Positions 1 to 64,000 of a stretch of DNA of 64,000 nucleotides are shown here, one piece after another (position 1 is the stretch's first letter; the number at the start of each line of letters is the position of its first letter). Below the pieces are notes generated by a model. It searched no databases, was not told where the DNA came from, and was given only the letters and a program-made list of their open reading frames with translations. Made by a program: the position numbers and the translations under genes. The DNA is taken from NCBI GenBank assembly GCA_963575655.1, contig CAUYTY010000250.1:1-64000 (forward strand), written 5' to 3'. The stretch comes from Gammaproteobacteria bacterium (GTDB taxonomy: Bacteria; Pseudomonadota; Gammaproteobacteria; CAIRSR01).

Positions 1-69
1 TTTACGGGGGGATTGAGGGGGGACGATTGGATGCGATCCCGAGTTTTGAATAGGTAGCAACTTGGGTTA
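1..69. repeat. partial palindromic repeat, family A (long form)
   Basis: Right half of a terminal-inverted-repeat element cut by the window edge. It ends in the family A terminus TAGGTAGCAACTTGGGTTA and its body matches the elements at 49557-49704 and 54279-54427. It lies one base beyond the stop codon of the first chemoreceptor gene. Confidence 0.8.
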
Positions 70-70
70 G

Positions 71-3000
71 TTAAAATTCCTCGAACTCATCTTCAGATAC
101 TGACTTTTTTACTCCGCCCACTTTTCTGCTTGGTGACCTACTAACCCGTGATAACGGTTGAATAGCTGCTATTGATCGAGTAGGTGCCTTGCGAGCCACT
201 GCTCGGTTGGTTGGTGCATTCTGTGTCGCAGTCTGCTCCGTGATTTGGAAGAAACCAACCAGCTCTTGGAGCTGAGTGACCTGAGCGGACAATTCCTCAG
301 CGGTCGCGCTCAGCTCTTCGGCGGAAGCGGCATTTCCTTGGGTGAGTTGAGAGAGCTGGCCCATTGATGTATTGATTTGACTGACACCGCTGGCTTGCTC
401 CTTGGAGGCGGACGCGATTTCCTGGACTAAGTCTGAAGTCTTGCTAATAGCCGGTACAATTTCGCCGAGGAGGGTGCCCGCTTTTTCTGCAAGCCGGACA
501 CTGCCCACCGCCAGTTCGCCAATTTCGCGGGCAGCGACCTGGCTACGTTCGGCGAGTTTGCGTACCTCGGCGGCTACCACCGCAAAGCCTTTGCCATGCT
601 CCCCCGCCCTTGCTGCTTCAATGGCGGCGTTAAGGGCAAGGAGGTTGGTTTGGTAGGCGATGTCATCGACAATGCCAATTTTCTTGGCGATTTGTTTCAT
701 CGCATCCACGGTTCCATTCACCGCAGTGCCGCCCTCGCGGGCCTGTGTTGCCGCTTGGCTTGCACGAGTATTCGTGACCTTGGCATTTTCGGCGTTCTGG
801 GTGATGGAGGCGCTCATCTGTTCGACTGCGGCGCTGGTTTCTTCAACGCTGGCTGCCTGTTCGCTGCTGGATTGGCTCAGAGATTGGGAAGTAGTTTCCA
901 CCTGGGTTGCCGCATTGGCCAGCTCACCGCTAGCCTGATGTACCTTTTCGATAGTATCGGCAAGCCGCACCACGGTATTGTTGACCGAGTTGCGCAACTG
1001 ACTCAACCGCCCCTGGCACGCTGCATCAACATGTTGACTAAGGTCCCCTTTCTCTATGGCGGCCATAACCCGTACTACTTCTTCAATAGCGGTGGAGAGC
1101 TGGGTTACGGTGTTATTCACCGAGTCGCGTAACTGGCCCAGCATCCCCTGGTATTGAGAGTCGATACGTTGTGACAGATCGCCCTTCTCCAGGGCTGCCA
1201 TGACTCGTATTACTTCAGTGACCGGACCCACGACCGCATTCAGGGTGGAATTCACCCCTTCTACGATGCGTCGGTAGTCACCCTGATGGCGAGTGGCATC
1301 GGCGCGTACCATTAGCTGCCCCTCTGCCCCTGCCTGGGCGAGGGTACGTGCGTCCTCAACGAGGGCGTTAACGGCATCAATGCAGGTATTAAGGTTGTTC
1401 TTGATGGTGTTGAAGTCGCCGTTGTAGGAATCAGTGATCTTCGCGGGAATAGCACCCTTTGAAATATCATCGACATAACGAGCAGCGACGTTCAGTGGTC
1501 CAATTACCGCATCCAGGGTGTTGTTCACTCCCTGAACGATTCTTCGGAAATCTCCCTGGTGCTTGGATATGTTGGCGCGGGTCGCGAGCTTGCCTTCAAT
1601 CGCAGCCCTGGAAAGTAAATTGGCATCGGCAACCAGGGCATTGACGGCGTCAATGCAGGTATTGAGGTTGTTTTTGATGGTGTTAAAGTCGCCGTTATAA
1701 GAATCGGTAATCTTTGCGGGAATTGCCCCTTTTGAGATGTCATCGACATAACGGGCAGCGACATTCAAGGGTCCAATCACCGCGTCCAAAGTGTCATTCA
1801 CTCCTTGAACGATTCTCCGGAAATCGCCCTGATGCCTGGAAACATCGGCACGGGTTGCGAGTTTGCCTTCAATCGCTGCGCTGGAAAGCAAATTAGCATC
1901 AGCGATCAATGCATTGACGGCGTCAATGCAGGTATTGAGGTTATTCTTGATAGTGTTGAAGTCGCCGTTATAAGAATCGGTAATCTTCGCAGGGATCGTT
2001 CCTTTTGAGATGTCATCGACATAACGGGCCGCAACGTTCAGTGGGCCAATTACGGCATCCAATGTGTCATTTACCCCTTGGACGATCTTACGGAAATCTC
2101 CTTGGTGCTTGGAAGCCTCGGCGCGGGTTGCAAGCTTGCCTTCCACTGCCGCCCTAGAGAGCGAGTTGGCATCGGCGACCAGGGCATTGATGGCATCAAT
2201 GCAAGTATTAAGGTTGTTCTTGATGGTGTTGAAGTCGCCGTTGTAGGAATCAGTGATCTTCGCGGGAATAGCACCCTTTGAAATATCATCGACATAACGA
2301 GCCGCAACATTCAATGGTCCAATTACCGCGTCTAATGTATCGTTTACCCCTTGGACGATCTTGCGGAAATCTCCCTGGTGATTGGATGCATCGGCGCGGC
2401 TCGCAAGTTTTCCTTCAACCGCCGCTCTAGAAAGCGAATTGGCATCGGTGACCAGGGCATTGACAGCGTCAATGCATGTGTTGAGATTATTCTTGATGGT
2501 ATTAAAATCGCCGTTGTAGGAATCGGTAATCTTTGCGGGAATAGCACCCTTCGAAATATCATCAACATAGCGAGCAGCAACATTCAATGGACCAATGACT
2601 GCGTCCAAGGTGTCGTTCACCCCTTGAACAATCTTGCGAAAGTCTCCTTGATGATTAGTAGCGTCAGCACGTACTGTCGTGCGACCCTCAGTTCCTGCTT
2701 GAATAAGGGTATGCACATCATTGATAAGAGCATGGATAGCATCGATTGTGTTGTTCAGATCGGTCCCCAGTGCTCCGATCTCATCCTTAGAGTCAATCTG
2801 CGCCTTAGTATTGAGATCCCCTTGGGCTACTCTCGCGAGAATCTTGCTGAGCCTTGTAAGTGGACGTGCAATTTTAGCCAGTGAAAACCATAGAGCTAAA
2901 CCTGCCAATAGCAAACAACCAACGCCAAGGACTGTATAGGTCAAAGTCGACATCTGATGAATCTTTCCAAATGTCTGGGTAGTGAGCTCCGTTTTGTCTT

Positions 3001-3688
3001 GTTCTTCCTTGGCGGTAATTGTATCGACTAGGTTGTCGATCGCGTCCGAGGTCTTTTTCAGTGCGTCGTTGAAAGTCTGAATACGTTCCATTTCCTCGTA
3101 AATATAGTTGGAGGCGGCTTCACCGAAGCTACCCTTACGCACTAATTGGAGCGTACTGTCATTGGATCGAGCAAAAAGTCCATAGACCTTGTTCAAACTT
3201 TGACCCGATCGGTCAATAATGTTGAACAGGCGAGTAGAGGTCGCCAGCAGCGAGGTATCCTGAGCATCGAAGGCTAACTCCGAGACAGAACCACTGGAGA
3301 GCAAAACTTTCTTCAATTCTTGGAGATGGGACTCGAAGGTAGTGATTTTAGTGTGCATCTTATTGCGTGCGGCTAAGGTTTTATCGGCACCTTGGGCATC
3401 TTCTGCCATAATCGAGGACTGATGAATACCCATAACGCTATTGGTGGCAAGAATTAATTCCATGAGATCTTGCTGGATGTTCTCTTTATTCTTTGAAACT
3501 ACAGTAGTTTGACGGTCCAACTGCTCACGCGTCGTGGAGGTATCACGAAATAGACTGAGGAAGCTATTCAAATTGAATAAGCTGAGTAGCCCGATGAGAA
3601 TAAGAGGGGCTACTGCAACACCGGCCACCTTAACCCCGATGCCAAATCCTTTGGAATTGTTCCTTTGGTTGTTATCTATGTTAGTCAT
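71..3688 (-). CDS. methyl-accepting chemotaxis protein with poly-HAMP array
   Basis: Transmembrane chemoreceptor, 1205 residues. An N-terminal membrane segment (about 20-40) is followed by a helical periplasmic sensor, a second membrane segment (about 250-270), a HAMP domain and five 91-residue repeats, each resembling two HAMP units ([20 protein letters not shown] and [15 protein letters not shown] types). Two further HAMP-like segments ([15 protein letters not shown]) lead to a cytoplasmic signalling domain with the conserved hairpin tip [20 protein letters not shown]. The C-terminus EFEEF fits the loose CheR-tether pattern x-aromatic-x-x-aromatic. I chose the ATG at 3688, which has AAGGG six bases upstream; a TTG 36 bases further out has no ribosome site. 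The ligand is unknown. It is the last of three related receptors on this strand. Confidence 0.95.
1236..2600 (-). repeat. five tandem 273-bp coding repeats (HAMP pairs)
   Basis: Five in-frame units of 273 bp (91 residues), recognisable by [14 protein letters not shown] recurring every 273 bases. Units are highly similar to each other and to those in the receptors at 4012 and 8520. Boundaries are approximate. Confidence 0.9.
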
Positions 3689-3784
3689 GAGATGCCCTTC
3701 GTTAGAAATCGATAAAGGAACCAATAAAAAGCAATTGCAAAAGACGTAGACGTTGGTATCGTTTCGTCATGTCAGGTTACGTTC

Positions 3785-3970
3785 AACTGCCCCAAAGGGG
3801 TACAACGACATAGCCCGGGGTAACACCCCTGGTAAAGGCACGAACATTCCTAAGCCCTGAAAGGGTGCAATAGAGGTTTTGCCCTTTCAAATCTTCCCCG
3901 TTAACTCGAACGATTCCCAGGGCGTTGCCCTGAGTTATCATGTTTTGTCCCTTCGGGCAATCGGCCGTTA
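3785..3970. repeat. interspersed repeat with nested short hairpins
   Basis: The gap between the first two receptors (3689-4011) holds no gene. It contains several small palindromes in series: GCCCCAAAGGGG, GGGGTAACACCCC, GCCCTGAAAGGGT, CCCAGGGCGTTGCCCTG and GTCCCTTCGGGC. I recall this arrangement from repetitive intergenic sequences of several phyla. No second copy was seen in this window. Confidence 0.5.
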
Positions 3971-4011
3971 TCTGGCGATAACGATGATCAATGCCTTACC
4001 GGCCACAACAG

Positions 4012-6678
4012 CTAAAATTCTTTGAATTCATCTTTATTGCTTATTGGTTTTGCCATTCCTGCCTTTTTACCAAATATCCTACTGGCTTGGGATAATGGTT
4101 GAGTAGTTACTCCCGGCCGAGCAAATCCTGTGTGGGTTGCTGTTCGCTTAATTGGTATAGCCTCTGGTGCAGCTTGTTCGGTCTCGATTTTGAAAAAGCT
4201 AACCAGATCTTGGAGCTGGGTGACCTGGGCGGACAATTCCTCAGCGGTGGCTGCTAATTCCTCGGAGGAACTGGCGTTGGTTTGGGTGAGATTAGAAAGC
4301 TGCCCCATGGCGGTATCTATTTGGGAGACGCCAGTGGATTGTTCCTTGGAGGCGGTAGCGATCTCTTGGACCAAACTAGAAGTTGTGGTAATGGCTGGCA
4401 CAATTTCACCCAGGAGTATGCCCGCTTTCTCGGCGAGTGCCACACTGCTGGATGCCAATTTGCCAATCTCCTGAGCTGCCACCTGACTGCGTTCAGCAAG
4501 TTTACGTACTTCGGATGCTACTACCGCAAATCCTTTTCCATGTTCTCCCGCTCGTGCTGCTTCAATGGCGGCATTGAGGGCAAGGAGGTTAGTCTGGTAG
4601 GCAATGTCGTCAATGATTCCGATCTTGCTTGCGATCTGTTTCATCGCATCGACTGTTCCGCTTACTGCAGTACCGCCATCACGCGCTTTGGTAGCTGCTT
4701 GATGTGCTGTGCTATCGGTGACCTTGGCGTTATCAGCATTTTTGGTGATGGAAAAACTCATCCGCTCCACGGCGGCGCTAGTCTCTTCCACACTGGCAGC
4801 CTGTTCGCTAGTGGCTTGGCTAAGGAGTTGGGCGGTAGCCTCAACCTGCGATGCCGCGTTGGCCAATTCACCGCAGGCGTGAAGGACTTCTCTAATGGTA
4901 TGGGCGAGCGGAGTTACGGTGTTATTGACCGAATCACGTAATTGACCCAGCATCCCTTGGTATTGAGTATCGATATGTTGAGACAGATCGCCTTTTTCCA
5001 GGGCTGCCATCACTCGTATTACCTCGGTAACAGGGTCCACGACTGCATTCAGGGTGGAATTCACCCCTTCCACGATACGTTGGTAATCACCCTGATGACG
5101 GGTTGCATCGGCGCGTACCATCAACCGCCCCTCTGCTCCCGCTTGGGCGAGGGTATGCGCATCCTCCACAAGGGCATTGACAGCGTCAATGCACGTGTTG
5201 ATATTATTTTTGATGGCGTTGAAATCACCGTTGTAGGAATCGGTAATCTTCGCGGGAATGGCGCCCTTCGAAATATCATCGACGTAGCGGGCGGCAACGT
5301 TCAGTGGGCCGATCACCGCATCCAATGTGTCGTTTACTCCCTGAACGATTCTCCGGAAATCTCCCTGATGCTTGGAGGCATCTGCGCGAGTCGCAAGTTT
5401 TCCTTCCACCGCTGCCTTGGAAAGTAAATTGGCGTCAGCGATTAGGGCATTGACGGCATCAATGCAAGTGTTGAGATTATTTTTGATGGTATTGAAGTCA
5501 CCGTTGAAGGTATTGGTAATCTTTGCGGGAATAGCACCTTTTGAAATGTCATCGACGTAACGAGCGGCAACATTCAATGGGCCAATTACTGCATCCAAGG
5601 TCTCGTTCACCCCTTGAACAATCTTACGAAAGTCTCCCTGATGATTGGTAGCATCAGCACGTACCGTCATGCGACCCTCAGTCCCCGCTTGGACAAGGGT
5701 ATGTACATCATTAATAAGGGCATGGATAGCATCGATGGTATTGTTTAGATCCGCCCCTAGCTTTCCAATTTCATCTTTGGAGTCTATTGGGGCCTTGGTA
5801 TTGAGATCCCCTTGGGCCACTGCCGCGAGAATCTTACTAAGCCTTGTAAGCGGACGAGCAATCCTAGCCAGGGAGAACCATAGCGCCAAACCTGCCAATA
5901 GTAGACAACCAACGCCGAGGATTATATAAGTAAGAGTCAACATCCGATAAACTTTTTCAAATGTTTGAGTAGTGAGCGCAGATTTGTCCTGTTCTTCCTT
6001 GGTAAGAAGTTTATCGGTTAGGTTTACGACCGAGGTCGAAGTCTTTTTCAGTGCCTCGTTGAAGACCCGGATACGCTCTACCTCTTCGTAAAGATAATTG
6101 GAATTAGCTTCACTGAAACTACCCTTACGCACTAATTGAAGGGTACTATCATTGGATCGAGCAAAAAGGTCATAGACTTTACTCAGACTTTGACCCGCAC
6201 GAACAATGATATTGAATAGGTGAGTACTGGTTGCCACCAGCGAGGTATCCTGATCGTTAGTGGCTGATTCAGTGATGAAGCTACCGGAGAGCAACGTTTC
6301 TTTCAATTTTTGGAGATGGGATTCGAAGACGTTAATCTTTGTTCGCATCGTGCTACGTGCGGCTAACGTTTTGTCGGTACCTTGGGCATCTTCCGCCATG
6401 ATCGAGGACTGATGAGCATCCATAAAATTATTGGTGGCGAGAACCACGTCCATGAGGTCCTCCTGGAGATTGGCGGAAGCTTGTGCAACTGTGGTGGTTT
6501 GGCGGTCCAACTGGTCTCGTGTCGTAGAAGTATCACGAAATAAACTGAAGAAGCTATTCAAATTGAATAAGCTAAGTAGCCCGATAAGAATAAGAGGAAC
6601 TACTGCAACACTGGCTACTTTAATTCCTATGCCAAATCTTTTAGGATCATACTTTTGGTTATCGCGTGAATTAGTCAT
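4012..6678 (-). CDS. methyl-accepting chemotaxis protein with short poly-HAMP array
   Basis: Chemoreceptor of 888 residues, closely related to the protein at 71-3688 in the membrane segments, periplasmic sensor and signalling domain, but with only two 91-residue HAMP-pair repeats instead of five. The signalling tip [20 protein letters not shown] is intact. The C-terminus EFKEF again fits the x-aromatic-x-x-aromatic CheR-tether pattern. The ATG at 6678 (MTNSRD) is chosen because AAGGA lies seven bases upstream and the aligned start of the sister receptor is also MTN. The periplasmic domains of the two paralogues have diverged more than the HAMP repeats, suggesting that repeats are homogenised by recombination while sensing differs. 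Confidence 0.95.
5042..5587 (-). repeat. two tandem 273-bp coding repeats (HAMP pairs)
   Basis: Two copies of the 91-residue unit that occurs five times in each neighbouring receptor. Boundaries are approximate. Confidence 0.85.
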
Positions 6679-6742
6679 GGCAGTGTCCTTGATTGACAAT
6701 TGACGGCTACGAACAATTATAGAAACGAAATGTTGTCGGAAA

Positions 6743-6829
6743 ATAGGCCTTGGTCGTCTTTCCGTTAGGTGTCATCATCTTACTATGAGTTAGTAGGATG
6801 ATACCTGACAAGACAACAACCAAGGCCTG
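6743..6829. repeat. large imperfect inverted repeat, possible terminator or MITE remnant
   Basis: Long imperfect hairpin: the arm starting TAGGCCTTGGTCGTC pairs with the arm ending GACAACAACCAAGGCCTG, and AGGTGTCATCATC pairs with GGATGATACCT. It lies downstream of the secreted-protein gene and upstream of the receptor gene on the same strand, so it could end one transcript or be an inserted element. Confidence 0.6.
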
Positions 6830-6865
6830 TGGGCAAATTACCAAGTTTCCGATAATACCAATAGA

Positions 6866-7822
6866 TTACAGGCTCCCGACTTGAGCCAGCGCCTTATTTA
6901 GAATGTCATAAGTATCCGACGGCGTTTTTCCTTGAGGCGGCGGTGGTAGCGCCGTTGGGCTAACTATACCGACCACCGCCTTAATCGCGCTGAGTTCTGC
7001 GAGGACGTTGTTCTCGATGTCGAGGACGTAGCCAGGCGTGATCGCGCCCGTACGACGATTAGGCAGTACGATGCCACCTGTGATCTTGAGGGCGGGATCG
7101 TTTTCGACCTTGGTTTTGAGGGCTTCGAGAATTTCAAAGGTGCGGTTGTAAGTATCCAGAGGTTTTTTGCCAGTGGCGCCGGTTGGTGCGTTGATTGGAT
7201 CAGTCTTACCACGAGTGGTGCGGATCTTCTCCAGGTCATCGACAATCATTAGCCCCAATCGGTAGACGTCGTTGGGTACAGTTTTAGGAATTCCGAGACC
7301 GTCTAGGGAATTGCTCGCCTTTTGCAGATTACCGTAGACGTCGGTTGGAGTTTTTCCGGGGATAAGCGGGGCAGGGGCTATCGTTTTAGTGACCTTGAAT
7401 ATTGAGCGAAGCTCGGTAAGGTCTTGATAGGCGGTGTCAAGCATTTTCTTGACATTGGCCGGAGTGATCTCTGCAACTGGGAAGACTGGCACCGGATTTT
7501 CCGATAGACCATTGAGGCTGCGCAAAAGCTCTATTTTGATCAAAACCTCGCGCGTTTTCTGGAAGACATGCCGTGGGTAGCGCGGGGTCAGTGCCGGAGC
7601 TCCTTCGTCGGCCACGGGTTGGGACGAATTAGCCTCGTGCATTGCCGCTAGTTCGGCATTGATATTGTCAGCGGCTTGAAAGGTGTGAGACGGAGTAATT
7701 TCTTCCGCACCGACGGGAACGGACGTTATTGCCCCAACAGTTATCAGTAAGGCACCCCCGAAGATGGCAGCAGAGGAAAATAACCGATAGATAAACCGAT
7801 TAAATGGATTAGCTCTTATCAT
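6866..7822 (-). CDS. secreted protein with internal TPxDVY-type repeats
   Basis: Unrecognised exported protein of 318 residues. The ATG at 7822 (MIRANP) has GGAG six bases upstream and gives a clear signal peptide: a basic start, a hydrophobic stretch, and a likely cut after SVPVGA before EE. The mature part repeats a motif of the form TPxDVYxxLxKAxxxLxxL (KTPTDVYGNLQKASNSL, VPNDVYRLGLMIVDDLEKI, KPLDTYNRTFEILEALKTK, KTPSDTYDILNKALAQV), which suggests stacked helical hairpins. It sits between two receptor genes on the same strand, so it may be a periplasmic partner of the receptors; that is inference from position only. Two upstream in-frame starts (TTG at 7861, ATG at 7834) have poor ribosome sites. 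Confidence 0.8.
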   Translation of the reverse strand: MIRANPFNRFIYRLFSSAAIFGGALLITVGAITSVPVGAEEITPSHTFQAADNINAELAAMHEANSSQPVADEGAPALTPRYPRHVFQKTREVLIKIELLRSLNGLSENPVPVFPVAEITPANVKKMLDTAYQDLTELRSIFKVTKTIAPAPLIPGKTPTDVYGNLQKASNSLDGLGIPKTVPNDVYRLGLMIVDDLEKIRTTRGKTDPINAPTGATGKKPLDTYNRTFEILEALKTKVENDPALKITGGIVLPNRRTGAITPGYVLDIENNVLAELSAIKAVVGIVSPTALPPPPQGKTPSDTYDILNKALAQVGSL

Positions 7823-8022
7823 GTTGTACTCCATTAATATTAGTTTGGAATTACCAAACAAAAATCGTAAAAAGCACGGCGAACCTGGTTTAAATAACGA
7901 CCCTTTTGCTAGATGCTCAGCCGATAAATATTCACACAGGACGCCAGTAGTGGCGTGAATAGTTGTACGTTAATTAAGTATTGAGCATGATCACCTCCGT
8001 TAATTAGGGAGCATAGGGAAAG

Positions 8023-8520
8023 TTAAAACTCCTTGAATCCGTCTTTGTTGCTTACTGGTTTTGTCGTTGTTCCTAGTAATCTACTGCTCCGGGATGATGG
8101 TTGAGTCGTTGCTACCGTCCGATTGGATACTTTGCCAGCCACTGCCCGGTTGGTTGGCGTAGTCCGCGCGGCTTGCTCATTGGCAACTTGGAAGAAGCCG
8201 ACCATATCCTGGAGCTGAATGACCTGAGCGGACAATTCCTCGGCGGTTGCGCTCAGTTCCTCGGAGGAGCTGGCATTGCTTTGGGTGAGCTGAGAAAGCT
8301 GACCCATGGCAATGTTGATCTGATTGACACCACTGGCTTGTTCCTTGGACGCAGACGCGATTTCCTGGACCAGATCTGAGGTCTGGGTTATTGCTGGTAC
8401 GATTTCGCCGAGAAGTGTACCGGCTTTCTCCGCAAGCCGTACACTACCCGTTGCCAATTCACCAATCTCCCGAGCCGCGATTTGACTACGCTCCGCGAGT
8501 TTACGTACCTCGGCGGCCAC
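8023..8520 (-). pseudogene. C-terminal part of a frameshifted chemoreceptor
   Basis: This frame encodes the last part of a receptor signalling domain ([20 protein letters not shown] onward) and ends in DGFKEF, like the sister receptors. It has no ribosome site of its own and cannot work alone. It continues the protein encoded at 8520-11450 after a one-base loss near 8545-8547, where the two sister genes have one extra C. With that base restored the two parts make one receptor of about 1141 residues. Confidence 0.85.
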
Positions 8521-11450
8521 TACCGCAAAGCCCTTACCATGCTCTCCGCTCTTGCTGCTTCAATGGCGGCATTAAGGGCGAGGAGATTGGTTTGGTAAGC
8601 GATGTCATCGACGATGCCAATTTTCTTGGCAATCTGTTTCATTGCATCCACGGTTCCATTTACCGCAGTACCACCTTCGCGGGCCTGCGTTGATGCTTGG
8701 CTTGCCCGTGCATCAGTAATCTTGGCGTTTTCAGCGTTCTGAGTGATGGAGGCGCTCATCTGCTCCACTGCGGAGCCGGTCTCTTCGACGCTGGCCGCCT
8801 GTTCGCTACTGGCTTGGCTCAGCGCCTGGGCGGTGGTCTCCACCTGAGCCGCCGCACTGGCCAATTCACTACTGGCGTGATGCACTTCTTCAATGGTATG
8901 GGCAAGTCGTGCCACGGTATTGTTGACCGAGTCGCGCAACTGACTCAGCCGCCCCTGACACTCCACACCAACGTGTTGGCTCAGATCCCCATTCTCCATG
9001 GCCGCCATGACTCGCACTACTTCTTCAATGGTAGTGGCGAGCTGGATTACGGTGTTATTTACCGAGTCGCGTAACTGACCCAGCATCCCCTGGTATTGGA
9101 CATCAATGCGTTGAGACAGATCGCCCTTTTCCAGGGCGGCCATTACGCGGATTACCTCGGTGACCGGACCTACAACCGCATTCAGGGTGGAATTCACCCC
9201 TTCCACGATACGTCGGTAGTCACCCTGATGACGGGTAGCATCGGCACGTACCATCAGCCGTCCATCGGCCCCGGCCTGGGCAAGGGTGCGCGCGTCCTCA
9301 ACGAGGGCATTAACGGCATCAATGCAGGTATTGAGGTTGTTCTTGATGGTGTTGAAGTCGCCGTTGTAGGAATCGGAGATCTTCGCGGGGATAGCACCCC
9401 TTGAAATATCATCGACATAGCGAGCCGCGACGTTCAGGGGGCCAATCACCGCATCCAATGTGTCATTCACCCCTTGGACAATTTTGCGGAAATCTCCCTG
9501 ATGCTTGGAGGCGTCAGCACGGGTCGCGAGCTTGCCTTCCACCGCCGCCCTGGAAAGTAAATTAGCATCGGTGACCAGGGCATTGACGGCGTCAATGCAG
9601 GTATTGAGGTTGTTCTTGATGGTGTTGAAATCCCCGTTGTAGGAGTCAGTAATCTTTGCGGGGATCGCGCCCTTTGAGATGTCATCGACATAGCGAGCGG
9701 CGACATTCAATGGAACAATCACGGAATCCAATGTGTCATTCACCCCTTGGACAATCTTGCGGAAGTCTCCTTGGTGTTTAGCAGCATCGGCGCGGGTCGC
9801 GAGCTTGCCTTCCACTGCCGCCCTAGAAAGCAAATTGGCGTCAGTGACCAAGGCATTGACCGCGTCAATGCAAGTGTTGAGATTATTCTTGATGGTGTTG
9901 AAATCGCCATTGTAGGAATCGGTGATCTTCGCGGGAATCGTTCCTTTCGATATGTCATCGACATAGCGGGCCGCAACATTCAATGGACCAATCACCGCAT
10001 CCAATGTGTCGTTCACTCCCTGAACGATTCTTCGGAAATCTCCCTGATGCTTGGAGGCGTCAGCACGGGTTGCAAGCTTGCCTTCCACCGACGCCCTGGA
10101 AAGCAGATGGGCATCGGCGACCAAGGCATTAACGGCGTCAATGCAAGTGTTGAGGTTGTTTTTGATGGTATTGAAGTCGCCGTTGTAGGAATCGGTGATC
10201 TTCGCGGGAATTGTTCCTTTCGAGATGTCATCGACATAACGGGCCGCGACATTCAATGGCCCAATCACCGCGTCCAATGTATCGTTCACTCCTTGAACGA
10301 TCTTGCGGAAATCTCCTTGGTGCTTGGAGGCATCGGCGCGGGTCGCGAGTTTGCCTTCCACCGCAGCCCTAGAAAGCAGATTGGCATCCGCAACCAGAAC
10401 ATTGACGGCGTCAATGCAGGTGTTGAGATTATTCTTGATGGTGTTGAAATCTCCATTGTAGGCGTCGCTGATCTTCGCGGGGATAGCCCCCTTTGAGATG
10501 TTATCGACATAGCGGGCGGCAACATTCAATGGACCAATTACGGAATCTAATGTATCGTTCACTCCTTGGACGATCTTGCGGAATTCTCCCTGGTGTTTAG
10601 AAGCATCCGCGCGGGTCGCCAGCTTTCCTTCAATCGCCGCCCTGGAAAGAAGGTTGGCATCGGTGACCAAAAGCTGGATGGCAACGCTGACAGTATTGAG
10701 ACTCTCGCGAATGGCATCAAATTCCCCTTGCCAAATTTCTTGCACGGGCTCAGGAATATCGCCGCGACCGAGGCGCTTGATGAGAACCAGTGCCTTATTC
10801 AAAGGCCGGGTGATACTCAGTCCGATCCACAACGCCAACCCCAGGGAAAAGATAAGCGCTACCACCGACACGATCAGCAACAACGTAATTCCTTTATTCT
10901 GAAGCTCAACCGCATTGCTCCCTCCTTCATCCATTAGTTTTTCTTGATAAGTAACAAGCGCTTTCATATTCTTCACGTAAGCCTCTCGCAAGGGCTTCAT
11001 CTCTACGGAAAAAAACTGCACTGCCTCATCCCAACGGCTATTCCGAGCCATTTCAAGGAACCGGTCCTGCATACTAATGTAGACCTTACGACTGTCACGG
11101 ACATTACTTAGCAGATCCTTCCCCTTTTCTGAAGTAATCTCATGTTCCAGAATATCTATTTTTTCGCTAATATGCTTACGTGCCTCCGCAATTATTTCTA
11201 AATCTGGCTTGGATTTCTCTGAATCTCTCAGGATAAGAACATTTCTGGCAGAAGAGGTGGTTTCCTCAATAAATGCAATGATATCATTGGCGAGAACCAC
11301 CTTCGGATACTGCTGTTTGATAACAAGTTCGAGCGCATCATTCGCTTTGTTAAAACCATTAACCGCGATGCCTGCCACCCAGACCAACATCAGCAGTACC
11401 AGGCCAAAGCCCCCCCACAGCCGTACACCTATTTTCATTCGTTGAATCAT
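8520..11450 (-). CDS. methyl-accepting chemotaxis protein, frameshifted after the signalling tip
   Basis: Chemoreceptor whose N-terminus differs from the two sister receptors. A membrane segment (about 10-30) is followed by a four-helix-bundle periplasmic domain of the 4HB_MCP type, a second membrane segment (about 185-210) and HAMP (TRPLNKALVLIKRLGRGD). Five 91-residue HAMP-pair repeats, two HAMP-like segments and the signalling domain follow. The frame is lost just after NAAIEAARA: the product ends in a foreign tail (ESMVRALR), while the correct continuation is in another frame at 8023-8520. The ATG at 11450 has GAAGG six bases upstream. It directly follows cheW and is the receptor nearest cheA. 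As sequenced, the signalling hairpin is truncated. Confidence 0.9.
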   Translation of the reverse strand: MIQRMKIGVRLWGGFGLVLLMLVWVAGIAVNGFNKANDALELVIKQQYPKVVLANDIIAFIEETTSSARNVLILRDSEKSKPDLEIIAEARKHISEKIDILEHEITSEKGKDLLSNVRDSRKVYISMQDRFLEMARNSRWDEAVQFFSVEMKPLREAYVKNMKALVTYQEKLMDEGGSNAVELQNKGITLLLIVSVVALIFSLGLALWIGLSITRPLNKALVLIKRLGRGDIPEPVQEIWQGEFDAIRESLNTVSVAIQLLVTDANLLSRAAIEGKLATRADASKHQGEFRKIVQGVNDTLDSVIGPLNVAARYVDNISKGAIPAKISDAYNGDFNTIKNNLNTCIDAVNVLVADANLLSRAAVEGKLATRADASKHQGDFRKIVQGVNDTLDAVIGPLNVAARYVDDISKGTIPAKITDSYNGDFNTIKNNLNTCIDAVNALVADAHLLSRASVEGKLATRADASKHQGDFRRIVQGVNDTLDAVIGPLNVAARYVDDISKGTIPAKITDSYNGDFNTIKNNLNTCIDAVNALVTDANLLSRAAVEGKLATRADAAKHQGDFRKIVQGVNDTLDSVIVPLNVAARYVDDISKGAIPAKITDSYNGDFNTIKNNLNTCIDAVNALVTDANLLSRAAVEGKLATRADASKHQGDFRKIVQGVNDTLDAVIGPLNVAARYVDDISRGAIPAKISDSYNGDFNTIKNNLNTCIDAVNALVEDARTLAQAGADGRLMVRADATRHQGDYRRIVEGVNSTLNAVVGPVTEVIRVMAALEKGDLSQRIDVQYQGMLGQLRDSVNNTVIQLATTIEEVVRVMAAMENGDLSQHVGVECQGRLSQLRDSVNNTVARLAHTIEEVHHASSELASAAAQVETTAQALSQASSEQAASVEETGSAVEQMSASITQNAENAKITDARASQASTQAREGGTAVNGTVDAMKQIAKKIGIVDDIAYQTNLLALNAAIEAARAESMVRALR
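9176..10540 (-). repeat. five tandem 273-bp coding repeats (HAMP pairs)
   Basis: Five in-frame 273-bp units of the same kind as at 1236-2600, in a receptor with an unrelated periplasmic domain. Boundaries are approximate. Confidence 0.9.
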
Positions 11451-11517
11451 GGGACACCTTCTAGTAGCTATTTAGGATAGTTTGCTTTCTGATACACCGC
11501 ATAATTTGGTGCTCTCC

Positions 11518-12036
11518 TTATTGTTTTATCGCCGCTACGGAAACTTCATCAAGGGTAAGAACACGATCCATATCCAAAAGGATCACAAACTTGTCATTGA
11601 TCTTACCCATACCCCGCATAAAATCGGTACGGAGGTTGGCACCGAATTCCGGTGCGGGACGAATGTCAGCATCCGCAATCTCTATCACTTCGCTGACCGC
11701 ATCCACTATGATACCTATCCGATTGGTGTGATCACCCACAACGATATCGATAATTACAATACATGTATGTTTAGTGGTTTTCTGCGCGGTACGACCAAAG
11801 CGTATCGCCAAATCAAACACCGGAACCACTACTCCACGCAGATTGATCACTCCACGTATAAAGGGAGGCACCATCGGCACCAAAGTGATATTCCCGTAAC
11901 CAATGATCTCCTTGATCATCAGAATACCAATACCAAACATCTCTGCACCTAGAAGAAAGGTCAGGTATTGTCTCTGTTCTGTAGTACCAGTGGTAATAGC
12001 CTTTGTTGGTAACATCTCGCGAGACGAGGCAGTCAT
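11518..12036 (-). CDS. cheW: chemotaxis coupling protein CheW
   Basis: CheW links receptors to the CheA kinase in the cytoplasmic array. The 172-residue product has the full CheW fold: LTFLLGAEMFGIGILMIKEI at the start, the typical VPPFIRGVINLRGVVVPVFDL core, and IGIIVDAVSEVIEI near the end. Its ribosome site AGGAG lies about six bases before the ATG. It lies between cheA (82 bases upstream) and a receptor gene (67 bases downstream), so these three are probably co-transcribed. Confidence 0.95.
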   Translation of the reverse strand: MTASSREMLPTKAITTGTTEQRQYLTFLLGAEMFGIGILMIKEIIGYGNITLVPMVPPFIRGVINLRGVVVPVFDLAIRFGRTAQKTTKHTCIVIIDIVVGDHTNRIGIIVDAVSEVIEIADADIRPAPEFGANLRTDFMRGMGKINDKFVILLDMDRVLTLDEVSVAAIKQ

Positions 12037-12117
12037 AATGTTCTCCTGAAGGCGAACAAGACGTCATTGCGTCAATGGGTCATAGTCATCATGAACTATA
12101 CGATAACGTCAAGATAA

Positions 12118-14520
12118 TCACTGCGCTATGGCTAGGGCTTTGCCAAGTGGGGCATGTTGGAGATTACGCTTACCCCCCTGGCTGGTGATCAGGCGTACCA
12201 AACCGGGTACGTCAAGAATTAAGGCAACCTGGCCACTGCCCAAGATAGTGAAACCGCTGATTCCTTGGAGACCATTGAATACCTCACCGAGAGGGCGAAT
12301 GACCGTCTGGAATTCACCGCGCAGGGTGTCTACTACCATACCCGCTTGACGTCCCGCATAGCGGACCACCACAACATTCTTACGTTGGATGGGTTGGATC
12401 AGGAAATCCAATTCTTCGTCTAATTGCGATAGACCGTTGGTTTTCGATGCGGAAGATTCACTAGTTCCCTCACGACCACACTGAACGGGTAGTTCATCAT
12501 CTTCATCGTTCACCACTATTGTAGGATCGGGAATATCAAAAAACTGTTTCAAACGGATAAAGGGAAGAACCTCACCACGGAGATTGAGAATATCGCGTCC
12601 CTGGGCGGCGATATCCGCCTCGGGGAGTTCCATGCACTCGACGACCATATCCAGCGGAATGACAAAGGACGAGGCGCCTACCTCTACTAAAAATCCGTCG
12701 ATGATGGCCAGTGTCAACGGCAGACGGATGCGTACGACGGTGCCTTCGCCCAAAACGCTGTCGAGATCTACCTGGCCACGGAGTGCCGTGACATTCCTTC
12801 GCACCACGTCCATGCCCACCCCCCTCCCGGAAAGATTGTTCACCACTGCGGCGGTACTAAATCCGGGCTCGAAGATAAGGTCATAAATTTCGCGATCGGA
12901 AAGCGATTGCTCGGGTTTGATGAGCCCCCGTTCTATTGCCTTGGCAAGAATCGCCTTCTTATCAAGGCCTCCGCCGTCATCAGAGACCTCGATGACGATA
13001 TTTCCTGAATCGTGATACGCATTGAGGCCGACGGTACCATGGGCTGGTTTTCCGCGAGCAAGACGAATGTTAGCTGGTTCGATCCCGTGGTCCATGGAGT
13101 TGCGCACTAAATGAGTCAGCGGATCGCCGATCTTTTCCACCACAGTTTTGTCTAATTCCGTATCAGCCCCGCAAATTTCCAAATGAATGTCTTTCTTTAA
13201 TTCCTTGGAAACATCGTGGACTATACGTTGGAATTTTGTAAAGGTAGCACCAATCTGAACCATGCGTAGGCTCAGTGCGGAATCGCGGATCTCTTCCACC
13301 AACCGCGCCATGATGGAAGCGGCTTCGAGCAGTTCTTGAGCGCCGCTATGTTGGGCGGCAAGGGTGATTCCAGCGCCGGCAATTATCAATTCACCAATGA
13401 GATTGATATGTTGGTCAAGTTTTTTGGCATCGACCCGAATGAGTCCACTCTCATTGACTTTATGTTCCTTAATTTGTTTTTGTTTATCCAGAGCGGCTTC
13501 TACTACCGCAGGGCGTACCACATTTTGGGCCACCAGGATCTCACCAATGACGGGAGACGATTTTCCGTCGCCCTGGAAGTTGGTTTGGGCCTTCAGTGCA
13601 TCGGTCAATTCAGCTTGGGTCAAGGTACCACAACGAACTAAGAGTTCACCCAGGCGAAATTCTTCTTCCGGTAAATCTCGAATCAGGTCAAGGTATTCTG
13701 ATACCTTGCTGTGGGGCGGTAGGATACGAATGCGAGCGTCATCACGAACGAATTCGAAAACTTGTTCAATAGTTTTTTTATCAGTCGTGCTCTGAAAACC
13801 GATCTCAAAACCGAGATAATAAGCCTCGGGGTCAAACTCCGAGAGGGGTGGTACGGCCTCGGTAAGAGTGAGAATGTGGGTAATTGTCCCAAAGGTTTTC
13901 AGGTAATGGATGAAGTTCAGGGGGTCCATACCATTCTTGAGGACACCTTGATTAAAACGCAGGGAAAGGTGCCAGTGATCGGTCAAGGCATTGCCAGTCG
14001 TAGTATTTTCCCTTTCCAGTGCAGCGACCTGCTCGACCGGGATACCTAGGGAATTTTGTTTTCCCACCACGGAAGCACTTTTCCCCTTTGCCGGTGCGAT
14101 CGGGAGCGGCGAGGACGGTGGGGCTATGTAGGCAATGAGTTTTTTGACCAGCACATCTCCAGCCGCGTGGAGTTCGGTTGAGGGGGTACTGTTTTCGGCA
14201 ACATGGTCGATTAGTTGCCCAATGTGATCGCGAACCTGTAGCATCAATGCGACGAGGTCGGGCGTCATCCGTAGTTTCCCGCTACGCACGTGGTCAAGTG
14301 CGCTTTCCGCTATATGGGTAAAGCCCACTACATGCTCAAGGCCAAATAACCCTGCCGAACCTTTGATAGTGTGGGCGGCACGGAAGATGGCATTGATGGT
14401 GTCGGCGTCATCGGGCATTTGCTCGATAAGCAATAGAGCCGACTCCATTTGCTCTAGCAATTCGCGACTCTCGACCAGAAAGGTATGCAAAGCTTCTTTT
14501 AATATGTTGTCTAGGTTCAT
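12118..14520 (-). CDS. cheA: chemotaxis histidine kinase CheA, with extra mid-region
   Basis: CheA autophosphorylates on its HPt domain under receptor control. The HPt comes first, with phospho-acceptor His50 in AAHTIKGSAG. An unusual middle (about 170-365) includes a LGELLVRCGTLTQAELTDAL segment that resembles the N-terminal helical module of type II secretion ATPases. Then come the dimerisation helices, the ATPase domain (HLVRNSMDHGIE N-box, GRGVGMDVVRRNV G-box) and a C-terminal CheW-like domain with an acidic insertion. I chose the ATG at 14520, which overlaps the stop of the STAS gene as ATGA and so suggests translational coupling; a longer reading frame would start inside that gene. No cheY, cheB or cheR is present nearby. 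Confidence 0.95.
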   Translation of the reverse strand: MNLDNILKEALHTFLVESRELLEQMESALLLIEQMPDDADTINAIFRAAHTIKGSAGLFGLEHVVGFTHIAESALDHVRSGKLRMTPDLVALMLQVRDHIGQLIDHVAENSTPSTELHAAGDVLVKKLIAYIAPPSSPLPIAPAKGKSASVVGKQNSLGIPVEQVAALERENTTTGNALTDHWHLSLRFNQGVLKNGMDPLNFIHYLKTFGTITHILTLTEAVPPLSEFDPEAYYLGFEIGFQSTTDKKTIEQVFEFVRDDARIRILPPHSKVSEYLDLIRDLPEEEFRLGELLVRCGTLTQAELTDALKAQTNFQGDGKSSPVIGEILVAQNVVRPAVVEAALDKQKQIKEHKVNESGLIRVDAKKLDQHINLIGELIIAGAGITLAAQHSGAQELLEAASIMARLVEEIRDSALSLRMVQIGATFTKFQRIVHDVSKELKKDIHLEICGADTELDKTVVEKIGDPLTHLVRNSMDHGIEPANIRLARGKPAHGTVGLNAYHDSGNIVIEVSDDGGGLDKKAILAKAIERGLIKPEQSLSDREIYDLIFEPGFSTAAVVNNLSGRGVGMDVVRRNVTALRGQVDLDSVLGEGTVVRIRLPLTLAIIDGFLVEVGASSFVIPLDMVVECMELPEADIAAQGRDILNLRGEVLPFIRLKQFFDIPDPTIVVNDEDDELPVQCGREGTSESSASKTNGLSQLDEELDFLIQPIQRKNVVVVRYAGRQAGMVVDTLRGEFQTVIRPLGEVFNGLQGISGFTILGSGQVALILDVPGLVRLITSQGGKRNLQHAPLGKALAIAQ

Positions 14521-14861
14521 GTCGACATTTTCTTCTGGATGACTACCGGGTCGCCGAAGAAGCTGACCAGATCGCAAAGATCGAGGACATTGAGTACCGT
14601 TGGACTGTGACCGACGAAGCGTAGGGAAAGGTCGCGGGCGTCGGCCATGCGTTTGGCGGCCAACATCAGCTGCAATCCGGCACTATCGATCTCGCTGACG
14701 CCGGAGAGGTCAACTTCCAAACAGGATCCGTCGGTCAGAGAGGTTAGCAACTGTGTCGCAAGCTTCTGAGCAGTAAAAATGGTCATTTCTCCGTTGACCG
14801 CGATTTTGGTACACTCAATGGCGTTGGGGGATCCCCGTCGGTTACGCTCTTCTTCAATCAT
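14517..14861 (-). CDS. STAS-domain protein (anti-sigma-antagonist type)
   Basis: Single STAS domain of 114 residues. The motif VDLSGVSEIDSAGLQLML places a serine (Ser60) at the position that is phosphorylated in SpoIIAA-type proteins. Its gene overlaps cheA by four bases (ATGA), and AGGAG lies eight bases before its ATG. STAS proteins upstream of cheA occur in other chemosensory clusters; here it may be a phosphorylation-controlled switch feeding the CheA system. It follows the V-ATPase subunit I gene by only 21 bases, which ties the two sets of genes into one transcript. Confidence 0.9.
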   Translation of the reverse strand: MIEEERNRRGSPNAIECTKIAVNGEMTIFTAQKLATQLLTSLTDGSCLEVDLSGVSEIDSAGLQLMLAAKRMADARDLSLRFVGHSPTVLNVLDLCDLVSFFGDPVVIQKKMST

Positions 14862-14882
14862 GATGATGACTCCTACGTTGGC

Positions 14883-16769
14883 TTACCGTAATATCAGCGG
14901 TTTGAATTCTCGTCCATCACCACTAAAGAAGCGAGAAAATCCTTCATAATACTCTAAACGTAATACCTGAATAGCCACGATTGCCCCTTCGAGCACCAAG
15001 ATGAAAAGATTACCGAGCACGACAGTAATCCAGTGACCGGTTGTTCCCATCATCTCCGCAACCGTAAAGATGGCGATAGACAATGCTACGTGATTAAGGC
15101 TGAAGGCCGCCACACGTAAGAAGGAAAGGGTATTGGAGAGGTAGTTCACCATACTATCGAATCCCTCGATAAATACCACTAGGATCTTTTCCTGGATGGG
15201 GAAATCGGCCTCATGCCATTGGTAACCAATCACGAACAATAACGGAACGAAGATCCCGAGCCCTTCTCTGCCACCGAACTGGTCATAAACCATCCACGAA
15301 TAACCGCCCCACAGTAGACCCAGGTAGGCTCCGATTCCCGCCAATCCTTTACCAGCTAATAGCGCTTCAAGTATATGACCCTCGGCAAGACGATTACGAA
15401 TGGTAAACAGCGTTACTAACACAATAAACCCAACCGCCCAATACAGGGCAAGTGTCAACATACGGATCGGGTCACTCAACGGTGGCATCCATAGAGCAGG
15501 CAGGAGATCCTCATAACCAAATACCGATCCGTAGAGTATGCCAAAAATCATGGAAGACACTCCGATTGCCATGAGAAAGGGGGCCGTGCTGCCTAAACGA
15601 CGGCGCAGAAATCCTCCCGCGATGGCAATTATCGCTCCTTGCCCGAGGTCCCCAAACATCGCGCCGAACATCAAAATATAGGTAACGGCAAATAACCAGG
15701 TCGGGTCGAATTCACCATAGCGTGGAATACCATAATTCTTGACCAGAGCCATAAAGGAGCCCAGCCAGGCTGGGTGTTTCATAACGCTGGGGACATGCGA
15801 ACGCTCCGCAGCGGTCGGGTCGCGTACCTCGAATACGAAGGGACGTAGGATCCTCGTCTCTAAAATAGTTTGTACCTTTTGGATCTGGTCGTGTGGGACC
15901 CATCCCTGGATCATGGTCAGTCCGCCGCGTCCGCGTAATATCTCCGCGACTTCTGCGTAGGGGGCCGCCAAACGCAGGACTTGGATCGCATTAATTAGTT
16001 TGGCGCTGCATTCAACGTAGCGGATGTCCATTTCTTCACGCAACGCCAGGCGTCCTTTGTCTATCACCAACCGACGGTTGGCAAGTCCCTCCTTAAGTTT
16101 TTCTGGGTGATCTTTGAACTCGGTGGGCATCGGTACTGTGCGCCAGCCAGCAGCTTCCAATAAAGTAGTGATCTCCTTATCGGTACGGGTGCCGCGCAGA
16201 CCAGTTACTACAATGTGGGCATTTTCTCCTACCTCTCGAAACACCGTTAGGAAGTGCCCGATCAGTCCTAATGCCTCACGTAGACGCCCTAGGTTGGTCC
16301 AGGGAATTATTCCTACGCGGACATCCAAAAACCGAGTATTCCCCTGAAGCAGACCCAAATCGATATCGAGGGCGGCGAAATTCTCTAGGGTTTGGGAAAG
16401 ACTCCCGACAAGTTTATTTTCTTCGTCCAGACGCCGTTCCTGCTCCTCAATATGCGAACACTGGCGCCATAATTCTCCCAGATCATCATTGATTTCCGTC
16501 AATTCGGTCTGGTTCACAACCCGTAATGGGAGTGAAGGAAAATTTACAGGATCTAATTTTAGGTGATTCAGGATCTTCTCTAAGCGTGAATCGGCAGTAC
16601 GATAAAGTCGTTGGTAGTCGTGTCCTGGCAATTCGGGCAGATCTTTTTCGTGTCCCGACGCCTCCTCGGGATGCATAACTCCGGCCGAGGCCAGGGCCAG
16701 AATGGCAATCGGGGCATCGTCCTTGAGGCAGTGCAGGGTAACACGCTGCATGGGTAGGCACTTGAACAT
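14883..16769 (-). CDS. V/A-type ATPase subunit I (membrane stator)
   Basis: Subunit I (subunit a equivalent) forms the proton or sodium half-channel against the rotor ring. The 628-residue product is of normal length. It has a soluble, coiled-coil-containing N-terminal half (about 1-330) and a C-terminal half with about seven membrane segments, among them YGIPRYGEFDPTWLFAVTYI, MFGAMFGDLGQGAI and VNYLSNTLSFLRVAAFSLNH, all typical of the family. The ATG at 16769 is preceded by GAGGA nine bases upstream; a TTG two codons earlier is less likely. Subunit C lies 217 bases upstream across a repeat. No K, E, F, A, B or D subunit is seen in the window. Confidence 0.93.
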   Translation of the reverse strand: MFKCLPMQRVTLHCLKDDAPIAILALASAGVMHPEEASGHEKDLPELPGHDYQRLYRTADSRLEKILNHLKLDPVNFPSLPLRVVNQTELTEINDDLGELWRQCSHIEEQERRLDEENKLVGSLSQTLENFAALDIDLGLLQGNTRFLDVRVGIIPWTNLGRLREALGLIGHFLTVFREVGENAHIVVTGLRGTRTDKEITTLLEAAGWRTVPMPTEFKDHPEKLKEGLANRRLVIDKGRLALREEMDIRYVECSAKLINAIQVLRLAAPYAEVAEILRGRGGLTMIQGWVPHDQIQKVQTILETRILRPFVFEVRDPTAAERSHVPSVMKHPAWLGSFMALVKNYGIPRYGEFDPTWLFAVTYILMFGAMFGDLGQGAIIAIAGGFLRRRLGSTAPFLMAIGVSSMIFGILYGSVFGYEDLLPALWMPPLSDPIRMLTLALYWAVGFIVLVTLFTIRNRLAEGHILEALLAGKGLAGIGAYLGLLWGGYSWMVYDQFGGREGLGIFVPLLFVIGYQWHEADFPIQEKILVVFIEGFDSMVNYLSNTLSFLRVAAFSLNHVALSIAIFTVAEMMGTTGHWITVVLGNLFILVLEGAIVAIQVLRLEYYEGFSRFFSGDGREFKPLILR

Positions 16770-16857
16770 GAGCAATCGTCCTCGGATAAATAAAAACTAT
16801 AGAAAATACGTTGCTGGCTTGTGTCGGTGACTCTTTACCATGATCATTATTTCGTTA

Positions 16858-16905
16858 GCCTGCATAGGATGTGGTGAGGAACGAACTACATCATGATTGT
16901 CGGAA
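16858..16905. repeat. family B palindromic repeat, single copy
   Basis: TAGGATGTGGTGAGGAACGA followed by ACTACATCATGATT. It is related to the paired repeats at 52730-52900 and 63421-63575, and lies between V-ATPase subunits C and I. Confidence 0.5.
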
Positions 16906-16986
16906 TGATGAATAGATAGCTGCTTGGATTAGATGACAAAACAGCTACATTGATTTTCTCCCGTTAGAAATAGGCGAACGGTCGTC

Positions 16987-18075
16987 TTATCTCTGAGCCA
17001 CAGTGCTGGCAATACTCAATTGTGCAGCAGCCCGGATTAGCTCTTCACTTAGTCTAAGTTGTTTTCCTTTAAGGATGACATGTATTTGATGAAGCTGATG
17101 CTCACGCAATACAAGATAGGCAAAGGCGCGGGCGACGCTGAATAGAGTATTCCTCAAAACGAATTGGGCTTGCCGGTTGATTTCATGTATCAAATGGTCT
17201 TCTACTGCGCTTGGGGTGGTCGCTTTATCGATCACTTCGGCTAAGGCCGGGGAAAGATTACGGATCACCTCTTCGGGGGTGTCGAGTTGTACCAAAGACA
17301 AAAGTTGACTACTTGGCAGTTGCGTCAGTTGCGTTGCGTTGGGGACGAGGAGGTAATAGGTATGGGCGGGGGCTAGGTCGTAGACAAAGCGATAACGCAA
17401 CAGCCACATTAGATTGATCCGGTCGATCAATATTCCGATCAGAGGGCGTAGATGACGTTGTTCGACAGTGGGCAGGGCTTGGACACGTTGGATCAGACCT
17501 GTGTAGTAGTGTTTATCTACCACTGCGTCGAGGACGAACAGATCGTGACGTTCCTCGAAGACGGTCCGAGCCTGGCGTGCGATGTCTCCATAGGGGGTGG
17601 CCTCCAGGCGACGCAGCATCTCGGTGGTATCCTCGGTTTCGAGCAGGTCCTCGATCGGGAGAATGGCAAAGGGGGCGACGTTGATTAGCTCGCTCCGGAT
17701 CCAGGCCGAGGTTTGCCCAGCCATTCGGCTGCGAATGATCGCCTTGAGGTTACCCAGCTCATAACGTCGCACCCAATAAACCAACAAATTACGTGGTTCG
17801 CCACTGAGGGGGCGTACCAAGGTTTCTACATCCGCAAGAAAGAGGTTGACGAGGCGTTGTTCCAGATCTGTTGTATCTTTTCCTGGTGGGGAAATATCGG
17901 AGGAAGGGGACCCCCTATCCACTAGGAGATGGCGGTCCAGCCCTATGCGTTGAAGGAGGGCATCACCGCTAGCATCACCTTCGATCAGGGCGCGTAGCCC
18001 CTCTTCTTGGAATAGACGTTGGGTGAGCACCGATACGCGGGCGTGCAGATAGGCGTATCTTGATACGGCCGACAT
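16987..18075 (-). CDS. V/A-type ATPase subunit C (rotor-stator socket)
   Basis: Member of the vATP-synt AC39 family (subunit C/d), which caps the rotor ring and docks the central stalk. The 362-residue, largely helical product has the family start (YAYLHARVSVLTQRLF), the internal VRPLSGEPRNLLVYWVRRYE region and IGILIDRINLMWLLRYRFVY, repeated in character as the family's pseudo-threefold helices demand. The ATG lies four bases after the stop of the preceding stalk-subunit gene, so the two are coupled. Confidence 0.88.
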   Translation of the reverse strand: MSAVSRYAYLHARVSVLTQRLFQEEGLRALIEGDASGDALLQRIGLDRHLLVDRGSPSSDISPPGKDTTDLEQRLVNLFLADVETLVRPLSGEPRNLLVYWVRRYELGNLKAIIRSRMAGQTSAWIRSELINVAPFAILPIEDLLETEDTTEMLRRLEATPYGDIARQARTVFEERHDLFVLDAVVDKHYYTGLIQRVQALPTVEQRHLRPLIGILIDRINLMWLLRYRFVYDLAPAHTYYLLVPNATQLTQLPSSQLLSLVQLDTPEEVIRNLSPALAEVIDKATTPSAVEDHLIHEINRQAQFVLRNTLFSVARAFAYLVLREHQLHQIHVILKGKQLRLSEELIRAAAQLSIASTVAQR

Positions 18076-18079
18076 GGCA

Positions 18080-18400
18080 TCACACCTGTTTAGGATCCAG
18101 GATTACCGCTATTGCGGCGGCGATGGCCTGCTCCCGATGCTCCTCTGCCAACTGTTTGAGCATCGCTAGGCGCTCTTCATAGCGGCGTTGTATTTCACCC
18201 ACGGCCTGAGTGGCGCGCTCCTGGGCCTTATCGACGAAGGAAGATTGAAGTTCGGGGATACGGGCCGTAAAGCGCTCATTTGCAGCCTGGGCATCGGCTA
18301 ATGCCTCACGGATGATATGTTCATGCTCTCCATCGGCTTGGTTGACCAGGTGCTGGGCCTTGATTTCCGCATCCAGCAGGCGTTTTAGGATAGCTTCCAC
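18080..18400 (-). CDS. small coiled-coil V/A-type ATPase stalk subunit (G/H-like)
   Basis: A 106-residue protein that is almost entirely a charged helix with heptads (AEIKAQHLVNQADGEHEHII, EEHREQAIAAAIAVIL). This matches the peripheral-stalk subunit called G, H or F in bacterial V/A-ATPases. It begins with GTG at 18400, behind a strong AAGGGGGT site five bases away. It is the first gene of the subunit set on this strand (stalk, C, I). Its assignment rests on coiled-coil character and position rather than on a diagnostic motif. Confidence 0.75.
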   Translation of the reverse strand: MEAILKRLLDAEIKAQHLVNQADGEHEHIIREALADAQAANERFTARIPELQSSFVDKAQERATQAVGEIQRRYEERLAMLKQLAEEHREQAIAAAIAVILDPKQV

Positions 18401-18453
18401 GTATAACCCCCTTATGATGCCGAATAATTTCTGGTTTCAGCAATAAACAACTT

Positions 18454-19098
18454 TCAGATGTTCGATTCATTCGTCGTTAATAAATTCATTTTATTTAGCT
18501 GGACCTTGCATGACTCCAGAACGGAGACTAAGGCATTAAACAAAAGCTCCAGGTCTTCAATCACAAAACGCTTGTTATGGAAAGTAAATAATTTGTTTTT
18601 CAGTTTTGCGATCTCCCAGATCTCACCATTCGATACTAATCCGTAGATCGTAACAGACTCATTATTATTAATTTGCTGAATAGCGATCATTTCCAATCCG
18701 CATTGCGCCCAACCCCCGGAGAAATTATCTTTCTTGGCCTCAACAACCGCCAGTACCGGGAAATCGAAAATGATCTTTCCGAGTGCAGAACGTTTAGAAA
18801 TTAGGTAGTCAGGGATTCCGGTCAAGTCATCGTCATATTCTAGGGATTGATGGCTCCAGATCGAAAAGATATCAGAATAAAGTTTCCAAGCATCTTTCAA
18901 TACCGGATAGATTAGGTTTTCACAAATGGCGGCCTCAGACACATCGTAGGCTACTTCTTTTAATGTGAAAGAAATATCCTGGCGAACTGCCTGACTCATT
19001 TCTGCTGTTTTTATTATTTTAAAATCCGTTTCGGTGTAATTGATTTTATAGTGTTTTAATACGGTAGCGAGGGATTTAAATTGATCGTTAAACGCCAT
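18454..19098 (-). CDS. putative PD-(D/E)XK-fold protein
   Basis: Unrecognised protein of 214 residues. Its middle shows GIPDYLIS, a hydrophobic strand and VLAVVEAKKDN, with the spacing of a PD-(D/E)XK nuclease core (Asp, then Glu-x-Lys). This core is common to restriction enzymes and to the N-terminal part of type I restriction subunits. A later GLEMIAIQQIN helix suits that fold. The gene is more AT-rich than its neighbours, which suggests transfer. GAGGAG lies six bases before the ATG. It sits between folP and the V-ATPase set, where E. coli would have glmM. No methylase is adjacent, so a restriction role is unsupported. Confidence 0.7.
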   Translation of the reverse strand: MAFNDQFKSLATVLKHYKINYTETDFKIIKTAEMSQAVRQDISFTLKEVAYDVSEAAICENLIYPVLKDAWKLYSDIFSIWSHQSLEYDDDLTGIPDYLISKRSALGKIIFDFPVLAVVEAKKDNFSGGWAQCGLEMIAIQQINNNESVTIYGLVSNGEIWEIAKLKNKLFTFHNKRFVIEDLELLFNALVSVLESCKVQLNKMNLLTTNESNI

Positions 19099-19261
19099 GC
19101 GCTACTCCTCACGTAGGAAATTCAATAGGAGAAGGGGAGTGGGCAGGTGATCGTCTCAAGTGGATCATTTCCAAGAAATTCACAACCGACGCTCGCCATC
19201 GGGTGGCGGATGATGTACGGATGGATGATGCTCATCGTGGTAGCGCCACGAGAAATACCGG

Positions 19262-20077
19262 TTATTTAACAGCATATATCGAGTGACAGACGCGCAGTGC
19301 CTCAATGGTTGGCCCCACGTCGTGGACTCGGAGAATGGCCGCGCCTTGCCAGGCAGCGATGACCGCAAGTGCCAGACTACCATGCAGACGGTGCTCTACG
19401 GGTACGTCCAGTACTGCGCCAATCATAGATTTACGCGACAAGCCTACCAAGATTGGTAGACCGAGATCCGCTAGGGTATCCAAGTGGCGTAAAAGGCGTT
19501 GGTTGTGGATGAGGAGTTTGCCGAAACCGAAGCCAGGATCGATCACCAGCCGTTCACGGGAGATCCCCGCAGCTTCGCAGATACGCACCCGATCCGCCAA
19601 AAAATCTTTCACCTCAGCCACGACATCGTCATAGTGGGGGTGGGCCTGCATAGTGGAGGGTTCGCCCTGAAGATGCATCAGGCAGATACGGGCTGAACTG
19701 GCGGCTGCTATTTCCAACGCACCGGGGATGCGCAGAGCGCGCACATCGTTGAGAAAGGTGGCTCCTACAGCGATGGCTGCAACCATCACCTTGGGCTTAC
19801 TGGTATCTACGGAGAGAGTAACCGAAAAGCGGCTACGCAGGGCCTCGAGCACCGGTACGACGCGCTCGATCTCCTGATCGGCGGAGATTGGTTGCGCCCC
19901 AGGGCGCGTCGATTCACCGCCCACATCAAGGATCGCTGCCCCTTCTTCCACCATTCGTGCCGCTTGGTCTACCGCCGCCGATATTTCGAGATAACGACCC
20001 CCGTCAGAAAAAGAGTCGGGGGTAACGTTAAGGATGCCCATTACCTGGACCATGGGACGAGCGGAGGCATGGGACAT
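19262..20077 (-). CDS. folP: dihydropteroate synthase
   Basis: Joins p-aminobenzoate to dihydropterin pyrophosphate in folate synthesis; target of sulfonamides. The 271-residue product shows the family signatures: MGILNVTPDSFSDGG at the start, DVGGESTRPGA, NDVRALR, the phosphate-binding VIDPGFGFGK and GLSRKSMIG. It follows ftsH by about 140 bases, the same order as in E. coli. Confidence 0.97.
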   Translation of the reverse strand: MSHASARPMVQVMGILNVTPDSFSDGGRYLEISAAVDQAARMVEEGAAILDVGGESTRPGAQPISADQEIERVVPVLEALRSRFSVTLSVDTSKPKVMVAAIAVGATFLNDVRALRIPGALEIAAASSARICLMHLQGEPSTMQAHPHYDDVVAEVKDFLADRVRICEAAGISRERLVIDPGFGFGKLLIHNQRLLRHLDTLADLGLPILVGLSRKSMIGAVLDVPVEHRLHGSLALAVIAAWQGAAILRVHDVGPTIEALRVCHSIYAVK

Positions 20078-20215
20078 AGCTCAACTCAAGAGGCAGAAAA
20101 CTAATAAATTCCGTTACTCACCACCAAAAACGTTTTCTTGGTCCCTGGTTCGTCACGACTTTGGCCATATACAAAAAATTTCCTGGCCAAAGTCGCGCGA
20201 TTAGTAATAGTCATC

Positions 20216-22138
20216 TCAATGCAAGCGGGCCGGACCGCCAATTCGTCCACCGCCAGGGAGATCACCCTTACCGGATTCACGGGCCGGAGGAGTCGCCTCC
20301 ACAGGACGGCCTCGCGGGGTATCCTCCCAATCCTCAGGGGGTTGAGGCGGCTTGCCAGCCATAATATCGTCGATCTGGCTGGCATCAATCGTCTCGTATT
20401 TGATCAACGCATCGGCCATCAGATGGAGTTTATCCAGATTGTCCATCAGCAATTGTTCGGCGCGGCAGAAGTTGTGATCAATGATGGACCGGATCTCTTC
20501 GTCGATGATGTGGGCGGTCTCATCGGAGATCATTTTGTGCTGGGTCACGGAGTGCCCAAGGAATACCTCACCCTCGTCCTCCATGTAGGTAAGTGGCCCA
20601 AGTTTCTCGGAGAGCCCCCAACGGGTAACCATATTACGTGCAATATCGGTGGCGCGTTGGATGTCATTGCTTGCCCCGGTGGTGACGCACTCGGAGCCGA
20701 AGATAATCTTCTCCGCGAGTCGACCACCAAACAAACTCGCGATCTGACTCTCCAGTCGTTGTTTGCTAAAGCTGTAGCGATCCTCTTCCGGGAGAAACAT
20801 GGTGACACCCAGGGCTCGTCCGCGAGGAATAATACTCACCTTGTAGACCGGGTCGTGGACTGGTACCAAACGTCCGATGATGGCATGTCCCGATTCATGA
20901 TACGCGGTGAGTTTCTTCTCTTCCTCGCTCATGACCATGGAGCGACGTTCGGCGCCCATCATGATCTTATCTTTGGCCTTCTCGAAGTCTTCCATCTCCA
21001 CGAGGCGCTTGTTGGCCCGGGCGGCAAACAAGGCCGCCTCGTTGACTAGGTTCGCCAGATCGGCCCCGGAGAAACCAGGGCTACCACGTGCGATGATGCT
21101 GGGCTGAACATCATCGGCGAGTGGGACGCGGCGCATATGGACACGAATGATCTGTTCACGGCCACGCACGTCAGGCAATGGCACCACCACTTGGCGGTCA
21201 AAACGGCCCGGACGCAACAGGGCCGGATCAAGCACATCGGGGCGGTTGGTGGCGGCAATGACGATGACGCCCTCGTTGCCCTCGAAGCCATCCATCTCGA
21301 CCAAGAGTTGATTTAGGGTTTGTTCACGCTCGTCGTGGCCACCGCCCAAACCTGCACCACGATGACGACCCACTGCATCAATCTCGTCGATAAAGATGAT
21401 GCACGGGGCGTGCTTTTTGGCCTGCTCGAACATGTCGCGCACGCGCGAGGCGCCCACGCCCACGAACATCTCCACGAAGTCTGAACCAGAGATGGTAAAA
21501 AATGGGACCTTTGCCTCTCCCGCGATGGCCTTCGCAAGGAGGGTCTTACCGGTACCCGGTGGACCAACCATCAGTACGCCGCGCGGAATCTTGCCACCGA
21601 GCTTCTGAAACTTACCGGGGTCGCGCAGGAATTCCACTAACTCCCCAACCTCTTCCTTAGCCTCTTCAACCCCTGCTACGTCGGCAAAAGTAACCTTGAC
21701 CTGGTCTTCGTTGAGCATCCGCGCTCGACTCTTGCCGAAGGACAGCGCCCCTCGTCCACCAGTTCCGCCCTGCATCTGACGCATGAAGAAGATCCAGACC
21801 CCGATCAGCAACAACATCGGGAACCAGGAGATAAACATCTGCATCAGGATGCCTTGCTGCTCCGGGGGGCGGGCGTCAATGGCCACGCTGTTGGAGATCA
21901 GGTCCCCGAGAAGTCCCGGATCACCTGGGTTGTAGGTAGTAAAACGTTCACCGTTCTGGAGAATGCCGCGAATGGAACGGTCTTCGATGATCACCCGTTG
22001 TACCCGCCCCTGCTTCACATCGATAATAAACTGTGAATATTCAAGGCGTTGCGAAGGGGTCTGACGAGGTCCAAAGTTGTTGAACACCGACATCAGGACG
22101 ACGGCGATGACCACCCAGAGAATCAGATTTTTGGCCAT
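20216..22138 (-). CDS. ftsH: ATP-dependent zinc metalloprotease FtsH
   Basis: Membrane-bound AAA+ protease that degrades misfolded membrane proteins and regulatory proteins. The 640-residue product has two N-terminal membrane segments (about 5-23 and 100-120), an AAA domain with Walker A GPPGTGKT, Walker [13 protein letters not shown] and the second region of homology, and the zinc site HESGH in [12 protein letters not shown]. The start [10 protein letters not shown] matches the family; a TTG three codons earlier gives no advantage. The gene lies between rlmE and folP. Confidence 0.98.
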
Positions 22139-22284
22139 GTCGTTCAAGAGATTATTCCTTAGACGTTAGTTGAGCAGGGGGCATCAGAACAGAGGCGAAG
22201 AAAAAGCTGCCTGGATTTTTCTCCGTAGGTTTAAAAAGTGATTGACAAATCCTGTCCACCTCGGCGCAATACTATAGCGCAATG

Positions 22285-22905
22285 CTACACTATAAAACCC
22301 TTGGCCAATACATAGACTTCTCGACTTTCCGGGCGAGAGGCTGGAGGTTTACGCAACGCCACCGTTTTGAATCGGCTACGCAACTGTTTGATAAAAGCAT
22401 CACAGCCCTCGCCTTGAAACACCTTCATCAGCAGAGACCCGTCGCGGTCGAGCACACGCTGTGCGAATTCATCCGCCAATTCCGCAAGATATAGGGTTCG
22501 TGGCTGGTCTACGGTAGGAATTCCACTCAAATTCGGCGCCATATCAGAGAGGACCAAGCCCACCCGCCGTTCTCCCAGGGTCGTTAGAAGTCGCTCGCAG
22601 ATCGATGACTCTCGAAAGTCACCTTGGATGAATTCTACTCCCGCAGTGGCCTCCATCGGCAGGAGGTCCAAGGCAACTACTCGTCCCTTCGGTCCCACGA
22701 GGGTTGCCGCTACCCGTGACCACCCTCCAGGCGCCGCTCCCAGATCTACGACCGTCATTCCTGGTCGCAGCAGCCGATCGCGTTGTTGGATCTCCTCTAA
22801 CTTGAAGGCAGCCCGCGACGGTAGCCCCCGAGCTTGGGCCTGACGGACGTAGGGATCGGAAAAGTGGCGATCCAACCAACGGGCACTGCTTTTGGTGCGG
22901 GACAC
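22285..22905 (-). CDS. rlmE: 23S rRNA (uridine-2'-O-)-methyltransferase RlmE
   Basis: Methylates U2552 in the A-loop of 23S rRNA. I chose the GTG at 22905 (VSRTKSSARWLDRH), because it gives 206 residues and all catalytic residues then sit three positions before those of E. coli RlmE: Lys35, Asp121 (SDMAPNLSG), Lys161 (LLMKVFQGEG) and Glu196. The SAM-binding motif VVDLGAAPGGWS is intact. The open frame extends to 23049, but the extra residues are unlike the family. No strong ribosome site is visible at the GTG. The order rlmE-ftsH-folP is conserved in gammaproteobacteria. Confidence 0.93.
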   Translation of the reverse strand: MSRTKSSARWLDRHFSDPYVRQAQARGLPSRAAFKLEEIQQRDRLLRPGMTVVDLGAAPGGWSRVAATLVGPKGRVVALDLLPMEATAGVEFIQGDFRESSICERLLTTLGERRVGLVLSDMAPNLSGIPTVDQPRTLYLAELADEFAQRVLDRDGSLLMKVFQGEGCDAFIKQLRSRFKTVALRKPPASRPESREVYVLAKGFIV

Positions 22906-23193
22906 AGGTAAACACAGGTAGGACAATGGGGGAAGTACTCCGGATCGCCGTGCAACATACCGTATGCGGTCTTGGTAGGGAAGATCGAAAAGCCTAAACG
23001 CAGAACAAACTGATGATATGAACCACGCCAACCTCACCGCAACCATCATCCAGACCAGACCGTTCTTTCCCGACTATCCCGCAGTACAATCTTCCTAACA
23101 TAGGGTGGGTTAGAGCAAGGTTGACTGTGATGGATCCAGTGTTCCAAGCGTTATGATAAAGTCCCAGCGGGCTTCCTGTGGATATCTATCCCT

Positions 23194-26100
23194 ATGCCAA
23201 TCAAATTCCCCTATTACTCATCCGCCTTACGGGTTCTGTCGCTGGTTATGCTGCTGACGGGGCCGGTGGTGGCCCGTGCCGCCACTGACGCAGACAGCTA
23301 TCGATGGGAGGGTTGGAATTTCCTCGCAGACCTCCCCTCTGAACCGGTTCGCTCGGGCAGTGAGGTCAACTATCCCCCATTTTCAAACGTAACTCCCGAC
23401 GATCACGCCAGTGGCTTTTCAGTGGAGTTGTTGCGTGCGGTCCTTGCGGTCATGGGGCGAGAGGTCCGGTTCGAGATTGGTGCTCGGTCCGTCCTCGAAC
23501 AAGAGCTGATTGAGCACCGTCTCCAGGTGCTTCCCATTGCAGCGCGCACTGTCGAACGTGAAACCCTTTTTGACTTTAGTGTCCCGTATCTGAAAATGCC
23601 AGGCACCATTGTGGTACGAAAAGGTGATAACCGCATCCGGGAGACCACCGACCTTAGGGATAAGAAGATTCTGGTTATGGAAGGTGACATCGCAGAAAGC
23701 TACGTGTTAAACCACCAACTCACGGATTCTGTAATTACCGCAAAGAATTTTGTCGATGCCCTAAAACAACTGGACAGTGGGGTCGGCGATGCTGTAGTGA
23801 TGCAGAAACTAGTGGCGCAGAGACTCATTGATGTTTTATCCCTCAACCTTACAACGGTTGGCCAGCCTCTCGCCAATTATCAAGAACTGTGCTTCGCTGT
23901 GCGTAATGGCGATAAGAAACTATTAGCGATGCTGAACGAAGGTCTGGCTTCGACCATCGCCGATGGCACCTTCGAGCACCTTCGGCAAAAATGGCTAATA
24001 CCGCTACCGGAATATTACTACCCCTCGCAGTTTTTGCGGATCATCACAATACTGTGCATGGCGCTGTTTCTCGCGTGGGGACTTCGATGGAGCTGGCATG
24101 GTTCACTGCGCAAAGCGGTCAAGACGCGAACTGTGGAATTGTCGGAATCCAACCGCCAACTCACGCAAGATATTATTGAACGTCGTCTAGCGGAAGAGGG
24201 CCTACGTCGCTATGCCGCAGAGATGGCCGACCTCTACGACCACGCCCCCGTTGGTTACCACTCCCTGGACGCCGAAGGCGTCTTCGTTCGTATCAATGAC
24301 ACCGAGTTGGCCTGGCTTGGTTACACCCGAGAAGAACTCCTCTGGCGCAAACGCTTTCAGGACCTGTTGAGCCCAGAGAGTGTGATGGCCTTCCAGCGTA
24401 GTTTCCCGATTTTTAAGGAGTATGGTTGGGTAAAAGACCTAGAATTTGACATGGTACGCAAGGACGGTAGCCTTCTCCCGGTCCTGCTCAGTACCATTGT
24501 TGTGCGAGGAGATACCGGCGGCTATCTAATGGATCGTTCCACGGTCTACGATATCACCGAGCGTCGACGGGCAGAGATTGCCCTGCGTCAGCGCGAGACC
24601 GAATTGCGGGAGGCGCAACGACTGGCTCAAGTAGGGAGTTGGGAGTGGACCCCCCAGACCGATGCTCTCCACTGGTCTGACGAGCGTTATCGTATTGCTG
24701 GCATCGACCCGACTCTGCCACCACCTACTTACCAAAACCTGTCCCAATTCTATACCCCCGCCAGCCTCGCCCGGCTAACGCCGATGATGCAACAGACGCT
24801 CCGGACCGGGGATCCCTACGAAGACGAGCTGGAAACCATTCACCCCGATGGCTCCACGGGTTGGGTCAATATCCGTGGTGAGGTGCGACGCGATTCGCAA
24901 GGAACGGTTATAGGGCTGCGTGGTACGGTCCAGGACATCACCGAGCGTAAACGGGTCGAAAACGAGTTGCTACGCCATCGCGAACACCTTGAGCTATTGG
25001 TTGCGGAACGCACCGCAGAATTGCGAGAGAGTGAGCTGCGTTATCGCACCGTGGCCGATTTCACCGCCGACTGGGAGACCTGGCGCGGCGAGGATGGTCA
25101 ATACCGCTACGTTTCCCCGGCTAGCGAGAATATTACTGGCTATCCTGCATCCGCTTTCTTGAATGACGCGGACCTTATGGAGCGCATTATCTATCCCGAT
25201 GATCGGGAGCGCGTCGTTGCCCACCTCCACAATCAAGCCGACCACCAAACCCCGACGACCATGGAATTCCGCATCATCCGGGCGGATGGTCAGGTGGCGT
25301 GGATTGAACATATCTGTCGACCGATCTATGACGACGCCAACCGCTACGCCGGTAGCCGGGCTAGTAACCGCGATATCACCGAGCGTAAGCGCGCCGAAGA
25401 GGCATTACGCGAGGCGGATCAGCGTAAGGATCAATTCTTGGCCATCCTCGGCCACGAATTGCGCAATCCGTTGGCCCCCATTCGTAACGCTGCCGAGCTA
25501 TTGCACCAAGGGACCTCACTCACCTCGGACCAAGTACGCTGGGCAGCAGACCTACTCGGTCGTCAGGTCTCCCACATTACCCGTCTGGTAGATGACCTAC
25601 TCGATGTCTCACGGATTACCCGCGGCAAGGTTCAACTCCAGCGAATACCCGTAGACCTCACGGAGATTGCCTCGCGTGCCCTGGAGCAGACTCGCCCTCT
25701 CCTGGAAGAGGCTCACCATCGCCTCCAAACCAGTTTCCCGGCTCAACCGCTAACCGTAGAGGCGGATCCGGTACGGCTCGCCCAGGTCATTGGCAACCTC
25801 CTTACCAACACCGCAAAATACACCGACCCAGGTGGTACGGTGTGGCTCACCGTGGCCGAGGAAGCAGGGCAGGCGGTAGTGCAAGTACGCGATAACGGGA
25901 TCGGCATCCCACCCGATCTGCTGCCTCGAGTCTTCGATATGTTCATTCAGGCCGAACAAGGGCTCGATCGAGCGCGCGGAGGACTGGGGCTGGGGCTGAC
26001 CTTGGCGCGGAGTCTTGTGGAAATGCACGGCGGACACATCGAGGCACAGAGTTCGGGGCGGGGACAGGGTAGTACCTTCACCGTTCGTCTGCCATTGTGG

Positions 26101-26508
26101 CGGGTATCGACCTCCCCTCCAGCCTTGACCCAATCCACCTCCACCCCCTCGTCCACCCGCACGATCCTGGTCGTAGACGACAATCCGGATGTGGCAGAGT
26201 CCTTCGCTCTGTTGCTAGAAATTTGGGGGCACCATGTCCACGTTGTCTACAACGGCGAGGCCGCAATTGCGACGTGTAGCCAATTGCGCCCGGAAATTGT
26301 CTTTCTGGATATAGGCCTACCCGGAATTGATGGCTATGAGACCGCGCGTCGCTTGCGTCAAACAGAGGCTGGTCGTGCCGTTTATCTAGTTGCCGTCACC
26401 GGTTATGGCCAAGAAGAGGATGTGGCTCAGGCCACTGCGGCAGGCTTTGATGCCCATCTGCTCAAGCCAGTAGTACCAGAGGCCCTAGAAGCGTGCCTTG
26501 CACGATAA
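23194..26508 (+). CDS. hybrid sensor histidine kinase with periplasmic solute-binding domain
   Basis: Membrane two-component kinase of BvgS-like architecture, 1104 residues. Order: signal peptide (1-29), a bacterial solute-binding family 3 domain (about 55-275; [20 protein letters not shown] start), one membrane segment (about 280-302), three PAS/PAC domains each ending in DITERRRAE or DITERKR, a HisKA domain with phospho-acceptor His754 in [11 protein letters not shown], an ATPase domain ([33 protein letters not shown]) and a C-terminal receiver with Asp1039 in [11 protein letters not shown]. It probably senses an amino acid or similar small molecule. No separate response regulator is adjacent. 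It is divergent from rlmE. A small GAGAGG...CCTCTC hairpin follows the stop. Confidence 0.95.
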
Positions 26509-26568
26509 ATGGTAGAGAAGGAGAGGGTGAAACCTCTCATTTGAGTACTACCTAACCCAAGTTGCTAC

Positions 26569-27499
26569 CTATGCGGTGAGAAACGAAAACGTCCCTCTCC
26601 CCCCGGGAGTGTATAGACCGTGTTGGCAGAAAAATACATCCAACAAACCGTCTTGAGTGGTGGGACGCAGGGCGACCGAATGGCCATGGAAAGCCTTACC
26701 CACCCTCCACTCCCGTCCTAGGTAGCTTAGCTCCCCCTGTCCTTGGACCTTGCGCACGATGTCATCGGGAGCATATTCAATCGGTGGCAAATCCTCTAGA
26801 AACGGTTTTGTGCTGGGTCGATACCTGCTGGAGGGAGGGCGCAACGCTAGGGATTCATGAGGGCGTTCCAGGTTATAGAGGTCGCGCCAGGCATCAAAGC
26901 ATTTTTGCGCCTCGATTTGGTCGGAAAACGTGATATGGGCCAAAAGTTCGGCTTTGAGGGTACGGTGAAAGCGTTCGTCCTTCCCCTGGGTTTGCGGATG
27001 GTAAGGGCGGCTGTGGCTGACCCGGATACCCAGCCGCATTAACCAAACTGTTAGGGGTGTATAAGGGGAACCCAACGTATCTCCCCACGGCGAACCGTTG
27101 TCCATTGTCATCCGCCAAGGTAGGCCATGACAGCGAAAGGTTTCCGTTAGGGCCTGTTGAACAGTGGCGGTCTGTTCATTGAGGCAGGCGCGTAAGCAGA
27201 CGGCATAGCGTGAATGGTCGTCCAGCACCGTTAGCGGGTGGCAACGCCCTTCACGCATCGCCACATGGCCCTTGAAATCCATTTGCCACAGATCATTGGG
27301 GGCAGGGTGCTCGAATCGGCACCAGGGCGCGTGTTTGGCACTTTCCTCAGGATTCAACGAAACGATTCAATAACTTGTATCCAGTTTTCGGACTGATACC
27401 AAACTGGCGGCACAAGGCACGGATATTTGCACCTTCCTGGCGGGCCAGATGCACAAACTCTTTTCGGGACGACATGAGTGACACCTCTTTCCAAGGCAT
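26569..27499 (-). pseudogene. IS481-family transposase, broken by an internal deletion
   Basis: The N-terminal frame starts at 27499 (MPWKEV), has a helix-turn-helix (NIRALCRQFGISPKTGYKLL) and stops soon after. The C-terminal frame (from about 27357) holds the rve-type catalytic core: NDLWQMDFKGH, LTVLDDHSRYAV, TMDNGSPWG and GKDERFHRTLKAEL give the D, D, E residues. The usual 60-70 residues between these parts are missing and the frame changes at the junction, so this is a deletion rather than a simple frameshift. The last codons (PGGRGTFSFLTA) lie beyond the left inverted repeat and are read from the flanking palindromic element. Confidence 0.88.
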
Positions 27500-27588
27500 G
27501 AACGCTCTCCAGTGGGATGGACTTTCATGCAGTTTGAAGTGTTACCCATGTCCCCGAACACCCGTTACCTATGTCCCCGGTCTATACA
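26610..27588. mobile_element. IS481-family insertion sequence, defective
   Basis: Bounded by inverted ends TGTATAGACCG (26610) and CGGTCTATACA (ending 27588). Contains only the broken transposase. It is inserted in the centre of a family A repeat. No clean target duplication is evident, though short CCGGGAG/CCCGGAG sequences flank it. Confidence 0.82.
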
Positions 27589-27678
27589 ATCCCGGAGGGA
27601 GAGTGGAGAAAAGCGCGCTAGGTAGCAACTTGGGTTACTAACAAATTATTTGTTTATTAAATGTGGAGATATAAGACA

Positions 27679-30600
27679 ATGCTATTCCGAGGTCAACTCA
27701 TTGCAGAGACGCCGATCTATCGCGGGAATGCGCGTAAATCCCTGTTTACTCGAGATGGTGACGGTACCCAACGGTTGGTCTCACTCGCGGGAGAAATTTC
27801 CGGGACTGCCCAATCGTTGATGGACGCATTCATTGGCCAATCACGTGACGGAAAGAATACCGGTCTACTGAATCGACTGTGGCTGCGCTTGTATGGCACC
27901 CCGATGCCTGCCCAATTGATTGCTAATGTTAACTGCGAATTGCAGAAGGCCTGTTATCCACGCGATCACTTCTTCGATCTCCGCATGGGTATTAAGCTGG
28001 ATGAAGACCGCTGGACTGCGGAGGCAAACGCCAACTACAAAATGGAAACGGTGTTTCGCAATGCGATTTTCGATTTCACCCTCGCCGCCAATGATGCGGC
28101 ATTGCGCGATGGTGAAAATGCATCACGCCTCCATTACATGCTCCAGGAGTTAATTGCAGGACGTTTCTGGTTTGGAATGGGAAAAAGTACCGGTCTCGGA
28201 CGGGTACGACTCGAATTAGAGAGCCCCTTACCCGCACCTGTAACCCAACCCGTACTACAGTCGCACATTAATCACCTGCGTATGAAATTGACCTTCAATG
28301 CGCAGAATCCCGTGTTGGTTGGTTGGAATTGGGGGAAAATCGATCCCACCGTACCCGCCTTTTCCGCAGTAGAGGGACGGCTGTTGCTGTCTTCTCTACG
28401 CGAGATTCCCGAGGTCATTCGCGAGCGTCTTACCATGGTTATGGGGGGACCGATCCTCAACCCCGACGATTGGAAACATAAACTGGCCGACTATCTGCCG
28501 CGCCTCAGCGCCGTTTGGTTACAAGGGCGTTCCAGTGGTGATGCCGAAGTCTGGCTGTTAAACAGTACCGCACTCGCCAAGTTGGGAAAAGGAAAATTCC
28601 CGGTATCCAAAAAGATCCTCGATAGCCTTCAGCCGTTATGCTCCCAATCCTTTCCTAGCCAGGCAACAGCCGAGGCCGCCATTAAGGGGGTGTTAGGTGA
28701 CAAGTCCAATATGTTCAAGCGTATCCTCGAAGCAATGGAGCGCCGTCGCCAAACCGTGGTTCAATTTAACCATGAAGATTGGCTAACGCTTGCCGCTGCC
28801 CTTGGATTGGACCCCGCCTTGGAAACGCAACTCGCCGCCTGTCTGGGCGATGAAGTGGCAACCCTTCGGATATTATCGGAGGCATGTGCCCCCGTGTTGT
28901 CCCGGCTTGGCCAACAAATCGACCACCAGATCAATTTGCTGCAAAGCGACCCATGGGTCGATGGTGAACTCTCTAATCGCGAACAACACCTGTTGATCAA
29001 GACCATGCTCTTGGATGGCAGGATTAATGAAATACAGTGGAATGACCGCAGCCATCCGCCAGAAGGGGTGAGCGCGAGTGCCTGGCAAACCTTTATCGAG
29101 GAGCACAGTCGTGTCCGCTATCAACACATGACCCATACCGGGAATCTACGCAAGAGCATTACCAATGACCGAAACTTTATCGAGTTCATTAAGAGCCATC
29201 GCGCCCGTGCCCGACAGGAATTAGGCCAGCCACACCATATCGATTTCCGTTCGGGTGGACACTCTAATCGCAACATCTCTCGCCAATACGGCAAGCCCTA
29301 TGACAATATCTTCATGCGCTTGCTGACTTGGAAACCCTCAACCCGCGAGCACGGTGCTTGGGAGGTCTATATTTCGGGGGCAACGATTAAGGGAGCATTC
29401 CGTAAACGTGCCTCTCAAGTTCTGAAGACCCTGTGGGGCGAATCCCCACGCACGACCCAATTCCTAGAGTACCTCTTTGGGGCACAGGGAAAACGCGGCA
29501 CCGTATTATTTTCGGATGCGTATCTGGTAGACCCTAAAGATCTTCGGCAGGCGTGGTGTTCTATGGATGGGGTCAAAATGGACCCGCAAACTGGTCGCCC
29601 CCAGGAAAAGGCCAAGCAAGATTATTTGTTCGCCTATGGTAAGGATCTAACGTTTCAGTGGCGGATGGATCTGCAAGACATTACCGAACGCGATCTAGAA
29701 ATCGTCTCGTTCTTAACCCATCTACTGAATGATTTCCAGCACGGTGATATTCCACTAGGCGGAAATAAGAGTAATGGATTCGGTTGGGTTGAGGCCAAGA
29801 TTGCTGAGATCGAATGGCTGGCCGCAAATCCCGCAGGTGTTAGCGCCAAACTCTTCGGAAATCGTGTACTAACCAAAGAAGGCGTCTGGCATAAATTGCA
29901 CCTAACGGGTGCCGAGGCCGCCGGCGGTTTGCAGATTGGCGCACCATTAAAGCTACAGGTCTCCACCCAACCGCCACCGCGTAGCAAATCTGGTTTCATT
30001 TCGCACCGCTCCTTCGGTGGGTATTCGGGTACCTTGGTCATAGAGGCTGAGCTTATGGCACCGCTCCATATCAAGGAGAGTGGTGAACCCACCGCAACGG
30101 TAAGTCTGAATGATGGTCAAGTAAATGGTTGGGATTTCTTCTCGATGGCAACCCCCGAGGCGGCGGCACGTCCCACCGACAAAGCTTATGCACTCCCCAG
30201 CCGCAGCATTAAGGGAATGTTGCGCCACGTCTATTCTATTGCCAGTGATTCCTCCCAACTGAGTAGCGACCTCACTCACTTGAATCCCGCAGATCGCCTC
30301 TTTGGATGGGTAGGGCTAGGCCCCAACCAATCCATTATGGGGCGGGTATCGTTCAGCTTTGGTCTGTTTGACGCCGCAGCGCAATCCTCTTGGTTTGCGG
30401 TTCCTTTTCCGTATACGGGATGGGCCTTCGAAAATGGAAAATGGAACCACAAGGCCGGACGCGCGGTTCCTCGCACCATGGTAGGAGCTAATTGGCGTTT
30501 GTTCCAACACACACCACTTGCCCCTACCGTAACTCGGTTGGATACTTTTCAACCGAATACCGCACAGGCCAGCTATTTCCGTGCCCTCCTGCCTGGTAGT

Positions 30601-30891
30601 AAGGCCCGCTTCACCATTCGTTTCTGGAATCTGGAAGAATTGGAATTCCAGCGACTGATTTGGTCGATCGTCCTCGAACCAGGATTGGCACACAAGATCG
30701 GCCACCATCGCCATCTTGGATTCGGCAGCCTGCGGCTACGCATCTTGCCCGAGAGCTTTTTAATTGATTGGGCTAAACGTTATTCCCAGCAGGAATGGCG
30801 CATACCAATCCGTGTGGAAGATTGGCGCAAAGGGGCTGTTGTTGCCCATGCCCAGGAATTGAAGAAGGCGTTGCATGTTCAGTCGCTTTGA
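27679..30891 (+). CDS. fused multi-RAMP (Cas7-like) protein
   Basis: Protein of 1070 residues built from repeated RAMP (RRM-fold, Cas7/Csm3-like) modules. Module 1 (about 1-185) begins FRGQLIAETPIYRG and ends in the glycine loop GMGKSTGLGRVRLE. Module 2 starts near 200 (MKLTFNAQNPVLVGW), has a long helical insertion of about 300 residues, then the Cas7 signatures ISGATIKGAFRKRA (about 565), LFGAQGKRGTVLFSDAYL and GGNKSNGFGW (about 695). Module 3 (about 775-1035) has LPSRSIKGMLRHVYS, a DRLFGWVG segment and HHRHLGFGSLRL. Fused Cas7 chains are known from type III-D/E CRISPR effectors, but no cas10 or cas1 is present here. I prefer the ATG at 27679, behind GGAG, over the one at 27661. It overlaps the next gene by 17 bases. 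Confidence 0.85.
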   Translation: MLFRGQLIAETPIYRGNARKSLFTRDGDGTQRLVSLAGEISGTAQSLMDAFIGQSRDGKNTGLLNRLWLRLYGTPMPAQLIANVNCELQKACYPRDHFFDLRMGIKLDEDRWTAEANANYKMETVFRNAIFDFTLAANDAALRDGENASRLHYMLQELIAGRFWFGMGKSTGLGRVRLELESPLPAPVTQPVLQSHINHLRMKLTFNAQNPVLVGWNWGKIDPTVPAFSAVEGRLLLSSLREIPEVIRERLTMVMGGPILNPDDWKHKLADYLPRLSAVWLQGRSSGDAEVWLLNSTALAKLGKGKFPVSKKILDSLQPLCSQSFPSQATAEAAIKGVLGDKSNMFKRILEAMERRRQTVVQFNHEDWLTLAAALGLDPALETQLAACLGDEVATLRILSEACAPVLSRLGQQIDHQINLLQSDPWVDGELSNREQHLLIKTMLLDGRINEIQWNDRSHPPEGVSASAWQTFIEEHSRVRYQHMTHTGNLRKSITNDRNFIEFIKSHRARARQELGQPHHIDFRSGGHSNRNISRQYGKPYDNIFMRLLTWKPSTREHGAWEVYISGATIKGAFRKRASQVLKTLWGESPRTTQFLEYLFGAQGKRGTVLFSDAYLVDPKDLRQAWCSMDGVKMDPQTGRPQEKAKQDYLFAYGKDLTFQWRMDLQDITERDLEIVSFLTHLLNDFQHGDIPLGGNKSNGFGWVEAKIAEIEWLAANPAGVSAKLFGNRVLTKEGVWHKLHLTGAEAAGGLQIGAPLKLQVSTQPPPRSKSGFISHRSFGGYSGTLVIEAELMAPLHIKESGEPTATVSLNDGQVNGWDFFSMATPEAAARPTDKAYALPSRSIKGMLRHVYSIASDSSQLSSDLTHLNPADRLFGWVGLGPNQSIMGRVSFSFGLFDAAAQSSWFAVPFPYTGWAFENGKWNHKAGRAVPRTMVGANWRLFQHTPLAPTVTRLDTFQPNTAQASYFRALLPGSKARFTIRFWNLEELEFQRLIWSIVLEPGLAHKIGHHRHLGFGSLRLRILPESFLIDWAKRYSQQEWRIPIRVEDWRKGAVVAHAQELKKALHVQSL

Positions 30892-31753
30892 TTGGTTGCG
30901 GCGGAGCCGAACAGGGACGGAGTTGTTGGCCACCCTCCAATATATGGCTAGCTATCCCGATATCCCGGAGGGAATCGGGCCGCCTCATTCTGCGCTACAT
31001 GGACCTTGCCAGCGTTGTTGGATCTATCCACGCGCTGTCAAAGAGGATAGGCAGAGCCGTTATTGTGAGACCTGTGGGATCATCTTAAAAGAGGCGTGGC
31101 GATTGCGTGCTATTTCGCGTAATTGCGTCGTGGTGTGGGGCTTTGTCAATCAATTGCCTGATCAGCTACAGATTGGTGGTCGATTCCGTAACAGTACCAT
31201 CTTCGACCCCTATGTCCACGACGATCAACGCTTTTTGCTCATGCTCTATCAGCGAGAATTGCGCCCCTGGTTGCAAGAGTTAATGATCTACAATGGCACT
31301 AATCTCCGAGGTTTTATCCAGATATTACCAACCAGCGGTCTGCGCGAAACGGGCATGGGTGATGTATTGTGTCGAGTAATCCAGAATGAGGCTCAGTTTT
31401 CTATGGATTTGCTACGCATCCGCTTCTTTGCCGAGACACAACAGATCTTCGCGCCGAATTTCTATGACCGTAAAGGAGTACTTACCTTCGATGTCACCGA
31501 GTTCTTAGGCGCCCTGGAAATGGCAACAGTGTTTCGTTCACTGTTGCGTCCTGATGAGCAAGAACAGGTCTACCAGGTATTGAGGATGAATAACAGCAAC
31601 GAGGAAAAATTCTACTGGGGACGTTTGCTGAATGGACTTAGCGCGGAAGCCAGAGATATGCTCCAGGCGTGGCGAATGCGGCAGTGGTCGATCGCACAGA
31701 TCAATCTGCTCTATGACTTGATGCACTATGTTGAATTTCAACCGTCCCGTTAG
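30875..31753 (+). CDS. zinc-ribbon protein coupled to the multi-RAMP gene
   Basis: Unrecognised protein of 292 residues. It has a Cys4 knuckle pair (Cys45-x2-Cys48 and Cys64-x2-Cys67, in GPCQRCWIYPRAV and SRYCETCG), consistent with a structural zinc ribbon. The rest looks mixed alpha/beta, with helical segments near the C-terminus. The gene starts 17 bases inside the end of the multi-RAMP gene, behind a GAAGAAGG site, so the two are almost certainly translated together. That coupling suggests a shared complex, perhaps as a small or capping subunit; no family assignment can be made by eye. Confidence 0.8.
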   Translation: MFSRFDWLRRSRTGTELLATLQYMASYPDIPEGIGPPHSALHGPCQRCWIYPRAVKEDRQSRYCETCGIILKEAWRLRAISRNCVVVWGFVNQLPDQLQIGGRFRNSTIFDPYVHDDQRFLLMLYQRELRPWLQELMIYNGTNLRGFIQILPTSGLRETGMGDVLCRVIQNEAQFSMDLLRIRFFAETQQIFAPNFYDRKGVLTFDVTEFLGALEMATVFRSLLRPDEQEQVYQVLRMNNSNEEKFYWGRLLNGLSAEARDMLQAWRMRQWSIAQINLLYDLMHYVEFQPSR

Positions 31754-31866
31754 CTTACTGTGATTTTCTGAAATAATTCTGTCCGATGGGGAGGCGCAAG
31801 CGCTTGGCGCCACCCGACGGGTGGAATATCCTCCCGGAAATCGCCTCAATTCGTGAGTGATGCAGT

Positions 31867-32811
31867 ATGTTGGATTTTATTCGCCCCATTACGCTCATTC
31901 GCTATCTGATCGTATGGCGCGTTACCAGCCCCGTGGTGCTCATACCCCGCTGCCTCCCAAACGAAATAATGGCCGTGTTGGGAAAGTTGATAGAGGAAAA
32001 CCTGCCGACCCCCCAGAACCGTGCATGGCGTAAAGCACTAGCCTCTCCGACGATGCGTTGGCCAATTGAAGTGGTTCTATTTACTCCATGCCTTTTGAAT
32101 AAACGAGCCTATGGTAAAGATGAAATGGTGGTATGGGAACTTAAATTGATTGGTGGGGCTGCCGACCATGGATTATTTCTCGAAGTAATTCTGCCAGCAA
32201 TGGAAAAGGCAGCGACAACCCGTGAAATTTCTGTGCGGGGTGCGCGTAATCTGTGGGGTCATTTTGATATTCAAGCTGTCTATGCAGCACGTGGTAGGAA
32301 TTGGGAAGCCTTTGTCGAAGAAGGAAAGTTAAATATGGGCTATCGCGTCACCCCCACCCAGTGGGCCGAGGGACTAGTATTTGATAAAACAATAGCTAAC
32401 CTATGTTCTCTTACCTGGGTTACACCTTTTGAGTTCCCGGTGGCGGGGCCGGGTGATTCCTCGGCCATGGACGTTGCCCCCACCTTGAGAAATATCTTTG
32501 ATGCCTTAATGAGGCGCATGACCCTCTTTCTTCCTGGCCGGCCAGATGCCCAACGAGTTACTGATGTATGGGCACAGTTATCTCCTGAAAAATTAGAGAA
32601 GATTGAATTGATCCTCCAACAGGAAACAAATCGATCCTTGATTGTGCGAGACAAACTGCAACCACCGCCCAAAGAATGGCCAGGTCAGAAAGTTGGTACG
32701 CAGGTATTCCAAAGTATTGATCCTGCACTCTTACCCTATCTCGAGTTGGCCTCGATATTACACGTTGGCGAACATACTCGCCTTGGATGCGGAACTTTTG
32801 TGCTGGCGTGA
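31867..32811 (+). CDS. Cas6-like RAMP protein (putative crRNA-processing endonuclease)
   Basis: 314 residues resembling type III/I Cas6 proteins with the PF10040-type C-terminus. Supporting segments are WPIEVVLFTPCLLN, the GKDEMVVWELKLIGGA strand pair, LEVILPAMEKA, the TLRNIFDALMRRMTLF helix, and above all the C-terminal LPYLELASILHVGEHTRLGCGTF. That segment carries the glycine-rich loop (Gly301, Gly307, Gly309) where Cas6 typically reads HVGKGTxFGxGxY. Cas6 cuts CRISPR transcripts, but there is no array in the window. The usual catalytic histidine cannot be assigned by eye. The gene follows the zinc-ribbon gene after a gap of 113 bases. Confidence 0.75.
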   Translation: MLDFIRPITLIRYLIVWRVTSPVVLIPRCLPNEIMAVLGKLIEENLPTPQNRAWRKALASPTMRWPIEVVLFTPCLLNKRAYGKDEMVVWELKLIGGAADHGLFLEVILPAMEKAATTREISVRGARNLWGHFDIQAVYAARGRNWEAFVEEGKLNMGYRVTPTQWAEGLVFDKTIANLCSLTWVTPFEFPVAGPGDSSAMDVAPTLRNIFDALMRRMTLFLPGRPDAQRVTDVWAQLSPEKLEKIELILQQETNRSLIVRDKLQPPPKEWPGQKVGTQVFQSIDPALLPYLELASILHVGEHTRLGCGTFVLA

Positions 32812-33162
32812 AGAACGTAAACCTCTTTGTCCAGAGACTGGCCCAAGATCCGATGAGACGAATGCCTAGTGGGTCGCCTGTTATGCCCAGAGGAGAACAG
32901 CCTTCGCGATAATGTGCTGATTTCTGCGTAACCGCCCATTCTCCTTCCCAGTGGGAGGGGAGGGAGGAAGGCGCTCAAAGAATTGCTGATTCAACTAGCT
33001 AGATATTATTGGTTGTATTTTTGATCGTACTCTCCCTGCCCTCTCTCGTTGGTAGGGCGGGAATAATTGCATCTCTGCTGTCGCCCGCCAGTTCGCAGAC
33101 TTCAAATCATGTTCGGATACCTGATTCCGATTCACAAGATTTGACTGACGATAGGCTCTTCC
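32812..33162. other. intergenic region, no gene or array seen
   Basis: About 350 bases between the Cas6-like gene and the alpha-solenoid gene. It contains a short G/C-rich palindrome (CTCCTTCCCAGTGGGAGGGG, about 32941-32960) and no regularly spaced repeats. A promoter for the downstream gene could lie here; I see no convincing one. Confidence 0.5.
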
Positions 33163-34629
33163 ATGGATACTGCATTTAACCGCGCAGGCGTACCAATGAC
33201 AACCGTGGATGACGCTAAACGCAAGCTATACGACACAACCTTTCTACTGGGTCGATTTCGGCGTCGAGTTGCTATTCAAACGCTTGCTGGATTATCAGAT
33301 CCGGTCGCGATGGTGCTGCTCGCTGAGGCGCTGGGAGAAAATCATCCCAACTCGGATGAGATTCAGGAAGTGCTGCAACAGTTATCACTAGAGCAAGATG
33401 CCGAGAAGGTGGTCACTCTCTGGGTTATGTGGGGACAGGCGCCACATCCCGCACTCGCCGTAGTACTGGCAAAGTTAGGTTGGCCACCTACTCGTTCGGT
33501 AGAAATGAGGATCGCGCGGGATGTACTCGCCGCAGCTACTGCCGGTGTCTCACCGGAGATACTGCGAGCGGTGATCGTTTTGGTTCGTTCGCTACCGGTG
33601 GCTGATGAGGCCTTGAATGATGCCATCTACGTGGCATGGATCCACTCTCAGTCTGAGGAGCTGGGGCGAGTCATCACAGAGCAAGGGCGACAGCCTGGCA
33701 ATCCGGCCTTAGAGGCGCTCCACGCGCTGGTTATGGGGTGCATTGAGCGCTATACCGCCCTGCAGGATGAGGATGGCGAGCTTCTGGTACAGGCCTTCGC
33801 CGTAGCACCGCCTCTCTTCCGGGAGCGTATGGCTCGAGCAGTGGCAAGTAGCTCGGATCGACGGATCAAGGATGCCTACCGGTGGGCGTTGTCCGGTGGC
33901 GATGTGGATGACACACAGGCTGTTGCCAATCTAAAGCTGGTGGGGGATGAGGATGGATTGTTTGAGCGAACCCGGACCTTGCCCCTGGAGGCGGTGCTGG
34001 AACTATGCGAGCACTGGGCCAACAGTCCCAATCGACCATCACGACCCAAGCCACAGGAGGTCGTCAATCGTGCGGTAACTGCGTATCACGCACTGGGGCA
34101 ACATCCAGGGGGGGCGAGTCCCCGATTGCCCGAGGGTTTGGTGGATATCTTCGATTACTGGCACCGTCAACAGCCCTCCGACGCCGAGTTGTACGCTGAC
34201 CTCCAGGCCGAGGATCCCTTCCGCAAGGCGCGTGGCCTGTATCTAGGTTATGAACACAAGCTGGTCGAGCATCAACACTTGGTGGTGGCAGCGCACAGCG
34301 AACACTGGCCGGAACGTCTTGTCGCGCGGTTGATCGCCCCTGCGATTCTGCAGGAAGCCAAGGAGGATCATGTCCTTTGGGTATCGGTATGCGCGGGTGG
34401 CAGCGCACTGCTCCAGACACCCATCGACGGTACACCCGAGGACTATCACCGCTACCAGCGCCTACGCCAAAAGACACGCGGGGCTGCGGCGGTGCGCATC
34501 CGCACGTTGTTGGAGATCCTCTGTGCCTTTCAAGGCGCTTTCGTGGCCAGCGGTATCAGTATCGACGAAACGGCCGAGGCCGCCGAATCGAGCGCCATTG
34601 AGGTAGAGGATGCCGCAGAAGAATTCTGA
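33163..34629 (+). CDS. alpha-solenoid (HEAT-like) protein of unknown role
   Basis: Unrecognised soluble protein of 488 residues. It is composed of successive amphipathic helix pairs (for example DPVAMVLLAEALGENHPNSD, ALAVVLAKLGWPPTRSVEMR and EILRAVIVLVRSLPVADEAL), suggesting a HEAT- or ARM-like scaffold. It has no signal peptide or membrane segment and ends in an acidic tail (VEDAAEEF). An alternative ATG lies at 33196 (MTTVDD). It is on the same strand as the RAMP genes upstream and the FGE/GrpE-like genes downstream. A scaffold function for its neighbours is only a guess. A run of seven G occurs inside, in frame, near 34108. Confidence 0.75.
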   Translation: MDTAFNRAGVPMTTVDDAKRKLYDTTFLLGRFRRRVAIQTLAGLSDPVAMVLLAEALGENHPNSDEIQEVLQQLSLEQDAEKVVTLWVMWGQAPHPALAVVLAKLGWPPTRSVEMRIARDVLAAATAGVSPEILRAVIVLVRSLPVADEALNDAIYVAWIHSQSEELGRVITEQGRQPGNPALEALHALVMGCIERYTALQDEDGELLVQAFAVAPPLFRERMARAVASSSDRRIKDAYRWALSGGDVDDTQAVANLKLVGDEDGLFERTRTLPLEAVLELCEHWANSPNRPSRPKPQEVVNRAVTAYHALGQHPGGASPRLPEGLVDIFDYWHRQQPSDAELYADLQAEDPFRKARGLYLGYEHKLVEHQHLVVAAHSEHWPERLVARLIAPAILQEAKEDHVLWVSVCAGGSALLQTPIDGTPEDYHRYQRLRQKTRGAAAVRIRTLLEILCAFQGAFVASGISIDETAEAAESSAIEVEDAAEEF

Positions 34630-34749
34630 AACGAACGCATCAGTATCCCTACTGAACTGATTCACAACGTCCTAATTGCCCCAGAATCCAATCGTGGGAT
34701 TAACGACAATTCACATAGAATAAGAAGACAAACATAGAGAAACCTTGAA

Positions 34750-35550
34750 ATGGCGGAAACACAAACAACCATGGTAGATGCAGTCATCAGTACCTGGCTG
34801 GAATCCGGTTGCCCGTCTCCCCTGGCGGTAAACGAGAAAGACGGATCTGTGTTGGTATATGTGCCTGCGGGGGCGTTTGATATGGGAGATAAGAAGAACA
34901 AGGATTCTCCCAGGCATCGAGTTTATCTGTCGGCGTATTGGATTGGGGTGTACTGTGTGACCAATCCACAATACCTGAGATTTGTCGAGGCGAATCGCAA
35001 ACATTGGCAATCAGAAAAAGCAAGCTACGGTATAACACGATGGCCGGGAAAGCACTTTTCCATAGAAAAGTCCGATCACCCAGCGGCACACGTAAATTGG
35101 GATCACGCCCAGGAATATGCGCACTGGGCAGGTTGTGAGCTGCCTACGGAGGCACAATGGGAGAAAGCTGCACGTGGACCGTTAGGGTTGAGATATCCCT
35201 GGGGAAAAGATTGGGACAAAACAAAGTGTCGACATGATAAAAATCGTTCTGGTGAAGAAACTTGTCCAGTCTATGATTTCCCTGGCGGGGTTTCTGGTTA
35301 TGGAACCTACAACCAGAGCGGAAATGTCTGGGAGTGGTGCGCGGATTGGTACGATAGGGATTACTATCAAAACTCCCCAACCCATAATCCAAAAGGACCA
35401 GAGGAAAATTCGGGTTCACGGGTAAATCGTGGTGGAAGCTGGGGGGATGATGATGCGCTGTTTTTTCAGGCTTCGCGTCGTTATGGATTCGATACTACTT
35501 ATCGCGATCGATCACGTCGAGGTTTTCGTCTCGTCAAGGCCGCGTCTTGA
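34750..35550 (+). CDS. FGE/SUMF1-fold protein with DGR-target-like C-terminus
   Basis: 266 residues with a C-type-lectin-like FGE-sulfatase domain: VYVPAGAFDMGDKKNKDSPR, LPTEAQWEKAARGP, YPWGKDWDKT, GNVWEWCADWYDRDYY and a C-terminal RVNRGGSWGDDD...RRGFRLV. The paired cysteines of true formylglycine-generating enzymes near GGS are absent, so sulfatase activation is unlikely. The C-terminal pattern GGSW-3x-...-R-3x-GFR is the layout used by diversity-generating retroelement targets, but no reverse transcriptase is in the window. No signal peptide is present. The GrpE-like gene follows 30 bases downstream, so they probably share a transcript. Confidence 0.88.
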   Translation: MAETQTTMVDAVISTWLESGCPSPLAVNEKDGSVLVYVPAGAFDMGDKKNKDSPRHRVYLSAYWIGVYCVTNPQYLRFVEANRKHWQSEKASYGITRWPGKHFSIEKSDHPAAHVNWDHAQEYAHWAGCELPTEAQWEKAARGPLGLRYPWGKDWDKTKCRHDKNRSGEETCPVYDFPGGVSGYGTYNQSGNVWEWCADWYDRDYYQNSPTHNPKGPEENSGSRVNRGGSWGDDDALFFQASRRYGFDTTYRDRSRRGFRLVKAAS

Positions 35551-35580
35551 GTCATTGTCTGCAGGCAATTAGGATACCGT

Positions 35581-36126
35581 ATGTTGACCATACCATCCAT
35601 TGATTGGAAAGCACGGGTAAGGGGAGCCTGGGCCGCTTTGTGGTGTAAGGGAGCAACCATCCGAAGGGGATCAAACCTACACATACGGGTAGCGAACCTG
35701 GAATTAGATGTACGTGAACGAGATGAGGAAATCCATCGTTTGCGTCAAGAGTATGACCGACAACGAGAATGGTCGATGCGCCAACAAACAGAAGCGGCTG
35801 CCATGGGGTTCGAGGTATTGGCGCGGCAATTGGCACCATTGCTTTCCCAAATGGCTACCATGAAAAACCTCGTCGATGCGGATCGATCGGTGCGTGTTGG
35901 AGATATCCTCAAGTTGTTTGGAAAAGTAGAACAGGTATTGGTCACGGCGGGATTAACCCGAATTGGTACCATAGGCGTTACGGTACCGTTTGATACTCAA
36001 TTGCACCAGCGGATGAACGGTGCGGATTTCGGCGACAATGACCCGGTGGTGGTCCGTTTTGTTGGTTACCGGTTGGGTGAGGCCATTCTATGTAAGGCGA
36101 TGGTAAGCAGTTCCGGTTCAGTCTGA
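35581..36126 (+). CDS. GrpE-like nucleotide exchange factor
   Basis: 181 residues: a long charged coiled coil (ANLELDVRERDEEIHRLRQE onward, about 35-110) followed by a small beta domain with VLVTAGLTRIGTIG, VPFDTQLHQRM and VVVRFVGYRLGEAILCKAMV. This recalls GrpE's dimeric helix, its FDP..HEA motif and its final GY...g..lRpA.V strand. It is divergent and not the housekeeping grpE. A convergent Hsp70 gene lies about 1.5 kb away, so it likely serves that chaperone. Confidence 0.75.
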   Translation: MLTIPSIDWKARVRGAWAALWCKGATIRRGSNLHIRVANLELDVRERDEEIHRLRQEYDRQREWSMRQQTEAAAMGFEVLARQLAPLLSQMATMKNLVDADRSVRVGDILKLFGKVEQVLVTAGLTRIGTIGVTVPFDTQLHQRMNGADFGDNDPVVVRFVGYRLGEAILCKAMVSSSGSV

Positions 36127-36211
36127 TTTATAGATCAGCGGCACGGGTGACGCTTCCTGCTGCAGGGAAATCCATGCCCGCCATGTCTGGCGAGATTAGG
36201 AACTAACCGCG

Positions 36212-36709
36212 CTAGCGGACGATGCGAATAGTCTGATCCGGTCCGCTGATAGAGCGAGAAATAGTCTGTGATGTTCCGTGGGCCAGTCCTTGAACAATGG
36301 CTTGGGTCAGGGTTATGGCGACCAATTGAGCAGCCCCCGCTATTGCAACGGTTGCATGTTCCCCGGTTTTTTGGAAATAAGTGCCCGCATCGGTCGTGGA
36401 TTGTTGATCTCCGAAACTCACCCAGGCGGTAATTGCAGCAATGGAGGTAGCTGCGCCAGTGATTGCTAGGGCCGAATAAGAGAGAAGCGCAAAAGTATTG
36501 GCCATTCTTGCCGCAGATGCCGCCCCCATCGCTGCTGCGATGGATAAACCAGCAAGGGATGTGGTGGTGAAGAATGCCGCTTTATTGGCATTAAAGAAAG
36601 GTTGTGCCGGGGGCGTACCCGGAGAGTTACCCTCTCTAATTACTTCATCCCCAAACGAAGCTCCTGAGATGACTCCTAAGATTATAAAGACCAGTAATAA
36701 ATTCTTCAT
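36212..36709 (-). CDS. exported, glycine/alanine-rich membrane protein of unknown function
   Basis: 165 residues beginning with a signal peptide (MKNLLLVFIILGVISGASFG, likely cut before DE). Two or three hydrophobic, small-residue-rich segments follow (LAGLSIAAAMGAASAARMAN, LSYSALAITGAATSIAAITA, AIAGAAQLVAITLTQAIVQG). I chose the ATG at 36709, with GGAG about ten bases upstream; a start ten codons earlier would bury the signal peptide. It lies downstream of the TPR membrane protein and Hsp70 on the same strand. I do not recognise the family. Confidence 0.7.
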   Translation of the reverse strand: MKNLLLVFIILGVISGASFGDEVIREGNSPGTPPAQPFFNANKAAFFTTTSLAGLSIAAAMGAASAARMANTFALLSYSALAITGAATSIAAITAWVSFGDQQSTTDAGTYFQKTGEHATVAIAGAAQLVAITLTQAIVQGLAHGTSQTISRSISGPDQTIRIVR

Positions 36710-36763
36710 TTTGAATGTTCTCCGCAGGTGAATATTCATAGCTTAACCGTTTGCCTGGTGTAG

Positions 36764-37579
36764 TTAATGCGCAGGTGGTGTTAGTGATTGGGTATTGGAG
36801 GTCTGAGGGGGGGTGGTTGAGGAAATACGTGTCCCGATCTCCCCGATAACCATACCCAAGGCAGTAATGCGTTCCTCTTGGCGTGCCCCCAGGACCCGAA
36901 CGGATTCTCGTTCAAGTGCCAGAGTCTGTTCCAATGCGGTGAGACGCGCTGCTACCTCGCGCAGAGGCACCCCCTGATCCAAAGTTATTGATTGTACTAT
37001 GGCAGTGGTAACGCTTATGGCTTTTTCGATCCCCTCTAGGCGCTTTTCAAGGGTGCTTATCTGCCGTTCATTGGCTTCGTAGAAGTGGCGTAGCACCATC
37101 TCTAATCGTTCGCCGGCTTGGCGCGCCTGTTGTTCTTGGAGTTGCAGTACGAGTTGGTTTTGCGCCGGCAGCGTGGTAGTGGGCGTCCAGGTTTTACCGG
37201 AAAAGATGCCCGAGGAGATTGCCTGAATTAGGATAATCCCCCCCAGTAGAAGGATAACGGCGTACTGAATCGCTAAATGTAGATTGGCGCGCAGCAGGAT
37301 CGCGCGGGACGGGTGATCTTTCATATTCATGGCTAGGTCTATTGCCTGTTCGATCTCTTGATTGTCTGGTTGAATGGTTTGGATCGATTGCCAATGCTCA
37401 ATGGCTGCATCAAATTGCCCCTGTTGAACAAGGATCCGACCTCGTAACAATCCCGCTCGAACCGGATCATCGGCGGAGAAGGGGAGGGTATCCAATAAGG
37501 TGAGCGCAGCCTGGTATTGGCCAATGGCCGCGAGACGTTCGGCCTCGATGAAGATCGGTCGGGCATCGATAAAAGTCAT
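36764..37579 (-). CDS. membrane protein with N-terminal TPR and C-terminal coiled coil
   Basis: 271 residues. TPR-like helices come first (FIEAERLAAIGQYQAALTLL, GRILVQQGQFDAAIEHWQSI; about 8-80), then one membrane span (about 103-125, YAVILLLGGIILIQAISSGI), then a long coiled coil (about 145-250) with EANERQISTLEKRLEGIEKA. With the TPRs in the cytoplasm it could anchor the Hsp70 encoded 36 bases upstream to the membrane; this topology and role are inferred. The ribosome site GGTGAG is weak, and translation may be coupled. Confidence 0.75.
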   Translation of the reverse strand: MTFIDARPIFIEAERLAAIGQYQAALTLLDTLPFSADDPVRAGLLRGRILVQQGQFDAAIEHWQSIQTIQPDNQEIEQAIDLAMNMKDHPSRAILLRANLHLAIQYAVILLLGGIILIQAISSGIFSGKTWTPTTTLPAQNQLVLQLQEQQARQAGERLEMVLRHFYEANERQISTLEKRLEGIEKAISVTTAIVQSITLDQGVPLREVAARLTALEQTLALERESVRVLGARQEERITALGMVIGEIGTRISSTTPPQTSNTQSLTPPAH

Positions 37580-37615
37580 TACTCACCATTTGCCTACAAA
37601 GGCCTTTAAAGCTGA

Positions 37616-40237
37616 TTAGGAAAGAACTAGCGAGGGTATCTTCCCTCCCTTTTTTGCGAGCAGGCGTTCTTTGCATGGCCCAGTGGACATACATTCTTCT
37701 ATCCATGAACGCATATCGGGGATTACCTTATCGATACGTTTGATATATTGATTGAGACGTGCCACATCTTCCTTGGTGAGTGCCTCGACGCCTCCCTTTT
37801 CTTCCAAAGAGTCCCAAAAGTTATCGGCCTCGTGGACCAAACTGACCTGTGCAGCGGGACCTTCGTGACCACCCGCCGCCAATACCCTTATTAATAACTG
37901 TTCGTAGGGCCAGGCGCGAACCTCATTATCTAACTCGCCCAGTTCTTTTTCCAATTGGTTTTGATTGGCGCCGATGCTGGTGTATTCGCGACGGATAAGG
38001 ATGAGACGATTCTTATGGCGTCGAGCAGTAGCAACGACCTCAGGGTCTTTATTTTTCTCTACTGCATCAACGATTCTCCCCAGGTCTTCCATCAGGGTTT
38101 CAATGCGTTTACTTTGTTGGACGCGTTGGAGATAGAGGATAGTCCCTTTCATTTCCGCGAGGTGTTGTTGGGCACGCCATTGATTGCCAACACGCTCACT
38201 GCCCTCGATTTGTTGGGCGCGGTGGAGATCTCGTGCAATACTCTGTTCGGCTTCTTGTTCATCCAATTTCGCGAGTACCCGTTCTACCTCGAGATTGCGC
38301 TTACGGCTCTGGATATCACGGATCCACTTGAGATCATTGCTGATATCCTTGAGTTGGGCAGTCAATTCCTCAATCGTCGCGGGGGGTGCGTCGGTTTTGG
38401 TGAATTCGGCGTCAAAGTCTTCACCAAGGATCTGGACATAGGCAGAGATAGTGATCTTCTGAGAGCCATCTGATTCCAGTTTTACGTCTACCTCGGCACC
38501 AGCGGGGAGGTCGCGAGTGACGCGACGGTCGTCTCCCTTAATAACGAGCGTTCCTACGGGGACTGCGCATTCCAGATATTCCTCTTCCTCGCCTACAATA
38601 TTCAGTACCGAGGCCACCGCCGGGATCCACAAAACATCCTCGTTGTTACCTTTGTGGAGTGGTTTGGTAGTTTTGAATCGGCGCCGGCCATGAGCGGGTA
38701 GGGCAGCGCCACGCTGAATTAACGCGATAGCACTGCCATCGGCGGTGCCAATACGTAATGAGGTGGGTTGTTGATTCTTTGGGGGGGTAATATAGGGATA
38801 CCAGATACGAGGTCCCTCTTCCCGTACACAGATCTGACCCTCTTGGTCGTAGATAGTTGTGACGAATGTGGACAGGAAGGGTTTCCCTTTATCTGCGAGC
38901 AGGAGATCGACCTCAAATAGTCCATTTTGTTCTAAGGGCAGGCGCCCACTGCACCAGAGATTATCGTCACGGGTAACTTCTACCGAAAGGCCGGTTAGGG
39001 ATACATCCTCACCCCCCACCATGCCCATGAGACGATAGGTTGATAGGCTAGAATGGGCGTCGGCTTGGAGGTTGATCGTCATCTGCCCGCGCTTTTCTTT
39101 TTCCTTTTTCCGAGCATTGGCGGGATGCGGAATGGTTGCCGCGTAGATCGCTGCACCTTGAGCTACGGCCGTCATGGGGTCGATACGATCGAGCAGTGGA
39201 ATGCCGAGACGTTCCTCCAAGACCTGTCTTACATAGGGGGTCTTAGTGGGGCCGCCTACTAGAATGACCGAATCGATTTGCTCATTTCGTAGTTTCTGGC
39301 GTTCCAATAGAGTTTCGCATACCTGTGCCGCTCGGGCTACGTCGGGGGTAATAAGGCGTTCATAGGTTTCGCGAGTGATTTCCATATCGACGTGAATTGG
39401 TTTTCCGTCATCATCGCAGCATAGATCCATTTCCAATTTGGCGCTACGTTGGGTGGAGAGTTTGATCTTCAGGTCCTCAATGCGGAGCCGGAGCCGTCCA
39501 CGGTCTTGAGAAAAACGGTCGCTACACTGGAATTGCTCCATGGGATGCTGCTGGGACAATTGGGACAGGATGTATTCGTAGAGGGTATGGTCGAAATTAC
39601 GACCGCCGAGATAGTTATCGCCCGCATGGCCATCTTCGAGTACGCGCATTTCCCCTTTACGTACTACGACCAGGGAGACATCCAGGGTTCCCCCCCCCAG
39701 GTCGAAGACCATCCATTGCGCGCGTTCGTCTGAGGCATTGAATCCATAAGCGAGGGCGGCCGCCACCGGTTCCTGGAGAAGTTCAAAGTGATGTAGTCCC
39801 GCCAATTCGGCGGCGCGACGGGTTCCTTCCACTGCGGCTTGGTCAAACATTGCCGGTCTGGTGATGATTGCAGATTCGGGGCGTTCTCCCATATCGCGCT
39901 GGCAGAGGTCGAGGAGTTCGCCAATAACCAAACCACCTAATTCAGGTCCGGTGAGAGTTTTACCGGACGCAGGGAATTTATATTCGATGTTACGACCGAT
40001 ATCAGGTTTGTATTCGCCTGCGCCACTACCCTCGCTCTCGGGTAGGGTCAACAAGGATTCTCGTGCCGACTTGCCTACGTATTTCGTCCCGCGCTTGGTA
40101 AAATAGACGAACGAAGGCATTACCAGCTCCGTGGGGCTAGGTCCTATTACCCATACGCCACTTGCCTCCATCACTGCGATGGCCGAATTACTGGTGCCGT
40201 GGTCAATGCCGATGTTTACAAAGCGGTTGCTGGACAT
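37616..40237 (-). CDS. Hsp70-family protein, non-canonical
   Basis: 873-residue Hsp70 homologue, longer than DnaK (about 640). The ATPase domain is complete: phosphate-1 loop IGIDHGTSNSAIAV, connect-1 LQEPVAAALAYGF, phosphate-2 loop FDLGGGTLDVSLVVV, and the adenosine motif VILVGGPTKTPYVRQVL. The usual substrate domain is replaced or diverged (about 400-610), and the C-terminal 230 residues are largely coiled coil (EELTAQLKDISNDLKWIRDI; EVERVLAKLDEQEAEQSIAR). It is the second gene of a four-gene minus-strand cluster with a GrpE-like gene upstream and TPR and secreted-protein genes downstream. The phosphate-2 loop is encoded over a run of nine G. Confidence 0.92.
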   Translation of the reverse strand: MSSNRFVNIGIDHGTSNSAIAVMEASGVWVIGPSPTELVMPSFVYFTKRGTKYVGKSARESLLTLPESEGSGAGEYKPDIGRNIEYKFPASGKTLTGPELGGLVIGELLDLCQRDMGERPESAIITRPAMFDQAAVEGTRRAAELAGLHHFELLQEPVAAALAYGFNASDERAQWMVFDLGGGTLDVSLVVVRKGEMRVLEDGHAGDNYLGGRNFDHTLYEYILSQLSQQHPMEQFQCSDRFSQDRGRLRLRIEDLKIKLSTQRSAKLEMDLCCDDDGKPIHVDMEITRETYERLITPDVARAAQVCETLLERQKLRNEQIDSVILVGGPTKTPYVRQVLEERLGIPLLDRIDPMTAVAQGAAIYAATIPHPANARKKEKEKRGQMTINLQADAHSSLSTYRLMGMVGGEDVSLTGLSVEVTRDDNLWCSGRLPLEQNGLFEVDLLLADKGKPFLSTFVTTIYDQEGQICVREEGPRIWYPYITPPKNQQPTSLRIGTADGSAIALIQRGAALPAHGRRRFKTTKPLHKGNNEDVLWIPAVASVLNIVGEEEEYLECAVPVGTLVIKGDDRRVTRDLPAGAEVDVKLESDGSQKITISAYVQILGEDFDAEFTKTDAPPATIEELTAQLKDISNDLKWIRDIQSRKRNLEVERVLAKLDEQEAEQSIARDLHRAQQIEGSERVGNQWRAQQHLAEMKGTILYLQRVQQSKRIETLMEDLGRIVDAVEKNKDPEVVATARRHKNRLILIRREYTSIGANQNQLEKELGELDNEVRAWPYEQLLIRVLAAGGHEGPAAQVSLVHEADNFWDSLEEKGGVEALTKEDVARLNQYIKRIDKVIPDMRSWIEECMSTGPCKERLLAKKGGKIPSLVLS

Positions 40238-40283
40238 GATCTATCAATGATTTGGTTTGTGGCGGACACGGAAGAAGCTACAT

Positions 40284-40374
40284 TAATCCAAGTTGCACCT
40301 AGCATGTTTTTCTCCCCTCTCCCAGGAGCGAGGGGCTTTTTTGTTTCTCACCGCATAGGTGGTGACTTGGGTTA
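40284..40374. repeat. family A palindromic repeat, degenerate short form
   Basis: TAATCCAAGTTGCACCTA at one end and the TAGGTGGTGACTTGGGTTA type at the other, with TTTCTCACCGCAT and a CTCCCAGGAGCGAGGGGC centre. It lies between the Hsp70 gene and the second GrpE-like gene. Confidence 0.75.
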
Positions 40375-40436
40375 ATTAAAAGGCGGTAATCATTCATTCC
40401 TTACTCCCGCGGAAAGGGAGTAAATGATGAATTCGA

Positions 40437-40979
40437 TCATGGCGGTCTGGCCACGATACCCCGAGCAGTTTGAATCAGTCGTCCCCGTAGGAATACCGCC
40501 GGGTGTTCGCAAACAACAATCTTGGCAATAGTCAGAGACGGATCGACCTCTGCCGGGGAAATATTCTCGAAGTCGAGTCTCCCTTCATGATAGTCCTGGC
40601 CGGTTAGATCGAAGTATTCAATGCCTTTTTGTTCGAATGCCTGTTGAAGATATTCCACAGAGGTTCGTAAACGGCGTACTTGGCGTGGTGGGTCTGCCAT
40701 TCGCTCCAATTGTGTCAGGTGTGACACGAGACGAAAATGTTCGTTGCAGAGGTCTTTTACAAAATCTTCGGTGATCCCATCACTGTGTCTCGTCAAACGT
40801 TGTCGATGCTCCTCCATCACGCTGTCCGCAGAGGCGAGGACCGTAATTGCGGCCCAAGGTGCGGCCACTTGCCACGTCACCGCAGCGGATGGCGTGATTC
40901 GAAATGGCGCAGGGAAACTTCGTTGATAGGCCCCCGCTAAAAAGCGTCGCAGGCGAGAGGCAACGTATTGTAGAGACAT
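40437..40979 (-). CDS. Hsp70-associated protein, possibly GrpE-like
   Basis: 180 residues from the ATG at 40979 (MSLQYVASRL). The middle is helical (EEHRQRLTRHSDGITEDFVK, RLRTSVEYLQQAFEQKGIEY). The end, FENISPAEVDPSLTIAKIVV followed by RGRLIQTARGIVARP, looks like the small beta domain of GrpE-type exchange factors that finish with a G-x-V-x-x-A-x-V strand. It lies upstream of the Hsp70 gene on the same strand, separated by a repeat. The resemblance is weak and it could be an unrelated Hsp70-linked protein. Ribosome site poor. Confidence 0.6.
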   Translation of the reverse strand: MSLQYVASRLRRFLAGAYQRSFPAPFRITPSAAVTWQVAAPWAAITVLASADSVMEEHRQRLTRHSDGITEDFVKDLCNEHFRLVSHLTQLERMADPPRQVRRLRTSVEYLQQAFEQKGIEYFDLTGQDYHEGRLDFENISPAEVDPSLTIAKIVVCEHPAVFLRGRLIQTARGIVARPP

Positions 40980-41022
40980 GCACCCAGCCAAAGTCAGCCA
41001 AAGAGAATGAATGAGAAAAGAC

Positions 41023-41190
41023 TAACCCAAGTTTGCTACCTAGTGTTTGGCCAAAAACTATCTTGATTTTGTAACCCTCCGGGTTGCAGAACATAAATCA
41101 GGGTTTGGCCAGGCACTACCTAACGTGCTTTTCTCCCTTCTCTCTTCGGGAGAGGGACCTTTTTTCACCGCATAGGTGGCAACTTGGGTA
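41023..41190. repeat. compound family A repeat with nested hairpin
   Basis: Outer ends TAACCCAAGTTTGCTACCTA and TAGGTGGCAACTTGGGTA. Nested inside (about 41048-41120) is a hairpin whose arms include TTTGGCCAAAAACT and GTTTGGCCA around TAACCCTCCGGGTTGCA, similar in plan to the hairpin at 49735-49811. The region 40980-41283 holds no gene. Confidence 0.75.
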
Positions 41191-41283
41191 AAGATTAATG
41201 GCCGCCAGTCAAATTGTTACCCAGTTACGCAACGGTGCAACCCATCGAAAGCGGCGCTGATGTTGAGTTTCTTTCGTCTGTTT

Positions 41284-42135
41284 CTAGTGCAATAGATTGA
41301 GCAGACGTTTGCGGTAACGTATTGCCAAATCGCTATCGGCACCGAGGAGGTCGAAGATGGTCAGCAGTGCTTTACGTGCCCCATCGTCACGGAATTTGCG
41401 GTCGCGACGTACAATCTCCAATAGGTTCTCCATGGCGTTGAGGTAATCCTTCTCCAAAGTTTGGAGGGTTGCCAGGCGATAGCGAGCTTCATGGTTGATT
41501 GGGTCGTCGGTTAGGACGGTTTCCAGGGCTAGGCGGTCTGCACTCTGCGCGACCTCGGCCAGGTCGAGAAATCCGATCAGCGAGCGCAGCTCGGGTTGGG
41601 TATCGGGTAAAGCACGCAGGATGCCTCTTGCCTCTTCCAATTCACCCCGCGCCATGAACAGACGGGCCAAATCAAGTTGTATCGCATTATTGGTAGGTTC
41701 TAACTCTAAGGCCTGACGTAGATACAGCAGGGCAGTATCCAGATCTCCCTGTTGTTGCATGGCGACCGCTTGTTGGCGCAATTGTTCGGACTTTCGTTCA
41801 ATGTGTCGATCGAGATAGCCGCGTACCGTACTTTCGGGTTGAGCCCCCATAAATTCTTCCACCGCCTTACCGTGACGAAAGATCTTGACGGTCGGTAGGC
41901 TGCGTACCCCGTATTGCTGGGCGAGTTCTCGTTCTTGGTCGGTATTTACCTTGGCCAAGAGAAACTTGCCTTGATATTCCTTGGCAAGTTTGGCGAGCAT
42001 CGGCATCAGCACTTGGCAGGGATTGCACCAAGCTGCCCAGAAATCCACCACCACCGGGACCTTCTGCGATTGGTCGAGGACCAACGCGGGAAAGGTGTTC
42101 AGAGTAACGTTGAAGACGAAAGAATTGTCTGCCAT
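41284..42135 (-). CDS. cnoX: thioredoxin-TPR co-chaperone CnoX (YbbN)
   Basis: Holdase that protects proteins from oxidation and passes them to DnaK/GroEL. 283 residues, equal to the E. coli protein. A thioredoxin domain (1-110) with the site FWAAWCNPCQ (Cys37, Cys40) is followed by TPR-like helices (AVAMQQQGDLDTALLYLRQA; LARLFMARGELEEARGIL). E. coli CnoX has a serine at the first cysteine position; this one keeps both cysteines and may be redox-active. The ATG at 42135 comes one base after the mltD stop (TGATATG), so translation is coupled; longer in-frame starts lie inside mltD. Confidence 0.93.
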   Translation of the reverse strand: MADNSFVFNVTLNTFPALVLDQSQKVPVVVDFWAAWCNPCQVLMPMLAKLAKEYQGKFLLAKVNTDQERELAQQYGVRSLPTVKIFRHGKAVEEFMGAQPESTVRGYLDRHIERKSEQLRQQAVAMQQQGDLDTALLYLRQALELEPTNNAIQLDLARLFMARGELEEARGILRALPDTQPELRSLIGFLDLAEVAQSADRLALETVLTDDPINHEARYRLATLQTLEKDYLNAMENLLEIVRRDRKFRDDGARKALLTIFDLLGADSDLAIRYRKRLLNLLH

Positions 42136-42136
42136 A

Positions 42137-43678
42137 TCAAGAGCGTTTGCGATTGGTTCGGGAGGTATGTTGGTTACTGGCCAATTTGGAAGCGGAATGA
42201 TGATGTGCTTCCTGATGTTGCGCCTTGGTGTGGTGTCCACCGTGCGCTAGTACGGTTGCCTTTACGTTGCCGTGTCTGCTGGTGTGCTTATCCGCGCTAT
42301 GGTGGCTCTTGGCTAGAGTGACCGGGGTTTTCCCCATAGACAAGGTGAGTCGTTGACCGGGGCGTAGGTTAGCGCGTGGTTTGAGGTGATTCCAAGCCAT
42401 GATCTCTTTTACCTCAACCCCGGCGGCGTGGGCCAGGCTGCCGAGGGTATCACCACGGCGTACCACATGAACCTTGGGCGGGGAGGGGTGTGTAGCGGCT
42501 CGTTCTACCACGGGTCGTTCCGCAATCGATCGTTCCGACGCTCGCTCGACTACTTCGGCTGCTGCCTCTGGTAGGGAAACGTCACTTACCGTGGGGAAGG
42601 GGGAAAGTTCTTTGGGGTCAATTGCAGCAAGGCGTTCCTCGAAGGCTTGGGCCTGACGTGCGGGCAATAATAAATTACCCCCGTCGCTATCGGTCTTGCC
42701 ATTGCGATAGGCTGGGTTGAGGCGTTGTACCTCTTTCAGTGGGACATCGGCGATGAGTGCTACCCGTGCCAAATCCACCTGATAATCAACCTTGACAGGG
42801 GTTACCGGCATGTCTCGCAGGGTTTTGAGTTGTACCCCGTAGTTCTGAGGTTCGGCGACCAGAGCGGCTAGCCCCAGGATGCGGGGTACGAAGGTACGAG
42901 TCTCCGCTGGAAGGTCCAGGGACCAGAAGTCGGTGGGCCTGCCATGGGCAATATTCCGTTCGATAGCATGGGCGACGTTAAGCTCGCCACAGTTGTAGGC
43001 AGCCATGGTAAGCAGCCAATCACCCCCGAAATCGTCGTTGAGTTTCTGGAGGTAATTCAGCGCGGCGTTGGTAGAGGCGAAGACATCGCGACGGCCGTCG
43101 TAGTGTTGATTGAGGTCCAGCCCCCAGCGTCGCGCTGTTCCGGGGATGAGTTGCCACAGTCCCGCCGCCTGACGGGGTGAAGTGGCCCGAGGTTCATAGG
43201 CGCTCTCGATTGCGGGCAGCAGTGCCACCTCTACGGGCATGTTACGTCGCTGTACCTCTCCCAGTACGAAATTGATGTAAGGCTCGGCGTGCTCCGACAT
43301 ATGATCCAAGAAGCGTGGATTACGCGCGTAGAAATTAGCCTCTTTCTGAATACGGGGATGGCTGGGGTCCACCAGGGTCAGCTTATCCCCGAGGGTGTCC
43401 CATAAACTGGCATGATTTTCTGGCTGGTCAGTATTTTCGTCGTGCTCCGGCGGTGGCGTAGCAGCAAACCAGCGATTGAACCCTAACCCCCTGACGCCAC
43501 GTTGAACCGGCTCGGGTACCGATTTTTTCCACCAGGCAGTCAACCAATCGGTCCGGGCACTCTCCCCTTCCCCATCTTGGGCCAGGGAACTTTCGTCACC
43601 CGGGTGGGCCGGGTTGACCGAACAGCCAGAGAGATTGAACATCAATAACGAAGACAAAGTTAATACGACTTTTTTCAT
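42137..43678 (-). CDS. mltD: membrane-bound lytic murein transglycosylase D with LysM
   Basis: Cleaves peptidoglycan glycan strands, forming anhydro-muropeptides. 513 residues: lipoprotein signal peptide (MKKVVLTLSSLLMFNLSGC, lipid Cys19), an SLT domain with catalytic Glu in LLPAIESAYEPRATSPRQAA, GLWQLIPGTARRWGL and MAAYNCGELNVAHAI, a middle region, and one clear LysM domain (VHVVRRGDTLGSLAHAAGVE). The tail is rich in His, Ser and Lys. The ATG at 43678 starts the signal peptide; a TTG six codons earlier is less likely. It is divergent from the yafS-like/rnhA/dnaQ genes, as in E. coli, but gloB is missing between them. Confidence 0.95.
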   Translation of the reverse strand: MKKVVLTLSSLLMFNLSGCSVNPAHPGDESSLAQDGEGESARTDWLTAWWKKSVPEPVQRGVRGLGFNRWFAATPPPEHDENTDQPENHASLWDTLGDKLTLVDPSHPRIQKEANFYARNPRFLDHMSEHAEPYINFVLGEVQRRNMPVEVALLPAIESAYEPRATSPRQAAGLWQLIPGTARRWGLDLNQHYDGRRDVFASTNAALNYLQKLNDDFGGDWLLTMAAYNCGELNVAHAIERNIAHGRPTDFWSLDLPAETRTFVPRILGLAALVAEPQNYGVQLKTLRDMPVTPVKVDYQVDLARVALIADVPLKEVQRLNPAYRNGKTDSDGGNLLLPARQAQAFEERLAAIDPKELSPFPTVSDVSLPEAAAEVVERASERSIAERPVVERAATHPSPPKVHVVRRGDTLGSLAHAAGVEVKEIMAWNHLKPRANLRPGQRLTLSMGKTPVTLAKSHHSADKHTSRHGNVKATVLAHGGHHTKAQHQEAHHHSASKLASNQHTSRTNRKRS

Positions 43679-43856
43679 AAACTGATTTTCCCCCAACCCT
43701 TTATGTATTTTTAGGCTGCAATAATACTACATAATATTGTGCAATACTCCCCGATGGGGAGCAATCTCTATCCGCAGGTAATTCTGTCTGAGGGCTGGTC
43801 GCTGCCCTGGAAGCGACGGTATCCTGTGGCTATTCGCTTACCTAGGTTGCCCTCTA

Positions 43857-44639
43857 ATGAAGACCACCCTCCCGACTCCGCTTCCCGTCGAGACTGTGTA
43901 TGCCCGCCTGCGGGAGTGGTACCGCCAGATCCCGGGTCGGCTGGTGTTGCAGGCCGAGCGCGGCCAGTTGGACGCTTTACTGCCCTCCTTACCTGGGAAT
44001 CGAATTGTTCAGATCGGTTGTTTGGGCGAGTCTGCCCTGTTGGCCTGTAGTCAGATTCCCCATCGGATAGTGGTAGATCCTGGGGTGAATGCCTCAGACG
44101 TGGGGCCGGACCTCTACGCCTGTGCCGATGCCCTGCCGTTCGATACGGAGAGTCTCGATGTTTTGGTGCTGCCCCATACCCTGGAATTTGAAGGTGACCC
44201 GCACGGGGTGTTGCGTGAGGTCAATCGAGTCTTGGCCCCCGAAGGACATCTGGTCATTATTGGTTTTAACCCTTGGGGACTATGGGGGTTATGGCGAATG
44301 TTCTGGAAACGGCGTGGGGAACCACCCTGGTGTGGTTGTTTTTTAGGATTGTCGCGACTTTACGATTGGCTTTCCCTGTTGGACTTTCGGGAGGTTCACA
44401 CCCGCTACTTTTTTTTCCGCCCACCCTTGCAGCGTGAGGCGCTGATGCGCACCTTGACTTTTTTGGAGGTGCCTGGTGGTCGTTGGTGGCTTCCGATTAG
44501 TGGCCTCTATTTGGTGGTTGCCCAGAAGCGGGTTGCTACCATGACGCCTATCCGTTTGCGTTGGCCAAAGGTCTATTCGCGCGCGCCTAACCTGTGTTGG
44601 GTAGAACCTACTGCCTCTGAGGTTGGGCATGGCCAATGA
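43857..44639 (+). CDS. SAM-dependent methyltransferase, YafS-like
   Basis: 260-residue class I methyltransferase domain: [15 protein letters not shown] (motif I-like), [26 protein letters not shown], and [20 protein letters not shown]. Its position upstream of rnhA and dnaQ, divergent from mltD, matches E. coli yafS, whose substrate is not established. Motif I lacks the full GxGxG, so SAM binding may be unusual. The 3' end overlaps rnhA by 11 bases, indicating an operon. Confidence 0.88.
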
Positions 44640-45075
44640 GGTGGAGATCTACAGCGATGGGGCCTGTCGTGGCAATCCAGGACCCGGCGGTTGGGCCGCT
44701 GTACTGCGTTATCAGGAGCACGAGAAGCGTCTGTCGGGGGCAGAACGCCATACAACCAATAATCGTATGGAGCTGATGGCGGCCATTCAAGGTTTAGAGG
44801 CCCTGCGTCGCCCCTCTAGGGTGTGCTTGTATACTGATTCCCAATATGTTCAAAAAGGTATTACCCAATGGGTAGCAAATTGGAAACGTAATGGATGGCG
44901 TACCAAAGGTTCTGGCCCCGTGAAAAATGTCGATCTATGGCTGCGTTTGGATACTGTTTGTACCCTTCATCAGGTGGACTGGCGCTGGGTACGTGGTCAT
45001 TCCGGAAATAGCGGTAATGAACTGGTCGACCAGATCGCGAATACCGCCATCGATGAAATGCTCAAATCAAAATAA
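44629..45075 (+). CDS. rnhA: ribonuclease HI
   Basis: Degrades RNA in RNA:DNA hybrids. From the ATG at 44629 (GAGG six bases upstream) the protein has 148 residues, and every active-site residue sits at the E. coli position: Asp10 ([12 protein letters not shown]), Glu48 (NRMELMA), Asp70 (YTDSQYV), His124 ([10 protein letters not shown]) and Asp134. It overlaps the methyltransferase gene and precedes dnaQ. Confidence 0.98.
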
Positions 45076-45203
45076 GATTGGGTATTGCTAAGAGTAATTC
45101 AGGGAAAGTTCGTCGGAAATTTCTAGAAGATCTTTCTTGTAAAGTTTAGAGAAAAACTCTTTATTTTTCGCCCTGGATTAGGCTTGAGTTTTTGGAGATT
45201 GGT

Positions 45204-45932
45204 ATGCGTCAGATTGTGTTAGATACCGAGACTACTGGTCTTGAGCCGAGTGCGGGGCACCGAATTATCGAGATCGGATGTATTGAATTAGTGGATCGTC
45301 GCCTGACGGAGCGACGCTGGCACACCTATCTCAACCCTGACCGTAAGGTTGATGCGGGCGCCGCAGCGGTTCATGGTATTACCGATGATGTCTTGGTGGG
45401 TAAGCCGCGTTTTAGTGATGTTGTCGAGAGCCTGATTGAATTCATCCACGGGGCGGAATTGATCATCCATAATGCACCCTTCGATCTAGGTTTTCTGAAC
45501 AACGAATTGCGTCTGCTCGGTGGGAAGTGGAAGAAAATTGAGAATCTCTGCCCGGTGGTAGATACTCTGGTAATGGCGCGAAATCTCTATCCGAATCAGA
45601 AGAATAATCTGGATGCTTTATGTAAGCGTTATGGTATAGACAATTCGCACCGCAACCTCCACGGCGCCTTGCTCGATGCTGAGATACTGGTCGAGGTCTA
45701 TTTGGCCATGACCGGGGGGCAGGTTAGCTTATCGCTGGGAGGGGAGAGTGTGGGGCAGGTGCGTTCCCGTACGGCTACCCTGCGCCGGGTTTCCAGTAAT
45801 CGGCCGCGTTTATTGGTGCCTGCCCTTACCCCCCAGGAAGAAGTGGCCCACCAGGAACGGTTGGCGGTGATTGATAAAGCAAGTAGTGGAAAATGTCTGT
45901 GGCGACAATTAGAAGAAGCAGTTAACCCATGA
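45204..45932 (+). CDS. dnaQ: DNA polymerase III epsilon subunit (proofreading exonuclease)
   Basis: 3'-5' exonuclease of the replicative polymerase. 242 residues with Exo I VLDTETTGLEP, Exo II IIHNAPFDLGFLNNEL and Exo III-epsilon NLHGALLDAEILVEVYLAMT, followed by the linker that binds the alpha subunit. The ATG at 45204 has GGAG six bases upstream; a TTG four codons earlier lies on the ribosome site itself. Unlike E. coli, rnhA and dnaQ are transcribed in the same direction here, 128 bases apart. Confidence 0.97.
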   Translation: MRQIVLDTETTGLEPSAGHRIIEIGCIELVDRRLTERRWHTYLNPDRKVDAGAAAVHGITDDVLVGKPRFSDVVESLIEFIHGAELIIHNAPFDLGFLNNELRLLGGKWKKIENLCPVVDTLVMARNLYPNQKNNLDALCKRYGIDNSHRNLHGALLDAEILVEVYLAMTGGQVSLSLGGESVGQVRSRTATLRRVSSNRPRLLVPALTPQEEVAHQERLAVIDKASSGKCLWRQLEEAVNP

Positions 45933-45970
45933 GAGAGTTTTGCTCTTACTATTCGCCCCGTCTGATTATT

Positions 45971-46063
45971 TAACCCAAGTTGCTACCTATGCGGTGAGAA
46001 AAGAAAAAGCCCCTCTCCCCCCGGGAGAGGGGAGAAAAGCGCGCCAGGTAGCAACTTGGGTTA
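45971..46063. repeat. family A palindromic repeat, intact short form
   Basis: Best-preserved 93-bp copy: ends TAACCCAAGTTGCTACCTA and its approximate complement TAGCAACTTGGGTTA preceded by CCAGG, inner TGCGGTGAGAAA, and a palindromic centre CCCCTCTCCCCCCGGGAGAG. It lies just after dnaQ and may act as a terminator-like hairpin. Confidence 0.88.
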
Positions 46064-46210
46064 TTTATGGTGCGGGACTAGCGAGGTAAACGACAAAGCT
46101 CGTCAATGCGAATACTGTAATCGTTCTCCCTTTCCGTTGAGAAACGGGATGAATAGCTAGCGAATACCAAGGCTTCATGATTGCCAAAGAACTATAGAGG
46201 GTAGAGTGTT

Positions 46211-47158
46211 GTGCTAACCACTTTCGTATTACAGGATGGGCGCCTCGAACACCACAAGGTACGTGCCGTTGAAGATCTAAATAACGAGGCATTGTGGGTA
46301 GACCTGCGGGAACCTACCGACCGCGAGTGGGATTGGGTTGCGCAGGTCTATGGTCAGCGTTTGCCGAATCCCGACGAAGTGGATGATATCGAGGAGAGTG
46401 CACGTTTTTATGAGGACGAGCGTGGGGTTCATATCACCTCGTTTTTTCTCCACAACAGCGATGCCGGCCCGGTTACCATCCCAGTTACTTTTACGCTCCA
46501 CCAGGGGCGATTATTTACACGCCGTGCCGAAGACCTACCCGCATTTCGTGCTTTTCGGATGCGTGCCCGTCGCCAAGCGGGTCTTGCCGTCGATGCCCTC
46601 GGGATCATGTTGGAGATTTTGGATACCAAGGTCGAGGTGATGGCAGATTCGTTGGAAGATACCTACGCATCTCTGGATACTTTAACCCATTTGGTATTGC
46701 GTCCGACGGAAACTGAGATGACCGATGTCCTGGCTCAGCTCGCAATCTCGGAGGATGTCAATGGAAAGGTACGTCTGACTCTCATGGATAATCAGCGCGT
46801 ATTGTCTTATCTGGGGCGGCGTGGTGCGTTGACCGAAGAACAGCGCGAGCATGTGCGTCAGATGGTGCGCGATATCGAATCACTCATCGCCCACACCTCG
46901 TTTCTCTTCAACAAGATTAATTTCTTGATGGATACAGCGATGGGTATGATTAATATTGAACAAAATCGAGTGATCAAGATATTTTCGATTGCGGCGGTAG
47001 TCTTTCTACCGCCCACACTATTGGCAAGCATTTGGGGAATGAACTATGAATGGATTCCTGAACTTCATTATCGATATGGATATCCGATGGCGATCGTGTT
47101 GATGATTATGGCGGGGATTGCTCCCTATCTGTTCTTTAAACGTAAGGGTTGGCTCTGA
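46211..47158 (+). CDS. corA: CorA-family magnesium/cobalt transporter
   Basis: Pentameric inner-membrane divalent-cation channel. 315 residues: a large cytoplasmic N-domain with long helices, then two C-terminal membrane segments (about 258-280 and 290-308) separated by the selectivity motif GMN in SIWGMNYEW. It ends FKRKGWL, the usual basic tail. It starts with GTG at 46211, with an AGGG site nearby. Confidence 0.95.
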   Translation: MLTTFVLQDGRLEHHKVRAVEDLNNEALWVDLREPTDREWDWVAQVYGQRLPNPDEVDDIEESARFYEDERGVHITSFFLHNSDAGPVTIPVTFTLHQGRLFTRRAEDLPAFRAFRMRARRQAGLAVDALGIMLEILDTKVEVMADSLEDTYASLDTLTHLVLRPTETEMTDVLAQLAISEDVNGKVRLTLMDNQRVLSYLGRRGALTEEQREHVRQMVRDIESLIAHTSFLFNKINFLMDTAMGMINIEQNRVIKIFSIAAVVFLPPTLLASIWGMNYEWIPELHYRYGYPMAIVLMIMAGIAPYLFFKRKGWL

Positions 47159-47178
47159 TATTGGTAATCGTTCACCGC

Positions 47179-47280
47179 GTAGATCGGGCTGAGCGTCTTT
47201 TTGCGAAGCCCAACTTTAAAATATAAACAATTCGCGGAAAATTAGGTTGGGCTTCCTTCGTCAGCCCAACCTCCGCGCTG
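47179..47280. repeat. inverted repeat with GTTGGGCT core
   Basis: GGGCTGAGCGTC...GCGAAGCCCAAC on one side and TTAGGTTGGGCTTCCTTCGTCAGCCCAACC on the other, around an A/T-rich centre. It sits between the convergent corA and pseB genes, where it could end both transcripts. Confidence 0.6.
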
Positions 47281-47288
47281 GGATTATT

Positions 47289-48263
47289 TTATTTGTGGTG
47301 AATCATCGTTTGTAGTTCGGCAACGCTGAGCCAGCGGTCATTGTTGTCACTGCTGTAGCAGAAACCTTCGGGCAGGGGATTGCCGACCATGCCGTTTTTC
47401 CGATCCCAGGAAGGAGATTCTGGTTCGATAATAAATAGTTCGTCCAATGCCCGCGTGTGACGGGCCTCGTCAGAGGAAATAAGCGTTTCATGGAGTTTTT
47501 CGCCTGGGCGAATGCCGGTGTGCTCTACGGTGCAATTGGGGGCCACTGCGGCGACCAGATCCATAATATTCATACTGGGGAGGCGCGGAATGAAGATCTC
47601 CCCACGACGCATCCGTGCAATGCAACTGATAACAAAATCTACACCTTGCCCCAGGGTGATCCAGAATCGCGTCATACGGGCATCGGTAACCGTCACCTGG
47701 CCGCCCTCACGCTGTTCAAGGAATAATGGGATGACGCTCCCACGGCTGCCTACCACATTGCCGTAGCGGACACAGGAAAAAGCGGTAGCGCGTGCGCCTG
47801 CGTAGCTATTACCGTGTACGAACAATTTCTCCATGCACAATTTAGTGGCACCGTAGAGGTTGGCGGGGCTAACCGCTTTGTCCGTGGATAGGGCCAAGAC
47901 TTTGGGTATCCCACAGTCAATGGCGGCATCGATGATATTTTGTGCCCCCAGCACATTGGTCTTGACCGCTTCGAAGGGGTTGTACTCGCAGGCGGGTACT
48001 TGTTTCAGGGCTGCGGCGTGGACCACCACATCTATCCCGGCGCGAAAGGCCCGGTAGACCCGGTCTCGGTCGCGGATATCACCGATGAAAAACTGTAACC
48101 GCGCGTCAGTGATGCGGGCGCGCATGTCATATTGCTTGAGTTCATCCCTGGAGAAGACGATAACCCTTCGTGGGTTGTGTTTTTCCAACAGTCTCTGGAC
48201 GAGCTGTTGTCCGAAGGATCCGGTACCTCCGGTAACGAGGATGGTCTTGTTGTCGAGGCCCAT
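47289..48263 (-). CDS. pseB: UDP-N-acetylglucosamine 4,6-dehydratase (inverting), PseB type
   Basis: First step of pseudaminic acid synthesis, an NADP-dependent short-chain dehydrogenase-like enzyme. 324 residues: Rossmann loop ILVTGGTGSFGQ, IGDIRDRDRV, VVHAAALKQVPACEYNP, STDKAVSPANLYGATKLCME (the YxxxK pair), FSCVRYGNVVGSRGSVIPLF, MTRFWITLGQGVDFVI and GIRPGEKLHETLIS. I chose the ATG at 48263, with AGGAG nine bases upstream; the open frame runs on to 48407 but the extra residues are unlike the family. No other pseudaminic acid genes follow in the window. A sialidase-like protein is encoded at 61272. Confidence 0.93.
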   Translation of the reverse strand: MGLDNKTILVTGGTGSFGQQLVQRLLEKHNPRRVIVFSRDELKQYDMRARITDARLQFFIGDIRDRDRVYRAFRAGIDVVVHAAALKQVPACEYNPFEAVKTNVLGAQNIIDAAIDCGIPKVLALSTDKAVSPANLYGATKLCMEKLFVHGNSYAGARATAFSCVRYGNVVGSRGSVIPLFLEQREGGQVTVTDARMTRFWITLGQGVDFVISCIARMRRGEIFIPRLPSMNIMDLVAAVAPNCTVEHTGIRPGEKLHETLISSDEARHTRALDELFIIEPESPSWDRKNGMVGNPLPEGFCYSSDNNDRWLSVAELQTMIHHK

Positions 48264-48523
48264 GACAGGCATCTCCTGGCGGGGATAGGGGCAGCGGTTG
48301 GGGTAGTACCCAGAGATGAGTTGGCTGATTCTAGCATTTTCTGTAGTTGTTTCTGCCAACCATGAGGCCACTGACTGTTCGAGATGCGTTTCAAGTGGCG
48401 CATCCACGGTAGAATGCCAACAGCCCCCTTCAATGCAAACTCAATGGTAATCGGGTCGTGTCTGTAAGGGGATACTATTACCTCTACGAAGGTATCTAAC
48501 TTTACCTTGCTCAGGATTCTTTT

Positions 48524-48979
48524 ATGAATAGGCATACTCTGCCGTTTTTTCTGGCCTTATTATTGACGGCCGGTATTCTTTCAACCACCGCGTGCTCTGA
48601 ACAAGCCGCACCTATAACGAGGACCAGTAGCGTGAATGAACTAATTAAAACCGATGTGAAACTGGGAGAGGGCGATGTAGCAACGACCGGTAAGAATGTA
48701 ACGGTTCATTACACCGGTTGGTTATATGATGCCGATGCCGCTGATCATCATGGTAAGAAATTTGATAGTTCTCGTGACCGTGATGAGCCATTTTCTTTCC
48801 CGTTGGGGGCTGGTCGGGTGATTATGGGTTGGGATCAGGGCGTAGCAGGTATGAAGATTGGGGGGCAGCGCACCTTGATCATTCCCCCGGATCTTGGTTA
48901 TGGCGCACGTGGTGCCGGTCGGGTAATTCCGCCGAATGCAACGCTGGTGTTTGATGTTGAATTGTTAGCGGTGCGCTAG
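48524..48979 (+). CDS. FKBP-type peptidyl-prolyl isomerase lipoprotein
   Basis: Protein-folding isomerase. 151 residues: lipoprotein signal peptide with lipid cysteine at 24 ([11 protein letters not shown]), then one FKBP domain: [72 protein letters not shown] and [10 protein letters not shown]. The active-site aromatic and acidic residues of FKBP12 are kept. Probably anchored in the periplasmic face of a membrane. AGGA lies seven bases before the ATG. Confidence 0.95.
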
Positions 48980-49025
48980 CGATTTACCTCCCCCCGTTGG
49001 GAGGGAGAGTCAACGATTAACATAA

Positions 49026-49126
49026 TAGACCTTATCGGAAACCCCCTACCTAGCTCTGCCGGACAACGCAACCTCATGATTTATATTGACTGTGGTGGGT
49101 GATGAGGAGGTTTCCGATAAGGTCTA
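49026..49126. repeat. MITE-like element, family C
   Basis: 101 bp with 18-bp perfect terminal inverted repeats, TAGACCTTATCGGAAACC and its complement. It shares its ends with the 168-bp element at 54544-54711, but the interiors are unrelated. It contains no coding capacity. Confidence 0.8.
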
Positions 49127-49135
49127 ATGAATAAG

Positions 49136-49192
49136 AAACGGGGTCATCCTTTAGTCGGTTTGAGTCGAGTCGAAGGGGGATCCCGTTTTTTA
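49136..49192 (+). terminator. possible rho-independent terminator
   Basis: AAACGGGGTCATCC pairs imperfectly with GGGGGATCCCGTTT, which is followed by a run of T. It lies downstream of the FKBP gene and immediately before the CusF-like gene. The loop is long, so strength is uncertain. Confidence 0.45.
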
Positions 49193-49205
49193 TATTCTCT
49201 CCATA

Positions 49206-49559
49206 ATGAAGATACAAGCCATGAGAATTGTCTCCATCCTGGTTGTTCTCGTCAGCGTAGGTTTCTCCGCACACCATGTGGTTGCCGCAGATAACGTTGT
49301 TCATGGTAACCCAAGCGTGGTGCAAGCGCCGGCGGATGTTCCATTGAGCGAAGGGTTAGTGAAGAGGGTAAATAAAGAGACCGGTAAAGTTGTACTGTCC
49401 CATGGCCCACTGCCTAATGGTATGCCCGCCATGACTATGGCCTTTCGGGTTAGAGAAGCTAGTTGGATCGATAGTATGAAGGAAGGTCAAAAGATTCTCT
49501 TTGCCGTTGCCGACGTGAATGGCGCCATGACCGTGATACGGTTTGAACCAATAAAATAA
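49206..49559 (+). CDS. CusF-like periplasmic copper/silver-binding protein
   Basis: 117 residues with a signal peptide (RIVSILVVLVSVGFSAHHVV, cut after AA) and a CusF-type OB-fold domain. The metal site appears as LSHGPLPNGMPAMTMAFRV, with the His and two Met pattern of CusF. CusF carries Cu(I)/Ag(I) to the CusCBA pump, and cusC/cusB-like genes follow 310 bases downstream across a repeat. An alternative ATG at 49221 fits a GAAG site about equally. The stop TAA is the first three bases of the adjacent family A repeat. Confidence 0.88.
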   Translation: MKIQAMRIVSILVVLVSVGFSAHHVVAADNVVHGNPSVVQAPADVPLSEGLVKRVNKETGKVVLSHGPLPNGMPAMTMAFRVREASWIDSMKEGQKILFAVADVNGAMTVIRFEPIK

Positions 49560-49704
49560 CCCAAGTTGCCACCTATTCAAAATTCGGGATCGCATCCAAT
49601 CGTCCCCCTCAATCCCCCCGTAAACGGGGGGAGGTCTGCGGCCTACTCCCTCCCCGTTTACGGGGAGGGCTGGGGAGGGGGCAAGTGGGTGGCAACTTGG
49701 GTTA
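49557..49704. repeat. family A palindromic repeat, long form
   Basis: 148 bp with ends TAACCCAAGTTGCCACCTA and TGGGTGGCAACTTGGGTTA. The body contains CCCCCCGTAAACGGGGGG and CTCCCCGTTTACGGGGAG palindromes. An inverted near-copy is at 54279-54427 and a half copy at 1-69. It overlaps the stop codon of the CusF-like gene. Confidence 0.88.
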
Positions 49705-49734
49705 AAATAGTCCAAGTTGCTATTTGGTATCTGG

Positions 49735-49811
49735 TCGAAAACTCCAATCTTGTGTTTTGCAACCCGGCTAGCAATCCGCAGGGTTGCAAAACACAAGGTT
49801 GGAGTTTTCGA
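49735..49811. repeat. long hairpin, family E
   Basis: Near-perfect 77-bp inverted repeat: TCGAAAACTCCAATCTTGTG with TTTTGCAACCC on one arm and the complement (GGGTTGCAAAACACAAG...GAGTTTTCGA) on the other. A diverged relative is nested in the element at 41023-41190. Confidence 0.75.
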
Positions 49812-49869
49812 TCAAGCACAACGAGGTGTCGCGGGTTAGGTGGATATTCGGTAAACGGGAAGTGTGGGT

Positions 49870-51147
49870 ATGAAATTATTCAGCAATTCCTCGAGTTTTT
49901 GGTACGTTGTCGTTGTCGCTATGGTGTGTTGTGCCGCACAGGCACGGGAAGAATCGCCGCCGGGTAGTAATGTGGAAAGTCTATTGGCCCTGGCTTGGGA
50001 AAGGAATCCCGAACATCTCGGCATTCGCCATGAGGTGGAAGTAGCTAACGAACGAGTTACGCCGGCGGGCGCCCTGCCCGATCCGAAGTTTCGAGTGGAA
50101 TTACGAGACTTGACGCGCATGGGTAATCAGGATCCTACCCTTTCTCCTAATCGCGTCGGTAGTACGCGCTATCTGCTTATGCAGGACATCCCCTGGTTTG
50201 GCAAGCGTGATCTAAAACGCGAGCTAGCCGAACTTGAAGCGGAAAGTGCCCAGGGACGGGCCTTAGATGTATGGAACAATATCGCTGCCAAGATTAAAAC
50301 AACCTACGCCCAGCTCTATTATCTCCATCGCAACGAGCAACTAACCCGCGAGATTCTCGAATTGATGGTGCGGCTCGAGAAAATTGCCCAGATGCGTTAC
50401 GCCAATGCCCTTTCCGCCCAGCAGGATGTCATCCGTGCCCAGGTAGAACAGACCAATCTGCGCAATGAATTGATCTCCCTAGACACCGAGCATCACCATC
50501 TACATACCCGCATGAACTCTTTGTTGGCACGACCGGTGATGGCCCCACTGGCCGCCCCAAAGGAGCTACGTCCTTTTCCTTCTCTGGCCCAAGTGGATTA
50601 CTCCGTGCTTGAGGGACGGGTCCGTGCGCACAACCCGTTATTGTCATCGGATGAGGCGCGGATTAAAGCAGCGGGAAAGAGTCGCGAGCTTACCTATAAG
50701 AATCGTTATCCCGACTTTACGATTGGGATTTCGCCCATTCAATACCAGAATTCGGTCAGGGAGTGGGAGGTGATGCTTGAGATTAATCTCCCCTTGCAGC
50801 AATCCTCACGACGTGCCCAGGAACGTGAGGCGGAGGCTAGCCTTTCTGCCGCTCACTCGCGTTGGGAGGCAACTGCTAACCAGGTGCTTGCTGATTTCTC
50901 CGAGAATCTTGCCGCAATGGATAGCGCACGCAAAACCGAGTCACTGATTACCGGGGCATTGTTGCCGCAAGCCGAGATTACCTTTCAAGCGGCACTGGCT
51001 GGTTATGAGACAGGTAAAGTGGATTTTGCTACCTTACTCGATGCCCAGCGGCAAATTCGTCAAGCTAAGCAAAACCGAATCAAAGTCCAGGCCGAGGGAC
51101 AGGCGCGTTTAGCGGAGATTGAGCGACTCTTGGGGGACGACCTATGA
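49870..51147 (+). CDS. outer-membrane efflux protein (CusC/TolC family)
   Basis: 425-residue outer-membrane channel protein. It has a signal peptide (YVVVVAMVCCAAQA), an LLALAWERNPEHLGIRHEVE start typical of OEP domains, and two long coiled-coil hairpins (AELEAESAQGRALDVWNNIA; EREAEASLSAAHSRWEATAN). GYETGKVDFATLLDAQRQIR is the family's C-terminal signature. The ATG at 49870 has GGAAG seven bases upstream. The stop overlaps the start of the adaptor gene as ATGA. With the next gene it forms two of three parts of a heavy-metal RND pump. Confidence 0.93.
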   Translation: MKLFSNSSSFWYVVVVAMVCCAAQAREESPPGSNVESLLALAWERNPEHLGIRHEVEVANERVTPAGALPDPKFRVELRDLTRMGNQDPTLSPNRVGSTRYLLMQDIPWFGKRDLKRELAELEAESAQGRALDVWNNIAAKIKTTYAQLYYLHRNEQLTREILELMVRLEKIAQMRYANALSAQQDVIRAQVEQTNLRNELISLDTEHHHLHTRMNSLLARPVMAPLAAPKELRPFPSLAQVDYSVLEGRVRAHNPLLSSDEARIKAAGKSRELTYKNRYPDFTIGISPIQYQNSVREWEVMLEINLPLQQSSRRAQEREAEASLSAAHSRWEATANQVLADFSENLAAMDSARKTESLITGALLPQAEITFQAALAGYETGKVDFATLLDAQRQIRQAKQNRIKVQAEGQARLAEIERLLGDDL

Positions 51148-52721
51148 AACGAGGGACGAGATTTGTCATGGGTAGTTTGATAGCAACCGTGATTGTCCTA
51201 TTGGTGGCGGGGGGTGGTTATTGGCTAGGTAATCAGGCTGCGCTGAGTCGTGTGGAATTAACGAGTGTTGCTCCCCGTAGCGAGTTGGTACAGCGCAAAT
51301 TGCTTTACTACCGTAATCCCATGGGTCTATCTGATATCTCGTCGGCCCCGAAGAAAGACTCCATGGGAATGGATTATGTCCCGGTCTATGAAGATGAGCA
51401 GAATGACGCATCGGTTCCAGAAAATCAGCTCAAGATTACTGCGGACAATGTACAGAAACTGGGTGTAAAAACCGAGTTGGCCAGTTTACGTTCCTTGGAT
51501 GCAATCGTTCGCGCCGCTGCCGGTCGTATTGAGCCAGACGAGCGTCGTCTGTATACGATTTCTCCCAAGTTCGAGGGTTATATTGATCGCCTATACGTTA
51601 ATGTAACTGGTCAGCCAGTGGAGAAAGGGCAGCCATTATTTGAGGTCTATAGCCCGGAATTGGTATCGGCCCAACGTGAATACGCGATTGCCATTCAGGG
51701 GGTTAATGCCCTCAAGAAAGCGAGTGGTGAGGTTCAAGCCAGTATGCAGCAGTTAGCCAATTCGAGCTTGGCGCGTCTCAAGAACTGGGATATTTCCGAG
51801 GAGCAGCTCAAGGTTTTGGCTAAATCAGGGGAGGCCAAACACACCCTAACCTTTCGTTCGCCGGTAAACGGGATCATCACTGAGAAGAAGGCGTTGCCTG
51901 GAATGCGTTTCATGCCAGGGGAGGTTCTTTATCAGATTGCCGATCTATCCACCGTCTGGGTGATTGCCGATGTCTTTGAGTCGGATCTTGGGCTGATCAA
52001 GTCTGGAATGAAGACTAAGATCAAAATCAATGCCTATCCCGATCAGATATTTGAGGGGATGGTGACCTACATCTATCCGATATTAAAGGCAGAGACTCGT
52101 ACCATTCCGGTGCGGGTTGAATTGGCCAATCCTGGTATTTTGATCAAGCCGGGGATGTTTGCGGTGGTGGAGTTCTTGATCAAGAGCAAAGGGGTCGTAG
52201 TCACGGTACCGGTATCGGCGGTGATTGATAGTGGGACTCGTCAGATTGTCTTTGTGGAGCTCAACGAGGGGCGTTATGAAGCGCGTGAGGTTAAGCTTGG
52301 TGCTCGGGGAAATAACTACGTTGAGGTGCTGGAGGGAATCAAGGATCGTGAATCGGTAGTGGTCTCCGCTAATTTTCTGATTGACGCAGAGAGCAATCTC
52401 AAGGCCGCGCTCCGTAGTTTTAACCACACCACTCAGGTGGATGGAAAGGCTGTGCCGAGCAAACCAAACTCGACGAATGCCGGACATCGAGCAGAAGGCA
52501 CGGTGGATGATATTGATGCAACGGCGGGGACAATTAGCATTAGTCATGGTCCGGTGGAAAGTCTCAAATGGCCAGCAATGACGATGGAGTTTCAGGCAGC
52601 CAATCATGCGCTTCTCAAGAATCTAAAACCTGGTGCGCCGGTTGCCTTCGAGTTTGTGGAACGCAAGCAGGGTGAATGGGTTGTCACCAGCATAAGGCCC
52701 ATTAGCAAGGTGATACCGTAG
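51144..52721 (+). CDS. CusB-type periplasmic adaptor with heavy-metal domain and fused CusF domain
   Basis: 525 residues: N-terminal membrane anchor (about 10-30), a heavy-metal-binding motif LYYRNPMGLSDISSAPKKDS with MGMDYVPVYE, the adaptor barrel-sandwich domain (RIEPDERRLYTISPKFEGYI; LYVNVTGQPVEKGQPLFEVY), a helical hairpin, beta-barrel and membrane-proximal domains, and a C-terminal CusF-like domain (about 455-525; TVDDIDATAGTISISHGPVE, LKWPAMTMEFQ). Fusion of the copper chaperone to the adaptor should pass metal directly to the pump. The pump gene (cusA) does not follow; a repeat region and wecA do. Confidence 0.93.
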   Translation: MKRGTRFVMGSLIATVIVLLVAGGGYWLGNQAALSRVELTSVAPRSELVQRKLLYYRNPMGLSDISSAPKKDSMGMDYVPVYEDEQNDASVPENQLKITADNVQKLGVKTELASLRSLDAIVRAAAGRIEPDERRLYTISPKFEGYIDRLYVNVTGQPVEKGQPLFEVYSPELVSAQREYAIAIQGVNALKKASGEVQASMQQLANSSLARLKNWDISEEQLKVLAKSGEAKHTLTFRSPVNGIITEKKALPGMRFMPGEVLYQIADLSTVWVIADVFESDLGLIKSGMKTKIKINAYPDQIFEGMVTYIYPILKAETRTIPVRVELANPGILIKPGMFAVVEFLIKSKGVVVTVPVSAVIDSGTRQIVFVELNEGRYEAREVKLGARGNNYVEVLEGIKDRESVVVSANFLIDAESNLKAALRSFNHTTQVDGKAVPSKPNSTNAGHRAEGTVDDIDATAGTISISHGPVESLKWPAMTMEFQAANHALLKNLKPGAPVAFEFVERKQGEWVVTSIRPISKVIP

Positions 52722-52729
52722 GAGTCAGC

Positions 52730-52900
52730 GTAGGATGCGGTGAGGAAGAACCCCCCGCATCAATTCGCGTCACGCCCCATCCTCGATAACTATCTCAGGG
52801 TTACGTACCCAATCCAGGCAATACACACCATCGCACATAGGCGTAGAAGTCGGACAACGCGAATGATGCGGTTCGTTCCTCACCGCATCCTTGTATCTAC
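52730..52900. repeat. family B repeats as a facing pair
   Basis: GTAGGATGCGGTGAGGAAGA at the left and CGGTTCGTTCCTCACCGCATCC at the right form an inverted pair about 125 bases apart. A similar pair is at 63421-63575, and a single copy at 16858. The region 52722-52957 holds no gene. Confidence 0.7.
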
Positions 52901-52957
52901 GGGGGCTGACCTTGGTCAGAATTAGCGCAAGGAGGGTTTAACGGAGGTATTTCTCGT

Positions 52958-54208
52958 TTATGGGGTTGGTGTCCCCAAGGAATCCTCGATATCGTCTCTA
53001 ACCGGGAGGTTGCTACGCGCCGACGAATAGTTTTTCGTGGCGGAATAACGGGACGAGGCGGTCGCCGTTGAGGGAGTGAAAGTCGCGGAGTTTTTAGCGG
53101 TTGAATTACGGAGGGAGTGGCGACGTAGGGCCATGAGAATGGTCTTCAGCAACTCCTGGTGTACGGTGATCCAAAGGTAACCAGCAAAGATGGTGAGAAA
53201 CAGCAAACACGAGGTAATCTCGGGTACACCAAGAATCTCCAGTATCACCCCAATCAGCCCAAAAATAATGGCCATGGTGAAAATAATAATCACCGTCCCG
53301 GAAACGTCGTGTTGAATGGGTTGTGATGGGTCCGTCTGCCGTGGAATGGATAGTTGTTCCATTAGCACATGGTGGAGGTGTCCACGATCTGCCGCAAAAG
53401 GGGATTGTTTATTCGTCATCCGTCGGATCATTACTGAAAGAGTATCAAACAACGGTACCGCCAGGATCCACAAGGCAGTAACCGGCGCTAGGGCACGGTG
53501 TTCGCCTTGGGATAGATCCACCGCAAACCAGCACAACATAAAACCAAGAAACATACTCCCGGCATCCCCCATAAAGACCAACGCAAAAGGTCGACCCGGT
53601 AGGCGAAGATTAAACAAGAGAAAGGCAAGCACTGCGGTGCCGAGGGTGGCCAATACCATTAGATTCGTTTGGTGGGCAGTGAGGCTGGCAAGGAGAGCAA
53701 AAAATAAAAGAGATATCAACGACAATCCACCTGCAAGGCCATCAACCCCATCGATCATATTGAAGGCGTTGATGACTCCAACCGTAGCAAAGATGGTAAA
53801 GGGCAGCGCCAAGGGGCCAAGCGTAATGTCGCTTGCCCCGAATAGGGCGCCAAGACTCTCGATAGACCTCCCCCCCAGGAAATACATACTCATGGCCGCT
53901 AGAATCTGACCAATGATGCGTGGCCATGCCCTCAATTCGTGAAAATCATCGAAGGCCCCTAACGCCACTAATAAGAAGGCACCAACCAGTAGCCCGAAAA
54001 TTCCTGGAAAATATAATTTATTGAGGATAATAGCAATTACAAAGGCGCCAAACATAGCAATGCCCCCCACCAAAGGCGTGTTGTCTCCGTGCCATTTCCG
54101 ACCACCGGGCGCATCTACCAAGCCAATCCTCTTGGCAAACGGACGAAGGGACAGTATCAGCAGAATACCGGTACCAAAGGTAACTAGGACTCCCAATAAT
54201 TCTTCCAT
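52958..54208 (-). CDS. wecA: undecaprenyl-phosphate N-acetylglucosaminyl-1-phosphate transferase, WecA type
   Basis: Polytopic membrane enzyme that starts O-antigen or common-antigen lipid carriers. 416 residues with about 11 membrane segments and the family motifs: DAPGGRKWHGDNTPLVGG, GAFDDFHELRAWPRIIGQ, INAFNMIDGVDGLAGGLSL, LVFMGDAGSMFLGF and the RGHLHHVLM cytoplasmic histidines. The C-terminal tail (about 365-416) is extra, polar and Ser/Thr-rich. The ATG at 54208 (MEELLG) follows AGGGG by about ten bases. Confidence 0.93.
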   Translation of the reverse strand: MEELLGVLVTFGTGILLILSLRPFAKRIGLVDAPGGRKWHGDNTPLVGGIAMFGAFVIAIILNKLYFPGIFGLLVGAFLLVALGAFDDFHELRAWPRIIGQILAAMSMYFLGGRSIESLGALFGASDITLGPLALPFTIFATVGVINAFNMIDGVDGLAGGLSLISLLFFALLASLTAHQTNLMVLATLGTAVLAFLLFNLRLPGRPFALVFMGDAGSMFLGFMLCWFAVDLSQGEHRALAPVTALWILAVPLFDTLSVMIRRMTNKQSPFAADRGHLHHVLMEQLSIPRQTDPSQPIQHDVSGTVIIIFTMAIIFGLIGVILEILGVPEITSCLLFLTIFAGYLWITVHQELLKTILMALRRHSLRNSTAKNSATFTPSTATASSRYSATKNYSSARSNLPVRDDIEDSLGTPTP

Positions 54209-54278
54209 TTTACTATTACCCCTCAAAGTCTTAGGCCGGACCTCTAGGAAAATTACTCTGCCCCAAGTTATTATTATT

Positions 54279-54427
54279 TAACCCAAGTTGCCCCCTACTT
54301 GCCCCCTTCCCTAGCCCTCCCCGTAAACGGGGAGGGAGTAGGCCGCAGACCTCCCCCCGTTTACGGGGGGATTGAGGGGGACGATTGGATGCGATCCCGA
54401 ATTTTGAATAGGTGGCAACTTGGGTTA
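54279..54427. repeat. family A palindromic repeat, long form
   Basis: 149 bp, ends TAACCCAAGTTGCCCCCTA and TAGGTGGCAACTTGGGTTA. It is a near-identical inverted copy of 49557-49704. It lies upstream of wecA in a gene-free region. Confidence 0.88.
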
Positions 54428-54543
54428 TTTATAATGGGAGGATGAACATCTCATACGGATAATGCGAATGGTTAGCTAGCTTTGGATAGTCGGTACTCCT
54501 GAATATTCTGTTATTGGTTGCCGTCTTTAATGAGGAGACTCAA

Positions 54544-54711
54544 TAGACATTATCGGAAACCTCACCCCCGCCCCCCTCTCCTTAACAGGAGAGGGGGAGA
54601 ATTATTCCGTTGTTATGCTTAACTCCTGAACGGAACAGGCAAAAAATCTCCCCCTCTCCTGTTAAGGAGAGGGGGGCGGGGGGTGAGGTTTTGGGTTTCC
54701 GATAATGTCTA
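54544..54711. repeat. MITE-like element, family C
   Basis: 168 bp with perfect ends TAGACATTATCGGAAACC and complement, matching 49026-49126 except for one base. The arms continue inward as long G/C-rich complements (CCCCCTCTCCTTAACAGGAG with its partner), so the whole element could fold into one hairpin. Confidence 0.85.
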
Positions 54712-54789
54712 ATAAGTAGTCGCTATGGCAGAAAAAATTGGTAACCCCTTACTGGGGCAATCCGTCAAGCGTGGATGGCTATCCACTCA

Positions 54790-54891
54790 GGCAACAATCG
54801 GCAAATAATATACCAACTGGCTGATTTACCCTCTGTGTCACGCCAAAGGGCGGGAGGGGGTTGGCTGGTGTGTTATTTACAGATTGTTGCC
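54790..54891. repeat. imperfect inverted repeat
   Basis: GGCAACAATCGGCAAATAAT at the left pairs with GTGTTATTTACAGATTGTTGCC at the right, with ACCAAC/GTTGGCTGGT inside. No coding content. Confidence 0.6.
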
Positions 54892-55610
54892 TTAACCTAC
54901 AATACCTGTTTTTACGTATCGCTCCTATGTTTCTAACGCAGAAGACGAAAATGCCTCTCTCCCAGAGGGAGAGGGGAGGAAGGTGCGCTAGACAGTCCTT
55001 GGGTTAGGCAAACGAGGCGTCGCGGGTTAGGTGGATAGCCAGCGTGGTATCGAGAGTGGCCCGTGAGGGCGAGATCACGCTCGGTGATTTGTGCCCATCG
55101 CTTTCCTCTCTTCCAACGAGGTGTGATTGAGAGGATAAGAACACCCCTAACTTAATTCATAACGTCATGATTAGCAAAACAATATCACGACCATGCGGCT
55201 AAGTTATCACACAGTTCAGTGTACGTTTTTAAAGCATCTCCACTGGCGATAATAACGCAGTTGCTAGAACGAGCCAACGCAAGCATGCGGCAGAACAGTG
55301 GGGTAATAATTCTCCTTGTGTTTTGTCCTGTTGAATGATTGCCTACTTCCAGGTAAAACCTTTAATGAGTAACGGGAATTGCGTCTGCGTCCTAACCCTA
55401 GCTGATATTGCTGGTGAAATCTGGGAAGTTCTTGTGGGTAGGGTGTAGTGAGTACCACGGTTGAGTGTGGTCTGTCGTTACCTTGCCGACGCCACCCCGC
55501 GAGTCCCAAAGTATCACTTATAGATTATGGTTTTAGTGAGCCTGTCCCGAGTAGATTTTTTACCAAGATCAAGCATGTATGTCAATGTAATTGATCACTG
55601 AAGAGTGCCC

Positions 55611-58600
55611 GTGAACAACGATTTTAGAAATCTGAAATTTCCGACCACGGACCTTATTTTCTGGTTTGCGCTGGTTGGTGTGATCGTTCTTAGTGGCGCC
55701 TATGGTTCGTATCGGTTTTTTGCCGACCGGCTGATTGGCCATGCACAAGAGGATTTGCAGGGTCTCGCCAAAATAAAAACAACACAGATCGAATCATTGT
55801 TAACTGGTTGTCATGGTAATGGAGAAGTTTTTGTCGTACGCCCCTCTGTTTGGCGGACCTTGAGTGGTATCGACGTGGCGCAAGAGAGGTTACGTCTTGA
55901 AAAAGTTATTACTGATACCATGTGGGGAGATGGCTATCGTCGGATTATCGTGGTTGATACTTCTTTACAGATCGTTGCTCCCACCTCCTCCAATCCTCTT
56001 GAATTGATTGAACGCTTGGCATTGCAGAAGGCCATGCAGACCCGAGATTTTGAATTAGTCAATCTGCATCGTACCCGTGGGGATACGATCTTCTATGGCA
56101 TTGCCCATCCGGTCTTTGCGAATGGTAATGAAAATGATACGGTGGTCGGGGCAGTTTACCTCGAAAGGGATGCCCAGCAGGATCTCTATCCATTGCTAGA
56201 ATTCCGCTCAACTTCTTCTTCGTCGATGGAGACTATTCTCATTCAACGTGAAGGTAGTGATGTCGTATTTCTGAGTCGATTACGTTTCAAGCCAGATGCC
56301 TTGCCGCTATCGTTGCGTTTGTCCGTCGATAATGCGCTCATAGGGGCATCGCTGGATGAAGAACCCGGTCTACTGAGAGGGCTCGATTATCGGGGTGTGG
56401 AAACCGTTAGGGCCATCCAACCCGTTTCCAACACTCCTTGGATCATGGTCACGAAGATCAACCGCGCCGAGATTGAGCATCCCGCCAAAATGGTAGGAAT
56501 CATCATCTTCGTGCTCGCGGTCATTTTATGGTTGTTGCTTACAAATATTTTCCGCCTATTCTGGTATCGTCGCTCATTGGGAATGGTTGTGGAACAATCG
56601 GCAATTACCAGGCGTTACGCGGCAGCACTACGAACCTCTATTGATGGTTATCTGGTCGTGGACCAATCGGGTCGCATCGTTGATAGCAATATTGCATCGA
56701 TTGAGATCACCGGTTACCAAGCAGACGAATTACTTACTTTGGGAATTGCTGACCTGGAGGTAATAGCCTCGTCCGACGAAGACTATGCTCGAATGCAACG
56801 TATTATGGTGTCCGGCAATGAGCGGTTGTTGACGCGCTGGAAACGTAAGGATGGAATGATTATTGATATTGAGGCCAGTCTCTCTTTTGCCGATGGCTAC
56901 TTTTTTGTCTTTGTCCGAGATATTACCGAACGTAAACAGGCAGAGGTAACCCTGCGTCGCCAACATGAACTGCTCGCGTGCATTGAACGATTGCAAAACC
57001 TATTTATTGGAGAAGGCGCCCCGGGCTTGATGTTTGATAGCATACTGATCGATATTCTGAAATTGACGAGCAGTGAATGTGGTTTTATTGCCGAATTAAT
57101 GACTGATGATGAGGGGCGACCACATCAACAGATGCTGGCGATCTCCAATGTTGCCCGGGATGATGACACTCGTCATTTCTACGAGCAGCATGTCCCCCCT
57201 GGATTCCATTTTGACCAATTCGACGGGTTACATTCGGCAATCATTGTTAGCAATGACGTGATTATTTTCAATAATCCCGCGCAAGATCCGCGTAATTATG
57301 GTTGTCGATTGGCAGGGCATCCGCCTTTGAATACGTTTTTGGGTCTTCCGCTACGTCGTCAGAGAGAAATTATCGGCAGCATTGGTCTGGCCAATCGTTC
57401 GGGTGGTTATGATGAGATCTTCGTCGAGTATTTGCAGCCGATTGTTGACGTGGTTTCCCAGGTTATTACTGCCTATCATAATGAACGGCATCGTTTGGAA
57501 ACGGAGGAGGCGTTGCGGCAGAGTAAGGTACGCTTTGACAGTTTGGTTAGTTGTGTCCCCGTAGGGGTCTACATATTTACCTTCCATGCCAACGGTGAGA
57601 TGGGCTTTGAATACGTTAGTCCGCGTTTCTGCCAGATCTTTGATATCAGTGAGCAATTGGCGTTAGATAATTTTAACAACGTCTTCTCTATTGTTCACCC
57701 TGATGATCTCGATAGTTTGACACGTTCTAATATGGAGGCGCGTGAGACACTGGTGCCCTATCGCTGGGAGGGGCGCTTTGTTATTCGCGGGGAGACTCAT
57801 TATCTTCGTATTGAATCCGATCCGACACCGTTGATGGATGGTGGGAGTCGTTGGAACGGGGTCGTTGTCGATATCAGCGACCGCAAACATAGCGAAGAAG
57901 AATTGGCGCGATCGAATGCTGAGCTAGCACAATTTGCTTATGTGGCCTCTCATGACTTGCGTCAACCACTGCGTACGATTAGTAGCTATCTTGCATTGCT
58001 CCAACAGAAACTTGCGGCCAATTTGGATGAGGATAGCGTGCTCTATATGGAGTTTTGCATCGAGGGGGCCAAACGGATGGATGCCCTTATTCTCGGCCTG
58101 CTTGAATATTCGCGTGTGGGACGAATGGAACAGGCACCGGAGATCATCGCATTGCATGATGTCATTGCTTTGGCGCTCGGGAATCTTGAGCTTTCCGTTG
58201 CAGAAGCCGCAGCAGATATCACTGTGGCAGAGGAACTACCCTCGATTGTTGGTTATCCTAGCGAATTGACGCGACTATTTCAGAATTTGATTGGCAATTC
58301 GATTAATTACCGAGCAAGGCATCGGCCACTCGGTATCAATATTGGTTGGCGTGACGAGGGAAACGATTATGTGATCTGGGTCCGTGACAATGGTGTCGGG
58401 ATTGCCCTCAAGGATTTTGAGCGTGCCTTTGGTATCTTTCAGCGTTTGGTCAGTCATAATCATGAAGGTACTGGAATTGGTTTGGCCATTTGTCGCAAAG
58501 TCGTTGAGCACCATGGTGGACGCATCTGGATTGAATCCGTTCTGGGTGAGGGAAGTTCGTTCCTAATGACCTTTCCCAAGGCAAGTGTGGCATCTCCGAC

Positions 58601-58637
58601 TGGCACCAGCGGAGAATTATCGTTAGGGAGTAACTAA
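55611..58637 (+). CDS. membrane sensor histidine kinase with PAS and GAF domains
   Basis: 1008 residues. Two membrane segments (about 15-37 and 298-322) flank a periplasmic, cache-like domain. In the cytoplasm come a PAS domain (ALRTSIDGYLVVDQSGRIVD; ends DITERKQAEVTL), a GAF domain (about 460-640, LLACIERLQNLFIGEGAPGL), a second PAS/PAC (ends DISDRKHSEEEL), a HisKA domain with phospho-acceptor His in FAYVASHDLRQPLRTIS, and an ATPase domain (NLIGNSINYRA, WVRDNGVGIALKDFERAFGI, GTGIGLAICRKVV). The kinase core is of the phytochrome-associated type. I prefer the GTG at 55611 because GAAGAG lies about five bases upstream. The stop overlaps the next start as TAATG. Confidence 0.93.
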   Translation: MNNDFRNLKFPTTDLIFWFALVGVIVLSGAYGSYRFFADRLIGHAQEDLQGLAKIKTTQIESLLTGCHGNGEVFVVRPSVWRTLSGIDVAQERLRLEKVITDTMWGDGYRRIIVVDTSLQIVAPTSSNPLELIERLALQKAMQTRDFELVNLHRTRGDTIFYGIAHPVFANGNENDTVVGAVYLERDAQQDLYPLLEFRSTSSSSMETILIQREGSDVVFLSRLRFKPDALPLSLRLSVDNALIGASLDEEPGLLRGLDYRGVETVRAIQPVSNTPWIMVTKINRAEIEHPAKMVGIIIFVLAVILWLLLTNIFRLFWYRRSLGMVVEQSAITRRYAAALRTSIDGYLVVDQSGRIVDSNIASIEITGYQADELLTLGIADLEVIASSDEDYARMQRIMVSGNERLLTRWKRKDGMIIDIEASLSFADGYFFVFVRDITERKQAEVTLRRQHELLACIERLQNLFIGEGAPGLMFDSILIDILKLTSSECGFIAELMTDDEGRPHQQMLAISNVARDDDTRHFYEQHVPPGFHFDQFDGLHSAIIVSNDVIIFNNPAQDPRNYGCRLAGHPPLNTFLGLPLRRQREIIGSIGLANRSGGYDEIFVEYLQPIVDVVSQVITAYHNERHRLETEEALRQSKVRFDSLVSCVPVGVYIFTFHANGEMGFEYVSPRFCQIFDISEQLALDNFNNVFSIVHPDDLDSLTRSNMEARETLVPYRWEGRFVIRGETHYLRIESDPTPLMDGGSRWNGVVVDISDRKHSEEELARSNAELAQFAYVASHDLRQPLRTISSYLALLQQKLAANLDEDSVLYMEFCIEGAKRMDALILGLLEYSRVGRMEQAPEIIALHDVIALALGNLELSVAEAAADITVAEELPSIVGYPSELTRLFQNLIGNSINYRARHRPLGINIGWRDEGNDYVIWVRDNGVGIALKDFERAFGIFQRLVSHNHEGTGIGLAICRKVVEHHGGRIWIESVLGEGSSFLMTFPKASVASPTGTSGELSLGSN

Positions 58638-59830
58638 TGTCCGAGATTTTCGCTTCTGTCGTGAGAGACTACATGCCACACGGTATGTGTCTATTGTGGG
58701 ATCCGTGGTTGCTCGGGCTGCATGTCGCATCCGATTTGGTGATCGCAACCGCTTATTTCTCAATCCCCATTGCATTGGGTTACTTCGCCTACCGTCGACG
58801 AGATCTACAGTTCCGGTGGTTGTTTGTCCTATTTGGGGTCTTCATCATGTCCTGTGGTACGACTCATATCTTGGGCGTGTGGATCCTGTGGCATCCTGCC
58901 TATTGGTTGGATGGATTGATTAAGGCAATTACTGCGCTAACCTCTTTGGTGACGGCTATTATTTTGTGGCCACTCATTCCCCGTGCGTTAGCTCTACCCA
59001 GTCCGGCCGATCTCGCTCAGGCAAATACCAAGCTGAAAGAGGAGATCAACGAACGGAAAATTATCGAGACTGCATTACGTAAAAGCGAGCAACGGCTACG
59101 TTTGCTCCTGGATTCGGTGGGGGAGGGAATCTTTGGTGTGGATCAAGTCGGACAGGTAACTTTTGTTAATCCGATGGCGATGCGTATGCTCAAAAGATCC
59201 GAGGAAGAGATAATTGGGTACCATTCTCATGGTTTATTTCACCGTTTACATGCGAATGGTTCATTCTATTCACCTGAGGATTGTCCCGTTCATGCCGCTT
59301 TGATGGATGGAGAGGCCCGTGGTGTGAATGGAGAGGTTTTTTGGTTGCCAGATGGGAGCAACTTCCCCGTTGAATATGTCTCCAATCCAATCAAGGATGG
59401 TGATGTCGTGCTGGGTGCTGTTGTCGTGTTCCGCGATATCTCAGAACGGTTGGCGATTGAGCAGTCGTTGCGTCGCGAGCGTGATTTTACCAAAGCGGTT
59501 ATTGACGGACTTCCAGGAGTTTTTTATGTCGTTACTCCTGAGGGTTTATTTGATCTATGGAATAGCGAGTTAGAAACGGTCACAGGGTATTCCGCCGAGG
59601 AAATTGGCGGGATGAGTCCACTCGATTTTTTCAGGAATGAAGAAAAGACATTGATTGCTGGTGCGATAGCACAAGTATTTGCCGAGGGAGTACGCAATGT
59701 CGAGGCATCGTTAGTGACTAAACGCGGTAGCGCCCTGGCTTATTATTTCACGGGGCGGCGATTGGGGGGGGGGGGGATACTGCCCGGTTGGTTGGTGTGG
59801 GTATTGATATCTCAGAACGGCGTCAATTAG
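58637..59830 (+). CDS. ethylene-receptor-like (ETR1-type) sensor kinase, N-terminal part before poly-G frameshift
   Basis: The first 100 residues hold three membrane helices matching the copper-containing ethylene-binding domain of ETR1. ASDLVIATAYFSIP and FIMSCGTTHIL give Asp33, Tyr40, Ile70, Cys73 and His77, each exactly eight positions after ETR1 Asp25, Tyr32, Ile62, Cys65 and His69. Two PAS domains follow (LLLDSVGEGIFGVDQVGQVT; VIDGLPGVFYVVTPEGLFDL). The frame then meets a run of 13 G (59764-59776), runs out of frame and stops at 59830. The kinase domain continues in the next frame (59788-60534). With 11 or 14 G the protein would be one chain (632 residues with 14 G). AGGGAG lies six bases before the ATG, which overlaps the previous stop. 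Confidence 0.9.
   Translation: MSEIFASVVRDYMPHGMCLLWDPWLLGLHVASDLVIATAYFSIPIALGYFAYRRRDLQFRWLFVLFGVFIMSCGTTHILGVWILWHPAYWLDGLIKAITALTSLVTAIILWPLIPRALALPSPADLAQANTKLKEEINERKIIETALRKSEQRLRLLLDSVGEGIFGVDQVGQVTFVNPMAMRMLKRSEEEIIGYHSHGLFHRLHANGSFYSPEDCPVHAALMDGEARGVNGEVFWLPDGSNFPVEYVSNPIKDGDVVLGAVVVFRDISERLAIEQSLRRERDFTKAVIDGLPGVFYVVTPEGLFDLWNSELETVTGYSAEEIGGMSPLDFFRNEEKTLIAGAIAQVFAEGVRNVEASLVTKRGSALAYYFTGRRLGGGGILPGWLVWVLISQNGVN
59764..59776 (+). other. homopolymer run of 13 G inside a sensor-kinase gene
   Basis: Thirteen consecutive G follow ATT in the frame GRRLGGGG. The length determines whether the kinase core is translated. Such tracts are typical slipped-strand contingency sites and also typical sequencing-error sites. 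Confidence 0.9.
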
Positions 59831-60534
59831 AGCGTGCGCTCCGTCAATCCAATCAGGAATTGGAACGATTCGCTGATGTGTCGGCCCATCATCTAATGGA
59901 ACCTGCGCGTCGGCTTGCGACTTTTTCTCAAAGGCTGAGGGTAAATCTTGCTGGACGAGTTGATGACCCTGATGCGCTGCTCTCGCTGGATTTTATTGAG
60001 GATCAGGCGCAGCGCTTACGAGTCTTGCTCCGCGATATTCAGCTCTATCTTGTGGCAGATCGAACGCTGGGAGAGACTGAGGCGGTGGACGCGGATCGTA
60101 TCGTTCACGCAGTGGTCGAGCAGATGGCCGAACCCATCCGAGAGGCGGGCGCAACTATAACGCTGGAAAAACTGCCGCCGGCCTTGATCGATGCCCCGCG
60201 CCTCTCTAATCTCTTCAGCATTTTGTTAGAAAATGCTTTGCAGTATCGTTGTACTGATCTACCCTCTGCCATTCGAATTGAGGGCAGTGAGATCAACTGT
60301 GTTGTCCAATACCGAGTTATCGATAATGGTTGCGGGATTCCTGCGCAGTATCGAGAGCGAGTATACCAAGTGTTTGAACGTCTTCATCCCGGATCCAATC
60401 AAGATAGTACCGGCATCGGTCTTTCTATTGTCCGTCGCATTGTTACCACCCGTGATGGACGGACCTGGATCGAGGAAACGCCAGGGGGCGGAACAACGGT
60501 TATTATTGAATTGCCAGCAGGAGCGTCATTATAA
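59788..60534 (+). CDS. histidine kinase core of the ETR1-like sensor, out of frame with its N-terminus
   Basis: Continuation of the 58637 sensor after the poly-G tract. It covers the end of a PAS/PAC (VGVGIDISERRQLERAL), a HisKA-like helix pair with the likely phospho-acceptor in FADVSAHHLMEPARR, and an ATPase domain (LFSILLENALQYR, VIDNGCGIPAQYRERVYQVF, STGIGLSIVRRIV). An ATG/GTG-like start exists near 59788 but no good ribosome site, so separate translation is doubtful. The stop overlaps the response-regulator start (TAATG). Confidence 0.85.
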   Translation: MVGVGIDISERRQLERALRQSNQELERFADVSAHHLMEPARRLATFSQRLRVNLAGRVDDPDALLSLDFIEDQAQRLRVLLRDIQLYLVADRTLGETEAVDADRIVHAVVEQMAEPIREAGATITLEKLPPALIDAPRLSNLFSILLENALQYRCTDLPSAIRIEGSEINCVVQYRVIDNGCGIPAQYRERVYQVFERLHPGSNQDSTGIGLSIVRRIVTTRDGRTWIEETPGGGTTVIIELPAGASL

Positions 60535-60983
60535 TGAAATATTCGATTTCGCCATTTGTTGTTTTACTTGTGGAAGACCAGCTTGCCGATGCGCATTTGG
60601 TCCGTGTAGCATTAAGGGAAAATCGTATTTTAACTGACTTGCATCATGTCTTTGATGGAGTGGAAGCCTTGGAGTTTTTACATCGACAGGGTGAGCGTTA
60701 CAAAAATGTGCCACGACCGGATCTCATCCTGCTCGATCTCAATATGCCGAGGATGAATGGCCAGGAATTTCTTACAGAGATTAAGAAACAAGAGGCATTT
60801 AGCGCTATTCCGGTCGTGGTGATGACTACCTCGGAGGTCGAGCGGGACGTGGTAGCGTCCTATCGATTGGGTGCGGCTGGTTTTATCGTTAAACCAGTAG
60901 ACATTGCTCAGTTCATGGCTACCGTGAGAAAATTGGAAGACTATTGGTGTACTGTAGTCCGACTTCCAAAAAAGGTAGATTGA
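60534..60983 (+). CDS. CheY/Rcp1-like single-domain response regulator
   Basis: 149 residues, receiver domain only. Acidic pocket Glu14-Asp15 (VVLLVEDQLADA), phospho-acceptor Asp68 (DLILLDLNMPRMNG), Thr/Ser switch in VVVMTTSEVE, and the conserved lysine in GAAGFIVKPVD. The extended loop before the Asp and the short form match Rcp1, the partner of phytochrome-type kinases, as expected from the two upstream kinases with similar cores. The gene starts on the kinase stop codon, with GGAG ten bases upstream. No output domain, so it must act by protein contact or phosphotransfer. Confidence 0.94.
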   Translation: MKYSISPFVVLLVEDQLADAHLVRVALRENRILTDLHHVFDGVEALEFLHRQGERYKNVPRPDLILLDLNMPRMNGQEFLTEIKKQEAFSAIPVVVMTTSEVERDVVASYRLGAAGFIVKPVDIAQFMATVRKLEDYWCTVVRLPKKVD

Positions 60984-61062
60984 TCTGGGGCGCAATAGAA
61001 AAAACACGGATTGTTGGTGTGTGTCTGCTCAATTCAAGTTGTTACCTGTGATTCAATTCGGT

Positions 61063-61093
61063 CGTCATTTCGGCAGGGATTGCCGGAATGACG
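61063..61093. repeat. short hairpin of the GTCATTCCGGC type
   Basis: GTCATTTCGGCA and TGCCGGAATGAC form a 12-bp stem around a short loop, 80 bases after the response-regulator stop. It may act as a terminator without a T-run, or be a dispersed repeat. The gap 60984-61271 has no gene. Confidence 0.6.
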
Positions 61094-61271
61094 AACCAAT
61101 GGGTTGTAAATAACCGATTGGTATTTAATAGGCCTGAGGCATTGGCGAGAATCCTAAACTTCAGCCCTGTCTCTTTCTCCTTAGCGATAAAGGGAGGAAA
61201 TTTTTGTCTGTTTCGTCCGATAGAGGTATATTTACACACAGATAGTGTGGTGTGGCTAGACGATCGAGGAT

Positions 61272-62336
61272 ATGGCAAAAACTGAATTGAAACTGTGTCT
61301 GGGGGCGCCATCGCGTGTGGATGGACGATCTGGGCACCTGTGGTTTCCAACCCTTCATCCCTTAGGGGGGGAGGGGGTTCTCTGTATCGCGGCGGTCACC
61401 TCCGATCGGCCCCAGGGTGTGTGGCCGGCTGCCGCCTATTGGTCCCGAGATAGTGGTTCTTCTTGGCAGAAAGTCCCCGAGGTTATCCACTATGCCTTGG
61501 CCTCGATCTTGATCAAACCGGGGGACCTTTTATTGCTGCCCTACGAGCTTGCCCCTGCCTCGTGTGTAGATCATTGCAGTGCTACAGCGCAGGGAACTCG
61601 TCTCATTCTCAAAGATAGCGGTACCGTTACCGCAACCCCGCAGCAGGTGCAATTCGATAATTTCCCCCGAGATATCGCAATTCATTCCCACGGCGGGTTG
61701 CGCATGGTGACCGGTGGCAATGTGCTCGGTCTGGCAGATGGTTCTCTATTTACCACGCTGTATGGCCGATTCATCGGGGAGGAGCGCTATTCGCTATTGG
61801 GAATGGTGAGTCACGATAATGGTTACCATTGGTCGTTTCGGGCACAGCTCGCCGACGGTTGGGACCTCCCCAATAGTCCAGAAGGACCTAGCGAATCCGC
61901 CACCATTACCGGCACTGATGGAAGATTACTTTGTCTTTATCGAGTGGGTAGTGGGGCAGGCCGGAGCTACTATCGCAGCGAAAGTACCGATGATGGCTAT
62001 CACTGGAGTTCGCCACGTCCGGTATTGTGTGTGGGGTCGGTTAAACCCCAATTGATCAGTCTTGAAAACGGTACCCTACTTTTAACAGGGGGCCGACCTG
62101 GTTTGACTTTGTGGATTTCCCACGATGATGGCTTGGTCTGGCGTTCTTTCGATTTGGTGGCCCACCACAATGCCACGATGAGCGATCCTACCCAGTACTT
62201 CAAGGAGCCTTCGGCAAAGCCCAGCATAACTACCAGTTATAGTGCGCTCTGTCCGTTGGGTCCCAAAACGGCATTGGTGTGTTACGACCGGTTGGGTAAT
62301 GGTTGGGGGGGGGGCTCCTGGTCCCCATGGAACTGA
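61272..62336 (+). CDS. sialidase-like BNR-repeat protein, 3' end shifted by a poly-G tract
   Basis: 354 residues predicted to form a six-bladed beta-propeller. Four Asp-box motifs of form SxDxGxxW are visible: SRDSGSSW, SHDNGYHW, STDDGYHW and SHDDGLVW. An RxxxxxxS start (RSGHLWFPTLHP) and several Arg residues suit exo-alpha-sialidases, but the FRIP motif and the arginine triad cannot be confirmed by eye. No signal peptide. The last residues GWGGGSWSPWN come from a frame entered at a run of 10 G (62305-62314). With 9 or 12 G the frame reads GAPGPHGTEDVIYCLRVDIV and ends at 62418, which looks like the true terminus (final strand). The ribosome site is weak. Confidence 0.85.
   Translation: MAKTELKLCLGAPSRVDGRSGHLWFPTLHPLGGEGVLCIAAVTSDRPQGVWPAAAYWSRDSGSSWQKVPEVIHYALASILIKPGDLLLLPYELAPASCVDHCSATAQGTRLILKDSGTVTATPQQVQFDNFPRDIAIHSHGGLRMVTGGNVLGLADGSLFTTLYGRFIGEERYSLLGMVSHDNGYHWSFRAQLADGWDLPNSPEGPSESATITGTDGRLLCLYRVGSGAGRSYYRSESTDDGYHWSSPRPVLCVGSVKPQLISLENGTLLLTGGRPGLTLWISHDDGLVWRSFDLVAHHNATMSDPTQYFKEPSAKPSITTSYSALCPLGPKTALVCYDRLGNGWGGGSWSPWN
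62305..62314 (+). other. homopolymer run of 10 G near the 3' end of the sialidase-like gene
   Basis: Ten G after GGTT. The present length removes about 35 residues of plausible C-terminus; one fewer or two more G restores it. Confidence 0.85.
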
Positions 62337-62437
62337 AGATGTGATTTACTGTCTGCGGGTGGATATTGTGTCCTCCCTTACTACCGGTGAGCATAATTCC
62401 TCAAGTGAATACAGATGAATAAATGGAGATAACTATA

Positions 62438-63382
62438 ATGTTGGCGATACTAAAATTTTTCTTCACACAAAAAGAAACGCTCCTGGGAATACTGCTGGGA
62501 TTGATGTTGGGAGTGGAGGCCCGTGGCGAAACAACTGGGGAACTATTATGGCCATTGATAACAGAAAACAAGCCCCAAGGCTCTCAATTAATTTCCGAGA
62601 CACCAAGCATCCCTCCACCTGCTCCGTCTTCTCCATCACTAGAGCGGTTGTCGTTTGAACCGGAAATGGTACTGATCCCCGCAGGAAGTTTTATGATGGG
62701 CTCGCCACCCAGCGAAAAGGGTCGTGATTCTGATGAAGAACCAGTTCACCTTGTGCAGATAGCGGCCTTTGAGATGGGCAGGTACGAGGTGACCTTTGCG
62801 CAATGGGATGTGTGTGCGGATGATGATGGTTGTAGCTATAAACCTAATGATAATGGTTGGGGACGTGGCAACCAACCCATCATTGGCGTTTCCTGGAATT
62901 ATGCTCAAGAATATGTGAATTGGTTGAGTCGTAAAACAGGTAAGCATTACCGATTACCGACCGAGGCTGAGTGGGAGTATGCCGCGCGCGCTGGGACTAC
63001 CTCGCCCTATTGGTGGGGTAACCAGGCCAGCCATGAAAGTGCGAATTATGGAAAGGATAAGTGTTGTGATGGGTTAGCGATTGGAAGGGATCAGTGGCAA
63101 TATACGGCGCCGGTAGGCTCGTTTAGTCCCAATCGCTGGGGGCTGTATGACACGGCGGGAAATGTCTGGGAATGGACGTGTTCCATCCATAAAGATCGCT
63201 ATGACGGTTCAGAACAGCGTTGTGATGATGGTAAGGATTTCTCGAAAGAACCGCGAGTAATTCGTGGTGGTTCCTGGTTCGATACCCCCGAAAATATTCG
63301 CGCAGCGGTCCATGATTGGCTTACCCCTGATTACCGAGATGTTAATACTGGTTTTCGCGTCGCTAGAATGTTGATACCTTAG
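62438..63382 (+). CDS. exported FGE/SUMF1-fold protein
   Basis: 314 residues from the ATG at 62438, which has GGAG nine bases upstream (another ATG at 62423 overlaps that site). An N-terminal hydrophobic segment (LLGILLGLMLGVEARG) suggests export or anchoring; a proline-rich linker follows (SIPPPAPSSPSL). The FGE-sulfatase domain has EMVLIPAGSFMMGSPPSEKG, MGRYEVTFAQWDVCADDDGC, YRLPTEAEWEYAARAG, GLYDTAGNVWEWT and RVIRGGSWFDTPENIRAAVH...NTGFRVARM. The catalytic cysteine pair of sulfatase-modifying FGE is absent. Several extra cysteines (CADDDGC, CC) suit a disulphide-bonded exported protein. A related fold is at 34750. Confidence 0.9.
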   Translation: MLAILKFFFTQKETLLGILLGLMLGVEARGETTGELLWPLITENKPQGSQLISETPSIPPPAPSSPSLERLSFEPEMVLIPAGSFMMGSPPSEKGRDSDEEPVHLVQIAAFEMGRYEVTFAQWDVCADDDGCSYKPNDNGWGRGNQPIIGVSWNYAQEYVNWLSRKTGKHYRLPTEAEWEYAARAGTTSPYWWGNQASHESANYGKDKCCDGLAIGRDQWQYTAPVGSFSPNRWGLYDTAGNVWEWTCSIHKDRYDGSEQRCDDGKDFSKEPRVIRGGSWFDTPENIRAAVHDWLTPDYRDVNTGFRVARMLIP

Positions 63383-63420
63383 AACCGAGAATTTTATAAT
63401 TTGTGCAATTGTAGGTAGGG

Positions 63421-63575
63421 ACCCGAATGCAGTGAGGAATAGACCGCATTATTCGCACTGTATTCAACCAGCGATGGTCATGCCATGGTTGTACACCAAA
63501 ATCAGAGAAATACATATTGTGCTAAAACATAGTCACTCGATTGATGTGGTTCGTTCCTCACTGTATCCTACGCGG
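63421..63575. repeat. family B repeats as a facing pair
   Basis: CGAATGCAGTGAGGAATAGA at the left and GGTTCGTTCCTCACTGTATCC at the right form an inverted pair like that at 52730-52900. Confidence 0.7.
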
Positions 63576-63587
63576 GTTTGAGCTAAC

Positions 63588-63680
63588 TAACGCAAGTTGC
63601 CACCTATTCGGTGAGAAACGAAAAGGCCTCTCTCCCTCCGGGAGGGGGGAGAAAATGGCGCTAGGTGGCGACTTGAGTTT
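63588..63680. repeat. family A palindromic repeat, short form, diverged
   Basis: TAACGCAAGTTGCCACCTA at the left, CTAGGTGGCGACTTGAGTTT at the right, with CGGTGAGAAACGAAAAGGCC and CTCCCTCCGGGAGGG inside. Confidence 0.82.
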
Positions 63681-63689
63681 GTTAGTCTG

Positions 63690-63810
63690 GAAGAACTTAG
63701 GCCATACTACCTTCCATGAATACGCAGCAAATTACCTTGATGAGGTGCTACGTTACACTCCGGAAAACCAGGACTTTCGGGGCGTGCGAGAAATTATGCG
63801 CAAGAAATAG
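63690..63810 (+). other. coding-like fragment after a repeat, possibly a gene remnant
   Basis: The open frame reads HTTFHEYAANYLDEVLRYTP and ends MRKK before a stop. Its upstream part runs through two repeats and is not credible coding sequence. It may be the tail of a gene whose front was lost, but I cannot name it. Confidence 0.25.
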
Positions 63811-63918
63811 AATGTTTCTAGAAGTTGTTCGTCCTTTCCCGTTGGGGGCGGGAGGGATTATGTTTTTCGGTTTCATCCTGACCTAGATTGCTACCTGCAC
63901 AATAAGTGGAAGTCTATG

Positions 63919-64000
63919 ATGCGTATCTCTTCGATCTTGGGTCTATGGTTTTTGATGATACTTAGCATGATTGCTTGGGGGGATACGTTACGGTTGTCTC
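63919..64000 (+). CDS. start of an exported protein, cut by the window edge
   Basis: ATG at 63919 with GGAAG six bases upstream (another ATG directly before it). The visible residues MRISSILGLWFLMILSMIAW and GDTLRLS look like a signal peptide and the first mature residues. Nothing more can be said of its function. Confidence 0.6.
   Translation, partial: MRISSILGLWFLMILSMIAWGDTLRLS

Follow-up and report, generated by a model that had tools for sequence, protein, structure and literature searches.

An ethylene-receptor-type sensor kinase in a gammaproteobacterium, with its assembled reading frame broken at a G run

Plant ETR1 combines its ethylene sensor with plant GAF, kinase and receiver domains and signals through CTR1. 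In bacteria, Synechocystis SynEtr1 acts as a receptor of both ethylene and light, and AzoEtr1 of Azospirillum brasilense is a 525-residue protein whose sensor domain binds ethylene, whose first 130 residues were used in the binding assays, and whose stop codon is overlapped by a regulator gene (PMC11819568). Cu(I) is held at ETR1 Cys65 and His69 according to PMC12744750, with the roles of these residues also given in PMC11819568, where D35, C75, H79 and K98 of AzoEtr1 correspond to D25, C65, H69 and K91 of AtETR1.

Here, we describe a receptor gene of this type in a gammaproteobacterium (assembly GCA_963575655.1, lineage CAIRSR01), encoded in a 64,000-nucleotide stretch of contig CAUYTY010000250.1 (positions 1–64,000, hereafter the window). 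We consider it probable that the gene encodes an ethylene receptor-kinase of the AzoEtr1/SynEtr1 kind, made as one chain of about 630 residues, and that the break in its reading frame at a run of 13 G is a length error or is bypassed. The sensor belongs to a known kind whose function has been demonstrated in other bacteria, and is in that sense ordinary; the unusual part is the set of frame-breaking G runs in the genome that carries it.

The receptor open reading frame (58637–59830, + strand) encodes 397 residues and begins with an ETR1_N domain followed by the start of a linker coil (58637–59050, +). The Pfam match (PF25487) covers residues 25–120 (58709–58996) at 137.2 bits (E 2.3e-40), against a cut-off of 27 bits. 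An AlphaFold2 model of the domain, built from ten input sequences, has three long helices of the membrane type (residues 23–53, 60–85 and 89–118) with a mean pLDDT of 82.8, falling to about 55 over the first 20 residues. No solved structure matched this model in a fold search at E 0.001, and a profile search at E 1 returned no solved relative of the domain. By profile search the domain is the only ETR1_N in the whole 4.2-Mb genome, and 14 control genomes gave no match to the ETR1_N model.

The original prediction had assigned a copper- and ethylene-binding domain of the ETR1 type to this frame, with Asp33, Tyr40, Ile70, Cys73 and His77 at a constant offset of eight from their plant counterparts. 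The residue positions are confirmed, and the domain assignment is well supported by the Pfam match, the presence of all the binding residues and 53% identity to an ethylene-binding receptor. All seven ligand residues lie at the ETR1 number plus eight: Asp33 (58733–58735, +); Tyr40, Ile43 and Pro44 in the stretch from Tyr40 to Pro44 (58754–58768, +), which correspond to ETR1 Tyr32, Ile35 and Pro36; and Ile70, Cys73 and His77 (58844–58867, +; ETR1 Ile62, Cys65 and His69), which form the predicted Cu(I) site. Asp33 aligns with ETR1 Asp25 and AzoEtr1 Asp35 (PMC11819568). With a constant offset of −2, AzoEtr1 Asp35, Tyr42, Ile45, Pro46, Ile72, Cys75, His79 and Lys98 all align with residues of the receptor, the last of them with Lys96 in helix 3 (58922–58924, +). 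Across an alignment of 24 ETR1_N domains, the full set of seven is kept in 15, and the Cys and the His are each kept in 22. Ethylene binding by the receptor domain is likely by homology.

Over 127 residues the domain is 52.8% identical to a 525-residue A. brasilense receptor (locus L227, strain MTCC4039), an open reading frame that fits the description of AzoEtr1. Both proteins begin with a three-helix domain that carries matching ligand residues, both contain PAS and histidine kinase modules, and in both cases a single-domain regulator gene overlaps the stop codon; AzoEtr1 differs in having one PAS domain rather than two and in its kinase, which has another sequence and lies in one frame. A second kinase directly upstream, present here, goes unnamed in the AzoEtr1 description consulted (PMC11819568). 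Cyanobacterial Etr1 proteins likewise carry an ETR1_N domain with all seven residues (60% identity for Kovacikia, 53% for Pseudanabaena; loci L228 and L229), but have other lengths and other neighbours. With plant ETR1, compared by residue number, the domain shares Asp25, Tyr32, Ile62, Cys65 and His69 at the offset of eight.

Beyond the sensor, the receptor frame contains two sensory-box stretches (NCBIfam TIGR00229). The first PAS domain spans residues 153–268 (59093–59440, +; Pfam), and the second (approximately 59471–59820, +; TIGR00229) crosses the frame break, its end being placed by a VGVGIDISER motif in the other frame. Three tightly packed genes, for a pair of sensor kinases and a single-domain regulator, make up the operon, as indicated by TAATG overlaps of stop and start codons at 58637 and 60534, with a GA-rich, Shine-Dalgarno-like stretch before both starts. 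The upstream gene (55605–58637, +) encodes a membrane-anchored histidine kinase of 1010 residues with PAS, GAF, PAS, HisKA and HATPase domains and a weak dCache match below the cut-off; its stop overlaps the receptor ATG. The downstream gene (60534–60983, +), whose ATG overlaps the stop of the kinase core, encodes a single-domain response regulator identified by profile matches. Its best PDB match is a response-regulator receiver protein and its second is Synechocystis Rcp1 (2.9e-31), with RcpA and RcpB ranking close behind, so that the Rcp1-like regulator predicted next to the receptor is indeed there, adjoining the kinase as in an Rcp1-type pair. Rcp1, RcpA and RcpB (1i3c, 1k68 and 1k66) are likewise single receiver domains; their partner is a phytochrome, whereas the partner here is an ethylene-type receptor. 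Regulators also adjoin the receptor gene in several other ETR1_N loci. An Rfam search of 48000–64000 gave no matches, and at the DNA level there was no match to plasmids.

The kinase core lies in a second frame. The sensor-domain frame stops at 59830 after its two PAS domains, while the frame encoding the kinase (59788–60534, +) is open for 251 codons past the frame-breaking run of 13 G (59764–59776, +). Were this run 11 or 14 G long, the sensor and kinase frames would meet at VGVGIDISER, where PAS domains usually end, and encode a chain of about 630 residues, as read from the sequence. The core has a HATPase match at 2e-20 (Pfam), intact N, G1 and G2 boxes and a conserved phospho-acceptor His, and bacteriophytochrome kinases are its second and third PDB matches, at about 1e-23. 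Its H-box (AHHLMEP) is divergent: it reads AHHL against S-H-D in all 13 other aligned kinases, with His in place of their Asp directly after the phospho-acceptor (13/13), and Pfam did not recognize a HisKA domain in the core even at E 10. The original prediction had joined the ethylene domain to PAS domains and a phytochrome-type kinase core. The PAS domains are indeed in frame with ETR1_N and the resemblance to phytochrome kinases stands, but the kinase is out of frame at the G run and joined to the sensor only if that run is 11 or 14 G long.

The three membrane helices would enclose a pocket where Cys73 and His77, placed by Asp33, hold Cu(I), and by homology this copper would bind ethylene. 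As the architecture and gene order suggest, the signal would then pass through the two PAS domains to the histidine kinase core, which would phosphorylate the adjacent Rcp1-like regulator, and the upstream PAS/GAF-type kinase probably feeds the same regulator. The architecture makes signalling from the kinase to this regulator likely.

Whether the break at the 13-G run is biological depends on how such runs behave across the genome, and it is probably not. The receptor's genome contains 105 runs of at least 10 G, against 0–17 in the other 55 genomes compared and 6 in a genome of the same genus (G001). We scored a G or C run if its best frame had 80 or more open codons on either side of it; in the receptor's own genome 100 of the 105 counted runs were listed, and scoring drew on those. 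The filter dropped 58 of 88 distinct G/C runs of at least 10 and 23 of 40 runs of length 9. Coding runs were in frame in 21/21 cases at length 7, 5/7 at length 8 and 11/17 at length 9, but at lengths of at least 10 in just 6 of 30 among the runs listed, a proportion not different from a random third (P 0.17). The 24 runs out of frame were shifted by one extra base in 19 cases; the receptor run, with two bases too many or one too few, departs from this commonest pattern. In two sister-genus genomes, by contrast, 18 of 19 runs of at least 10 were in frame (Fisher P 1.9e-7), while none of the three scorable runs in G001 was. The same filter dropped 3 of 6 runs in G001, 1 of 17 in G002 and 6 of 9 fetched runs in G003, where two of the 11 listed, at contig ends, were left out. 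A difference in sequencing method could account for this contrast between genomes. We rejected an error affecting homopolymers in general: at length 7, 16 of 17 A/T runs and all 21 G/C runs were in frame, which indicates that short runs are sound. Of A/T runs of 8 or more, one of two was in frame, too few for judging whether the fault is specific to G.

The genes broken at these runs include ordinary ones. Of the 30 out-of-frame runs at lengths of at least 9, one is the receptor run; for the other 29 the longer piece was searched with Pfam, and for five of these the shorter piece as well, with no match in one case. Both halves were identified for a single-copy purL, an RNase E/G gene and cysG; an SRP54-type GTPase, a PLP decarboxylase and one of two carB copies are also broken. 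In purL, single copy by PF18072, the break parts the FGAR-AT N-terminal domain from the linker; the run exceeds the homologous, interrupted stretch of three relatives (G001, G002 and G003) by exactly one base, and the frame encodes 1136 residues, compared with 1315–1330 in those genomes. In the RNase E/G gene a single domain is cut at profile position 100/105. As a true break in a single-copy purL would end de novo purine synthesis, we read such breaks as consensus-length errors or as bypassed in the cell; and because similar runs break ordinary genes genome-wide, the same holds as the likeliest account of the receptor run. Of the two carB-type genes, on contigs G000:C198 and G000:C242, one is interrupted by a run of 10 and the other is open for 1028 residues. 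Within the window, further runs lie at 62305–62314 (G) and 39690–39698 (nine C), and a BNR-repeat (sialidase-like) gene beside the operon (61272–62336) is broken near its end by a run of 10 G with one extra base. CAAGTAGGTGGC-type repeats occur in G-run-bearing copies at several contig ends.

The original prediction placed copper-handling genes (CusF-, CusB- and CusC-like) about 6–9 kb upstream. Such genes are present (49206–52721; Pfam matches to CusF, an outer-membrane efflux protein (OEP) and a CusB–CusF fusion), but they form a separate unit: a gene on the opposite strand (52958–54226) and a repeat-rich gap of 1.4 kb separate them from the receptor operon. This gap (54227–55604), 5' of the operon, has no open reading frame of at least 90 residues and contains several long palindromic repeats; among its nested palindromes are 42-nucleotide arms at 54565 and 54641 and others at 54279/54409 and 54789/54866. 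Searching the three copper proteins with phmmer against 28 other ETR1_N loci (321 kb in total, with flanks of about 4–10 kb, some cut by contig ends) gave one weak CusB-like match (1e-9) of the broad HlyD type. A copper link to the receptor is unsupported, and with the opposite-strand gene in between and no convincing recurrence at those 28 loci we rejected it.

We weighed several other readings. The receptor might be phase variable, its run slipping between 11 or 14 G, which give the full kinase, and other lengths, which give a kinase-less protein, thereby turning ethylene signalling on or off in single cells. A long homopolymer within a coding frame, here within the second PAS domain and flanked by intact sequence on either side, is what such a switch would look like; the number of long G runs in this genome, far above that in the 55 others, fits it as well, and poly-G switching is well known in other bacteria. 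The breaks, however, reach housekeeping genes (purL, the RNase E/G gene, cysG and a carB copy) rather than a contingency set, the shift of the out-of-frame runs is mostly +1, which suggests a systematic cause, and a mixture of lengths is not visible in a single assembly. Having scored all fetched coding G/C runs and found housekeeping genes broken likewise, we set phase variation aside as the main reading and regard it as unlikely; in the collection searched we found no paper on an ethylene receptor with phase variation. It is more doubtful still that the long runs, in housekeeping and sensory genes alike, are real and tolerated by the genus, with slippage of RNA polymerase or the ribosome restoring the frame in part of the products. 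If so, the receptor would be made both with and without its kinase, in a ratio set by slippage.

The break might also be fixed and real, leaving a 397-residue membrane sensor with PAS domains and a dead kinase. The assembly as it stands reads this way, and G001, the nearest sister species, either lost the domain or never carried it; yet 251 codons without a stop follow the break, the catalytic boxes are kept, the regulator still overlaps the kinase stop, and the same kind of break occurs in genes that are hardly dispensable, so we hold this to be very improbable. These observations agree better with a consensus-length error, or with slippage that the cell tolerates, than with a dead receptor. 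A different doubt concerns the ligand: the domain may hold copper and sense another cue, such as copper level, redox or light, with the upstream copper genes in its circuit. The metal site is the direct prediction from the residues, SynEtr1 senses both ethylene and light (PMC11819568), and CusF-type genes do lie 6–9 kb away. Against this, all the ethylene-binding residues are kept, beyond the Cys and His, and the copper genes are cut off by the opposite-strand gene and echoed by one weak match at the 28 other loci; we think this reading quite unlikely. An ethylene receptor-kinase with a mis-sized or bypassed G run is our preferred reading.

ETR1_N domains pass the cut-off in 6 of the 56 genomes that make up the relatives set and in 28 of 398 drawn from the phylum, and with the receptor domain as query 11 of 369 genomes of the class match at 1e-8, the receptor's own genome being included in each count. 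By profile search the domain is absent from the same-genus genome G001, so the receptor gene is no staple of the lineage. The phylogeny against cyanobacterial receptors that had been proposed as a check was run (24 rows, 139 columns) and has 15 of 21 inner branches open; within this mostly open tree, a supported clade (99/96) of the domains of the two family relatives excludes the receptor's row. A separate acquisition of the gene is compatible with these results. In the collection searched, no paper on an ethylene receptor in gammaproteobacteria was relevant by title. Elsewhere, locus L166 (genome G240) encodes a separate 198-residue ETR1_N protein (5151–5747) directly before a PAS/HisKA kinase (5751–7649), together with an Rcp1-like regulator, a receptor seemingly split naturally into two genes. 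At L161 (951–4034) and L164 (3406–5976), ETR1_N is fused to PAS and an output of the GGDEF/EAL type (by motif), which suggests ethylene input to cyclic-di-GMP turnover at these two loci.

Should the pattern of G runs belong to the genome itself and not to its assembly, essential genes would here tolerate frame-breaking runs, which would be unusual. For the receptor family, patchy hits and outputs that range from kinases to the GGDEF/EAL type (by motif) support a view of ethylene sensing as widespread but patchy among bacteria, to which the receptor described here adds a proteobacterial member whose nearest compared species lacks the ETR1_N domain.
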